Assembly: GCA_011033025.1 (NCBI GenBank)
Contig: WFMF01000554.1
Span: forward strand, 44,205 to 108,204
Source: Beroe forskalii
Taxonomy: Eukaryota; Ctenophora; Nuda; Beroida; Beroidae
DNA length: 64,000 nucleotides
Direction of reading: 5' to 3'
Shown here: positions 1-64,000 of the stretch, one piece after another
Position numbering within the stretch: position 1 is the stretch's first letter
Layout of the letters: each line of letters begins with the position of its first letter
Position numbers and translations under genes: made by a program
Notes under the pieces: model-generated
What the model was told of the DNA's origin: nothing
Database searches by the model: none
The model's input: only the letters and a program-made list of their open reading frames with translations

Positions 1-489
1 CCGCAAAGTTATAAGTTCATACTCAATTAACCAGGTAAAAGTAGACGTTTACTGTAGTCATTATATCAAAGTGAAAATTATCCGCAATTAAGTGTGGAAT
101 CTAGAGAATGTTTGCCACTGTAGGTAAACTTGCGTGGCATAGCGACATGCACAGGGTTATTGAGGAGAATGTAATGGCTAATGAGTGCATTATTATCGGA
201 TGTAACATGTAGAATGATGGCTGAATACAACTATCGCTTTTTGTTTTTCAGACTCTTAGTCTCTATCTCCTTCGGTTTAAATTTCAATTTTATGGACTCC
301 ATTTTTGCTCCAAGGCCTCACAATTTCACATGGGCAATCTTGGACCTAGGGTTAACTTCTATCCCAAAATCTATCCCAAAAAATACACGCTTCGCGTGTG
401 TTATTTGGAAATAATGCACGATCGGAGCGAGAGTATTATTTGATGAACTCAGCGAATATCTCCGGATGATAAGCTGGTCACTGCAAACC

Positions 490-556
490 TGATACGTCAC
501 GTGACCTATAGTCATGTGACAAAACGTCACATGACTATTCTAGTCACATGACATTG
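490..556. repeat. Short palindrome of TCACATGAC-type arms
   Basis: Arms reading GTCATGTGAC and GTCACATGAC flank a short AAAAC loop, and each arm holds a second CACGTGAC/CACATGAC copy. The E-box-like CACGTG core is present. It looks like a small foldback element or hairpin; no target duplication was found. Confidence 0.5.
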
Positions 557-2030
557 TTGCTATGGTAACAGGAATAGAAGTAGATGTTGTTCTGTTAATA
601 CAAGTGTAGAAAGCTGTTTGGAAGATTGAGATCTATCTCAGCACATTGTATACGGTGCTCAATACGTATACCGTATCTCATTCAAGTCTCAATCTGTTCG
701 AAATGAAAGATATTCATCTCCGCCAGAAAATGAATTGATGAGGCCATTACCATGTCTTGGAATAGTGAATTAACGACTTTTAACCGCATACTCTATTCTC
801 CAAGCTAGGAAACGACGGGGCGTTTTCAGCCAACCGAAACCGAAACCAAATATTTTGATTTCGCAATTAACCGTTCAGGGAAATCGGTCGGTTGAAACCG
901 AACCGAAACCGGAATACCAGATAACCTCACACTAAGATATCTATCTAACATAAGATATCTCACATTATCAAGATATCTACACTCTCTAGCCTTCTACTCC
1001 TGCATAATATATCTAGATAACTGTCTAGTGTCTAGTGGGTAATTTACGCGGATATCTCGGCTTCCTATTGGCTAATCCACATCACGTGACCGGCAAGTTT
1101 AATTAGTAATTACTATAAGAGTGTAATATATATATACGGACATGTGACTCAATGCCAATTAAGTAATTAGCGCGGGTAAAAAGTGCGATCGTTCTCCTTG
1201 TTTTGTGTGTACAAATACTTTGCTATCTAAAGAGAGAGTGCGATGATTTTATATTGTCTTTCAGAGAGCTCATCATCTGCCGTTAAAATATATTATAGGC
1301 GGTTAACATTATGAACGTCATCAATTTATTGTTTTTAGCTATGAAAATGACGTCATCTGATATCAGCCTTTCATATCGATTCGTGCGCGGGAGCATCTTG
1401 AAGTATGTGATCCATTGTATTGCACAAATACAAAGAACCAAGACATTATGTGTCAATTAAACATTATTGTGTCAATTAAACGTAGTAGGTTTGTAATTAG
1501 AGAAAAAGTAGACTTGTACTTCCTCTACTTTTTCTCACGGTTTTCCGTCAGAAATATATTAAAATTCACATTTAAAATATTCTGCGTAGTACAAATAATT
1601 TGCTTTTGAGGGGAGACCTTACTATTATATAATTATGTAATTACCAAGAATATTATATTCGCATTATTTGATAAGAAACATAAACGTCAGATGACCAAAA
1701 ATAGAAAACAAAATTGTTCAATGTTGACAGTTTTCTCGGAATAGAAATACCAAACTTTCATAACTACTTTGTTTTGAAAGAAATGAGTCCCAAAAATAGC
1801 TCATGAGTTTCAGTGTATGTTTGCAAATTACAGCGAGCCATTTTAAAGAGCGCAAAATACAAATTATTAGCATGGCAATTTCATGAATTATTGTCGAAGT
1901 TTACTCTCGAATTATTGTTTACTCTGACTCGACACATATGATAATTATAGCTTGGAATGCGCTACCATTGACGTCAAACATGCTTGTTTCATGATCGCTG
2001 GATACAAAAGTTAATTGCTTTTATTTCCTG

Positions 2031-2417
2031 GTCTGATTCTACGATTAATTACCTCGGTCTATGGAAGGTACTAGTACAATGTTAGCAGGATTGGAGAAAG
2101 CTGACAGAGAAAGTACCATATTTCGCGCGTTTCATTTAATGGATTGTGAAAAGTGGGGACTGGGGACGGGGTTGGGGCAGGAGCTGGATCTGTCACTTGA
2201 AAAGAAAAGAAAATTTTCCTGAGAAGTTCCCGGGAGTTCCCAGGAAGCCCCCTGTGAGGCTCCGTCGGCAGAGTACCAAGTCCAACATTAACTGACCCTT
2301 CACCGGGAATACCACTAGCGTGTTTCATATTTTAACGACCAACTGACCAGTGACCAGCTCAAACCTTTCAAAAGTTAGGGCACTTTAAACTTAAAAGCCA
2401 CGTGATCGCATACATAC
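2031..2417 (+). repeat. Direct repeat, copy 1
   Basis: This segment (containing TATGGAAGGTACTAGTACAA) is repeated with small indels at 2505-2890. The two copies share order and orientation throughout, ending in CCACGTGATCGCATACAT. The reading frames in it differ between the copies, so it is not treated as coding. Confidence 0.85.
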
Positions 2418-2504
2418 ATTTATATTTTGTGCCTCATAATCACCCTTGCCCAACTGATGACCCTTAGTTAGCCCAGTGCACTTGTTAGCCCAGTGCACTT
2501 GTTG

Positions 2505-2890
2505 GTCTGATTCGCGATGATTAATTACTGCGGTCTATGGAAGGTACTAGTACAATGTTAGCAGGATTGGAGAAAGTTGTCAGAGAAAGTTACCACATTT
2601 CGTGCGTTTCATTTGATGGATTGCGAAAAGTGGGGTCGGGGTTTGGGGCAGGAGCTGTATCTGTCACTTGGTTGAAAAGAATAGAAAACGTTCCTGAGGA
2701 GTTTCCACAGTCGCAGGAAGCCCCCTGTGAGTCTCCGTCAGCAGAGTACCAAGTACCCCATTAACTATCCCTTCACCGGAAATCCCACCAGCGTGTTTGA
2801 TATTTTAACGATCAACTGACCAGTGACCAGCTCAAACCCTTTAAAAGTTAGGGCACTTTAAACTGAACAGCCACGTGATCGCATACATTC
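2505..2890 (+). repeat. Direct repeat, copy 2
   Basis: Second copy of the segment at 2031-2417. A short doubled GCCCAGTGCACTTGTT motif lies immediately before it. Confidence 0.85.
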
Positions 2891-3681
2891 AGTACCAGAC
2901 GACGCTATGCCCAGTAGTCGGAAATAATCAATTAATTTTGTTCTGTAAACGGGATTCTGATGAGTTATTTCCTTGTGTATACCATCGTTCATCATGAAAT
3001 AGTCTCGGATAGAACTCTGACTGTGAGTCAATAGCTGGAAGCAAACGACCGGTCACCATTTATCAATAAATCCGGTTATGGATTCGGTTGGCTAAAAACG
3101 CCCGGTTAACAGGTATTTCGGTTTCGGTTTAACCGGTCGTTTCCTAAAAGTCGGTCAGTGATGTTTGATCTGTGGTCATGTAAAGGGTGTTACAGCATAT
3201 GAACCCCATTCATCCTCCACGCATATGATTTGTGAAACCACTATCCAAAGATCTGAATATTGTTTCTCCAACACTTACAGCCCATATTTCCGCTCTAAAA
3301 TTTGTCACTTAAAATATAAAAGCCTCGTTTGAGACACAGGAAAATACCTTACACTCGACAAAGCTCACATATATTATCCGACCTATATAATACGGTGGAA
3401 CTGTTTACTGCTCTCCTGTGTAAATACCATGTCGCAAAGCTCAGTGAGAGATCGGCCTGCGATCACTCAAACACAAACAGGCGATGTTTAGATGACGTCA
3501 TTATCAAAGCTTAAAGTAGTAAGTTACTGGCGACGAAGAGCGTACTTTTGCGTGATGTATATTTACTACAAGACACACATTTGAGAATGCTTTTCGTCAC
3601 CAATGGCACCTGTTAACCATATGATAATCACGCCACAGTCAATTATCAGAGCTCAGGATACTAACCCAACTTACACGCTAA

Positions 3682-3780
3682 ACGCCGCGCACGCGAAATA
3701 GGCGGGTAGGATGACGTCATTATCATAGCTCAATGTAGTGAGTTTATGACGTTAAACCGCCTATTTTTCGCGCGCGGCGT
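3682..3780. mobile_element. CRE-containing MITE (GCCGCGC family), copy 1
   Basis: The terminal inverted repeat starts ACGCCGCGC and continues into AAATAGGCGG; the right end is CCGCCTATTTTTCGCGCGC. The core carries GATGACGTCATTATCA, which includes the palindromic TGACGTCA octamer. Related copies lie at 39292-39390, 40292-40363 and 40394-40478. Confidence 0.75.
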
Positions 3781-3964
3781 ATAAGTTAGTATGCTTTCTC
3801 CCTACAAAGCAGCAACTTGTTATATAAGGACATATTATAGGGTGACTTGTTATATAAGGTGTTATTTAAAGGTGTACGGGGTGCTTGACGTGAGGTGTAA
3901 CTCATTATATTCGCTACTTCTACGCATGATAATGATAATGAGACTCTACCGCTGATTCGTTAAA

Positions 3965-4061
3965 ATGGCAGAAAGTTTCAACGTTTTGATTGTGGTTCAA
4001 CTCGAGAAGAGAGTGATGGGACCAGTGACACTGGAAATAAATGATAAAACCCGGATGAATG
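3965..4061 (+). CDS. Candidate first coding exon of an unidentified gene
   Basis: An ATG in good context (AAAATGG) opens 32 codons, starting MAESFNVLIVVQLEKR, that end exactly at a consensus donor (G then GTAAGT) in phase 1. The frame is clean, the composition looks protein-like, and the donor is strong. I do not recognise the product and could not join it with confidence to a downstream exon: the acceptor at 8021 gives an immediate stop in this phase. It may be a real first exon whose partners are diverged or outside my recognition, or a chance frame. Confidence 0.4.
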
Positions 4062-4734
4062 GTAAGTGTTTCAAACGTTGGGGTTATTGAAGGGTTGTTT
4101 CTACTGAACTACTGTACGCCTGCTTTTCTACATAATGGGGTGGTTTCTCTAGAAAGTTTTATTCTTCTACTGAAAGGTGTTGTTTCCTAAAAGCCGAGGG
4201 TTGTATTAAATAAAAGAAGAGATGCATCAAATAAAGGAGGGGGTTGTATTGAATGAAAGAGGGGCTGAAAATGAAAAGGGGGGGGGAGATGCATTGAGTA
4301 AAAGATCGGGGTCCGTATTAAATGAAAGTTGAGGAAAGGAAGGATTTCCGTACGTGCGCGTTCATCCTACAGTGCGTTTGAGCGTGTGTTTGTGAGTGTG
4401 TATGTATGTACTAGCAAGTGTCGAGCGCACTCTATAAGCATTCGATATATATTCTAAGTATATAGGACGTTACATCAACCATACTATATACCCCCCACAT
4501 CTCTCATCTACTTCTAATGACTACACTGTACATAAAGTCGTTTATATACCATGAGATATGGTCAAAGAGAAGTTCGACTTGCCCCTATCTCTGCAAATGA
4601 GTCCTGTTTTTTCACACCATATCACTATAAATTCAATGTTACAGGTCACTAGTGTACTGAAACATACGGAATTAAACCAATATGTAGTTTTATTACTTGA
4701 TGGATGGTCTATGGTCAGTGTGGTGATATGAAAC

Positions 4735-5372
4735 CCTCTGTTACAGGTGGAACAGCTCACTCCAGATAGTGCATTAGAATCACCTGTAACACTTACGATA
4801 TTTAATTTTATGTTATAAATTATGGTTTGAGTCTTGTAAAGTCATTGGATTGAATAATTAGGATGAGATAATTGATTTTAGTCACACTCCTGTAACTTGG
4901 GTGCAGCAATTTATGTAAAATTCCTTAATTTGGCAATAAATTTCGTAATTTACCAATAAATTGACTTAAATTTAATATAGTAACATACATGAAGACTTTT
5001 CTACTCAAAAACATTTGATTTACTGTCATATATAGTATTTGTTACTTAAAGTAAAAGGCGATGCCCAAAAACCCTTGTTACAGGTGCCTGATAACCCCTT
5101 AAATTCCCCTACCATTTAAGATAGCTTGACAGGTTATTTTGATGAAACCACTTGGTAGATGTGCACTCTGTACAGCTATGAAGTGAGTAACAGTATCAAG
5201 AACCATTCCCAACCCCTGTTACAGGTGCTGTGTGAAATTTCTTTAACATATTTAGAGTAAGTAAAACACCTCTTTAAAGTGGCTGAAACAATGTCAAAAG
5301 CTGATAATTAACTTAGTTTTGACAACCTCATTATTGCAAAAAACATTCTGAGTAAAAACCTTGTTACAGGTG
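4735..5372 (+). repeat. Loose tandem repeat marked by TGTTACAGGTGC
   Basis: The motif TGTTACAGGTG recurs near 4740, 5076, 5219 and 5365, the last three about 143-147 bp apart. An inverted CACCTGTAACA lies near 4773. The spacers are only weakly similar. It leads directly into the telomere-like array. Confidence 0.5.
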
Positions 5373-5439
5373 CGAAATTTGGCAAAAAAATTTTCAGTGA
5401 ATGTTAAGAAAACCCATTCATGTTTGCCTAACAACATCT

Positions 5440-7494
5440 ATTGGTTAGTGTTATTGATAGGGCTCTTGTTAGGAGTAATGGTTAGGAGTTATAGGTTTGG
5501 GGTTTATGGTTGGGTTATGGTTAGGGTTATGGTTAGGGTTATATAGTTAGAGGTTATGGTTAGGTTATGGTTAAGATTTTGGAAAGATTTATGGTTAGGG
5601 TTATGGTTAGGGTTATGGTTAGGTTTTGGGTTATGGATTTAGGGTTATAGTTAGGAATGCTTATTAGGAGTTGCTAGTTATGGTTATAATTGGGTTTATG
5701 GTAGAGGGAGTTATGGTTATAGTTATGGATTTATGGTTACGGTTGGGTTATAGTTAGGATTATTACTAGGGGTTATAGGTAGGGTTATGGTTAGGGTTTT
5801 GGTTGGGGTTAGGGTGATGGTTATGGTTAAGGTTAGGGTTAGCGTTATGGTTAGGGTTATGGTTTGAATTATGGTTACGTTTATGGGTATGGATGTGGTT
5901 ACGGTTATGGTTAGGGTTATGGTCATGGCAAGGGATATACTTAGGGTTATTGTTGGGGATATGGTTATAGATATTAGCTAAGATTATGGTTGGGATTACA
6001 GTGAGGTTTATGGTTAGGGTTAGGGTCATGGCTAGGGTTATGGTTAGGGTCATGGATACTGTTATGATTATGGTGAGGGTTATTGTTAGGGTATTGGTCA
6101 AGGCTATGGTTAGGGTTAGGGAGTTAGGGATGTAGTTATTAGTTAAGGTTAAGGTTGGGGTTATGGTTAGGGTTATGGTTGGGGTTATGGTTAGAGTTAT
6201 GGTAAGGGTTATGGTTAGGGTTATGGTCATGGCAAGGGATATGGTTAGGGTTATGGTTAGGGATATGGTTAGAGTAATTAGCTAAGATTATGGTTGTGGT
6301 TACGGTTAGGTTTATGGTTAGTGTTATGGTTAGGCAAGGTAATGGTTAGGGTTATGGGTAGGGTTATGGTTAAGGTCATATTTAGGGTTTATGAATAGGG
6401 TTATGGTAAGGGTTATGGTTAGGATCATGGTTAGGGTTATGGTTACAGTTATGGTTATGGTTAGGATTATGGTTAGGATTATGGTTAGGGTTATGGTTAG
6501 GGTTATGGTTAGGGTAATGGTCATGGCAAGGGATACGGTTAGGGTTATGGTTAGGGATATGGTTGTAGTTATTAGCTAAGGTTTTGGTTGGGGTTAGGTT
6601 ATGGTTAGGGTCATGGTAGGGTTTTGGTAAGGGTTAGGGTCATGGTTAGGGTTATGATAAGGGTTATGGATTGGGTAATGGTCATGGATAGGGATATGGT
6701 TAGGGTTATGGTTAGGGATATGGTTATAGTTATTAGCTAAGGTTTTGGTTGGGGTTAAGTTATGGTTAGGGTCGTGGTAGGGTTTTTGTTAGGGTTAGGG
6801 TTATGGCGAGTGTTAGGTATAGGGTTAAGGTTATGGTCAATGGATAGGATTATGGTTACGTTTATAGTTAGCGTTTTGATTATGTTTATGGTTAGGGTTA
6901 TCGTTAGGGTTATGGATAGGGTTCTTGTTAGGGTAGGGTTAGGGTCAAGGTTAGGGTTATGATAAGGGTTATGGATAGGGTTATGGTTATTGAAAGGGAT
7001 ATGGTTAGGGTTATGGTTAGGGATATGGTTATAGTTATTAGCTAAGGTTATGGTTTGGGTTAGGTTATTATTAGGGTCATGGTAGAGTTTTGGTTAGGGT
7101 CATGGTTAGGGTTAGGGTAATGGTTAGGGTTATTTTTAATGTTATGGTTGGGGCTATGGTTAAGTTAGGGTTATTTTTATGGTTTTGGTTAGGGTTAGGG
7201 TAGGGTTAAGGTTATGGTTAGGGTTAGGGTTAGAGCTATGATTAGCGTTCTGGTTAGGGTCAAGATTAGGTTTATGGTTAGGGTTACGGATAGGTTATGG
7301 TATGGTTATGGTAAGAGATAGGGTTATGGTTAGGGTATTGGTTACGGTTATGAATAGGGTCATGGCTTGGGTTATGGTTAGGTTTATGGTTAGGGTCAAG
7401 GTTAGGTTTATAATTAGGGTTATGGATAGGGTAATGGTCAGGATTAGGGTTATGGTTAGGGTTATGGTTGGCGTTATGAATAAGGTTATGTCGA
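5440..7494 (+). repeat. Degenerate telomere-like array (TTAGGG/TTATGG)
   Basis: About 2 kb of hexamer-like sequence alternates GGTTAT and GGTTAGGG, with a dominant GGTTAGGGTTAT dodecamer and many single-base variants. Longer higher-order units recur (for example the GGATATGGTTATAGTTATTAGC-type spacer near 6270, 6560, 6720 and 7020). Because units are multiples of six, long open frames appear on both strands with repeating dipeptides; these are not genes. TTAGGG is the ancestral animal telomere repeat, so this may be an interstitial telomere-derived satellite. Confidence 0.9.
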
Positions 7495-8021
7495 ATTTTT
7501 GAAATTGAGGGGTGGGGTGCCCAAAAGGGGGGGGGGTGGCGGATTTTTAAAATTCAGGGGGAGGTTTTGGCAAGGGGGAGGTCAAAAAATTGAGGGGGGG
7601 GATTGGACCCAGGATGAAGCTATGGCTGATGGGTAGGGCTAATCTGTGAATGGCTACCAGTGAATAACCTCCTCTTTTATGTGAGTTTTTAAACTTGTTT
7701 GTTACATTTTTGGCCAATTCAATTATATTAATTGTAGTTTCTAAAGTAACAGAGTATATGTTGTCATGAAATTCATAAGTTAGATACCTATTAAGACTAT
7801 GCTTTGATATAATTTTTGATGAATGAATCACTTGAATCATATTCAGATCAAAAAGAATCATTCAAACCTGAAATCATTGAAACTGTTAGTTCATATATTA
7901 TGAATGATAAGTTATAACTGATTATTTCAGACTGATCATTTCCTATTCATTGGAGATTTTATCAAGTTTCCATCGACATTTGCTTATTTACTGTTTCTCC
8001 TAATTGTTCTGCTATTTGCAG
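7495..8021. other. G-rich spacer then AT-rich unique sequence
   Basis: A GGGGGG-rich stretch (7500-7610) follows the telomere-like array; then comes AT-rich sequence that I cannot assign. It ends in a good pyrimidine tract and AG at 8020-8021. Confidence 0.4.
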
Positions 8022-8306
8022 GTAACAACACTGACTGATGTAGATCCAACTTGTACAGTAAATATAGAAATTGGTAGCATTGATTATTTGCCCTGCAAAT
8101 CAAATTATGTAATTGAAAATGCATCTTTATATGTGACAACTCAAACATTGAATTTCCTTTTACTTGATAAAATTTCAATACAGTACTCGTTTCATGAAAA
8201 TTTCTTCACATATTACTCAACCATACAATTTCAGCCTTATTTTTCTGTGTATGGGGTGCTTGGGTTGTCTGCTCTCCTGACACTACCTTGTGGAACTTTC
8301 TTATGA
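8022..8306 (+). CDS. Possible terminal exon, unidentified
   Basis: A pyrimidine-rich acceptor ending TATTTGCAG precedes 94 open codons (starting VTTLTDVDPTC) and a TGA. The peptide has a hydrophobic C-terminal stretch (VYGVLGLSALLTLPCG), perhaps a membrane segment. I do not recognise it, and the phase does not fit the candidate exon at 3965-4061. An AT-rich chance frame is the main alternative. Confidence 0.25.
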   Translation, partial: VTTLTDVDPTCTVNIEIGSIDYLPCKSNYVIENASLYVTTQTLNFLLLDKISIQYSFHENFFTYYSTIQFQPYFSVYGVLGLSALLTLPCGTFL

Positions 8307-10000
8307 TGCTGTACAATTAGGTTAGACTGGTTGATCTCCTCTTCAGACACTTTTATCCTGTTAGACACTTAAGCCAAGTAAGTCTCTCTTCTTCATCTGA
8401 AAAGGCGGGATATTGGTACTTTATCTGTATCTTTATGCATTGTTCTCTCTTGTTTGCAACTGAAGATTTAATACCTTTCATTCCGTATTCCTATTTAATT
8501 CTCTGATTGAAATTAAATTGTTATCAATTTCAGAATTTGAAAAAACAGTACAATACAGCAGACTGGTTCAGTGGTATTTCCTTGGAAACGTGTAACATGT
8601 TAATCATTGCAGGGACAGTAAAAAGTGCTGATTCTCACAACTCTCATCCGTTTACCAGGAGTTTGAACTTTGAACTCCCCTGACAAGATTTTCCAGATTA
8701 TATCAGGTAATATTAAAGCTGTAAGCATCCAAGGCATGAATTACTTTCACAGTCGTGATGTTAGCCATTGGACACACAAATGCAGTTTGTTCTCAGACGT
8801 GTATATAATTCAAGTCAGACATCAGTGTATTCTTTGAAAATGAACTGCCTAATACATACCTCAAATTACACTCATTGACGCATAAACCAAACTATATAAG
8901 TATATAGTTCAATTGTTTTAAGCTATACCTAATACTCAAGTATGAAGGGAAAATATGTAATAGTATCTATTTCCAGGACAGGTCCTCATCAACCTAATAA
9001 ATCGTACAAAAGCGAAATTACGAGAGGGTGATTTTATCAATGATAACAATTGGAACTTTAATAACCATCGTGATGTTCAGTCTTCTATATTAGACTATAC
9101 TGTCTCATCAGGTTAATTCCAACTTGCAGAATGCTGATACCATTCTCTTTCAAATTTGATTTCGAAATGCTCTTTTGACCCCTTGATAACATTGTGTTAT
9201 GTTCAGTGTCCATATCGCTTTTTAAACTCTATGAAAGTCCAGTGTCAACTTACATTACAATGCAACATCTCCTCAACATTTTATAATCAACCCTCCACCC
9301 CTCAGATTACCTGCTGATCTCGTGGATGAACCAGTGAAATCCAAATCTTGCCCTACTGATCAAAGTGAATTTAGATACTTTCATTATCAATAAGTAGATA
9401 CACTGTAGATGTTTAAAATGTAACATTTATTGTGTTTTGATCTACCTATCATATCAATTACACAATTTTATGCATAAAATTGTTGACAGTAACAGCAACA
9501 ATGCTGTAAAACAGTTTAAAAAGCCATTGATAAGTTGATGGCTGTTGTTGAAAAGTTTCAGTTCGATTTCTTTAGGATCGTTGATAATTTGCATAACAAA
9601 AAATGATGAATTTGTTACAAAAGTAGAAAATCAACATTTTAAATGCTTATTTATTGAAAATGGTTGAATTCACTTTTCTATTAATTAAATTAGATTGTTT
9701 ATCCCTTCATAAATTGTCTATCTAATACATAATTAATGCATGAAACTGTTGATATAGGCGTGATATCTATGCATCCATTTGCTACAAATTCAACATTCTC
9801 TTGAAACTTATTGATTTTATAGCTATATTTTTATTTGATAGCTTTCGTTGAAGAGTTCAATCTATTCAACCCTGTAATATCTCATAATGTCATTTTTGTT
9901 GCTAAAAATGATAGTTTCAAAATTCTATGCCCGTATTACATGAGTTTAATGTATGTTGGAAATATTTTGAATAATTGCATAATAAGCTTGTGATGTGTAC
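8307..10000. other. AT-rich sequence with no recognised feature
   Basis: No convincing reading frame, RNA gene or repeat was recognised here. It ends at the target duplication of the hAT foldback. Confidence 0.4.
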
Positions 10001-10608
10001 TAGGGCGTTTCATAATTTCCCAACTAGAGAACTGTATATTGTTCGGGGTCAAAAGCTATCCTTTAGGACATAAAAAATTGACAGGAACAAGTTTCAGACG
10101 GAAAAAATAATTTTAAGCACGTGCACAGGCCACAGCCATATCTACCTGTAAAAATCATGATTTTTGATAAAAAGTTACCCATCTCTTTTTCTGCTTGAGT
10201 GACATATTTCTAAGCCTTCTCATCGTGTTCCTCGGCCCAGAAAATGGGGGTATAGGTCCAAAAAATTTTGACCTACGATCTTCAGAAGCTTAGTTATCAC
10301 CGACTTTCATGCGCCCATATATGGGCATGCGCCTGTTTTTGCTAGCGTATGCCCATATATGGGCATATGAAAATAGGTGATAACTCAACCGAAGGTCATG
10401 AGGTCAAAATTTGGACCTATAAATTTTCCAGGCCGAAAAGGCTACAGAGTATGTCACTCAAGCAGAAAAAAAAAAAAAATCATGATTTTGTCTGAAAATG
10501 GCTTGGTGCCACGTGCTTAAAATTTTTTTCGTCCTGTTCCTGTCAATTTTATGTCCTAAAACTTTTAACAACCCCAGTTCTCTAGTTGGGAAATTATGAA
10601 ACGCCCTA
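10001..10608. mobile_element. hAT-type foldback MITE with 8 bp target duplication
   Basis: The left end is TAGGGCGTTTCATAATTTCC and the right end is its reverse complement. Perfect 8 bp copies of ATGTGTAC flank the element (9993-10000 and 10609-10616). The two arms pair over nearly the whole 608 bp, with a centre around two CCCATATATGGGC palindromes (10313-10360). TAGGG/CAGGG ends with 8 bp duplications are the signature of the hAT superfamily. It has no coding capacity; the minus-strand frame over its right arm is incidental. Confidence 0.9.
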
Positions 10609-10928
10609 ATGTGTACTCGAAGTGTAGTGAGTCTGTAGTGAGTAATGATGCTTCTGCTAAGGTGCGAGTGAAAGACTGAAAGTAGTGTTATAGAAAGTGA
10701 TCTTGCTTCATGTTTATTGTTCATTCACAGTGGTATAAATAAAAAGGGTTACATGTGATTTTTATGAAAGTGATATTATATTATGTTTATTTGTTAAAAT
10801 TCATTTTTTATTAATTCCATTTGTAACAAATAAACGCCTTTCTTTCTAGGTAAGATGTGTCTTGAATCCTTGAAAGTAAAATTATACTGATCAATGAAGG
10901 TATAAAGTAGATAAGCAGTTTAATAGTT

Positions 10929-11244
10929 AGTGCTAGGGTTTTCATCAGGGTTATGGAAGGGTTATGGGTATGGTAATTGTTAGGGTTATGGGTATGGTTT
11001 GGTTTGGGTTATGGTAAGGATTATCGTTAGAGTTATGGTCAGGGTTATTGTTAGCGATATGATGAGGGTTATGGTTAGGGTTATTGATGGTTAGGGTTCA
11101 GGTTAGTGTTAGGGTAATGGGGTAAATTTAGGATTGGGGTCACGGTTGGGGTTAGGGTTTGGGTAAGGGTTGTGGTTAGGGTTGGGGTTAGGGTTGGGAT
11201 TGTGGTAAGGGTTGGGGTAAGGGTTTGAGTTAGTAATTCACCCT
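10929..11244 (+). repeat. Telomere-like arm, left
   Basis: GGTTAGGG/GGTTATGG-type repeats again. The inner part (from about 11093) matches the reverse complement of 12560-12765, sharing the order GGTTCAGGTTAGTGTTAGGG then TAATGGGGT then AGGATTGGGGTCA. The two arms therefore form an inverted repeat around the tRNA-like sequence and the 1.14 kb insertion. Confidence 0.75.
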
Positions 11245-11286
11245 GCTTGTAGTCACACATACAAACTCCGTGATCTGAAAATGAGC

Positions 11287-11360
11287 GGGGCGAGGGGGGC
11301 TTGACCCCACAACCTTCAGATTGCCGGTCAGGTGCTCTAACCAATTGAGCTATCTCCCCC
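11287..11360 (-). repeat. tRNA-derived sequence (SINE head or tRNA pseudogene)
   Basis: Read on the minus strand it starts GGGGGAGATAGCTCAATTGG, giving a good box A (TAGCTCAATTGG) and a D-arm that closes with GAGC. An anticodon-arm-like CCGGCAA loop follows, then a degraded box B (GGGGTCAAGCCCC, one T short of the canonical form). Stem pairing is broken in the anticodon and acceptor arms, so a working tRNA is unlikely. On the same strand about 60 bp of non-tRNA sequence follows, as in a SINE body. Confidence 0.55.
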
Positions 11361-11382
11361 TCGTTGAACGAGAAAGGTATAT

Positions 11383-12522
11383 GGGGGGGGGGCCAACCCC
11401 CTCAATTTTGGTGGATATGAAAAATCGCCAATAGGGGGTTTAATTTTGGGGGGTTTTGGGGGGCTTAATTTTCAGTGTCAAAACAACCTTAACTGTGAAA
11501 AAAGGACATTTTTTTTCAAATGGTACCATTTTTGTTTCTGATTTTTGGCATCTTTTTCAAATGGTACCTTTTTTGTTTCTGATTTTTTGCACCATTTCGA
11601 AATGGTACCATTTATGTGTTTGATTTTTGACCCCCTTTTTTCCAAATTATAGTACCATTTTTGTTCGTGATTTTTGGTACTATTTTGAAATGGTACCATT
11701 TTTGTTTCCAGTTTTTGACACATTTTCTAAATGGTACCATTTTTGCTCATAATTTTTGGAACCTTTTTAAAATGGTACCATTTTTGCTCGTGATTTTTGG
11801 TACTTTTTGAAATGGTACCATTTTTGTTCGTGATTTTTCACACATTTTCCAAATGGTACCATTTTTCGTTGCTGATTTTGGCACCTTTTTAAAATGGTAC
11901 CGTTTTTGTTTCAGATTTTTTTTTTTCGTGATTTTTGGTACTTTCTTGAAATGGTACCATTTTAACTTCAGTTTTGACACATTTTTCCAAATGGTACCAT
12001 TTTGTTCATAATTTTCGGAACCTTTTGAAATGGTACCATTTTTGTTCGTGATTTTGGTACTTTTTTGAAATTATGGTACCATTTTTGTTAGTGACTTTCA
12101 CACATTTTCAAATGGTACCATTTTTGTTTCTGATTTAGGCACCTTTTTAAAATGGTACCGTTTTTTTGTTTCAGGTTTTCAGACCTTTAATTAAATGGTA
12201 CCAATTTTGTTTTTTTGATTTTGGCAACATTTTCAATTGGTACCTTCTCCGATTCTGAGTTTTCAGGCGTACCCTTTGAAATGGTACCAAATTTGTGTCC
12301 GATTTTTTGCACCTTTTCGAAGTGGTACCTTTTTTTGTTTGCAATTTTTGGCAATTTTTCAAAGGGTACCCTTTTTGTTGCCTAATTTTGACCCATTTCA
12401 GACCCATTTTGCTGTCGATAGGGGTTTAATTTTGGGGGGTTTAATTTAACCCCCCAGTGGATATAACAAATTGCCAATAGGGGGCTTAATTTTGGGGGGT
12501 TTTGGGGGGTTGGCCCCCCTCC
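11383..12522. mobile_element. 1.14 kb element with GGTACC minisatellite and GGTATAT duplications
   Basis: The ends are G-rich inverted repeats (GGGGGGCCAACCCCC on the left, GGGGGGTTGGCCCCCC on the right). They are flanked by GGTATAT at 11376-11382 and 12523-12529. The interior is about twenty copies of a roughly 40 bp unit around AATGGTACCATTTTTG. End-like sequence (TTGCCAATAGGGGGCTTAAT) recurs alone at 37191-37272 and the minisatellite unit recurs at 31818-31945. The minus-strand lysine-rich frames in it are repeat artefacts. Confidence 0.7.
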
Positions 12523-12559
12523 GGTATATGTACCAAGAGGGCCATATATAGAATTAAAT

Positions 12560-12765
12560 CTGCATTGAGTTAGGGTTAATCCGAATCCTAAAAATAACAC
12601 CAACCCTAACCCCAACCCAAACCTTAACCCCAGTCCTAACCCCAAATCTAACCCCAACCCTAACTCCAACCCTAACCTAAACCCTAACCCCAACCCTGAC
12701 CCCAACCCTGACCCCAATCCTAACCCCATTACCCTAACACTAACCTGAACCCTAAACTGACATAA
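12560..12765 (-). repeat. Telomere-like arm, right (CCCTAACC orientation)
   Basis: CCCTAACCCCAACCC-type repeats, the inverted partner of 11093-11244. Confidence 0.75.
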
Positions 12766-12822
12766 CGTGAAATGACAGCAGAAAAAAGAAGGAAGAATAC
12801 AGACTACTAGAGATCAATATTG

Positions 12823-13072
12823 GCGCCTATTGGTGCTAATACTTAAGACATCGCTCAGGACAAAAACCATAATCGGCGCCTCTAGGCGCTTATAGGCGAT
12901 GTATAGGCGCTTTTCGGTGCCTATAGGCGCTGATGACCGCTGATAAATTTAGACTTGTCAGCTATAGGCGCCTATAGGCGCCTATAGGCGCCTAAAAGCT
13001 GTACTGCCTATGCCCTATAGTCGCCGAACCGGCGCTTTTCGGCGCCGAATCAACGTTTTGCATAAATAGGAT
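12823..13072 (+). repeat. GGCGCCTATAGGCGCC-rich half element
   Basis: Dense overlapping GGCGCC and CTATAGGCG palindromes. The segment ends TTTTGCATAAATAGGATTTT and matches, in the same orientation, the right half of the element at 22633-23280. It lies 105 bp upstream of the DUF3987 start codon. Confidence 0.7.
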
Positions 13073-13177
13073 TTTGCCAAATTTGATTACATGTTTCACT
13101 CTGATTTCTTGTTTCGCTCAGAAGTGCTAGAAATATTTTGATTTAATTGCTAAATAGTATTCATTTAGTCATTTATA

Positions 13178-14773
13178 ATGCCACAAGAAGACAATGTGAA
13201 TTACCCTCAACTTTACAAAGAAATGTGGTCCATCCCTCAAGATTTCTCGAGGAGCTTCGTTTCTCCAATTGCACGGTGGATCAAAGTCAATAGCAGAATA
13301 CTGAATGTCCCGGATACATACATCGGGTTTCCTTTTTTAGCACTTGTCTCCCACCTTATGCAATTAACTGAAGTGAACGTAAGAGAGTCACATAGTGAAC
13401 CGATGGTGTTGTTCAGTATTGTAGTCGGAAAGAGCGGTACCAACAAAAGCGCGGCTGTGGAACTTATAAGACGTTTAGCAGATAAGATTACACCCAATAG
13501 TCTATTTGACTGCGGCAGTCTTGAGGGTTTGGCGAGCAAACTCTCTAACAATAATAATACCACACTTTGGCTCAATGACGAGATTCAGCCGTTTTTGGAC
13601 CTCGTTGATAATGGAACCAAGAGTTCAGTTGAGCGGGCAAGGTTTCTTACCCTATTTAATGGTTCCAGTTGGACCAAAACCACAAAAGGTAATGGAGACA
13701 GGTCACTCGATTGTACCCGCTTACAGATTACATCTTTTACTCAGCCCGTTAACTTTTGTGCATTTGCAAAGTCTAAACAGAACCAACAGGAGGGAATGTT
13801 CTCTCGTTTTCTTGTATCATTCCCAGTCGAATCGTATCGATTGTCAAATGAGATATCTGATGCGGTAAGAAAGGTACCATCGTTGTTAAACATGGAAAGC
13901 CTGTTAAACTTGTTATACATGAAATGCAAAAAGGGGGTTAACATAAAGTTGACGAAAGCAGCATTCAAACTTCATTTACAGAATGGAGATAGCTTGACTT
14001 TGTATAGGAGAGAACATAAGTACGAAGATGTGGGTTGTGGCCTTCAAGCCAAAAACGTGTCAATAACTGTTAGAATTGCGGGTATGTTATGTATCTTAAG
14101 GGAGCTCACTAGCATATTACCGTTTAGTCAAGACTCTGGTAATCTGGACAATATTACGAGTGAATCTGAAGATGAGATTAATGATGATGAAGAAAATGAA
14201 TCAGATTCTGACAAGAGTACGTCGGCTGAAGATAGTGAGATCTCAACAGGTTTGAGTAAGGAGAACGAAATCGATACATTTTATGTAAATTGCGCTGACT
14301 ATAGGGGCGCTATGAGAATAACGCAGAGGAGTCTATCCACATCTCAGATTATGGTAAACCATAAACCAACAAAGGTGGAAAGTAAAACGCCCCTCCAAAG
14401 ACCTCCCATCCCAGAACCTCATGAAATGACGTTAGACTTTCTCTATAACAACTACAAAGTCATAACTCAAAATATTCTAAGCAAGGAATCAGTTAAATTA
14501 AGTGAAATTACGCGTAATGGAACATATCCAATTGTTGATTGTGTTCGTGGCCCAGCAGTTGCTCGTAAGTTTGTGGATGGATTGAAGCATGTTGGTCTTG
14601 GTGATATTGAAGGAATTAATCGAAAGGCACATTTCAAAAGAAAGCGGCCACGTAATGAAACAGAGTACAAAGACATTAAAGGGAAATTTGCACGCTTTGA
14701 CGTAAACATCGGGCCTTATAACTTTGCTCATGAAAAAGCTAAATCTCAGAATTCATTTGAATCTCAAGACTGA
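13178..14773 (+). CDS. DUF3987-type P-loop protein, intronless
   Basis: One uninterrupted 531-codon frame. The N-terminal 230 residues have the layout of the DUF3987 family (P-loop proteins related to phage and plasmid primase-helicases). There is a Walker A motif GKSGTNKS at residues 84-91 and a Walker B-like LWLNDE at 130-135. A strand with polar end (ITSFTQP) sits at 184-190, and GMFSRFLVSFP at 206-216 would place an arginine near the nucleotide. A strongly acidic low-complexity insert covers about 320-355, and the C-terminus is basic (HFKRKRPRN near 485). The start chosen is the first ATG; a stop-rich AT sequence precedes it and AATAAA follows the TGA by 40 bp. The function is unknown. 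DUF3987 is mostly known from bacteria, phages and plasmids, so here it may be a domesticated mobile gene or part of an unrecognised element. I am confident of the fold and not of the role. Confidence 0.75.
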   Translation: MPQEDNVNYPQLYKEMWSIPQDFSRSFVSPIARWIKVNSRILNVPDTYIGFPFLALVSHLMQLTEVNVRESHSEPMVLFSIVVGKSGTNKSAAVELIRRLADKITPNSLFDCGSLEGLASKLSNNNNTTLWLNDEIQPFLDLVDNGTKSSVERARFLTLFNGSSWTKTTKGNGDRSLDCTRLQITSFTQPVNFCAFAKSKQNQQEGMFSRFLVSFPVESYRLSNEISDAVRKVPSLLNMESLLNLLYMKCKKGVNIKLTKAAFKLHLQNGDSLTLYRREHKYEDVGCGLQAKNVSITVRIAGMLCILRELTSILPFSQDSGNLDNITSESEDEINDDEENESDSDKSTSAEDSEISTGLSKENEIDTFYVNCADYRGAMRITQRSLSTSQIMVNHKPTKVESKTPLQRPPIPEPHEMTLDFLYNNYKVITQNILSKESVKLSEITRNGTYPIVDCVRGPAVARKFVDGLKHVGLGDIEGINRKAHFKRKRPRNETEYKDIKGKFARFDVNIGPYNFAHEKAKSQNSFESQD

Positions 14774-14812
14774 TCCTGTCTGTTGTTTTCATGGAATTGG
14801 CAGCTTATTGTC

Positions 14813-14818
14813 AATAAA
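14813..14818 (+). promoter_or_regulatory. Poly(A) signal AATAAA of the DUF3987 gene
   Basis: AATAAA 40 bp after the stop codon, in an AT-rich setting, supports a transcribed gene ending here. Confidence 0.55.
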
Positions 14819-15738
14819 GTTAATATGCAGTGTTGAAAACAAATTTTTACGACAGTTATAACAAATAGAAAGTTATTGATTTTGCCCAGGCCCAAGGGGT
14901 CAAAAATCCAATTTGAATAACCATGCGTTTCAGATTTATAGCTAGATTAATAGCTGACCATTTAATTAATTTATTGTGTATTTAGTTATTTATCGGACGT
15001 GCTTTTTTATAAATTATTTGAAGAAAAAGATATTTTATACAAATTCAAAGGTAAAAATGTACTACCTAATCATTCTTGATATTATTGTAAAATTTTATTC
15101 CAACCTAGAATAATGACAAGGAAACTAATTTCGTATACCAAAAAGTTTTTGTGTTCTTATTGTATCAAAAATAATTGTTATTTTGCTTCTAAGGTTATAG
15201 TATTGGAACCGTAAATTCATGATTTTTACATTGAATTGAATTCATATTTCAATTGAAATGAAATCTTTGATGAAATGATTAAATTGATTAATGAATAAAT
15301 TGACATACAAATAAAAATATATGAATTCATACGTTGATAAGTCGGTAAAGATATTTTGTTTACCCCAAATCTCAAGTTCCAAGATTTATAAATTCAAATT
15401 CTTTAAAAATTGCTTATGATTGAAACAAATTAATTAGTAATGTAAAGATGATTTATTAATTTCTTCATTATTACAGTGATTCATGTCATGTATACTGTTG
15501 GACGACAGCGTTAGGACTTGAAATCACCAATTCTCCATCGTACCATCTATGACTGGTTAGTTGAAATCTAGTTTTGAAATCTTACGAGGAGAATCGCCCG
15601 GCTTTATTAGTTTTTAATTTATTTTTTATTTATTGCCCTTATTACTGCAGTTTTCTTATTCAAGAGTAAATGTTGAGACGTATGCAATGTTATTCGTTGA
15701 AAATTTTCTATTTTAAGTCTTATAACTACACCAGTTAC
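14819..15738. other. AT-rich spacer, nothing recognised
   Basis: No reading frame, RNA gene or known repeat was recognised. The spacer ends at the first HINE-like element. Confidence 0.4.
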
Positions 15739-18197
15739 ACCACCAAAACCGTTGGACGGTTGGTCTAGTAACCCTCCGCTGGGATGGATGTGATCAGCCC
15801 ATTTTGTCTCTTTTCAGGTTCCGTTGTCACAGCGTAACCCGCGGGAGGTTACTAGACCAACCGTCCATCGGTTTTGGTGGTGATATCTTGACAGATGTAT
15901 GTAGTTTGAACCCATGTTACTTGCCCAAAGCCAGTTTGGACCCACGTTACTTGCCTTCACGTAGTCCGAACCCACGTTACTAGCCCATACGCCAGTCTAC
16001 CCACGTAACTCACCCTTAGGAAGTCCAAAACTACATTATTCTAACTTGGTATTAATAAAATTGATACATTTCTTAATTTCTACAAATCGACCACGTGAAC
16101 TCACGTGCTGAAATATAGCAACCTGATCTAATTTCACGTGCAATAGTCGCATTTAAACTCATTTAAACGTAATCAATTCGAAAATCCAGTGTAAATATCA
16201 ATATCTTCAAATCCCCTAATTTCTACACAACGTCTGCTTGTACTCACGTGCTGAAATATAGCAACCAGATCTAAGTTCAGGTGCATAAGCAGATAAGCTC
16301 ATTTCAACATAATCGAGTCGAAAATCCTGTGTAAATATTAATTTCTTTGAATCACCTATTTTCTACAGAACGTCCGCGTGTATTCACGTGTTACACTAGT
16401 CCATCGTATATTTCCCATCCCTATTCACGGCGAGACATGGAGAAACCATTATCAGTTCACCATCTGATCACAGACCATCTGATCACAGACCATCTGATCA
16501 CAGACCATCTGATCACAGACTAAAGTGCAAATTTTTGTCAGAAACATAATTTCAATCAATTTGCAGTTCAACATTTAGAAGCCTTGCACGACAACAATGA
16601 TCGACCGATCGCCCTGAAACTCGTTTTATAGTTACGTCTCAAGGTGTGAAAGTACCATAATATCAAAGTAAAACATAATCCAATGAAAACTCTTTGAAAT
16701 GGAGATGTCCAAAGTAACGCAAAATAGCGTTCTATCGCAAAATACGCTATTTTAGTGGTTTTACGCGATTTAGATGACGTCATCACAGCACCCAAATGGG
16801 CTTAAACCAACTTCCCATATAGCCTATAAGACAATTCCGCCTTAGTACAACATACTTTGACCGGTCTCATCTCTAAATAAGTCGCAGTTCTTGAAATCTC
16901 ACTCGTTTAAGTTTTGCCTATTGTAGTAAAGCAGAGAGCCATTAGTACTAAGTAGACTGTACATCACTGGCAGTGTAAAATGACGTCATCATCATAGCAG
17001 TCTGTAGCATGTTAAATACGCGTAACAATACAGTAGAGTGGAGAGCCAGTAGTACTAAGTAGACTGTACATCACTGGCAGTGTAAAATGACGTCATCATC
17101 ATAGCAGTCTGTAGCATGTTAAATACGCGTAACAGCATATGGAATGAATATAACGCACTACGGATACATCGTATAACATTCCACTGTACGTGTTTAGCTA
17201 GACAACAGAATATCTTAAATACCGATGGTACTTAAAAACGAGCCTGAAACATGAGCCCTACCGGCCCTACATAGCACATGAGTTACATATTCCTCTTCAC
17301 CGATAATGCTCCAAGGAGAAGGAGCGTGTAAAGTTCGCATTTCTATATTCAACTCCTTATTCATTGGACAACCGTTGTCACGTGGTTAGTTTACTTCCAT
17401 GCAATTGGCCCAAGACCCAAAGGAGGAGAAGAAGAAGGAGAAGAGGAATTGTAACTACATTTGGGGTTCGTGCACCACACTCAATTACTATTAGTTCATT
17501 ATTGTCACGTGGTGAAGATGCTCTTAGCTGATAGGATCACAGCTGCGGAGGGAGAGAATTGGAGCGGCAGACATATTGGTGTCTAAAGATACTGTTAGTT
17601 TGGCTGTCAATACTTAACGTTTAGGTGTAACTCTGGAATCTAAATTTAAGGGTATTTTTAGCACACACGTGACATTAAACGTGACTGTTCACGTGACCCA
17701 GACGACATGTACAAAAGGGGCGGTCCGGTTTTCCTTACCTTTTGTTTATTGTGTGGCATAGCAGAAGCTTTGTAACTATAAGTGACTTCCGAATGGAACC
17801 GTAACGAACTTTTTAACTATAAGTTAGTTACATAAGGGGAACTTGTTAACTATCAGTTAACTATAAGTTCCCCTCTAAATAAGGGTTTGACGTGGGTTCT
17901 AAACAGATGAAAATGCGGACAAAATTGATTTCAATGAGCTTGGATTCGAATCTGTTAAGCTCATCTTATCTCCGAATCTGAACTTTGTATTAGAAAACCA
18001 TTGTTCTTGAGTTCTTCTTACATTTTGCTGTTATGTGACCTCGACATTAATTTACAATCGCAGAATCTGCAATATTTTTGGATTCATATTAAATCCCATG
18101 TAAATATTTCGTAATTTCGTTACGTTGTACCCCTACCCCCCGTAACAAAATATTTCATCAATGACTTTGTTCAATTTATTGTACGTCCAACTGACTA
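15739..18197 (+). mobile_element. HINE/Helentron-like element, copy A with a different tail
   Basis: The first 1.19 kb matches the heads of the copies at 49094-50774 and 33248-34916. It starts with a 143 bp near-perfect palindrome (15739-15881, arms starting ACCACCAAAACCGTTGGACG), then three ~141 bp tandem units starting TTTCTACA near 16077, 16219 and 16359, then the core with GATGACGTCATCACAG. After about 16920 it leaves the family and continues into a 1.27 kb tail with a doubled 106 bp unit (16934-17134). It ends TACGTCCAACTGACTA. A 15 bp CCATCTGATCACAGA motif is repeated four times at 16461-16519. Confidence 0.75.
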
Positions 18198-18708
18198 CCT
18201 TAGTACCAGAAATATAGGCGACTAATAATCAAGGCGCAAGATATTAAGGCGACAAGATATTAAGGCGATTTTTCCTGGAGTTCCAATTGAAGTTTTTTTT
18301 CGAAAATAAACGATTTTTTCCATTTAAAATGGCTATGATATAAATATAAAATTGAACGAAAATGCAAAAAAATATTGTTAAGTGGGCCTTCAAAATACAG
18401 TACATCATATCCTGAGCTTTTCAAACGGGTCAATCAACATTCTAGAGTCAATAACGGCATCTTTACATTGTGCCACAGTGCAGTGACACCAGGAGTTGCA
18501 CTGATAACTGGCTATTAAGTTATTTATTAATTACTATGTTGCTAAATTGAAAAAGTCGATCGGGAGGAAAAAATAACTGAAAATAAAGTCTTTTAAAAAA
18601 TTAAGCCGACCAGATATTTAGACGACCAGATATTAAGGCGACAAGAAATTAAGGCGATTTTTCCAAAATCGCCTTAATTTCTTGTCGCCTATATTTCTGG
18701 TACTAAGG
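18198..18708. mobile_element. TA-flanked MITE with CCTTAGTACC ends
   Basis: The terminal inverted repeats are CCTTAGTACCAGAAATATAG and its complement at the right end, flanked by TA on both sides (18196-18197 and 18709-18710). Internal arms repeat AAGATATTAAGGCGAC. TA target duplication is typical of the Tc1/mariner group. It lies exactly at the junction of copies A and B. Confidence 0.85.
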
Positions 18709-18724
18709 TATACGTCCAACTGAC

Positions 18725-20805
18725 TATACGTCTGAAATATAGCAACCAGATCAAATTTCAGGTGCATAAGCTCAATTCAACATAATCAAGTCGAAAATCC
18801 CGTGTAAATATCAATTTCTTTGAATCACCTAATTTCTACAGAACGTCCGCGTGAATTTACGTGTTACACTAGTCCATCGTATATTTCCCATCCCTATTCA
18901 CTGCGAGACATGGAGAAACCAATATCAGTTCACCATCGGATCACAGAATAGGACTAAAGTGCAAATTTTTGTCAGAAACATAATTTCAATCAATTTGCAG
19001 TTCAACATTTAGAAGCCTTGCACGACAACAATGATCGACCGATCGCCCTGAAACTCGTTTTATAGCTACGTCTCAAGGTGTGAAAGTACCATAATATCAA
19101 AGTAAAACATAATCCAATGAAAATTCTTTGAGTTGGAGATGTCCAAAGTAACGCAAAATAGCGTTCTATCGCAAAATACGCTATTTTAGTGGTTTTACGC
19201 GATTTAGATGACGTCATCACAGCACCCAAATGGGCTTAAACCAACTTCCCATATAGCCTATAAGACAATTCCGCCTTAGTTCAACATACTTTGACCGGTC
19301 TCATCTCAAAATAAGTCGCAGTTCTTGAAATCTCACTCGTTTAAGTTTTGCCTATTGTAGTAAAGCAGAGAGCCATTAGTACTAAGTAGACTGTACATCA
19401 CTGGCAGTGTAAAATGACGTCATCATCATAGCAGTCTGTAGCATGTTAAATACGCGTAACAATACAGTAGAGTGGAGAGCCAGTAGTACTAAGTAGACTG
19501 TACATCACTGGCAGTGTAAAATGACGTCATCATCATAGCAGTCTGTAGCATGTTAAATACGCGTAACAGCATATGGAATGAATATAACGCACTACGGATA
19601 CATCGTATAACATTCCACTGTACGTGTTTAGCTAGACAACAGAATATCTTAAATACCGATGGTACTTACAAACGAGCCTGAAACATGAGCCCTACCGGCC
19701 CTACATAGCACATGAGTTACACTCCTCTTCACCGATAATGCTCCAAGGAGAAGGAGCGTGTAAGTTCGCATTTCTATATTCAACTCCTTATTCATTGGAC
19801 AACCGTTGTCACGTGGTTAGTTTACTTCCATGCAATTGGCCCAAGACCCAAAGGAGGAGAAGAAGAAGGAGAAGAGGAATTGTAACTACATTTGGGGTTC
19901 GTGTACCACACTCAATTACTATTAGTTCATTACTGTCACGTGGTGAAGATGCTCTTAGCTGATAGGATCACAGCTGCGGAGGGAGAGAATTGGAGCGGCA
20001 GACATATTGGTGTCTAAAGATACTGTTAGTTTGGCTGTCAATACTTAACGTTTAGGTGTAACTCTGGAATCTAAATTTAAGGGTATTTTTAGCACACACG
20101 TGACATTAAACGTGACTGTTCACGTGACCCAGACGACATGTACAAAAGGGGCGGTCCGGAGCCTTTCCTTACCTTTTGTTTATTGTGTGGCATAGCAGAA
20201 GCTTTGTAACTATAAGTGACTTCCGAATGGAACCGTAACGAACTTTTTAACTATAAGTTAGTTACATAAGGGGAACTTGTTAACTATCAGTTAACTATAA
20301 GTTCCCCTCTAAATAAGGGTTTGACGTGGGTTCTAAACAGATGAAAATGCGGACAAAATTGATTTCAATGAGCTTGGATTCGAATCTGTTAAGCTCATCT
20401 TATCTCCGAATCTGAACTTTGTATTAGAAAACCATTGTCTTCAGTTCTTCTTACATTTTACTGTTATGTGCTCTCGACATTAATTTACAATCGGAAAATC
20501 TGCAATATCTTTTGATTCATATTAAATCCCATGGAAATATTTCGTAATTTCGTTGCGTTGTACCCCTGTCCCCTACCCCCGTAACAATCCAATGTCTTAT
20601 CTATAAAGGTGTATGGGTATACTACAAACATAACAAAATACTGAATATCGATTTCCTAATTCAAAGATTAACATAAGAGGCGGAAGAGACTTAACTGTGA
20701 ATTATCAGCGATTACCCTACAGTTGTAAAGTCTCCCTGCCATCTGCGATGTAGGTGTACCATCAGCAGGTGACATTGTTCAATTTATTGTACGTCCAACT
20801 GACTA
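18725..20805 (+). mobile_element. HINE-like element, copy B (head-truncated tandem copy of A)
   Basis: Matches 16250-18197 over its length, including the doubled 106 bp unit (19370-19570) and the same tail ending TACGTCCAACTGACTA. It lacks the terminal palindrome and the first tandem units. It has about 190 bp (roughly 20590-20780) that copy A lacks. The two copies are nearly identical, so the duplication is recent. Confidence 0.75.
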
Positions 20806-21453
20806 TCTATTACATAAAGTAAAGTCACACGTGAATAATGTTTGTGCCGCCGTATACAATTAAATTTGAGCTTGCCAAGAGAAAGGAAGGCTAAACCAGG
20901 CTAAGTCGCGCCGTTGCTATGGATACAGATATTCTGCACGTGCAGATTATAATCAGTCCTATGCGAGAGTTTTCTTATACGTTGTTGACGCGCATTGAAG
21001 TGTTTGAAAGAACGGTGTGTTTACTGTTTTTTATCTTCTGAAGGTCGGGTATGGCAGGCATAGTGGAGGTAATTTTCTATAGCATCTCTTCATAAATCTG
21101 TGGCAGACGCGGGCGATTTAAATCGATGATAACGAAAAAAATGTGAATCTAAAGTAATTTAAGATTGACAAAAGCAAAATCAAATTGAATCGAATATGGG
21201 CTTAGAACATTTGGAATTTGAAAGACTGCCCTTGGCGTGAATCAATGCTTTATTCAACGTTCAGTATGAATACGATACTCGGTTTCAATTTTCAGATTTA
21301 ACGCAATCATACAAGAGCAAATTATAATAATCAAAACTTGCCCGGTTCAGCATTACTAAAAGTAACCAACGAATGATGGTAAATTTTTCTCCTTCATAAA
21401 CTTTTTGTGAGCTTATTATTTGTTTCTGTAGCAGGCCCAACGGGCTTTTCTAG
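20806..21453 (+). mobile_element. Helitron 1 of 3 (non-autonomous)
   Basis: It begins with TC (TCTATTACATAAAGTAAAG) directly after an A. It ends with a short hairpin (GCCCAACGGGC) and CTAG. These are the standard Helitron end features: 5' TC, a 3' hairpin a few bases before CTRR, insertion between A and T. It has no coding sequence. Confidence 0.85.
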
Positions 21454-22140
21454 TCTTATATATAAAGTAAAGTCACACGTGAATAATGTTTGTGCCGCCC
21501 TATACAATTAAATTTGAACTTGCCAAGAAAATATGAAGAGAAACGAAGGCTAAGTTGCGCCGTTGCTATGGATACAGATATTCTGCACGTGCAGATTATG
21601 ATCAATTCTATGCGAGTACTTTCTGATACGTTGTTGATTGCTGCGTTTTAGTGTTTGAACGAACGAAGTATTTACTGTTTTCATTTGAAATTCAAGATCT
21701 GGAAATAGAGAACGGGTATGGCTGGCATCGTGGAGGCTATTTCTGTTAGCATCTCTTCATAAATCTGTGACAGACGTCGGTCGATTTAAATCAATGCTGT
21801 GTTGATGGTAACGGAAAAATGTGAAATTACAGCAATTTAAGATTGAACAAAATCAAAATCAAATTGAATCGAATTTGGGCATAGCACATTGCGATTTTGG
21901 AATACTGGTTTTGGCGTAAATCAATGCTTTGATTCAACGTTCAGTATGAGTACGATACTCGGTTTTAATTTTCAGATTTAAATTCATCATACAAGAGCAA
22001 ATTATAATGATCAAAACTTGCACGGTCCAGCATTACTAAAAGTAACCAACGAATAATGGTTAATTTTGCTCCTTCATAAACTTATTGAGAGCTTATTATT
22101 TGGTCCTGTATTATCTAGGAGGCCCAACGGGCCTTTCTAG
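21454..22140 (+). mobile_element. Helitron 2 of 3 (non-autonomous)
   Basis: It begins TCTTATATATAAAG immediately after the CTAG of the first copy and ends GGCCCAACGGGCC, TTT, CTAG. It is similar to copy 1 through its length with many substitutions. Confidence 0.85.
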
Positions 22141-22488
22141 TCTTAATAATAAAGTAAATTCACACGTGAATAATGTTTGTGCCTCCGTATACAATTAAAT
22201 TTGAGCTTGCCAAGGAAATATCAGGAGAAAGAAAGGCTAAGCCGGGCTTAGTCGCGCCGTTGCTATGGATACAGATATTCTGCACGTGCAGATTAATCGC
22301 GCGCGCGTTCTTAACGGTTTAATGCTGTCTTGATTTCGGAGCTTTATAACTTTTGGTGTGATTAGAATTTTTTGATGCGGTAAAAATAATTTAGTTGATT
22401 TGAGTTGCGGGGTTTGAAATTTGCGAACGAGATGCTGCTTAGCAGCGCCGATTGAGCTCTGTGTATGCGGGCCCAACGGGCCTGCTAG
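22141..22488 (+). mobile_element. Helitron 3 of 3, internally shortened
   Basis: It begins TCTTAATAATAAAG directly after the CTAG of copy 2. It keeps the 5' 150 bp and a 3' end GGGCCCAACGGGCCTG plus CTAG, but the middle is shorter and different. The next base is T, as expected at a Helitron 3' junction. Confidence 0.8.
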
Positions 22489-22558
22489 TATAATATATAT
22501 TATTATATCACCATGTGACACTCGTTCCTCTATATATATACTCTGGCTACTCTTTTCT

Positions 22559-22597
22559 TTTACCGCGGGGGGTAACCGCCCTGGCCAGGGCGGGAAT
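22559..22597 (+). repeat. Tail fragment of the HINE-like family
   Basis: Contains the family 3' hairpin CCGCCCTGGCCAGGGCGG followed by GAAT, as at 50752-50774 and, inverted, at 33248-33270. Confidence 0.7.
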
Positions 22598-22632
22598 ATG
22601 CTTATATTATATTGCCCGACTTGGCTAAATAC

Positions 22633-23280
22633 TATATATGCAAAACGCCGATTCAGCGCCGAATCGGCGCCTATAGGCGCCCATAAATTTTTAGGCGCCG
22701 ATCCGCCGCCTTTAGGTGGTACCGCTTTTAGCCGCCTATAGGCGGCGCGGCTATAGTGAACATTTGTCAATTTATTGGCGGTCATCGGCGCCGAAAAGCG
22801 CCTATGCGCCGATCGGCGCTTTTGGCACTTTTCGACCGCCTAAAGTCGCCTACGTTTTTCATCGCCTATCGGCGCCTATAGGCGACGATACTGGTTTTTT
22901 TCCCTAGTGATGTCCTAAGTATCGGCGATTAATGGCAGCGATATTGATTTACAGCAATTTGTGTTTTCCGGCTTCTTGTCGGCGTTCATAGGCGCCGAAG
23001 AATTAAAGCAATAAATTAAATTTGCGACTACGAGTTTTAATAGCTGTGTTTCGGGTCTATAATCGGACAATGACCTAGATTCTTTGGCCTGAATTCTATA
23101 GGCGCCTATCGGCGGTCGAAAAGCGCCGAAAACGCCGACAGACGGTGTATAGGCGTTTATCAGCGCCTATAAGTGCCGATGACCTCCGATAAATTGACCA
23201 AATGTCACTATAGGCGCCTAAAAAAGTTATATGCGCCGATTCGACGCTTGTCGGCCCCGATTCGGCGTTTTGCATATATC
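22633..23280. mobile_element. GGCGCC-rich inverted-repeat element
   Basis: The ends are ATATATGCAAAACGCCGATT on the left and the inverse (ATTCGGCGTTTTGCATATAT) on the right. Both arms are built of GGCGCC, CTATAGGCG and related palindromes. Unique sequence (about 22940-23090) separates them. The right half matches 12823-13072. A long minus-strand frame across the left arm is a by-product of the palindromes. Confidence 0.7.
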
Positions 23281-23623
23281 TATAGGATTTTGCGCCTTAC
23301 CATATCACCATTTTGAATCACATTATTACAGAACTGAGTTCAAGCATATTATTCACCACGCGTAGGCGTTATACCGGTTCTAAAAACGTGTTATTTAGAT
23401 TTTCTCTTATATAATGCACCCTTTCAAGTTATAAATCACTTTTACCATTTCATTTCACTCTTATTTACCTTTTTTATGTTGACTCAGCTGAATTCATCAA
23501 AATCGACCTGAATTTGTTGCAAGAGAATTCGGTGTAGTAGTTTGTCAATTCTTCACCATATGTGAATTCGCTGCAAACTGATATTTGCTGCTAATGTGCT
23601 TGAATTCACAAGAATTCATGGCA

Positions 23624-25760
23624 AATTGAGGCAAACTTCCAAAAATCGTGGATTATGCTTCTTACTCAGAAGTCAAACAAAATATCAAAAAAGTAACGGT
23701 TAACTATTATACTCCTGAGTTACCATTAAAAACTGTATCACATTATTGAATAGCTGAATCACACTACTGAGGAAATAAGTCACACTCCTGAGTAACATAA
23801 TGTTTAATGAGCTACCAACCTATTATCTGTACCATCTCATTGAGTAACCCTTTCATTGTACTGCAATCGTAATGATCATTAAGTCTTCCTTTAGTTATGA
23901 AAATTCACCTAAGAGATTATCACATTGTTAGAGAATTGTTAAAATCTGTGCCCAACAAAGTGCCTCGAAGAGCCGAAGAAATAGTTCTATTGGGATTGAA
24001 GTTGATAGAAGAAGTTCCTTTGGATTTATATGTTAATGAAAGAGATACAGGAAGAATGTATGTCACTATTAAAGAAGACAATAGAATATTTTCATTTACC
24101 AAAGAGTGTGTTGAAATGATTATACACGAAGAAGACCATTTGATGTCAATGTCGCCTTCAAGTGTTTTTCCCTGTATAGCAGTTCCGTGTGAGCTATACT
24201 GTTGTAATTTGTCAATTACAATTCACAATCATCCAGCGGAAAGTGTGTTGTACGACATTTATAGCGCACGAATAATGAAATGTTTTCATGGTATATGTAG
24301 AAAGTGCAAAACATGCTATTATCCAACATACAAAGTCAAGAAAACATCTGAATTTGTAGATGAAAATAGGTCTTACTATTCAAATTTAGATATGTTGATG
24401 GTGACATGTAAAACGGCTTTTACAGAGAGGTTTTTAAATCATATTGACTCCATGGTTTGTATTGGCCATGTTTCATTTGAAAATATTTCTGACATAATCA
24501 ACGACACTCTTGAACTTTTTTCAACATCTAGAGAGTTGAACAAGTACAGATTAGAATGTGCTTGGTTTGTTTTCAAAACCATTAAATACAAGCTAAATTT
24601 TGATGTCTGGCCAAGGAAGACTCACCGGGAATTTGATCTAGAAGAATTTTGCAAATTAAATTATGGATATATAAGAGATGTGATTGATAGAAAATGGATT
24701 CAACATATCTGTGAAGATGAAGGGTGTAAGAGTCGTGCAGTTATATTAGATGGGAATGAAAAACTATACAGGAAGATCTGTAGTTCTCCTAAAGAGCGGA
24801 TTAAAGGCAATAATGGAGAACCTAACATTTTCAAGGGTTGTACAAATTTTCCTATCATAGCTAATAGGTACCGCCAGGGTTCACCTTTATGTGCCACTCA
24901 TGTAGACGGTCAATCTGGTATAACAGATGAACAAGTGGATATTAGGCCCTGCACTCGGGCATATTGTAACAATATGGACGTCATACAGACAACTGCTGAA
25001 AGCTGTAAAAAGCCTGACAATATCAATCGTTTTTTTGATAGGACGGCAGGTATGTTTTATTTTTTTAGGAGCTGTGGGGTCCGATTGACACATCGAGAAA
25101 TGTATAGCAGTGAGGCCATATCCGATGTGTTCATTAACATGATAGATATATTTGGGATAACTCCTAGTAGTGATGAAATATCAGCTGTCATATATGATCG
25201 CGCATGTGACTTAGCACCTTTTCTTGAGCGTTTGGCACGAGAAGGTAATTGTGCTGCTTTAAATTATTCAAAGATTGATATTCTATTAGACAAGTTTCAT
25301 GCTCATCACCATAAAGAAGATGTTTGTGTACTTACTAGCTCGAAATGCAAATTTCATCCAGATCTTCCGAAATTTGTAAATTATAAAAATGTTAATACTC
25401 AGATTGCTGAGCAATCCTTTAATAGCTTGAATCTGCATAAATATAGTACTAGGAAGATGGCACTATGTATAAGATTGATGTATTTTAAATTTATTGACGA
25501 TAGTTTTAATGCTAGAAAGGTAAAGAGATTCCAATCAATGGACACTTCTTAATTTAATGATATATGTTAAATTTATATTAAGACCTGGTCAATAATATAG
25601 TAATATTTATAAAATATTAATTTCACACTTTATTTATATCATATCATACCAACGACAGTGATTATATTTATAACATTAGGTTTGAACTGCATCAACGTAA
25701 TTGATTATAATGTTAAATAAATAATAAGTTTTATTGAAAATAATAAGGGATAGTTTTATC
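23624..25760 (+). mobile_element. KDZ-type transposon, + strand copy
   Basis: From AATTGAGGCAAACTTCC to at least the poly(A)-like AATAAA at 25716-25721. The 5' boundary is set by the point where it and the inverted copy (ending at 28510) stop matching. The right end is not defined. Confidence 0.6.
23897..25552 (+). CDS. KDZ-family transposase (Kyakuja/Dileera/Zisupton type)
   Basis: An uninterrupted 551-codon frame. The N-terminal half has a cysteine cluster (CFHGICRKCKTC at 129-140, then YYPTYKV) of the CxC type that accompanies KDZ transposases. The core shows the expected landmarks in order: DGN near 284-286; a glycine- and cysteine-containing stretch ending in REMYSSEA; YDRACDLAPFLERL near 432-445; LDKFHAHHH followed by cysteines near 463-480; and AEQSFNSL near 503-510. 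The acidic residues in DGN, YDRACDL and AEQ are the likely catalytic ones. The product would cut and join transposon ends. Family members are often longer, so an N-terminal part may be missing or in another exon. The frame is open but activity is not shown. A broken inverted copy lies 1.2 kb downstream. Confidence 0.75.
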   Translation: MKIHLRDYHIVRELLKSVPNKVPRRAEEIVLLGLKLIEEVPLDLYVNERDTGRMYVTIKEDNRIFSFTKECVEMIIHEEDHLMSMSPSSVFPCIAVPCELYCCNLSITIHNHPAESVLYDIYSARIMKCFHGICRKCKTCYYPTYKVKKTSEFVDENRSYYSNLDMLMVTCKTAFTERFLNHIDSMVCIGHVSFENISDIINDTLELFSTSRELNKYRLECAWFVFKTIKYKLNFDVWPRKTHREFDLEEFCKLNYGYIRDVIDRKWIQHICEDEGCKSRAVILDGNEKLYRKICSSPKERIKGNNGEPNIFKGCTNFPIIANRYRQGSPLCATHVDGQSGITDEQVDIRPCTRAYCNNMDVIQTTAESCKKPDNINRFFDRTAGMFYFFRSCGVRLTHREMYSSEAISDVFINMIDIFGITPSSDEISAVIYDRACDLAPFLERLAREGNCAALNYSKIDILLDKFHAHHHKEDVCVLTSSKCKFHPDLPKFVNYKNVNTQIAEQSFNSLNLHKYSTRKMALCIRLMYFKFIDDSFNARKVKRFQSMDTS

Positions 25761-26739
25761 GTTCCATTAGTTTTAGAAACTTCGTCTGTATATGTATTTA
25801 TATTTTTCTGACTTATTATACTTATAGTATTAATTCTTATAGATGTTATTTAGTCTTCATTTAAAACTATTGTTGACGATTATAACTATTTCATAACAAT
25901 AATTATTTTTTTCTTAGTTGAATAACTATTCTATGATTGCATGCATCCAATTTTGACCAATCATATTGTTCTTATTTATAACAAGAAGATTGAATATTAT
26001 CAGTGTTACAAATTATAAAGTTGAAGAAATATTACTCAAGTATTTATTAAAATCAAGAACAAAAATTATATGCTTTCATTAGTTCAAAATTCTAGTTTGT
26101 ATAAAGAATTCGACTTTGTTTTCTAACTTGTTCTATCTGTAGTAATGGATTTTCATTATTGAGTTCTGATTTATAAATTTTTAATTTTTGCCGAATTGAA
26201 ATTTATTTTTTAACATTAATTACATTTATTATTATTTTTATTATTATAACCAAATAACTATATCTATAGTTGCAAGCAGCATTCGTTATAAATGGAAATG
26301 TTCGTCGAAGGCAGAATATGTTGCTTTAGGTGGGTTGATTCCAAAAAATGTTAAATGTTAAATGTTTAATTGTTAATTAATGTTAAATGTTAAATACTAA
26401 ATAGTAAATGTTAAATGTTACATGTTACATGTTAAATGTTAAAATGGTAATTTTAAATGTTCAATTTTGGAAGTTGTATAAATTAGTCATTATGACTTTA
26501 TGATGAATTATTATATACGTTAATCTAACGACCCATAGTGGTATAGATTCACTTATTGCACGAGGCGAAGCTGAGTGCCAATAAGTGTATGTCTTTTTAA
26601 TATGATTCTTAGAAAATATTTAATTTATCGAAGTTGCAGATCTGTTAATTTAGTATCATTTAATTCATTTGTAGTATTAGAGAATGATTTGTTAAAGGGT
26701 TGATATACACATTTTGGCAGATCTGTCATTATATTGAAT
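25553..26739. other. AT-rich spacer between the two KDZ copies
   Basis: Very AT-rich, with a TGTTAAA-type simple repeat at about 26345-26460. No gene is recognised. It may hold the 3' ends of both elements, but I found no paired termini. Confidence 0.45.
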
Positions 26740-27998
26740 GGTATCTAATCAACAAAATTTCTCTTTCCTAGTACAATTCATGTAGAATCAAGCTATTAAT
26801 AACGGACTGCTGAGCAATCTGATTATTCATATTCTTATTATTAGTTTCAAGTTTTTTAAGATCCGGATGAAAGTTACATACATTTCGAGCTATTATGTAA
26901 ACATACATCTACTTCATGATGATGGGCATGAAACATATTTAATAAAAGTTTCAACAAAAGGTGACAAATGGCACGAGCTATCATATATGACTTCTGATGT
27001 ATCATGTATCATCATTCAACACTGCTAGGGGTTAACCCAAATATATCTATCATGTTTAATGTTTATGAGCACATCGGATATAGCTTCACTGCCCTACATT
27101 TGTCGATGTGTCAATTGCACCCAAAAAAATAAAACATACCTGCCATCCTATCAAAAAAAACGATTGATATTGTCAGACTTTTTACAGCTTTCAACAGTTG
27201 GCTGAATGACTTCCATATTGTTACAGTATGCCCGAGTGCAGGGCCTAATATCCACTTGTTCATCTGTTATACCAGATTGACCGTCTACATGAGTGGCTCA
27301 TAAAGGTGAACCCTGGCGGTACCTATTAGCTATGATAGGAAAATTTGTACAACCCTTGAAAATGTTAGGTTCTCCATTATTGCCTTTAATCCGCTCTTTA
27401 GGAGAACTACAGATCTCCTGTATAGCTTTTTCATTGCCGTCTTATATAACTGCATGACTCTTACACACTTTATCTTCACAGATAATATGTTCTATCCATT
27501 TTCTGTCAATCACATATCTTATATATATACTACCTAACTGCTTTAAATAGTGTTTGTACTAGTAATACTCTTTATATTGCTCTAAACCTGTCGTGAAATT
27601 ACTGTAAGGCCATTCAATACAACCTAAATTATGAAGTTTGAAAAAACCTTTCTGTAAAAGCTGTTTTAAATGTCACCATCAACATATCTAAATTTGGAAA
27701 ATGACATCTATTTTTATCTATAAATTAAGATGTTTTTTTGACTTCGTATGTTTGAAAATAGCATGTTTTGCAATTCCTACATATACCACTTCATTAATTA
27801 TGCGCTATAAATATTATACAAAGATACAGCACACTTTCCGCTGAATGATTGTCTATTGTAATTTCCAACAGTATAGCTCACACGGAACTTCATTTATCAA
27901 TCTCAATCGCAATTGAGCCATTTCTTTGGCTCTGCGAGGCTCATTGTTAGGCACAGATTTTAATAGTTCTCGAAAAATGTGATAATGGTGAAATTCAT
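26740..27998 (-). pseudogene. Broken KDZ transposase copy
   Basis: The reverse complement follows the + strand transposase from its start codon region (27998) to near its C-terminus (about 26740). It keeps the cysteine-cluster, EMY-equivalent, YDRAC-equivalent and AEQ-equivalent segments in recognisable but mutated form. Frameshifts and substitutions break the frame throughout. Relative to the intact copy it lacks about 165 bp between two GTTCC motifs near its 5' end. Confidence 0.75.
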
Positions 27999-28510
27999 AT
28001 GTGCAGTTAATATTTTTTTTGCAGTTTCCGAGAAATGTATTGCAATTTGGTTTTATTTTTGCTTAATCGGCGGTGCTTCATACCACCTCTTTTTCAAAAG
28101 CTGTTAGCAGGTTATAAGTTAATAGGTCGGGCATTTTCTACTGGGCAGGGGTCTTTGGGGCTCAGCCCCCAGAAGCCAGAGGTTCTAAACAGTAGTTCTA
28201 TAAAGGAGTGATATATCGATAATTATCACACTGGAGTTTGAGCCACGGGAGGGTAATAATGAGAGTTACTGGGAAGAATAATAAGATTATTCAATGAGAT
28301 GATACAGATAATAGGTTGGTATCTCATTAAACATTATGTTACTCATGAGTGTGACTTGTTTTCTCAGTAGTGTGATTCAGCTATTCAATAATGTGATACA
28401 GTGTGAAATGGTAACTCAGGAGTTTAATAGTTAACCGTTACTTTTTTGATATTTTGTTTGACTTCTGAGTAAGAAGCATAATCCACGATTTTTGGAAGTT
28501 TGCCTCAATT
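27999..28510 (-). mobile_element. 5' flank of the inverted KDZ copy
   Basis: The outer 190 bp (28320-28510) match the + copy's 5' region (23624-23870) in inverse orientation, ending GGAAGTTTGCCTCAATT. Between it and the pseudogene start lies about 270 bp (28010-28280) absent from the + copy, including GGGGCTCAGCCCCCAGAAGC, probably a later insertion. Confidence 0.6.
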
Positions 28511-29690
28511 GACTGTAAAGTCAAATTTTACAGATTTTATGAATGGTCCGACAAGTTAAATCTCTTCTGTCACTTTATTTTATTCAAAAAGGCATTGAAG
28601 AAGGTAAGTAGACTTCAACATCTCTAGAGGATCGGGTCAAAGACACCATGTGTAGAGTACACCTGGTTCTTGGTTATGTTGCGCTCAGAGGTGGGTCTGT
28701 TTCTCCCTCTTCCTTACTCTTGCTAGGCACTGGACATGTGGACCTTCCAGCGGCTCATGCCAACCGCATTACTGGTGCCGGTCAAGTGTTCTTAAGGTTT
28801 GATGTATAAAGAGAGGTTGGGCCTGGGGGCCCACAAGAGTATAGCCCCAGAGTGGGGCTGTGCCTACCTCTAACCGCCGGTGAGGCGGTGGGGGTGAGGG
28901 ATGAGGGTGAGTGAGGATGATGGATGTGGTGGGGAAGGGCAGCTACAGTAGGGAGGATACCTTTACCAATACAATACCGGCTTCATCAGAATGGGCGGAG
29001 AGATGAGTGGATGTTACGTCAACCCCGAATTGTCTGTCTCCTCCTCTGTTCGCTGTAGTCTTTTGGTTTGTAGTGCGAAGTTGACCAATGAGTCCAAACT
29101 GTTGTTGTCAATGATGTCGTTTATCGAGTCATAGTATGTCCCGAGTGTGTTTCCTCTGATCCTCATAAAGGCCGGGCACTGCCCTATGAAATGTGCAACT
29201 GTCTCCTCGGTGTCAGTACAGTAAGGGCAGTTTGGTGTGTCTGCACGTGTTATTCTGTTTAAGTGTTTGTTCAGTCCTATGTGTCCTGTAATGATGGAGA
29301 TGGCTGTTCGGTACCGGATGCTGTTACCCATGCTGTCGTTGAGTGTTTGGAAGACCTTCTGATGGTTTCTAATGATCATGTCTGTGTGGATGTGTTTGTT
29401 GTTACTCCACCTGTCGTGACTAAGGTTGTATACCTTGGTATTGATAGAGTGTTTGATGAATGAGAGGGTTACCAGACTGGTGACAGGGTCACTGCCTTCT
29501 GTTCCAGTCTTGGCGATTTGATCTGCTTTCTCGTTTCCCCAATGTCCAGTATGGGCCTTGATCCATCTAACTTGGACTGTATTGTGCCGTGCCAGTGTAG
29601 TAAGTGAGGTATGACAGTTTGTAACTGACTTCTTAAGTTTTTGCTTATTCTCCATTCACCTAGTTCCTGTATAGACACGGGACTAAAATA
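28511..29690 (-). mobile_element. 5'-truncated LINE with RNase H
   Basis: The 3' part of a non-LTR retrotransposon on the minus strand: the end of ORF2 (29014-29655) and about 500 bp of 3' sequence that runs to the KDZ boundary. Reverse transcriptase and endonuclease are absent. Short 3' fragments are the usual outcome of target-primed reverse transcription. Confidence 0.65.
29014..29655 (-). CDS. LINE ORF2 C-terminus: RNase H and zinc-knuckle
   Basis: 213 open codons. VRWIKAHTGHWGNEKADQIA near residues 29-48 is the C-terminal catalytic part of an RNase H domain (the H-x-G-x-x-GNE-x-AD pattern). CPYCTDTEETVAHFIGQCP near 142-160 is the Cys/His motif that closes ORF2 in Jockey/I-like LINEs. 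The N-terminal half of RNase H, with its first catalytic aspartate, is missing, so this fragment cannot be active. The apparent start codon is internal to the original ORF. Confidence 0.75.
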   Translation of the reverse strand: MENKQKLKKSVTNCHTSLTTLARHNTVQVRWIKAHTGHWGNEKADQIAKTGTEGSDPVTSLVTLSFIKHSINTKVYNLSHDRWSNNKHIHTDMIIRNHQKVFQTLNDSMGNSIRYRTAISIITGHIGLNKHLNRITRADTPNCPYCTDTEETVAHFIGQCPAFMRIRGNTLGTYYDSINDIIDNNSLDSLVNFALQTKRLQRTEEETDNSGLT

Positions 29691-29713
29691 ATCTTTACCT
29701 CTTTAATAACAGT

Positions 29714-29968
29714 TTACTTTAACATGGCAAAGAATCTGTAGCCATCGTAGGCTTTATAAAGCACGACCTCTAACAGGGCAAGTGCACAGAACCTGTTTAT
29801 ATACACATCATATATTGAAGCCCATGCTCCAAATCTTCCACTCTTTTTCAGATCGTGCACAAAGTCAACCAGTGGCGTGCTCACAGGCACGAGGTTAGAG
29901 GGTCTCATCACTCTTTCCTTACCATAGGAATTAAGGCAGTTAATTTTCGCATGGGCGCCCCCGACCAG
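29714..29968 (-). other. Unassigned minus-strand open stretch
   Basis: About 84 codons are open on the minus strand upstream of the LINE fragment, including TPLVDFVHDLKKSGRFGAW and ending at TAA. The composition looks protein-like, but I do not recognise it. It could be an exon or a fragment of another mobile element. Confidence 0.25.
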
Positions 29969-30209
29969 TTGTTACTCCTAGATTGTCACCACCTGGTACC
30001 AGGTAAGATGTTGCTAGCAAGCCTAGTAGTGTAACCAGGTGGGTCCCAGTAGAACTCTCTGCAATTGAGAGTTGCCATCCATCCCCGGATGTGGTGATTT
30101 GTTGGATATTGCACCAAAAAATAAGTTACTTAGCGAATTTTTGAGTTTTTTGGGTACATTTAATAAAGTAGCTATGAAGAAAACGTACGAAACGAGTTAA
30201 GACTTTGAT

Positions 30210-30314
30210 GATAAAATCCTTAAGTTTCTGCTAACATACCGCATCACGCCTCACTTAGCTATGCATCAGCCCCCCTCTGTTCTGATGTATAACCGTTCTC
30301 TGCCGTTTAATTAA
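30210..30314 (+). pseudogene. Ty3/Gypsy integrase relic
   Basis: The peptide around FLLTYRITPHLAMHQPPSV and LMYNRSLP fits the end of the integrase core of Ty3/Gypsy polyproteins (pattern YR-x-TPH, P-x-x-L, R-x-L). Only about 34 codons are left before a stop, and no LTR or other domain is visible nearby. Confidence 0.6.
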
Positions 30315-30352
30315 ACCACAGACAAAGGGATTTCCTAAAAACTTCAACATGA

Positions 30353-30726
30353 GGCATAGCCATAGTTGCCGAACTGCCCTCTTTTTGGGAGGGCGCCCTC
30401 TCATGCCCTGTTTTTGCTCTCCTTTTTTGGACCTTGCCCTCCAAACTCTCTTTTTTGCCCTCTTTTCGAACAATTTGTCCTCCTTTTTGGGCTTTTCAAA
30501 AATATACCTATCGTGAAACTATACTTATTCCGAAAATATACCTAAAAAAGGTCACATATTTTTTGACCAAGAATTTATCTGAAAATATACCTAAAAAAAG
30601 GTCGACACTCTTTTTTCCGAGAGAAATACACAAAAAATTGCCCTCTTTTTATGGGATTGCCCTCCTTTTTGGGCCAAAAAGTGCCCTCCGAAGAAATTCT
30701 CAATGTTCGGTAGCTATGGGCATAGC
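30353..30726. mobile_element. Foldback element with GGCATAGCCATAG ends
   Basis: The left end GGCATAGCCATAGTTGCCGA and the right end TCGGTAGCTATGGGCATAGC are imperfect inverted repeats. TGCCCTC(C)TTTTTGGG motifs follow on both sides. I could not fix a target duplication. Confidence 0.45.
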
Positions 30727-31421
30727 AGAAATTGTTAGATCTTCCCCAGAAGAAGAGATGCTATGAGAATAACCAACCCGTCTACGTCCATTAGGCAGTG
30801 GTATACGTTATGAGGCATATTTATTTTGGTTTAAATTTTGGTGTTTCAAATGTTGGTCGGTTGAAAATATGGGGATTTTCAGCAAAAATTCCCAAATTTT
30901 ATCCCCGAAATTAAATTGGATGAATAAATTAAAAAAATATCCTACTTATTGGTTTTGTATTTAAAATGAAGATTATAACGAAAAACATTTTTATCAAATT
31001 TGATGAGAACACAGAGTTTGACAATTTACTGTTCTAAATTTTTGAAGTTGAATTGTTATTAGACATTTCACTTTGACCAAATTATCGGTAATTCTCCGAA
31101 AACTTATGCTTGATACGAAATTATACTGTGTAAGCACAGGTATCTAGTTTAGGAAATCTCAAAAAACGTGTTGAATTAAAACGGGGAATTAAATTGTGGC
31201 AGTCAAAGTTTTGGTAGTTTGAAAATATGGGGATTTTTTCGAAAAATCCTCAAATTACAGGTAGATTGGAAGTAAGCTACTGTCGTGAAGAGATGTGGCG
31301 AGACATCGAATGGTTACGAGATCAACTACGACTGTCGCAGTATTATTCATTAAGCAGCATGCCGACAAGTTGAAGAGTCGACACATCCCCCTCATTCAGC
31401 CCTCCCAAACCGAAGCTGGAC
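30727..31421. other. AT-rich stretch without a recognised feature
   Basis: A GAAAATATGGGGATTTT motif occurs twice (about 30865 and 31215), suggesting remnants of a repeat. No gene is seen. Confidence 0.4.
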
Positions 31422-31429
31422 CGCTGAAT

Positions 31430-31606
31430 CAGGGGCGTAGCCAGGGGGAGGCGACACAGGCGGCTGCCTCCCCCTTTTTGGACATACAATATGATAATTT
31501 TGTTAATTTTGTTATGATGTGAGCTTTGAGACAAGCAAAATAAAACATTCAACAGGTTGTGAATGTAACTCACCACCTCCTTTTCAAAAATGTAGCTACG
31601 CCCCTG
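31430..31606. mobile_element. hAT MITE (CAGGGGCGTAGC ends), copy 1
   Basis: The left end is CAGGGGCGTAGCCAGG and the right end is AGCTACGCCCCTG. The flanks are CGCTGAAT (31422-31429) and TGCTGAAT (31607-31614), an 8 bp target duplication with one change. Same family as 43562-43709. Confidence 0.85.
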
Positions 31607-31817
31607 TGCTGAATCCCGCTGTTCCTGTCCCGACAAAATATATTCTTTCTCCCTCCAAAAATGCGATGTCGAGGAGTCCTACGGTTCCCGCTTCAGATAC
31701 CTCGACAAAGACCTGTCAATGTGAGTATATTCGTTTTTCAAGTGAGTCTTGCGTTGTTAGTCCGTCTTTGGAACCTCTGCCTGGAATCTCTATTCCTATA
31801 GCACCTAACATATTTTT

Positions 31818-31945
31818 TCAAATGGTACCATTTTTGTTTCTGATTTTTGGCATCTTTTTCAAATGGTATCTTTGTTATTTGTAATTTTTGCATCAATTTA
31901 AAATGATACCATCTATGTTCACGATTTTTGATCCCTTTTTGATAT
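31818..31945 (+). repeat. Fragment of the GGTACC minisatellite
   Basis: Starts TTTTTTCAAATGGTACCATT and repeats the unit three times with decay. It is homologous to the interior of the element at 11383-12522. Confidence 0.7.
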
Positions 31946-32037
31946 ATGATTTATAGGTCAATCGATATCAATCGCGTAGTAAAATTTTGAATTTGAGTCG
32001 GTCACAATGTTTTACTTTTTTACGTGAGTTAATGTTT

Positions 32038-32761
32038 CCGCGGATTTGGAACCAAACTGGAACCAATGTCAAGATTTTGTCAAGAAAGTGGAACCACTTG
32101 TCAAAACGTATTTTTTTTTCGGCGATTTGCACTGGAAAATCATTGCCATCGGGTAAATATTGATGCCATGAAAAGTTTTGGGAACTTTCACGTCAAGATG
32201 TAAATATAATTAATGGCCCTGAAATCAATTAGAAGGCCTGATAGGGTCAATTTTGAAATTTGTCGGATTTTCATGAAAATGGTCGGAATCGAAAGATATG
32301 GATAGTGTGAACAATCACTGAAAATATTGGGTCGATTGTGGTCAAAACAGTGCCAAAAACGTGCTTGACAAAATGAAATATTGTTCCTTGAAATTCTTGA
32401 CAAAAAGTGGAACCACTTGTCAAAACGCATTTTGCGGCGATCCACACTTGAGAATTATTGCCATATGGTAGACATTGATGTCATGGGAACTTTCACGTCG
32501 AGATGTAAATATAATGGCCCAGAAATCAATTAGAAGGCCTAATTGGGTCAATTTTGAAATTTGTCGGTTTTTCATGAAAATGGTCGGAATCGAAAGTTAT
32601 GGATGATGTGACCTATCGCTGAAAAGCCGATTGGAGTAAAAAAATGCCAGAAACGTGCTTGACAAATTGACATATTCTCACTCGAAATTCTTGACAAAAA
32701 GTGGAACCATTCGGTAACGCACATGAAATTCCGACTTGACATTTTGGTTCCAAATCCGCGG
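32038..32761. mobile_element. Inverted-repeat element with a doubled ~310 bp core
   Basis: The ends are CCGCGGATTTGGAACCAAA and the perfect inverse TTTGGTTCCAAATCCGCGG. The interior is two direct copies of a roughly 310 bp unit (about 32090-32400 and 32400-32710), each with TCAATTAGAAGGCCT and GTGCTTGACAAA. No transposase is encoded and no certain target duplication was found. Confidence 0.75.
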
Positions 32762-33247
32762 ATTCATCTATAGTTTACGTAACGCGCGGCGACATTTTAT
32801 AGCTAGAGTGAAGGCAGTCAGTAAGATTTCTATGATTTTAGCGCGCGCGCACAGCAATCTTACCGTGGTTCAGACGGTATTGCGTGACGCATTGGCCGTG
32901 GTTGGGGACTTCCGGTGCATGAGGCGTACTGGTGTTTCGGGTCGGCTGCGGTCTGCCTGCTGGCCCGGGGTCTCTGGGCTGTAAATTTCGGGTCTATCAA
33001 CCGTTTTGGGAGCACATGATATAAGGACGATATCACAGTGGTGCATGAAAGTTCCCCATAACGGCGGCCGACGGTGAAACTTTCGTTAAGGACAGTCTCA
33101 TAGGGCATTTCTTCTTGAAAGAGCAGCAATTCTCAAGGTTTTCCTATTTGGGCACATATTCATCTACCATTCCCATTAATTGAGGGGGGGGGGGGCTTTT
33201 TTGATCGTCTGATTTCTCCCATCATCCTCCACTGGTAGAGCACGCCA
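32762..33247. other. GC-richer unique stretch
   Basis: CpG-containing sequence (GCGCGCGCGC near 32841, GGCGGCCG near 33063) unlike its AT-rich neighbours. It ends in a G-run at about 33183. I recognise no gene. A promoter or an unrecognised repeat is possible. Confidence 0.3.
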
Positions 33248-34916
33248 ATTCCCGCCCTGGCCAGGGCGGTAACCCCCCGCGTATAGAAAAATAAAAATTT
33301 GAGAGACGTTTCTGGCCAGGCTATATAATAGAGATTTTGGTGTCACAGGGTGTATAATAATAATAATATATAATAATAATAATAATAATAAGAGCTGATA
33401 ATTCGGGACCCAACTTATAAAGCCGAGATCTCAAGAACGGGAAATGGTAGAGCCAGGATCGAGGTCAGGTTTTGTTGATTTAAGATGGGAAAATGTTATA
33501 GGCTATAAGAGAAGTTCTGGTGACGTCATTTTCACGTCACTATGACGTCATCAACTTAACGAAATTTTATTGCTTTTATAGCGAAAATAGGCTATTTTCG
33601 AGCGCATTTTGCACTAGGAAGGAAAGGAGATAGCCGTCTGATTTTTCAGAACGATTTTTAGCAAATTTAAAGAGCTTTCAGAAAATCATATGGATCATTG
33701 GGCTATCTCGATTTTTTATCGAGATATACGCGATTTTCTAAGGTACGGTGAAAAATCAATTTCCAAATTATAGGACAAAACTTCAAACGAATGAGATGTC
33801 AAGAGCTGCGACTTATCTTGAGACGATACCGGTCAAAGTCTGTTGTACTAAGGCGAAATTGTCTTATAGGCTATATGGGAAGTTGGTTTGAGCCTATTTG
33901 GGTGCTGTGATGACGTCATCAAAATCGCGTAAAACCACTAAAATAGCGTATTTTTTGCGATAGAACGCTATTTTGCGCTACTTTGGACATCTCCAACTCA
34001 AAGAGTTTTCATTGGATTATGTTTTACTTTGATCTGCTGGTTTCAGACCTTGAGACTTAGCTATAAAACGAGTTTCAGGGCAATTGGTGGAAGATTGTTG
34101 TCGTGCGAGGCTTCTAAAAATTGAACTGCAAATTGATTGAAATTATGTTTATGACAACAATTTGTACTATAGTCCTATTCTGTGATACGGTGTTGAACTT
34201 ATTATGGTTTCTCCATGTCTCGCAGTGAATATGGACGGGAAATATACGATGGACTAGTAAAGCACGTGAGTTCACGCGGACGTTTTGTAGAAATAAGGGG
34301 ATTTGAAGAAATTGATATTTACGCAGGATTTTCGACTTGATTATGTTGAAATGAGTTTAAATACGACTAATGCACATGAAATTAGATCTGGTTGCCATAT
34401 TTTAACACGTGAGTACACACGGACGTTTTGTAGAAATTAGGAGATTTGAAGAAATTGATATTTACACGTGATTTTCGACTTGGTTACGTTGAAATGAGTT
34501 CAAATTCGACTAATGCACGTGAAATTAGATATGGTTGCTATATTTCAGCACGTGAGTACACACGGACGCTTTGTAGAAATTAAGACATATATCAATTCTA
34601 GTAATTCCAAGTTAGAATAACTTAGTTTTGGACTTCCTCAGGGTGATTTATGTGGGTTAGACTTGCGTGTGGGCTTGTAACGAGGGTTCCGACGTGTGGG
34701 CAAGTTACGTGGGTCCAAAACTGCCTTTGGGCAAGTAACATGGGTTCAAACTACATACATCTGTCAAAGATATCACCACAAAACCGTTGGACGGTTGGTC
34801 TAGTAACCCCCCGCGGGTTTGGATGTGACAACGGAACCTGAAAAGAGACAAAATGGGCTGATCACATCCAAACCAGCGGGGGGTTACTAGACCAACCGTC
34901 CAACGGTTTTGGTGGT
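33248..34916 (-). mobile_element. HINE/Helentron-like element, copy inverted
   Basis: Full-length inverse of the copy at 49094-50774. On the minus strand it starts with the ACCACCAAAACCG palindrome (34774-34916), then has tandem ~143 bp units, the TGACGTCA-containing core and a TTA microsatellite (33358-33392). It ends with the hairpin CCGCCCTGGCCAGGGCGG. No target duplication is seen. Confidence 0.8.
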
Positions 34917-35281
34917 ATCAAAATCATGAATAAGTCAGATGATCAAACTAAAATTGCAGTAGTGATGTCACTTCAGCCTTTCATATTGAATGAGTGATAT
35001 GCCATAAATCTTGAAATGATGAGATTAGGTTTGGGTATGTATGTGTCTTTCCGAAATGATGGGTATGTATGTATCTTTTTCGAAATGATGAGGGAGTAAT
35101 GAGGTAGTATGTATGTATGTTCAAAAAAGGCCGATTTGTGATGAGCTCATTTCTGGATGGCCCCTTATATTCCTGCTCACGTCCGCGTTAGCAGGAATAT
35201 AAAGAGGGTCTTAGGACTATTAACAATACTAGTAGACAACTTTGGTCCATTTTTTGATATGTACCATATTACCTTACACAG
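34917..35281. other. Spacer before the coiled-coil gene
   Basis: Contains GGTATGTATG-type short repeats (35030-35120) and a small palindrome (TATATTCCTGCT with its inverse, 35165-35205). No gene is seen. Confidence 0.4.
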
Positions 35282-35858
35282 GAGAAATGCTGACGCTGGA
35301 GCGATACGAGCTGAAATGGAGGAAGAAATGGCACGAGAAGTGGCCGAATTCGAACGGAAGGTGAGACGATATCTGTAATTCTCGGTTTCGGACTTTAATT
35401 TGTTACCTCCCGGTATCGGCCGACAATTTCATATTCTAATGGTGGAAACATGAATTTACAATTATATAGTTTGCACCTGAATTTGCATCTGTTTTTGAAT
35501 TTTTGCACCTGAATTTGCTGTTTTATGCAGACCCGAAGGTACAGTCCATTATCCAACCCTCCCTTGCGCAGGTAAGAGAGGAGCAGGAAAGAAAGCGGAT
35601 CGAGTATGCCCTGAAAGCTGAAGCAGAACGGCGTCTTCTCGACGAGGAGGAGCGACAGTGGATCATTGCCCTCGCACGGCACCTCTGGAACAAGGGGGTC
35701 AGGATCGAGGGGAACTACCTGAACAGGAACTGGAGATTAGCTCAATCTTCTACTCCTACTTCAACTACCTGCACAGTAACGAACCCTTTAATTCCGATGT
35801 GGATGTGTCGTTCAGGGAGAAACTCAATTACATTGCTGCTAACTTGGATAAGATTTGA
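35282..35858 (+). CDS. Two-exon coiled-coil protein, partial, with a frame break
   Basis: Exon 1 (35282-35360) follows acceptor TTACACAG and ends at AAG|GTGAGA in phase 0. Exon 2 begins in phase 0 after CTTGCGCAG at 35571. Joined, they give a charged helix: IRAEMEEEMAREVAEFERK then VREEQERKRIEYALKAEA and RRLLDEEERQWIIALA. From about 35690 the coding look moves to another frame (ELEISSIFYSYFNYL to LDKI, stop at 35856-35858), so one base is probably lost or gained near 35690, by mutation or sequencing error. An AATAAA lies at 36030. I do not recognise the family; the upstream start is not identified. Confidence 0.45.
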
Positions 35859-36241
35859 TGTGTTGCAAGTATATGTACATAGGATTTCGTGCAAGTCAGG
35901 AATTCAAGTTCGGGGGTCAGAAATTCAGAAAATATATTGCATGCGGTTGTAAATATCATACTGTTCAAATTTTAAGTGTTTAGGTCAAGGTGGATACATG
36001 CTTATACTTATAGGAAACGTATGGATGAAAATAAACCGGGAGCCCCAACTCATTTAGCAATGGAGAGGATATTCCGGTTTGCAATTGCGTTTTAATTTAT
36101 TTGAAGTTTGACAAACTTTATGAACTGATTTGAGTGGATTTATATGCTTCAGAAATATGGGAGATTTTTGTTGTTATTTAGTAGTGAGCTTTCTTATATT
36201 TATCAACCGATCGAAATTTTGAGTAAAACAGTATTTCATGT

Positions 36242-36735
36242 AGGGGCCATCCATAAAGGACGTCCGCAATATTTCGGCTATTTCAGACCCCTCCCTCCCC
36301 TCTTGACTCTGGGCTCAATTTAAACATATAGAATGGGACTTAAACTGAAATTTCGGCCATTTTAGACCCCTCCCTCCCCTCTTGACTCTGGGCTCAATTT
36401 AAACATATAGAATGGGACTTAAACTGAAATTTCGGCCATTTTAGACCCCTCCCTCCCCTCTTGACTCTGGGCTCAATTTAAACATGTATAATGGGACTTA
36501 AACTGAAATTTCGGCCATTTTAGACCCCTCCCTCCCCTCTTGACTCTGGGCTCAATTTAAACATATAGAATGGGACTTAAACTGAAATTTCTGCCATTTT
36601 AGACCCCTCCCTCCCCCTCTTGACTCTGGGCTCAATTTAAACATATAGAATTAGAATGGGACTTAAACTGAAATTTCGGCCATTTTAGACCCCTCCCTCC
36701 CCTCTTGACTCTGGACTCAATTTAATTTTAAACAT
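36242..36735 (+). repeat. 79 bp minisatellite, about six units
   Basis: Begins with GGGGCCATCCATAAAGGACG, the end of a dispersed element also present at 60738. A unit containing CCCCTCCCTCCCCTCTTGAC and TCAATTTAAACATATAGAAT is then repeated. Confidence 0.85.
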
Positions 36736-36774
36736 TAAACACAGATGAACTCTCATTCCTGAGTTTTCAGCTTT

Positions 36775-36985
36775 TTTGCCCAGTTATATGCTCAGTTATA
36801 GGGCCCAGTTATAGCCCAGTTACACGCCCAGTTATATGCCCAGTTATATGCCCAGTTATATGCCCAGTTAAATGCCAGTTATATGCCAGTTATAGGGCCT
36901 GGTTATAGGGCCCGGTTATATGCTCAGTTATAGGGCCCAGTTATATGCTCAGTTATAGGGCCCAGTTATAGGGCCCAGTTATCAG
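36775..36985 (+). repeat. CCCAGTTATA minisatellite
   Basis: Short units of GCCCAGTTATAT and GGGCCCAGTTATA alternate about a dozen times. Confidence 0.85.
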
Positions 36986-37190
36986 CTGCCTGTCGATATA
37001 TTACGTTGCGTTTAATGTGTCACTTAGGAAGCAAGTTTAAAACGTTAGAAATGATACAATAAAGTTAAAAATCAGGAGCTTTTGAAAATCATGCGATTAT
37101 CGTCGAAACGTTCATGTGCGTTTTCAATTGATGTTCAGTTACCTGCAACACAGAACACTGCATAGTGCATACAATACTATACGGGGGGAT

Positions 37191-37272
37191 GCAACCCCCC
37201 AGGTGGATATAACAATTTGCCAATAGGGGGCTTAATTTTGGGGGTTTTCAGGGGGTTGACCCCCCCCCCCTT
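37191..37272 (+). repeat. Solo end of the G-rich GGTACC-minisatellite element
   Basis: CAATTTGCCAATAGGGGGCT and flanking G and C runs match the right end of the element at 11383-12522, without the minisatellite. Confidence 0.65.
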
Positions 37273-37663
37273 AGTAATCTGCCGTCAATGTGACGTAACC
37301 GAGCACTGCCGCGCGCTACAAAAGATGACGTAACATGCAGATTACTAATGCGCGAAGTATAGGGAATTTTATGGCAACATTAGGATAATTTTATCTTCGC
37401 ATGTTTATACTAAATAGCTGTTGTAGCTTTTTAATAAAATTTCGCTTTCGAGAGTTGTATTTCTTATTTCTGATTTATAGATTTGAAGTATTATTAGTTT
37501 TGACATGTTTTCTAACTACAGATCTACCCCGAGTCGTTGGGCAAATTTCATGCCACCAACAGTTCAATGATTGGATCTTCTCAATTCAGAATTAAGACTT
37601 ATTCTCTTTACACTATATCTACATTTAGCTGGTGACTGACCGGAAATGTTTTGAGGTGGTTTT

Positions 37664-37680
37664 ATGAATCAGAGTGGCGG
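37664..37680 (+). CDS. Candidate first exon of the FUBP-like gene
   Basis: ATG followed by five codons (MNQSG and two bases), ending at a perfect GTAAGT donor (37681), with an in-frame TGA upstream. If joined to the alternative acceptor at 37943 (phase 2) it gives MNQSGGLKDEIRVPG. Joining to the nearer AG at 37938 would give a stop. The known family has a longer N-terminus, so a different 5' exon is possible. Confidence 0.35.
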
Positions 37681-37938
37681 GTAAGTTTCTACTACTTTTT
37701 AGATTTTAGCATGTTCTTCCGTAGTACTGTTGAAAATGTTTCGAATTCCTTTGAACTTCTCTACTTTTAGTACCCCCATGTAGTTATTCCTCATTTGCTT
37801 CTTCCTCACTTCTGGCTTTTCCCTCCTCTCTAACGTCCTATCCTCATTTCTCCGCAACCCAATCCTTCCTTACCCCTCTATCTGATGCCTTCAATGACCC
37901 CCTTACCCCCTACTCACCCCTCCCTGTGCGGTCCTCAG

Positions 37939-39964
37939 GGCAGTTTAAAAGACGAGATCCGTGTTCCTGGATCAGTGATCCAGTTCCTCACCGGAGAGAC
38001 ACACGCCCGACTCCAGGCTCAGACCAGCTGCCACATCCAACTTCCGCCCCCCGGACCCGACCCCAACGCCGAGAGATCCATCACATTGACTGGTGAGTGG
38101 GTGAGATGATATCGATAATAATCGTAAAGTCAATAATCAGTAGTTCGTGCTCTGGTATTTGATTCTTCAAATCTGCTCATTTGATAAATAATTCGAGCCC
38201 AAATAAGAACATCGATATTCGATACTGTATGTGCTATAGTTAAGATTTTGATAATTGCCTGTGTTTTGTATGAATTTTGTATGAATTTTGCACGAATACC
38301 CTATCCGTGAATCCAAAACATTACACTTGCACGTTACTCTTGCAGTCACGCGTATCTCTTGCGGTCACGCGTTACTCTTGCAGTCACGCGTTACTCTTGC
38401 AGTAACGCGTTACTCTTGCAGTCACGCGTTACTCACGCGGTCACGCGTTACTCCGCGCGTTACTCTTGCGGTCACGAGTTACTCTTGCGGTTATTCTTGC
38501 AGTCACGCGTTACTCTTGCGGTCACGCGTTACTCACGCGTGTTACTCTTGTACGTTTAAAAGACATAAAGTTCCGTCTCAAATCTCAATCCACCCTACCA
38601 ACTGTAAGTGTAATGTGTGTTGGGATAGCGCACGGCTTTGTTTTAATTGGAATTACTATTGCTTAACGGTAAGGTGAGGTTGTTAGCAATGGTTCATTTG
38701 GACGACGTCGTCGTACTGCGTTGGTCAGTTCGAACTCAGACTCTAAATAGAAGTATGAGAGGTCCACTGATTTGTTTGTTAATCACCAAACTGAATAACA
38801 ATCTACAGTATGATTTGGAATTGGGGTAGATTTAGAGTTTTTATGTAAGAGTTGAGTTGGCTAAGCTGCCAAAACATTATTATTATTATTATTATTATTA
38901 AGGTCTAAGGTATGCGACTTGTCATCCTTATAAGAGGAAACAGTGAACACTGGCCGGTGAATCATCGCGTATTTCTGTTGTACAACGACATCACTTTCTA
39001 TTCAAAGAAGCTGGAACGGAAATTAGTAACGTTAGATGAGAAAACGTCCCCCAACTTTTCATTTTACTCGTAGTTCGGATAACAGGGAGGCAATTGAAAA
39101 ATTATACTCACCACGTCGAATCCTATTTTAAACCCTACCTAGACCATTACCTAAACCTAAACCTTACCTCAAATACCGATTAATTCTAAACTGATGTAAT
39201 TTTTGCCGCGTGTCTCAGCTTCCAAATTTCTAAATCATCGTCGTAATGCACTGCTCATCTATATGTTCGGAATACCATGTGTAGTGATTATACGCCGCGC
39301 ATGAGAAATAGGCAGGTAGGATGACGTCATTATCACATCATGATGTAGTGAGTTGATGACGTTGAACCGCCTATTTCTCGTGCGCGGCGTTTAGTAATGT
39401 AATCCCAAACACCTGTTTAGAATACCCATTATAATGTAACCTGTTACCACGCGTTCAGTAGACAGGCCACCTGATGTGACATCATTTCCATTGCTCAAAA
39501 AAGCGAGTTTCTTTCGTTGAAGTACCCTGTGAAGTAGTTTTTGGTGCGCAGGCTGGTTTGAAATGTTCGGGTGCATGACTTTCTCAATTCGCATGTGTGT
39601 GCCCTATACAATAATGTGTGCACATTCATCGATCAATGGAGGGATCGATAAAGACGCGCATTTGATAGCGCGCGCAATTTACTTTTCATAGGATTTCTGT
39701 CGAAAGTACAGAATTTTGACGCGTATTTATCGATCGATCCATGTGCACACATATGCATTATTTATGGAATCCGATGTGGCACATGACCCAAGTTACTCCC
39801 CCTCCTGACACTTCACAACCACCAAAATTGTTTGCCTGCGGGCTACTCAGAATGTACGATGTGTTATTAGTTTGAATGTAAGGAATGCTGTGATGTAATT
39901 CACTCTCGCCAACACACACACACACACACACCCCACACACACCCACACACACCCACACACACCC

Positions 39965-40025
<61 letters not shown>

Positions 40026-40071
40026 ACATACACACACACATACACACACTCACATACACACATACATACAC

Positions 40072-40161
<90 letters not shown>

Positions 40162-43100
40162 CTCCCTTGCAGGTCCATGCCGCACACCATATAAAAGTAC
40201 ACATAATATGAATAGTATATAGTTTGTACTCGTATTACCGCTATTATACTCTTTGCGCATACACATCTCTCACAGGTCTGTACGCACATCGGATAGGTGG
40301 TTTAGAGTGACGTCATTATCATGCGTTACAATGGCGTGTTAATGACACTACACCGCCTATTTCAAGCACCCAGATCCTCTCTCTTTCTCTCCCTCGCGAG
40401 AAATAGGCGGTTGAGATGACGTCATTATCGATTCAAAATGTTGTGAGTTGATGACGTTGAACCGCCTATTTTTCGCGGCACGGGTTTATATACTATCATT
40501 GCTGCAGGAGCACAGAGCAGATCGTGTGTACATAAATGTATACACCGTATGTGTTTGTGTGTTATTACCTACCTAGCCGTTTGAGTGTGTGTGTGCTTTG
40601 GCATTTGCATTATATAATCGTCCATTTTTCCGGATTCTCTTTCTTTCCCATGCGCGTGTATCATATTATGTGAAGTGTGGTGTGTGTATATATATAAATA
40701 TGAATCATATATTATAACAAACCCACCCCCACGTCCTTTTGTATAGTGTTGTCGTTATGTGAGTGTATATTTCCATGTGGCGTGATATTTTACAGTCGAG
40801 AGAGGGGGAGTACATTTCATTGTTTCGTGTATTCTAGCTTATTTTACAGTCAAGAGAGGGGGTACATTTCATTGTTTCGTGTACTCTAGCTTATTTTACA
40901 GTCGAGAGAGGGGGAGTACATTTCATTGTTTCGTGTACTCTAGCTTATTTTACATTCGAGAGGGGGAGTCCGGAGTACATTTCATTGTTTCGTGTACTCC
41001 AGCTTATTTTACAGTCAAGAGAGGGGGGTACATTTCATTGTTTCGTGTACTCTAGCTTATTTTACAGTCGCGAGAGGGGAGTACATTCCATTGTTTCGTG
41101 TACTCTAGCTTATTTTACAGTCGCGAGAGGGGGAGTACATTTCATTGTCTCGTGTACTCTAGCTTATTTTACAGTCGTGAGAGGGGGAGTACATTTCATT
41201 GTTTCGTGTACTCTAGCTTATTTTACAGTCGCGAGGAGGAGTACATTTGACATTGTTTCGTGTATTCTAGCTTATTTTACAGTCGCGAGGGGAGTACATT
41301 CCATTGTTTCGTGTACTCTAGCTTATTTTACAGTCGCGAGAGGGGGAGTACATTTCATTGTCTCGTGTACTCTAGCTTATTTTACAGTCGCGAGAGGGGG
41401 AGTACATTTCATTGTTTCGTGTACTCTAGCTTATTTTACAGTCGCGAGGGGAGGAGTACATTTCATTGTCTCGTGTACTCTAGCTTATTTTACAGTCGAG
41501 AGAGGGGGTGTACATTTCATTGTTTCGTGTATTCTAGCTTATTTTACAGTCGTGAGAGGGGGAGTCCGGAGTACATTTCATTGTTTCGTGTACTCTAGCT
41601 TATTTTACAGTCGCGAGGGGAGTACATTTGACATTGTTTCGTGTATTCTAGCTTATTTTACAGTCGCGAGGGGAGGATTAAACAGGATTAAACAGGATTA
41701 AACAAAAATAGTCCTTAGAAGCACTAACGCTCCTGTCAGGACGGGATATGTACAATATCACAAGGTAACACTCATTGTCAAATAAGCACACACATGAACA
41801 CAGAAAAGCGTGGCAGCAAAAAAGTTCATATTTCATTGTTTCGACTTTCGTGTACTCCAGCATAGATATCACAGTTATGTGTGCTGAACGTAATATAAAG
41901 AACGCTCTGACGTTTTCAATCGGTGTCTTTAAAACATAGAAACTTGCCTGATCGGGTCCATATATTGGTTAAGACCCTCACCCTTCGACAGTTCTTAAAA
42001 AGATACATCTCTCGGGCTGAGCCTTCGGGAAGTATCCCAAAATGCACCCGACAGGTGCGTTCCTGTCTATATATTTCATTTCTTTTCCGTCGTGGCCATG
42101 TCATGTGTATACTACATTTCTGTTTCATTGCGTGTAACGCTCCTTTAACACACCTTGCCGATACGAATCGTGTAATCATCGTGATAATCACGTGCGCGGT
42201 GATAATTTGAAATTAATCTTTGTTAGGTCCCGTGTAAAATGTATTGTATATTATGACTTGATCATGTTTGCCGTCTTTTGCCGTAATTTGAATAGATCGG
42301 GAGAGATATGTGTCGACGGGGTTTTCTTTGTTCACGTTGGTTTGTCATGATATTAAACCAAAAAAAGGGACTTCGTTCTTCTACCTTTATACAGTACATC
42401 TTTTTTTAATATAGATTACATAATATAGACTTTTACGGCCTTAAAGTTAAATTACATTATATATAGTTCATAGTTGAGTAATACGGCCTAAAAGGCCCTA
42501 TTTCATGTCGCTTAATGAGATGTGTGCCCATTTTCTGTTATCAACAAGGTATCAGATGAGTTACCTTCTCATTAGTTGACGTCAGTTGATGGAATGTCTC
42601 ATCTGGTGTGAATACAGATGATGTAGATGATACGTGTTCAACACGATTCTTCTGCTTTCTTATTTTTAAAAACGGATCTGGTCTTTCCCGATCTTTCGCC
42701 ATAGTGGACTCTCCTCTCCTCTTCCTCTCCTCCTCTCCATTTCACATGAACTTGTCTAAACTTTCTTATTCAGAACGTGCATTTCACAATTCTAAAATTA
42801 CCTTTCACCTCAACATGTTATGTTCTCAATTACCGCCTTGAAACCCAGCTTTTTGCATTTATTGAACCATATGGCGTTTAAATCGCTTTCTATAGTGCAT
42901 TAGTGCATAGACACTTGCCCATTCGCGTCCATCTTAGTTTTGACCTCGCCTTTCACGCTGCGAGCCTAAACTGGATACATCCCTCGGGTAGTGCCCTTCG
43001 GGAAGTATCCCAAAACGGACCCAATCAGGCGCGGGTCTATCATGTGCTTTATATAGAAGGTTCTTGTCAGGGAACCCCTCCCCTTTCCCTGACAATATAT

Positions 43101-46100
43101 CATTACATCTGACGGAAGTGACTCCCATGTTACAGGTACCAGGCAATGTATTGAGCACTGCAAGGATCAGATTAAGGAGATCCTTCACCAGTACGCCCCT
43201 CAGACCCCCATAGGAGGGATACCTGGTGCCGGTGGTAAGTTTAACCGTGACAAACTTCGAACTACAGTTTTGTGTGCGCTGCGTAATTTTGCGCGGCGTA
43301 AAGACATGTAAAGAACATGTATGTACGCCTTGCAAACTTACGCCGCGCACACAAAACTACGGTTCGAACTGCCACTGTTACTTTTCTCAAATAATTTCCG
43401 TTCATTGAGTGGCCGTGCATGAATTAGCCCCACAACACGGGACTCAAACCACGCGTTTCACTTTGTTGAAAATGAATCACAGTCTTTTAAATCCCTTGAA
43501 TTTTCGTACAACCACCATCATCATAACCCTTAATAAGACCCCTACTACAGACGGTACATACCAGGGGCGTAGCCAGATTGCATTCAAAACCTTTTGAATG
43601 CCCTTGGCTCAAAGCTCTCATTACAATAAAATTAACAAATATTTCACATTTTCTATCCAAAAAGGGGGAGGCGACCGCCTGTGTCGCCTTCCCCCTGGCT
43701 ACGCCCCTGGTACATACCGATTACCGCGGTTCATCTTTCTGTAAAGCCTTAAGCCACTTGCGGCTGTGCCACACTTAAACTCGTCACACTTTAACTGGTC
43801 AGTTTCTTCCAAGTGAAATTCGACTTTTCGTTTCAGGCTCAGAGATGATGCAGAACATGGGCCAGCCGGAGACAGTCGACATGCTCATTCCCCAGAACAA
43901 AGTCGGTCTTGTCATCGGTTAGTTGTGCGCATTTCTTAAGCATGAAAGCAACGGGATATAATATGATGGCTTTACATTAGACCACTTATCATTTCCTTCA
44001 TTCAAACTTCAACAAAATAATGCATACCCCTTACTTCCGATCTAATCCCCCTCAAACTAGATCGACTACGGTCTTCTAATATTCCCCCTCAAACCAAATG
44101 GTCACCTTCAAGCCTGACCCTCTGATCCCTCACTTGCCCTGATCCCCTCTAAAACTGTTCACTCCGAGTCTAACTCTAACCCCCCGACCTCCTCTAAAAT
44201 TCCTATCCTCCTCCCCAGGTCGAGGAGGTGAGACTATCAAGGATCTGGCACTGCAGAGTGGCTGCAAGATGAACATGGTGCAGGATGGCATGTACGCTAA
44301 CGCCCCTGAGAAACCCCTCAGGATTCACGGACTTCCGCAGCAGATCCAGAAAGCGCGGGAGCTCGTTAGCGGCATCATTCAGCAGCAGGAGGTACGTTTG
44401 TTGGGACGAAATGTAAAATGCTAAGTTCAGTAATGCTCAAAAAATCTAAAATTGAAATGAAAATGCTTTTGAAAAGAATGTACGTTCTCTGTTCGGTTCT
44501 GCCAGTAAGATGTATGGTTTTTGATTTCCGATTTGGACGAGATCACAGCTCCACATTCGCTGTATACATTGCACCAAAATTCTGGAACCTCACATGTTTA
44601 CCACGATCCCCCGAATTTCAGTTCAACAACCGGAACAACTTCGGGAACCAGGGAGGCGGCGGTGGGGGCGGCAACTTCCACCAGAACCAGGGCCCCTTCG
44701 AGGCGACCAGCAACGTGCCGGTGGAGAAGGAGTACGTGGGCGTCGTCATAGGTGCGTGGAGCTGACCCGGCCTAGTTTAATCAATCGAAATTGAGCGCTG
44801 CGCCGTCTGCGGCGTAGACTAGGTCGGGACACCGGTAGACTAGGTCGGGACACCGGTAGACTAGGTCGGGACACCGGTAGACTAGGTCGGGACACCGGTA
44901 GACTAGGTCGGGACACCGGTAGACTAGGTCGGGACACCGGTAGACTAGGTCGGGACACCGGTAGACTAGTGGGACACCGGTAGACTAGGTCGGGACACGG
45001 TAGACTAGGTCGGGACACCGAAGTAGACTAGGTCGGGACACCGGTAGACTAGGTCGGGACACCGGTAGACTAGGTCGGGACACCGGTAGACTAGGTCGGG
45101 ACACCGGTAGACTAGGTCGGGACACCGGTAGACTAGGTCGGGACACGGGTTCTTGTGATGTTCTCATATTTCTCTCATCGAGTGTATTTGACAAAATTAA
45201 ATACTATTTTGCTATTGTCATTGATATCAATTGACTCTATTATATATGCCTCCAGATAAATGCCATAAATTGCACTGTTTGAGCTGGAAGGGGGAGCTTT
45301 TTGTTATAAATCAGTATCAGTTTCATACATCATATCCTCTGTGTCTTACCTATCTACCTTTATCTCAACTCTATTGTTCAACAGGCAGGGGCGGAGATAC
45401 CATCAAGAGAATGCAGGCCGAGACAGGCGCCAAGATTCAGTTCAACACAATCGACCCTAACGCTCCCGGGGACAGGCATCTTATCATTCAGGGAACGAAG
45501 GAACAAGTTACTGAGGCAGAAAGTGAGTTGACGAGTTGTGCTGCTTCAATTTGTACAAATGTTCAAAATTATATTCTCGCTTTGCCTTGCACCATCTTTT
45601 GAAGCTTATCATCTTCCCCAATTACACCTACCCCTCTTCCGCCTCATACAATCCCCCTTTTCCCAATTACACCAACCCCTTCTTCCGCCTCATACAATCC
45701 CCCTTTTCCCAATTACACCCACCCCTTCCTCCGCCTCATACACTCCCCCTTTCCCCAATTACACCCACCCCTTCTTCCGCCTCATACACTCCCCCTTTCC
45801 CCAATTACACCCACCCCTTCTTCCGCCTCATACAATCCCCCTTTCCCCAATTACACCCACCCCTCTTCCGCCTCATACAATCCCCCTTTTCCCAATTACA
45901 CCCACCCCTTCTTCCGCCTCATACAATCCCCCTTTTCCCAATTACACCCACCCCTTCTTCCGCCTCATACAATCCCCCTTTTCCCAATTACACCCACCCC
46001 TCTTCCGCCTCATACAATCCCCCTTTTCCCAATTACACTCACCCCTTCTTCCGCCTCATACAATCCCCCTTTTCCAGACAAAGTTAAGGATCTCCTGTCG

Positions 46101-49100
46101 AAGGTCGCTCAGAAGGAGCCCAGGTTCGGGGGGCACGGGCAGGGGGCAGCTCAGGATGTGTTTAATGTCCCTGCTAACAAGTGTGGTCTCGTCATCGGCA
46201 AGGTTTGTGGGATATGGGAGGCATTTTAATACTTTACTATAAGGGGGGGGGGTAATTTAGGGATTCCAATCACCAATGGGTACGTTCAAGTATTGTTATA
46301 GAGTGTGAGTGTGAACTATAAAATTAATTAAATTAGAATTGTTTTTAAAAAATTGTTTTTTATGTGTAGGCGATTTTACTAATATCACTCTTATCTAACA
46401 TAAAATCACTCTTATCTAACATTAAATCGCTCTTATCTAAAATTAAATCACTCTTATCTAACATTAAATCACTCTTATCTAACATCAAATCACTCTTATC
46501 TGCCCTTAAATAAAACTAAAACTAACATTACACCACTTTTATCTAACATTAAATCGCTCTTATCTAACATTAAATCACTCCTATCTAACATCAAGTCGCC
46601 CTCAGAAAGGAGAGACCATCAACAGGATGAAGGAACAGACAGGAGCCCACATCGAAATGAACAAGAATTCCCCACACGACGCCCCCACCAAACAATTCTT
46701 CATCAAAGGAACCCCCGAACAGATCAAGGCAGCCAAGGACGAGATCGCCAAAATAGTCGGAGATGATAGGTGCCTCGTTAATGATTAGTGTGATTAATAG
46801 AATAACTCGCTCTACTCGTTCTAATGATTAATGTGCAAAAAACTTGATAATTTTAGTCACTTTGATTTTTTTATTTGGTCTGACGTAACAGTGATGGTAT
46901 GTTCCTAATTCTATTTCTATAATTATTTGATATGTGTGATTAAGGAAAAATCGCTCTAATTTGGTGTGCATGGCATGAAGTGTAAGCATTATTAATTGTA
47001 TGCGCAATAAGAAAATTGCTCTAATTGAATGCACTCATCTTCAACTTTAAGTGCGCGCTAATTATTTACGCGGCGTCAGATACACGTGTAATTGATACCA
47101 GATGTATAACTTTGTTCACTCGTAGTTCACGCTCGTTCTACAATCAACACCAAAGAGGCCCTTCTGACCTGGGTAAGTCATAAAACTGCATCCGATGGTG
47201 CAGGTCTTAGGTAACGGATACTAATTCTATCATAATACTTAAATTCTATGCATGAGTTCTACCGTATAGCCCCTCAGAATAGAACAATAATCCTCAAACT
47301 TATAGTTCGAATCCTCCTGAACAAAAAATATCTTGCCGTGCTGCTCGTTGCTGTACATTGTAAAATCATTCCAAGTGCCAACACCCAAACTTTCCTTCAA
47401 TCGAGTGTCAGCTACTTGCGTGGGAGGTATATCTCAAACCTAATCTACCGCACGGTTTACTCAGCCGAGTGTACAGAAAACTGTGCAGGACTGCCCATTG
47501 CAGCGAAGTCTCGGGGTAATCAAGTATGGATAGCACTTTCTTAACCGTCACTGGCTTGATTACACTTTATTTCTGGCATTGGCTATCACCATGGTTCATC
47601 TGTTGGAATAGAATCGAAACCTTCAAAAAATACCTTGAAGCAACAGATGGCTAGGGTTAGGTGACGCTTCGATTCAAGCACAAAGCAAGGAAGTCATGGG
47701 TAACGGACGAATTTCTTGTGGGGAGATGAAACAGAACCATAAGCTGAACAGGAGCAAACGAAGAAGAATCCTGAGGCCGATAGCAACTAATGGAGTCTTA
47801 CAAAGCTTTGGTCAAACGAACTAGGTCATGAAATACTAGGTTGACATACCTTGAAACGCTTGGTGAAGTCGCTGCAAGGAGAGATGCCACAACCGCAAAG
47901 ATATTCGTCAAGACTCTCAGACTCCAAGGAGTCAGGGATTTGGCACACAACCAGCCAATCGTCCCACACCAGCGAAATCACTGTTCAAAAAACTGATCAA
48001 AACAATCCAATCAACAGCTGAACTAGAGGATCCTTGTCTTAGTGGACAGTAAAGATCGTCTCATTTAAATAAGTCTTCGGAAAATGATGCAACAATCGAA
48101 ACAGATTTTGCTGTTTCGAAGATCCCTCTGAATCTTTTATGAATTGAGTAGTAGTTGGTTTTGGGGCCAATGAGGCGTTGTTTTGACTTCAAATAAGTTT
48201 ATACGTGTCATACGTGTGCGGTGAAAGAAGGATTAAATTCAAGTTTTATTGATCATCACATGATATTTTAAATTATTTACTTATGACCGGAATTGGATTA
48301 ATTTGATTGGATTGCAAGTAGCAACTGGATGAATTGAAATATACTGATTTTAAGATATAATTTTAATATATATTTATTGAATTTCCGTTTCTAGTTGATT
48401 TGTTGTTTATGTTAAGAAAATTGACATTTTCTACATACCTCTCAGGTTCAGCTGAGATTTTAACTGTTAGTGTTTTGCCTCGATATGATTTTAGTAATAG
48501 ATGAAATAATTGATGCGAAAATGCCATTTAACTTTCGAATGGTGCCAAATATTATTTTGTGGGTATAATTAATTTAAACTTACAGTAATACAGTTTTTTT
48601 AATTTTATTTCTGAACATTTTCAAAATTGAAAAATGATATCATCATCTTAATATTTTTGAAGTTTTTGCTGATCAATCCTAACCACAATATATTATGATG
48701 TAGCGTCCCAGGCCATGTCGTGACCCATGCTTCCTTATCAATACAATGCAGTTCCAGCTCTTCACGGCTTCCATCCTGCAGTTGTCCCCATAGCCTACTC
48801 CCACCCTACCCCTCCCTACCAGGCTCCCCATAATCCTTATAGTCATGTGATTAACCACGCTGAAACCCCCTATCCCGGACCCCATGAGACTCGTTACAAT
48901 GGAATGAAGTACGGGGATGTTTTGCGGACTTATTGCACCCCACGCAAGAGACGGCGTGTTTTGATGAAGAATGAGATGGGCCCACCAAAATCTGCAGGCA
49001 TTGCCAATAGCTTGGCTCTTGAGAATATTGATAAGTCGTCTGCCTCCAGTAAGTTTTAGCCAGAAATTCACCTTTTTTCTGCATTAGTTGTAAACCACCA

Positions 49101-50618
49101 AAACCGTTGGACGGTTGGTCTAGTAACCCCCCGCTGGTTTGGATGTGATCAGCCCATTTTGTCTCTTTTCAGGTTCCGTTGTCACATCCAAACCCGCGGG
49201 GGGTTACTAGACCAACCGTCCAACGGTTTTGGTGGTGATATCTTGACAGATGTATGTAGTTTGAACCCATGTTACTTGCCCAAAGGCAGTTTGGACCCAC
49301 GTAACTTGCCCACACGTAGTCGGATTCCTCGTTACAAGCCCACACGCAAGTCTAACCCACATAAATCACCCTGAGGAAGTCCAAAACTAAGTTATTCTAA
49401 CTTGGAATTACTAGAATTGATATATGTCTTAATTTCTACAAAGCGTCCGTGTGTACTCACGTGCTGAAATATAACAACCAGATCTAATTTCACGTGCATT
49501 AGTCGAATTTGAACTCATTTCAACGTAACCAAGTCGAAAATCCCGTGTAAATATCAATTTCTTCAAATCTCCTAATTTCTACAAAACGTCCGTGTGTACT
49601 CACGTGTTAAAATATGGCAACCAGATCTAATTTCATGTGCATTAGTCGTATTTAAACTCATTTCAACATAATCAAGTCGAAAATCCTGCGTAAATATCAA
49701 TTTCTTCAAATCCCCTTATTTCTACAAAACGTCCGCGTGAACTCACGTGGTTTACTAGTCCATCATATATTTCCCGTCCATATTCACTGCGAGACATGGA
49801 GAAACCATAATAAGTTCAACATCGTATCACAGAATAGGACTATAGTACAAATTGTTGTCATAAACATAATTTCAATCAATTTGCAGTTCAATTTTTAGAA
49901 GCCTCGCACGACAACAATCTTCCACCAATCGCCCTGAAACTCGTTTTATAGCTAAGTCTCAAGGTCTAAAACCAGCAGATCAAAGTAAAACATAATCCAA
50001 TGAAAACTCTTTGAGTTGGAGATGTCCAAAGTAGCGCAAAATAGCGTTCTATCGCAAAAATACGCTATTTTAGTGGTTTTACGCGATTTTGATGACGTCA
50101 TCACAGCACCCAAATAGGCTCAAACCAACTTCCCATATAGCCTATAAGACAATTTCGCCTTAGTACAACAGACTTTGACCGGTATCGTCTCAAGATAAGT
50201 CGCAGCTCTTGACATCTCATTCGTTTGAAGTTTTGTCCTATAATTTGGAAATTGATTTTTCACCGTACCTTAGAAAATCGCGTATATCTCGATAAAAAAT
50301 CGAGATAGCCCAATGATCCATATGATTTTCTGAAAGCTCTTTAAATTTGCTAAAAATCATTCTGAAAAATCAGACAGCTATCTCCTTTCCTTATTGGTGA
50401 AAAATGCGCTCGAAAATAGCCTATTTTCGCTAAAAAGAAATAAAATTTCGCTAAGTTGATGACGTCATAGTGACGTGAAAATGACGTCACCAGAACGTCT
50501 CTTATAGCCTATAACATTTTCCCATCTTAGATCAACAAAACCTGACCTCGATCATGGCTCTACCATTTCCCGTTCTTGAGATCTCGGCTTTATAAGTTGG
50601 GTCCCGAATTATCAGCTC

Positions 50619-50656
<38 letters not shown>

Positions 50657-53600
50657 TATTAATATTATACACCCTGTGACACCAAAATCTCTATTATATA
50701 GCCTGGCCAGAAACGTCTCTCAAATTTTTATTTTTCTATACGCGGGGGGTTACCGCCCTGGCCAGGGCGGGAATCTAAGGTATAAAATTTGTCCTATAAC
50801 TTTTTTCATGGATTATCAAACTTGTGAGATCTTTGTTTCGATCTATATAATTAATAAACATGGATGGTAGTTATTACATCAATTTGATGAACTTTGATGT
50901 TATTTGATATTGAAGCTATCAAATTCTTCAGGTGAAAATAAAAGCAATATCACTTGTACCACGCCCAAAAATTTGGCACTGGAGGCTGACATCTGTAACA
51001 GTTTTTTCTTGATAAAATCGGACAAGAGTGTCGTATATGGTTCCGTGACTCCACTGGATTCAACGCAAAGAACCGTAGTCGCATGTAAAATGCCAGGAAG
51101 CATCAACAGTATTTACAACAAGCAAAGCATCAAACGTACTTTTGGGAGATATGGCCATGTTTTAACAGTTATTCCTCGCTTCCTATCCAGTTATAACATT
51201 CTTGTTGAATATGGTTCTCACGCGAGTGCAAAATCATGCGTTGATGATGCCAAAGCTCTTTTCAATTCTGGGGGAGTGGAAATATTTTGGCTTCAATCTT
51301 TGTCTTATGAAGATTCGCTCCCATACATTTCATATCTACGCAAACCAGTTGAACCCGAACATTGCAAAAGCAGTTTTCGTCTTAACCCACTTTCAGAGCT
51401 TTCCAAGAGAAAGTGCCAAATCCAAGCAACCCTTGCAGCAAAATACAAAGCAGCAAATTGTAAAACTAGCCGTGTATTCGAATCTGAAAACGTTGTTAAA
51501 GATAGTGAAGATGAACCACGAGAGGTCGTTTTACTGAGGGAACCATCTTGGTCAGAAGCTGCTTTTCATATTGACGATGGAGAATTTACACTTTTTGGCA
51601 GTGATGAGCCAGTGGATGCTAACCAAACCGCTCTTTTAATCAGGAACATTCCCCACAATGCCAACACTCATGATATTCTTCACAAAGTTTTCAGTCGGTT
51701 TGGTCCCATGAAACTTGTGAAATGCCAGTTAATGGGCCTTGAAAGCACTGCTGAAGTGGAGTATGAAAGTCATACCAGTGCTGCTGCCTGTTTCCATTCT
51801 ACTATTGCTTTGCTTGACAATCCTAAAATTAACGTATTTTGGAAAAATGTCGTTAAGACAACCGATTTTTTGAAGAGTGGCCAAGCCACTATCAAGGAAT
51901 GTACGAATGTGAGTAAAGGCACAGCCTCGGAGAAGCCAGCGACTCAAACTCTTTCATGCAAAATGAATTTAACTACAACTTATACAAAAATAACTAATTG
52001 TGATACAAAAGTAACCAGTTCTGTGGCCAAAACCAAGCCATCCACTGGAGCAAATCTGTGTACAACATACAAAGTTCTGACGAAAAGTAATCCAAAATCA
52101 GTGAGTTTTGTGTCTGGAAAAGCATCTACAAAAGAAGCTAATGTCAATGTACCAACTAAATCAACCACATCATCTACGCCAACAACATACAAATCTCTCA
52201 AAAGATGCGAGGTGAAACCACATACATTCAGAATAATTGAATCATTTTATGCCATTACAGGAGCTGTCAAGCCAGTTGAACCTCTTCAGAAAACTCCTTT
52301 TAGTCCGTGATATCCAACCCAACCTAAATGCCCGTGAGCCATTAAGGCAAGAGTTAGTAAAGTTTGGAGTGGTTAAGCACATGGAATTCAAATATCTGGG
52401 GCTTCCGACAACAGCGTTTGTTGAGTTCAGGGACTTTGTTTCGGCTATGAAATGCTTTAGCTCCCCAAAACCTTTTCTTGAAGATGCTCAAATCAAAGTG
52501 TTTTGGATGGAAATTGTTCCTCTACCGAAAGCTAATGAAAATGGAGTCAATAACGGTGAAATGGGAAATATTGTAAATGAGTATCCGCCCAAATTACTTC
52601 CACCCCTTCAATCATTGACACTCCCTGTTCGGATGCAGAACTATCAAACCATGGTTAAATGCCAGAAGTTAAAGCTTATACCTCGAGTTCAAACTTTTCT
52701 CACTGAGAACAATTTTGCTCAAGAATTGATTCAGAATAAAATAAATGTATGTTCAGATGAAAAAAAGAAATCTGATCTCTCTTCTTTGCTTGTTAAACTA
52801 AGGTCAGAAAAGGATGAACTTTCCGAGAAATTAATACAGCTAAGAAATGGGATTCCAGATGATGAACTGCCCATCACGAAATCTGGTGACAGCTCTGATG
52901 ACACGAAAAACGAGGAAGTGTCAAAAGAAAATGGGTGGAAAACTGAGAGTGAGGTCCCTGATAGCCTTCCTGTACCTGATCTAATAAACGAAACCATGGA
53001 GAATCATAATCTTGATGATAGCTTTGTGCTTGACTTAGGGGGTGACTACACAATCTAAGTGAAGTACTCTCCCTTAATTCTCTGTTACGAATCTATTTGT
53101 TCAATTGTTATCGAAGAAGGAGTGTAGCTTTTTCTAGATTTTGCAAAGTTTTTATGTGAACCTTAATAACAAATAAACCCGCGGCTCATTCTTTACGAGT
53201 TGGATTTGTTGACTATTAAATTATTTAGTAACTTGTTTTGGGGTTATTAATCATGCAGGATGCTAGATTCAATTTGATTTATTTGTATTTCTGTGATTTT
53301 CCTTTACCTTACGTTAACTGTTACTCCTCAATTGCATTCATTCGATTTACATTTCTTTTTTGACTGATTCAGTACTTGCTGGAACTATCTTTTTCTTAGT
53401 TTCCAGTGCAGTGGCTTATCTTATTGATTTTAATTCGTTACAAAAAATCATAGTTTTGGTTCTATCAATAAATCTACTTAATCCAATATGTTGCCAAGGA
53501 TATTCAGATTTTTAAACTTCAGTTGGTTACTTATACCTTTTTAACTTATTTAACATCCTTCAGCCTGTTTTATTTCTGTATAAAACTAAAAATTGAACAT

Positions 53601-56600
53601 TGCTGACCACATTCCCTTGTCAGTGATCTGCATTGTACGTTGATTGTCGCGTTATTAATTAGTACAAATACCTTTTAAAGTATTTGTGGGGCCACAAAAC
53701 TACCCTAATTATTGTATTTTTACACCAAACAATAGCCGTGTCACCCTACTCCTTATGTCACTTGAACATCATATGTTTTCCCTGTCTGTTGTGAATTATG
53801 GTCTCATTTCCCTGTGTTTCATCCCCTCAAATAACCCATAACAACAATAATAATAATACAACACTCAACTGAAGGTATTTCTCCATGTAATGGTCTGATA
53901 GCAGAAAACTTTTTAAAACTCAGAGGAGACTGGCAATGTTCCACACGGATCTGATAATACTCTCCATACGCCTAGCACAATAATGAAGTTAAATACTACC
54001 TTCTAGCTATGCTTATAACCGAAGACACGATGCAGAAATGGTTTTCACTGCTCCCTAAGAATTATCCCGCTAAATACCTTAAATCAGGCAACGACCAAAC
54101 TTTCTTTACTTTTATCTTTTCTTACCGCACAGTTTTGCGCGCACTTGATCTGTCCCGCAGAAAACCCTGATATGATTTCTCTCTCCCTGACCTGGATGTT
54201 ACCCGCAGATAGCCCGTACGGGCACGGTGGGTACCAGCAACAGGGTGGATATCCCCAGCAGGGCGGCTACAACCCTGCCATGATGCCCGGACAAGCCCAG
54301 GATCCCGCAGGTATGTCGAGGGGGACGGACATTTCATCTCACAACACTTTACTCGTAGTATTTCAACTCTGAGCTAAGGTTTGGGTCTGGGTTAATAAAG
54401 GTTCTGTATTTGGGTCAAGAAAAAGGGTGATGAAGCGTCCTGAGATCAAATATCGTAAGATCATATGTTGAACTCCTGTCGAGGGGATTACGGCATTTCA
54501 AAGTTATTCCATCTCACGACAATTCATCTTAAGAAACTTCCCCAATCCACATTATATATGTGTCGCGTGTGCGATAAAATCTGTACTTTTTTAGAATTTA
54601 TCGCAAATAAATGGTCATCTTAAGATCACAGTCCTGAGTGAGACCCCATTTTTGAAATGTCATCCATTTGCAGCACTCGCATACCAGCAACAGATGGCTT
54701 ACTACTCTCAGTACTCCCAATACTACGGGCAGCAGCCTGGCGCAGTGCCAGGTGCCGCCCCAGTGCCACAAGCCGCCGCCACCTCGCAGCCCGCCCCAGC
54801 CCAAGCCGCCCCAGCAGCCACCCCTGCAGCCGCACAGAATTCAAGTATGTGCCACTATGTTACCTGTTAGTGTCAGTTTGCTAGTCAGGCGTCAGTTAGT
54901 TCGCCAGGCTGGCGTCACTTTGTCAGTCTGTCTGTCTTGGTGTCAGTTATCCATTAATTATTATGGTTCAAATCATTTCAGAATGTTTGGAATGTAGTTT
55001 CTACTTTCAAGAATTTTTTTAACATTGCTATTTTAATGACTGGGGAGTGATGAAATGTGTTGCTTGGGTATGGGTTGTTGGTGTAACTGATTTTCAGGTC
55101 TTTACTTCTGGACACCAATCGTAAGTTATCCAATGGGGGCTTGTGATCATTTATTACGTGGGCGTATTTTGAAAACGACAATAATTCAGAAATATACCCT
55201 TTGCTTTCCCTAATCAGTAACATATTAGCTTACCCGTGGGATCCTAAGACCGTATTGAATTGCCTTATCAGCCCGTGAGTTGACGGCCAATTTGCGCGCT
55301 GATAGGTGAACGGACCTTTGGGTGAGCTAATACGGATAAACACTAAGCCGTTCTGAAGATTTACTATTTGATTGAACGGCAATCTGAACAAAATAAATGT
55401 GCATCAGTAGTCAGTACTATAAACCTTTGACATTGCATATGATAGTCTTCCAAATTTTTAATCTTTATGATCTAAATCACAATTTAGGAATTTTAAAATG
55501 TAATATTAATATTTTGGCTAAACCTCTCTTCAATTCAATAATTATAATTCAATGGATATTGGATTTATTCATTTTTTGTGTATAATTTGGAATTCCGGAT
55601 TTAACAGTTAGTGATATATTTAAAACCTCGTATAATGATTCAGGACGCTATGGATTGGATCATATGGAACTCCTTAGTCGATAGTCACAGCCGGAGTATC
55701 CTACAATTTTGACCATTTTATTTCCGTTTTATAAAATTCACTGTCCATTATATATCAATTTTTGAAATTTATGGCATCAAATTGATATATCATTATTAAT
55801 ATTCTCCATTTAATTCCGTTTAAGCCTATAAAATTGAATAATGACTTGAAAAGATCATTACAATAATTTTCGTATGATAAACTTTACAATAATTGATAAT
55901 AATAATAATGATAATTAAATATTATCTTTGTTGACACTTCATCTATCACAAATTGAAATTTATATTCATCTCCATAAAATCCAGAAATCCATTTCGATAC
56001 ATCCATTTTATAAGATTGGATAAAATTATTGTAGAATTCAAGTACAACGGTAATATTGTACTTGTCTATTTGGATTGATGAATTTGTTTATGTTGTAAGT
56101 AATTCCGTTCAAAAATGTAAATTCCCATTTCACCCATTCTTCCACTCTGAGTTCTTCCAATCATATTGATCCACGGTGGCCATTTGCCAATTGATCAAAC
56201 GACGATACTGCAATGCATTTTTAGAAGTTATGTAAATTTGATGATTGCTGGGAACTATGTTTTGTGCATGCGCTTTGTACATCTTTGGGGAGAATTCTAC
56301 CTGCATTTCTACGTAGTACTATATATTCAGTTTATTATGGAACCCTCTGACGCTTTCATCGGTGTCAATAATACATAGAAACTTGCCTGATCGGGTCCAT
56401 ATATTGGTTGAGACCCTCGCCCTTCGGGCTGTGGGTCCCAACCGGATCCATCCCTCGGGCTATGTCTCCGGAAGTGTACAAACATGGAGCCGATCTGGCG
56501 CGTGTCTATGTATATTTTATATATACATTAAACAACGCCGGGCTCTATCTTCGTGAATAACGGAGCGAATGCACTACTTCGAGTGAGTGAGTCGTGGTAT

Positions 56601-59350
56601 TAGGTGATAGGTGATTCCAAGTGCAAGTTTTTACTTTTTAGATATGTATATATAATACACATTTTTACCGCTAAAATCGCACGGAATGTTTGAGGCCTCA
56701 CACATTCGATTCCGTTCTCCATTGACATCTCACTGACATCTCTCAGATTACAGCACTTCTGTACTGTGGTTTGTAGATAAACCTATTTCCTACACGTCAT
56801 GTGTGCCCATAGGTCGAAAACAACTTGTCGAACTGTACAGTAGGTCAAAAAGACAGGTCGAGCATTTTCCTTGAGACCCTTTTGACGGTTTGGATATTTC
56901 TAATAGCAGTTTCTATTCTCTTTCGAAGATTGGGGCTAGGTATATTATATGTATATATTTCTACTATAAAGTCGTGGATTATTCTTAATAACCCGGACCT
57001 TTTACCTGCCCTTTTCACCTACTTTTCAACGGGTTTCTTTCGACCTATAATCGCACACGAACAGGTATTATAATTGCTGTATTTGATCAAATATCTTCTT
57101 ACCCTCTTGGAAAGCTTCAAGTTTATTATTCACAGTTAACTGTACCCCATAATATTCTGCTGTACAATTCAAGTACTACCTTATATTCGCTTCATTTTGA
57201 TAGTTCTTGATCTGGTATATCTTTAGCTTCAGATGCATTATATATTCGATAATTACTTTGTAATACTGTGCTCAATGCTCATTTGTGATTTGTAGTAGTA
57301 ATAATACTATGCTCAATTCTTATTCGTGATATGTATCATCATTAACGAATTGGTGGTCAGAAAACTGCCAAGGTTATAGCTCCCTGTCATATATAAACAA
57401 TTTCTGCTCTGCTTTGGAGGTGCTATTGGACAATTGAGCCTGCCCGTTTCTGATGAAGTAAAGGAACTACCTTCTGAATTGAGTCTAGACTCATGAGGCG
57501 CTTCATTTTAGAATATATATATTGACTGCTTGATTGTTTGTTTCTTCGCTCCACCATGATATTCGTTGGATTATTATTATCTCTGAATATGGCATTTCTT
57601 CTGCTTTATTATGATGTACTTCACAATTCCTCTCATATTTAGTTTTACGTGTCATGCCCTTGAAATAACATTGATATTTATTCCTGTATTGGTAATAATT
57701 GGAATATCCTCCACTGCGTTTTCCTCTGTGTCACATTTGTTTATGCCATAATAGATTTTTTTGTTATGATATTTATTGAATTTCACAACCATTCGCCCAG
57801 CCGATAGGAAAATCGGAAGGCTGCTCATAGAACAATGTGAACGGCTGGCAAAAGGGCGTGAGTCTCTGTCGATAAAGTTATTTTAATATGGTACATTGAT
57901 TGTATACTGTAAAGCCATATATTTTCGCAGGTCCTATTTTTCGCGTTTCTTTAAAAACAGGCTAATTTCACGGTTTTAATTTTCACGCATTTCAATATTC
58001 CTTATAAATAAACCAGTGCTTGTACGTGGCCATTTATCAATATCATTCTCGCTAATTGCTGTACACCTTGATAGCCGGTGATTGTATAAAGGCAAAAGCC
58101 CAGTAATGAGGTGTCTTGTTCGTCTATGTTTACTTAAGTGTGTCTCTGTTTGTCAGACATTACAGCATGTCATTCGTAAACGATACTGCGATCTTAGTTG
58201 AGGGCTTAATGTTTCTAATGAGACACTCCAAAATTTATCTCAAAAATTGAAAATTAACTTCACGTCTGATATTTTCGCGGATATTCTTTTCCAAATCAAT
58301 TCGCGAAAATTAATGCCTCGCGAAAATTAATGGCTTTACAGTATATAATGTATAATTCTGTACATTTTGCAATGATATAGATATAAACATTGGTTGCCCC
58401 ATATAAAGCATTCTAGGATTAGTGATATTTGTTTGTATTGTATGAAGCTTGTTTCTCATCAATACCTGTTAAGGTAGAGCCGGGAGTGATCCATGAGTAA
58501 GCAAGGTCTAGATGGTAAGTCCTGCCTCTATAACATTGTAATTTCTATCATTGTTGTGCAATTTGATTGGAATAATGAACACTATTCACTACATTGTATA
58601 TACATATAGTGTACAGCATCGAATACATGTTATGACATACATTGTATCTCCTTTCATCAATACACCATGTGAACTATTAAACCATTTCCTCACACGCTCG
58701 GGAATATTCATTAATTGGTAAACTTTCACCCGGATATTATTTTAACTGTTAGGTAAGCATGCATTATTTATGAAAAATTTTTGGCAAAAAATTGGAATAA
58801 GTGCTTACAATTTCACCGCTGGCCGTCAATACTCATGAACTATTGGAATCATTGTGAAACTGAATATAATAATATGACAAAATGCATTTGCCGCTTCTTC
58901 AAGAGGTTTTGAATGCCTACAAAGTAAGCTCCCTTAAAACGTCCGCCATTTCCCACCGCGGATAAAGCCCAAAAAACCCCTTTGGCAGCCCTGAGCCAAC
59001 CCTCGCCCCATGTGAGCTTACCAGCTACCATATGTGTGCACATGCATCGATAGGTGAAGGGATTGATAAAGACGCGCATTTTACAGTGCGCGCATTTTAC
59101 TTTAATTCTGAGCTACAGTATCTTTACCCGTTTTCACCGATAGATCCGTGTGCTCACATATGGCTCCAGGCTTAGTGCGCCTCTCACCCACTCCTCCCAA
59201 GTGGAGCCTTTAACCGGTGCTTGTGCAGGTGTCCAGCAGCAGTGGGCTGCGTACTACCAACAGCTGGTCCAAATGTACGGTGAGAGCCAGGCTCAGCTCT
59301 ACTGGACCCAACTCAGTCAGCAGCAGCAAGCCGCACAGCAGCCGCAGTAG
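37939..59350 (+). CDS. FUBP-like: FUBP/KSRP-family KH protein, multi-exon
   Basis: Twelve coding exons: 37939-38092, 43136-43234, 43837-43917, 44219-44391, 44622-44751, 45385-45522, 46078-46202, 46606-46769, 47126-47172, 54209-54310, 54674-54844, 59229-59350. All junctions are GT-AG with matching phase, and the total is 501 codons plus stop. The layout is that of the far-upstream-element-binding proteins, nuclear KH proteins that bind single-stranded DNA and AU-rich RNA. Three canonical KH domains carry GRGG (IGRGGETIKDLALQSGC), GRGG (IGRGGDTIKRMQAETG) and GKKG (IGKKGETINRMKEQTG) loops, the last split by an intron. A first KH-like domain (EIRVPG...HIQL) lacks GXXG. The C-terminus is Tyr/Gln-rich (YYSQYSQYYGQQ; WAAYYQQL), like the family's transactivation motifs. 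The 5' end is uncertain. A second gene sits in the 7 kb intron after 47172. Confidence 0.85.
38330..38555 (+). repeat. 20 bp minisatellite GTTACTCTTGCAGTCACGCG
   Basis: About ten units in the first FUBP intron, beginning 240 bp after the exon. Some units contain CTTGCAG, which resembles a 3' splice site but lacks a following coding frame. Confidence 0.9.
38878..38901 (+). repeat. TTA microsatellite
   Basis: Eight TTA units, intronic. Confidence 0.9.
39292..39390. mobile_element. CRE-containing MITE (GCCGCGC family), copy 2
   Basis: Ends ACGCCGCGCATGAGAAATAG and CTATTTCTCGTGCGCGGCGT; core GATGACGTCATTATCA. Intronic in the FUBP-like gene. Confidence 0.8.
39614..39752. mobile_element. MITE with ATGTGTGCACAT ends, copy 1
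   Basis: Inverted ends ATGTGTGCACAT and ATGTGCACACAT are followed inwards by ATCGAT and then GCGCGC-rich sequence. Copies also lie at 59029-59162 and 62118-62205. Confidence 0.75.
39909..40158. repeat. CA microsatellite
   Basis: About 250 bp of CA/TG with CCC and CATA interruptions, intronic. Reading frames of alternating Val-Cys in it are artefacts. Confidence 0.98.
40292..40363. mobile_element. CRE-type MITE, copy 3 (decayed)
   Basis: GATAGGTGGTTTAGAGTGACGTC and CACCGCCTATTTC arms in the same arrangement as copies 1 and 2, without the GCCGCGC tips. Confidence 0.55.
40394..40478. mobile_element. CRE-type MITE, copy 4
   Basis: Arms GCGAGAAATAGGCGG and CCGCCTATTTTTCGCGG; core GATGACGTCATTATCG. 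Confidence 0.75.
40793..41675 (+). repeat. 54-55 bp minisatellite, about 16 units
   Basis: Units contain ACAGTCGCGAGAGGGGGAGT, then ACATTTCATTG, then GTGTACTCTAGCTTATTTT. Units vary by a few bases. Long frames result from the near multiple of three and are not genes. There are no spacers, so it is not a CRISPR array. Intronic. Confidence 0.95.
41888..42110 (+). repeat. Dispersed repeat with CCTCGGGC/CCTTCGGG, copy 1
   Basis: Starts ACGCTCTGACGTTTTCAATCGG and contains CATAGAAACTTGCCTGATCG and GGGAAGTATCCCAAAA. It matches parts of 42897-43068 and 56345-56580. All three copies lie within FUBP introns in the same orientation. Confidence 0.7.
42111..42896. other. Intronic sequence, nothing recognised
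   Basis: AT-rich, with a CT-rich stretch near 42700-42740. No gene or clear element. Confidence 0.4.
42897..43068 (+). repeat. Dispersed CCTCGGG/CCTTCGGG repeat, copy 2
   Basis: Contains GATACATCCCTCGGG and CCCTTCGGGAAGTATCCCAA. It ends 70 bp before the second FUBP exon. Confidence 0.65.
43256..43368. mobile_element. Foldback MITE in a FUBP intron
   Basis: The left arm TTCGAACTACAGTTTTGTGT and the right arm ACACAAAACTACGGTTCGAA pair, with GCGCGGCGTAA inside both arms. It starts 22 bp after the exon ending at 43234. Confidence 0.8.
43562..43709. mobile_element. hAT MITE (CAGGGGCGTAGC ends), copy 2
   Basis: Ends CAGGGGCGTAGCCAG and CTGGCTACGCCCCTG, with perfect 8 bp duplications GTACATAC at 43554-43561 and 43710-43717. 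Perfect duplications suggest a fairly recent insertion into this FUBP intron. Confidence 0.92.
44806..45148 (+). repeat. 21 bp minisatellite GTAGACTAGGTCGGGACACCG
   Basis: About 16 units fill most of the 5' half of the FUBP intron between 44751 and 45385. The unit length is a multiple of three, so minus-strand frames with repeated Ser-Arg-Pro appear; these are not genes. Confidence 0.95.
45606..46077 (+). repeat. Pyrimidine-rich ~46 bp minisatellite ending at a 3' splice site
   Basis: Ten units built from TTCCGCCTCATACAATCCCC, then CTTTTCCC, then AATTACACC. They fill the FUBP intron 45523-46077. The final unit changes from TTTTCCCAATTACAC to TTTTCCAG and supplies the acceptor AG (46076-46077). 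The pyrimidine tract of the splice site is thus repeat sequence. Confidence 0.93.
46376..46605 (+). repeat. 23 bp minisatellite CACTCTTATCTAACATTAAAT up to a splice site
   Basis: About nine units fill the 3' half of the next FUBP intron. The last units pass into CATCAAGTCGCCCTCAG, the acceptor of the exon at 46606. Confidence 0.93.
47173..48726. other. FUBP intron upstream of the nested gene
   Basis: No exon or known element recognised. AT content rises after 48200. The promoter of the nested gene would lie in this stretch, but no core element stands out. Confidence 0.4.
48727..53058 (+). CDS. Nested gene: RBM26/RBM27-like protein with three RRM-type repeats
   Basis: Exons 48727-49048 (donor CCA|GTAAGT, phase 1), 50932 to about 52211, and 52261-53058; total 799 codons if the last intron is the 49 bp GTGAAA...TTACAG. 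Stronger GTGAGT donors at 51909 or 52101 would remove more; all three keep frame. The N-terminus is Pro/Tyr-rich, then basic (TPRKRRRV). Three RRM-like units follow near residues 153-230, 337-415 and 542-620, each closing with I-x-(V/I)FW. A Lys/Glu coiled coil follows, then an acidic tail ending LDDSFVLDLGG. The RRM style, the closing FW/YW motif and the DDS tail resemble RBM26/RBM27, but the CCCH zinc finger and N-terminal domain of that family are absent. I infer a nuclear RNA-binding protein. It lies within a FUBP intron on the same strand. Confidence 0.65.
49094..50774 (+). mobile_element. HINE/Helentron-like element filling the nested gene's intron
   Basis: The best full-length copy of the family: a 143 bp terminal palindrome (49094-49236); three ~143 bp tandem units starting near 49432, 49576 and 49719; a core with GATGACGTCATCACAG and TCGATAAAAAATCGA; a TTA microsatellite (50620-50650); and the 3' hairpin CCGCCCTGGCCAGGGCGG followed by GAAT. 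No target duplication. These traits fit non-autonomous Helentrons (HINEs), though an unrelated family is possible. Confidence 0.78.
53172..53177 (+). promoter_or_regulatory. Poly(A) signal AATAAA of the nested gene
   Basis: AATAAA about 115 bp after the stop codon; supports independent 3' end formation inside the FUBP intron. Confidence 0.6.
53178..54208. other. FUBP intron downstream of the nested gene
   Basis: AT-rich; no exon or element recognised before the acceptor TTACCCGCAG at 54208. Confidence 0.4.
55224..55331. mobile_element. Small foldback with ATTAGCTTACCC ends
   Basis: ATTAGCTTACCC at the left and GGGTGAGCTAAT at the right, one mismatch. The centre has GCGCGC-like sequence. Confidence 0.45.
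56345..56580 (+). repeat. Dispersed CCTCGGGC/CCTTCGGG repeat, copy 3
   Basis: Opens TCTGACGCTTTCATCGGTGT and follows 41888-42110 through the CTTGCCTGATCGGGTCC segment. Confidence 0.7.
57905..58343. mobile_element. TA-flanked MITE with TACTGTAAAGCC ends
   Basis: Inverted ends TACTGTAAAGCCATATATTT and ATTAATGGCTTTACAGTA are flanked by TA on both sides. The inner arms carry TTTTCGC/GCGAAAA repeats. Tc1/mariner-type target. Confidence 0.85.
58344..59028. other. FUBP intron, nothing recognised
   Basis: AT-rich; no gene or repeat identified. Confidence 0.4.
59029..59162. mobile_element. MITE with ATGTGTGCACAT ends, copy 2
   Basis: CATATGTGTGCACATGCATC at the left and GTGTGCTCACATATG at the right. 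GACGCGCATTTTACAGTGCG is shared with 39614-39752. It ends 66 bp before the last FUBP coding exon. Confidence 0.75.
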
Positions 59351-59358
59351 ACTACGAG

Positions 59359-59870
59359 GTGAGCAGCCGCAGTAGACTGCAGGGTGGGGGCCCGACATCA
59401 GACATCAGATGTAACCTCAGATATAACCTTTCACGGCACTTTATTTCTCTCTCCCCTGATCCTCTAAATTACCGTAAACCAATCTATCCCAAACCCTTGA
59501 CTATGGTACTAATCCTAACCATAAACCTAACCCAAACCCTTGACTCAAGCACAAACCCTAGAACCATAACTGCTATGTGTGCTCATCGGTGAAAATTGAA
59601 GGTAGTAAAAAGGGTTGTTAAAACCCCAAATAATGATTTTAAACACTTTCCTTGGATTTTTTGTGGTCTCAGCATTCAAGATAGATATAAAACAGTTTTC
59701 ATGAAATAGAAACTCCTCAACTTGGGCTTCAGAACCCTTTTCACTACCCCTTTTAACTACCCTATTGACGAGGTAGGGTAAAAAGGTTGGTTAACCTACG
59801 CTTTCCCTGATGAGCACACGCATTGGTAAACTGTTTCCTATCACAAGATTAAAACTTTCTCATATTTCAG
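59359..59870 (+). other. 3'UTR intron of the FUBP-like gene
   Basis: The stop codon TAG (59348-59350) is followed after 8 bp by ACGAG|GTGAGC. A strong acceptor TCATATTTCAG ends at 59870. The junction is too close to the stop to trigger nonsense-mediated decay. The 3'UTR exon from 59871 has no poly(A) signal I can fix; the nearest clear AATAAA is at 61110. Confidence 0.6.
59576..59820. mobile_element. MITE with TGTGTGCTCATCGGTGAAA ends
   Basis: Left TGTGTGCTCATCGGTGAAA and right CTTTCCCTGATGAGCACACG are inverted; inside are AAAGGGTTGTTAAA and inverse-like arms. It lies in the 3'UTR intron. Confidence 0.65.
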
Positions 59871-60450
59871 AGGGAAGTGATTCAGCCGGATGCAACAGCA
59901 GCGCTCTCATGGCTTTCTGTTTTAAAACAATTTACTGTTTATCCCACTACGTGTAGAAAACTGGGCATCGTTCCATCAATATACTATGCAATTTAAGGGC
60001 CTGATGAAATATAGTATAATGTACCCGTGACTGATCGTTAACTTAACGTTGTCAGAGAATTAACCCTTTTGGTTTAATTATGCCAAACAGTTGAAATAGT
60101 TAATTTGCTATCAAAGGGTTAATTCACAGATTTTTCTGTGGAGGTCCGGGTATGAAAATATCATCGTGACTTATGCGGTATTTGCCGTGCAGAAACAAGA
60201 GCCTCTCTAAGTACGTTTCTCTAAATACGGTTAAAATCACTCGCGGTTTTTAATTGTGTCCCGGTGACGAAATGGTTAATTTGGGAATGGTTCCCATTTT
60301 AGCCGCAGCCAATTTTCTCTAATTTCTTGCCAATGCTATTAACTAGCTTTTTGTTAATTCTATTTTAATGTATAGCCCGTCTTTTATTTTTTTCTTATTA
60401 CTATATTTATCAAAAGATGATACCTTTAGATGCGCGGCTTATTACAGGGC

Positions 60451-60570
60451 GTGCTGAACTCCTACGTGCGCGGCGTAATCTTGCGCGGCCTAATACAGGT
60501 CATTAACAACAGCCTGAGCCAGTGAGCTGTGCATCAGCATGGAAAAGCCGCGCAAGTAGGACTTCGACAC
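60451..60570. mobile_element. Foldback with GTGCTGAACTCCTACGTGCG arm
   Basis: The right arm GCCGCGCAAGTAGGACTTCG pairs with the left arm with a few mismatches. Confidence 0.65.
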
Positions 60571-60737
60571 ACCACCGTTAACTTTAAGCCGACCTTGGGT
60601 AATTTTTAATAATATAAATTAATTACCCTTGTTCTAGTCGGGCGACTGGGCGCTGTCAGTGTCTGATCTTGCTTGTTGATAAATACGTATATCCATTATC
60701 CCTTCCTTTGCCGGCCTTCCTTATCGGTATCCTAAGG

Positions 60738-60800
60738 GGCCATCCACAAAGGACGTCCGCAAAATTTCGGCTATTTTAGACCCCTCACCCTCCGGACGTC
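60738..60800 (+). repeat. Fragment of the GGGGCCATCC repeat
   Basis: GGGGCCATCCACAAAGGACG and TTTTAGACCCCTC match the start of the array at 36242. Confidence 0.65.
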
Positions 60801-61134
60801 CGCATTTTCATTCAAAATCTTTGGTGTTATCATTTTTAGCCCGTTTTCTCAAATATGGTGGCAAAATCAACTTTAGTATTAGACTCAATGTCGAAAATTT
60901 AAGTCAAAATTCTTAAAAAGTGACTATTTTGATACTGGGGAAAATGCATCAATTGTGCGCCAAATTGACTCTTTTTTAAATAGCGTGACGTCCGGATTTG
61001 AATAAAACCATACGGACTTTGGCCAGAGTCTTTTCGCAGACATGATACCTTATGGATATGAAATATTTTGTATGGGTGATCCCAAGCCAGCACAGAAACG
61101 TTTAGGGAAAATAAAATCCTACTGATAGGGGATC

Positions 61135-61260
61135 AGTTAGGGAGCCGTCACATAATATTACGTCGTCATTTTTTTGCCCATTTTCAACCCCCCCCCCCCC
61201 CCCCCCCCGTCTGCCATCATTGGCTGACCCCCTCCCCCATGCTGACGTCCTTTTTCAAAA
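61135..61260. repeat. C-run and relatives of a GTCACATAATATTACG repeat
   Basis: GGGAGCCGTCACATAATATT followed by a 20 bp C-run (about 61189-61208), related in design to the MITE at 61506. Confidence 0.5.
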
Positions 61261-61505
61261 CAAATTTTGACTATTTCGGCTTGAAACAACAGAGATGAAA
61301 TATCAACCATGTACGTGTGGTGTAGTTCATATCGTTAAAATTAAATTCGTAAAAATTAACAAAATTTTGTTCTATAATTTAATAATTTAATAATAAAAAG
61401 CCTGTCACGTGCCCAGTTAGTTTAGAAATATAGATATCATATTGCAGAGTGAGAGATGAAATTGGTACTCTAAAACAAAATATTGTCAACGAAAAAGTTT
61501 GGAAA

Positions 61506-61668
61506 GGGATCGTTCACATATTACGTAATCAATGGTCCATTTTTGGCCGATTTCAACCCCTCCCTCGTAATCAAGTTTACAGTAGTTGTATTTGTTACAA
61601 TAACATGTAACGTAATCATTCAGAACCCCCTCCCCCCTTAGGTGATTGCGTTATATGTGAACGATCCC
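61506..61668. mobile_element. MITE with GGGATCGTTCACATATTACG ends
   Basis: The right end TTATATGTGAACGATCCC is the inverse. Internal sequence is AT-rich with C-rich blocks. The flanking bases are AAA on both sides, too little to call a target duplication. Confidence 0.8.
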
Positions 61669-61685
61669 AAACCGTATCCTAACTA

Positions 61686-62106
61686 CACAACATGAATCAG
61701 TTTCGGACCGAAAGTGCTACGCGCAAATTTTGACCATTTCGCTCATAAAACCAGTTGTGAATGTCCAATCGATACCAAATTTTGCATGGATGCAGTTTGT
61801 GAGATTAGACAGCGTCTGTAAAAATTTGAAGCATTTTCATCTGAAAATGAAGAAAAAATTTCTAAATTAAACTAAATTCAGTTTCGGACCGGAACTGGCA
61901 GTTTCGGTCCGAAACTGAATTAAAATTCTGTTATAGCTTGGTCATTTTTGGATGAAAATGCTTCAGATTTTCACAGACGCTGTCTTATGCCATAAACTGT
62001 GTCCATGCAAATTTTGGTATCGATTGGACTTTCACAAATGGTTTCATGAGTAAAATGGTCAAAATTTTCCGCGCAGCACTTTCGGTCCGAAACTGGTTCA
62101 TGTTGT
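61686..62106. repeat. 421 bp imperfect palindrome with TTTCGGTCCGAAAC
   Basis: The arms pair across the whole length: ACAACATGAATCAGTTTCGG at the left against CCGAAACTGGTTCATGTTGT at the right, then CAATCGATACCAAATTTTGC against its inverse. The centre near 61900 is TTTCGGTCCGAAACTG. Probably a foldback element. Confidence 0.8.
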
Positions 62107-62117
62107 GCACAGTTACG

Positions 62118-62205
62118 CATATGTGTGCACATGGATCGATCGAAAGAAGGCGCTGTAATACTAATTTTCGACGGGTCTTTCGATCGATCCATGTGCACAC
62201 ATACG
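62118..62205. mobile_element. MITE with ATGTGTGCACAT ends, copy 3 (short)
   Basis: CATATGTGTGCACATGGATC and the inverse GATCCATGTGCACACATACG, each followed by GATCGAAAG/CTTTCGATC. Confidence 0.75.
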
Positions 62206-62380
62206 CACAAGGATTTTAAAATGTTTGTTGACCGTGACGTCAGCAAACCCACTCCCTCCCCCTGTCAGCACTTGAAAACACCCTCCCCTGCGCGCTTTCC
62301 TACGGGAGAAGCGTTGCTAAACACGTATGTCCCTGTGTGGCCTGCGCAAAATCTCTTTCCCAGCACAGTGGTCCCGTAAG

Positions 62381-63403
62381 GAAAGCCAGTGTGTCCGTAG
62401 GGAAGCACAGTGTGTCCCGTAGGGAAGCACAGTGTGTCCCGTAGGGAAGCACAGTGTGTCCCGTAGGGAAGCACAGTGTGTCCCGTAGGGAAGCACAGTG
62501 TGTCCCGTAGGGAAGCACAGTGTGTCCCGTAGGGAAGCACAGTGTGTCCCGTAGGGAAGCACAGTGTGTCCCGTAGGGAAGCACAGTGTCTTGTCAGGGC
62601 TCAAAATGTGTCCAGTTGTGAATGTGTCCCGTAGGGAAGCACAGTGTGTCCATGAGGGAAAGATTGTGTCCCGTAGGGAAGCACAGTGTTTCATCTGAAA
62701 ATGGTCAAAATTTTCCCGGGAATTAAATTCAGTGTCCCGTAGGGAACTGGCAGTTGGTCCGAAACTGAAGCAAATGTGTCCCGTGGGGATGAGTTTGGTC
62801 ACAGACCTGTAATGCCATAAATTTCCATGAAAGTGTGTCCGATTAGGGATCCACAGTCTTATCCCCATAAGCTGCAAGGGCAGCACAGTCGGTCCGAAAT
62901 GTTGGTTGCACAGTGTGTCCCGTAGGGTTTCACAGTGTGTCGAAAGAAGGGTCAATATTGTCCCGCAGCTTTCCGGCACAGTGTGTGGTTGGGAAGCACA
63001 GTGTGTCCCGTAGGGAAGCACAGTGTGTCCCGTAGGGAAGCACAGACGTCGTAGGGGAAGCACAGTGTGTCCTGTAGGGATCGAGCACAGTGTGTCCCGT
63101 GGGAAGCACAGTGTCCCGTAGGGGAAGCACAGTGTGTCCCGTGGGAAGCACAGTGTCCCGTAGGGAAGCACAGTGTGTCCCGTAGGGAAGCACAGTGTGT
63201 CCCAGGGTAGGGAAGTGCACAGTGTGTCCCGTAGGGAAGCACAGTGTCCCGTAGGGAAGCACAGTGTGTCCCGTAGGGAAGCACAGTGTGTCCCGTAGGG
63301 AAGCACAGTGTGTCCCGTGGGGAAGCACAGTGTGTCCCGTAGGGAAGCACAGTGTGTCCCGTAGGGAAAGCACAGTGTGTCCGTAGGGAAGCACAGTGTG
63401 TCA
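62381..63403 (+). repeat. 22 bp minisatellite GTGTGTCCCGTAGGGAAGCACA
   Basis: More than 25 units. Outer blocks (62381-62590 and 62985-63403) are regular; the middle is a blend described among the findings. Minus-strand frames with repeating CFPTGHTVLPYG-type peptides are artefacts. There are no unique spacers, so it is not CRISPR. Confidence 0.95.
62590..62985 (+). repeat. Blended stretch inside the 22 bp minisatellite
   Basis: Pieces of the repeat alternate with pieces of 61740-62170 in the same order: CCAGTTGTGAATGT, TTTCATCTGAAAATG, TTAAATTCAGT, GAACTGGCAGT, GGTCCGAAACTGAA, ATGCCATAAA, TCGAAAGAAGG. Most likely a consensus error. Confidence 0.75.
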
Positions 63404-64000
63404 CCCTATGGGCTTGGGGGAGAAGCGCCACGCGAGTCAACAGGGATAAACGTGTTTAGCAACAGCCAGGATGTTACCCCCCCTCGCGCGCGGCAACGTT
63501 CAATATTTGGATCGTCACTTTGCGCCTTCCGCGAGGGGGGGGGAAATCCCTAACATCGTGTACGGCAGAAAAGTGCTGCTCAATCTGATTGGTCGAGCGC
63601 GTACTACGTCATTATCATAAGCTAACGTCATTGCGCTACGAAACGACGCGCGCACCAATATTGCAAAAAAATTGTCTGGTTGGGCAAATTGAGTGAAATT
63701 TATTGAAAAAACTTTTTGTCAAATATTTACATCATTGAAAAATCTCATCCTCAGCTATAAATTAAAAAAAAGAATCGTGGAAAAAGATGCTTTGGACCGG
63801 GAGATATGGGCGTTTACTGAAATTTTTAGAAGCTGTCCTCCCGCGAACGAGTCGAACTTTTCTCGCTCAAATAATCGAGCGCTTTTGTTCAAGAACATTT
63901 CTCCTCGTGTTTGCTAAATGTTCAATGCGCTTACGGTGTGTGGTGTTGGGTCATGAGCTTTTTATTAAAATTCCTTTTTTTTTTCCCGGTTTATTTATCC
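63404..64000. other. Right edge, no feature assigned
   Basis: Contains a G/C-rich inverted pair (CCCCCCTCGCGCGC near 63478 and CCGCGAGGGGGGGG near 63529) and a possible decayed CRE-type MITE around 63597-63654 (TACGTCATTATCATAAGC). The last 300 bp are AT-rich; a 74-codon frame at 63693-63917 has no recognisable domain. Confidence 0.35.

What the first reader, a model, noticed from the sequence alone, without database searches (positions are those of the whole stretch)
13178..14773. Intact DUF3987-type P-loop gene in an animal genome
A single 531-codon frame carries Walker A (GKSGTNKS), Walker B-like LWLNDE and GMFSRF in the order typical of DUF3987, a family known chiefly from phages, plasmids and bacteria. 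It has no introns, an acidic insert, a basic C-terminus and its own AATAAA, and the frame is undamaged although everything around it is transposon debris. It could be a domesticated gene or the motor protein of an undescribed mobile element.
Basis: partly seen in the sequence, partly recalled or inferred. Interest (0 to 1): 0.72.

Follow-up and report, generated by a model that had tools for sequence, protein, structure and literature searches.

The report
Lone intact DUF3987 gene in animal
An animal-like genome carries one complete, apparently selected gene for a helicase-like ATPase of a family best known from phages and bacterial mobile DNA, with only broken pieces of relatives found elsewhere in that genome.

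Summary
Window 13178-14773 (+) is one 531-codon frame, far beyond chance, and a clear DUF3987 protein (PF13148, E 4.7e-21, 75.8 bits, cut-off 27). The contig is animal-like: KH-domain frames, one nearest FUBP2/FUBP1, lie downstream. In the 216-Mb assembly the 2,650-bp island with the gene matches only itself, and PF13148 finds only this gene. Three decayed pieces of relatives lie on one other contig. Against them synonymous sites are saturated while 22-27% of nonsynonymous sites differ, which points to long purifying selection. The gene sits between two dispersed repeats, outside both; no inverted ends with target duplication were found. Best reading: a long-resident, single-copy gene captured from a mobile replicon, coding a nuclear helicase-like ATPase. 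Main rival: the last complete copy of a low-copy, undescribed mobile element. Helicase activity is inferred; both structure predictions failed; no eukaryote collection, expression data or sister species could be examined.

The parts
13178..14773 (+). Intact 531-codon DUF3987 frame
13427..13450 (+). Walker A-like motif GKSGTNKS (residues 84-91)
   Evidence: N in place of the second consensus G (consensus recalled)
13565..13582 (+). Walker B-like LWLNDE (residues 130-135)
13793..13810 (+). GMFSRF motif (residues 206-211); G, R and F shared with phage proteins gp49 and Loki gp32
14156..14233 (+). Acidic insert (about residues 327-352)
   Evidence: Read
14636..14653 (+). Basic KRKRPR stretch (residues 487-492), possible nuclear localisation signal
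   Evidence: Read; function inferred
14813..14818 (+). AATAAA, candidate polyadenylation signal
13086..15735 (.). Single-copy island holding the gene, between two dispersed repeats
   Evidence: one match in 216 Mb, itself
12800..13085 (+). Arm of a GGCGCC foldback repeat; its outer end faces the gene (left boundary)
15736..15890 (.). Hairpin end of a high-copy repeat (right boundary)

Best explanation
The frame is a real, single-copy, intronless nuclear gene of this animal. It codes a stand-alone DUF3987 P-loop ATPase that was captured long ago from a mobile replicon and kept by selection. SHOWN: intact frame, DUF3987 membership, single copy in the assembly, old divergence from decayed relatives with amino acids conserved, position outside the flanking repeats. 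INFERRED: it binds and hydrolyses ATP with Walker A (K90, S91) and the LWLNDE acidic pair; it enters the nucleus by KRKRPR; it moves on or opens DNA, as predicted for DUF3987 in mobile elements; the acidic insert contacts a partner. Capture from a mobile replicon is also inferred, from where the family is known. The host process is unknown; DNA replication or repair, or restraint of mobile DNA, is the first guess.
For: Chance excluded; PF13148 E 4.7e-21. Island single copy, family hits only this gene, protein search finds itself and broken pieces. Against the pieces pS is 1.16, 1.10, 1.04 and pN 0.25, 0.22, 0.27 (47, 24, 52 codons), so the lineages are old and were constrained, yet this frame is unbroken. 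CpG ratio 0.82 against 0.83 for the window and codon usage correlation 0.67 and 0.70 with two other window frames suit a resident sequence. Positive controls: both flanking repeats were found many times by the same search.
Against: Codon usage correlation with a third frame is only 0.44, and a wrong frame of the same DNA reaches 0.56, so that test is weak. The selection test rests on 24-52 codons picked by protein similarity and could equally reflect selection on two element lineages. The Walker A glycine is replaced. No transcript, orthologue or structure is available (searches failed). Relatives once existed in several copies.
Confidence: 0.5

Rival explanations
1. It is the last complete copy of a low-copy, undescribed eukaryotic mobile element whose replication motor is DUF3987; the integrase or ends are lost or not recognised.
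For: DUF3987 is tied to mobile replicons (PMC5862659 passages). Three decayed relatives on one contig, all covering only residues 88-151, two of them seen by the genome search. The surroundings are full of repeats.
Against: One copy of the island in 216 Mb; no 12-base inverted ends with a duplication of 4 or more bases; no piece in 16 further 10-kb stretches.
Confidence: 0.3
2. It is a remnant of an integrated DNA virus or virus-like element of eukaryotes that carried a DUF3987 replication gene.
For: The family is a viral replication family in phages; P-loop replication genes are commonly captured (recalled).
Against: No relative in IMG/VR by three scans with this protein or its kin, which find close relatives only; no viral neighbour recognised, though short frames nearby were not scanned.
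Confidence: 0.1
3. It is cargo of the KDZ transposon or of the GGCGCC foldback repeat nearby.
For: A GGCGCC arm lies before both this gene and the KDZ frame at 23897.
Against: The arm's outer end faces the gene, so the gene is outside the repeat. The arms are dispersed while the island is not. The KDZ pair has its own inverted repeats at 23624-23847 and 28287-28510.
Confidence: 0.03
4. It is recent transfer from a bacterium or phage, or assembly contamination.
For: The family is mostly known from prokaryotes and phages (recalled; by titles).
Against: It sits between two repeats dispersed through this assembly; no close relative in phages, plasmids, IMG/VR or GTDB genomes; old relatives in the same assembly; composition as in the window.
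Confidence: 0.03

Closest known systems
DUF3987 (PF13148) putative helicases of T1-like phages, e.g. Pantoea phage AAS23 gp49
   Same: Stand-alone proteins of about 530 residues with the DUF3987 domain; shared G, R and F of the GMFSRF motif
   Different: 17% identity in a loose alignment; a profile of ten T1-like proteins plus Loki gp32 does not recognise the animal protein (E 0.073, -2.5 bits); acidic insert and KRKRPR seen in the animal protein; animal genome, no phage gene neighbourhood
AEP primase fusions with DUF3987 (PrimQH and All3500 families, PMC5862659 passages)
   Same: DUF3987 domain, predicted there to be a helicase
   Different: Only DUF3987 passed the cut-off in the animal protein; no primase domain
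Acinetobacter phage Loki gp32
   Same: DUF3987, E 1.2e-14
   Different: 754 residues, annotated as putative primase; 25% identity in a loose alignment
PICMI phage satellites (PMC10803314 passages)
   Same: The satellite definition includes a DUF3987 protein, there called primase
   Different: Satellites also need integrase, AlpA and Fis genes; none was recognised in the frames scanned here

Membership tests
DUF3987 (PF13148) | Profile score over the curated cut-off | tested here: met
   75.8 bits against 27; 70.8 bits in the genome search
DUF3987 (PF13148) | P-loop and acidic Walker B-like motif | tested here: met
   GKSGTNKS and LWLNDE; one consensus glycine of Walker A replaced by N
DUF3987 (PF13148) | P-loop ATPase fold | tested here: inconclusive
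   Both predictions too poor: mean pLDDT 31.5 and 36.4
Helicase of mobile-element replication | ATP-driven strand separation | not testable with these tools
   Predicted for the family in PMC5862659; no assay
Transposable element | Several copies in the genome with common ends | tested here: not met
   Island: 1 match of 1 candidate
Transposable element | Inverted ends with target-site duplication | tested here: not met
   0 pairs, and 0 in 6 shuffles; elements without inverted ends are not excluded
Transposable element | Transposase or integrase next to the gene | tested here: inconclusive
   The KDZ frame at 23897 is about 9 kb away; short frames between were not scanned with profiles
Domesticated host gene | Orthologues at the same site under purifying selection | not testable with these tools
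   No related animal genome is held; only decayed paralogous pieces could be compared
Domesticated host gene | Transcription | not testable with these tools
   No RNA data

The most novel reading that the evidence does not exclude
An animal lineage has domesticated a mobile-replicon DUF3987 helicase as a nuclear enzyme of its own, or preserves the motor of an undescribed eukaryotic replicative element whose graves lie on contig C871; either way a eukaryotic branch of DUF3987.
Probability: 0.4. Interest if true: 0.75.

Novelty: new variant of a known kind. Interest (0 to 1): 0.5.

Why it matters
No convincing solved relative was found by sequence. In the open-access library searched, 10 papers hold the word DUF3987 and by title and abstract start they concern bacteria or phages; 1 paper holds PF13148, and it is one of the ten. 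An intact, apparently selected member in an animal would show that this replication ATPase crossed into eukaryotes and was kept, and would give a stand-alone protein on which the predicted helicase activity can be tested. Papers outside that library were not searched, so the gene may be in databases unremarked.

Tried and rejected
Structure prediction alone and with ten phage relatives failed; MAFFT put the Walker A motifs out of register. No structure search was made on these models. tblastn against phages and plasmids gave nothing below E 0.01; with the core at E up to 10, 8 staphylococcal or mammaliicoccal phage records matched at E 0.6 or worse, the annotated ones at resolvases, taken as chance. 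Scans of viral contigs and GTDB genomes found no relative; they reach close relatives only. A scan from phage gp49 and its kin gave 76 loci, nearly all T1-like in identity, too distant to help. GGCGCC repeats as shared promoter or as ends of the gene: rejected. KDZ cargo: rejected. Weak matches taken as chance: TLP-20 in Pfam (E 0.027, under its cut-off) and PNO1 chains (E 0.44 and 0.58). A paper search with six terms, five required, gave 0 papers. The KDZ copy number was asked for and not answered.

Full report
OBSERVATION. Window 13178-14773 (+) reads as one frame of 531 codons (534 between stops). In 40 dinucleotide-preserving shuffles of the window the longest stop-free frame averaged 149 residues, maximum 208. 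The protein matches Pfam DUF3987, PF13148, at E 4.7e-21 with 75.8 bits against a cut-off of 27, and a PHROG called DNA helicase at E 1.3e-8. NCBIfam gives nothing. The sixth place of Walker A is N, not the usual G (consensus recalled). An acidic stretch, a basic KRKRPR and an AATAAA at 14813-14818 are present.

SETTING. The window is the last 64 kb of a 108,204-base contig, C641, of a 216,145,372-base assembly in 1,134 contigs. Frames at 45225-45599 and 46510-46785 carry KH domains (coordinates of typed frames), and a frame at 44143-44421 has FUBP2 and FUBP1 as its best solved matches. That the three are exons of one gene is inferred. So the contig is animal-like; the species is not known to me. 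The gene lies on a 2,650-base island, 13086-15735. On its left is an arm of a GGCGCC-rich foldback repeat. Alignment with the two arms at 22605-23310 shows that the outer end, near 13085, faces the gene, so the gene lies outside the repeat. The arm is dispersed: 246 candidates, 40 of them scored, 130 matches, although 21 other stretches of this genome, 210 kb, held no convincing match. On the right, from 15736, begins a repeat with a hairpin end: 841 candidates; of the 40 scored, the window copy is at 100% and 39 others at 95%. No 12-base inverted ends (at most one mismatch) with a duplication of 4 or more bases surround the gene, and none in 6 shuffles; that test cannot see elements without inverted ends.

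COPIES. The island DNA has one match in the genome, itself. The protein at E up to 10 gives 3 matches from 5 candidates: itself and two broken pieces on contig C871 (at E up to 0.001, 2 matches). The Pfam family gives only this gene, in two stretches scoring 70.8 bits together; among the 14 control genomes of that search it rang in 1, Bacteroides ihuae. The tool scores only its best candidates, so these are lower bounds. tblastn of the parts of C871 that I fetched (all but about 930 bases of 50,923) adds a third broken piece. The three pieces, C871:35155-35307, 32476-32547 and 17421-17578, are on the minus strand and cover parts of residues 88-151 only. Sixteen further 10-kb stretches hold no piece. 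Within the window the protein has no second copy.

SELECTION. Against the three pieces (47, 24 and 52 codons after dropping gap columns and codons that are stops in the piece) differences per synonymous site are 1.16, 1.10 and 1.04, saturated, and per nonsynonymous site 0.25, 0.22 and 0.27. So the lineages parted long ago and kept their amino acids for long before the C871 copies broke. The pieces are short and were found by protein similarity, which biases the nonsynonymous figure down; and selection on two lineages of a mobile element would look the same. DNA of that age without function would not be expected to keep 531 open codons. The CpG ratio is 0.82 against 0.83 for the window. Codon usage correlates at 0.70, 0.67 and 0.44 with three other window frames; out-of-frame readings of the same DNA give 0.36 to 0.56, so this is weak support.

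RELATIVES. No relative was found in phage records, plasmid records, IMG/VR or GTDB genomes; the last two kinds of scan reach close relatives only. AAS23 gp49 and Loki gp32 are DUF3987 proteins but share 17% and 25% identity in a loose alignment. A profile of ten T1-like proteins plus Loki gp32 does not recognise the animal protein, so the T1-like branch, with 919 phage records, is not its close kin. No eukaryote collection could be searched, so how widespread the gene is in animals is open.

MECHANISM. Kazlauskas and colleagues predict that DUF3987 is a helicase of mobile-element replication (PMC5862659, passages only). By that analogy the animal protein would be an ATP-driven DNA motor, nuclear by its basic stretch, with an acidic arm for a partner. 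None of this is shown; the two structure predictions were too poor to use (mean pLDDT 31.5 and 36.4).

VERDICT. A real, single-copy, apparently selected DUF3987 gene in an animal-like genome. Resident gene 0.5, last copy of a low-copy element 0.3, viral remnant 0.1, the rest small. In the library searched, 10 papers hold the word DUF3987 (listing); I saw passages of 4 of them.

Noticed in passing
23897-25552 (+), 26744-27986 (-), 23624-23847 and 28287-28510: Intact 551-codon frame with a CxC5 match (KDZ-transposase associated) opposite a broken copy at about 80% DNA identity, while 224 bases before each are inverted copies at 95.5%. Genome copy number was asked for and not answered.
   Followed up: partly
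22605-23310 and 12800-13095: GGCGCC/TATAGGCGC foldback repeat; arms homologous, dispersed in the genome with 246 candidates.
   Followed up: partly
15736-16921, 33248-34916, 49094-50774: Repeat with a hairpin end; the second and third copies are 97.5% identical; 841 candidates for its end in the genome.
   Followed up: partly
16246-18140 and 18728-20573: Direct duplication of about 1.9 kb at 95% identity.
   Followed up: no
5442-7469, 10947-11233, 12577-12757: Degenerate telomere-like TTAGGG-type arrays inside the contig.
   Followed up: no
11286-11359 (-): Isolated tRNA-family match, 46.6 bits, beside a telomere-like array; perhaps a tRNA-derived SINE.
   Followed up: no
C871:17421-17578, 32476-32547, 35155-35307 (L011, L009): Three decayed DUF3987 pieces on one contig and strand, all limited to parts of residues 88-151; two share similar sequence just after the piece. 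Why this segment alone remains is unexplained.
   Followed up: partly
50904-52310 and 52237-53058 (+): Two long frames, the first with an RRM match over cut-off and the second with a weak one; probably one host gene split by an intron or frame change.
   Followed up: no
29017-29655 (-): RNase H match and a weak zf-RVT match, remnant of a retrotransposon.
   Followed up: no
10001-10608 and 61686-62107: Two imperfect palindromes, 68% and 83% self-complementary.
   Followed up: no
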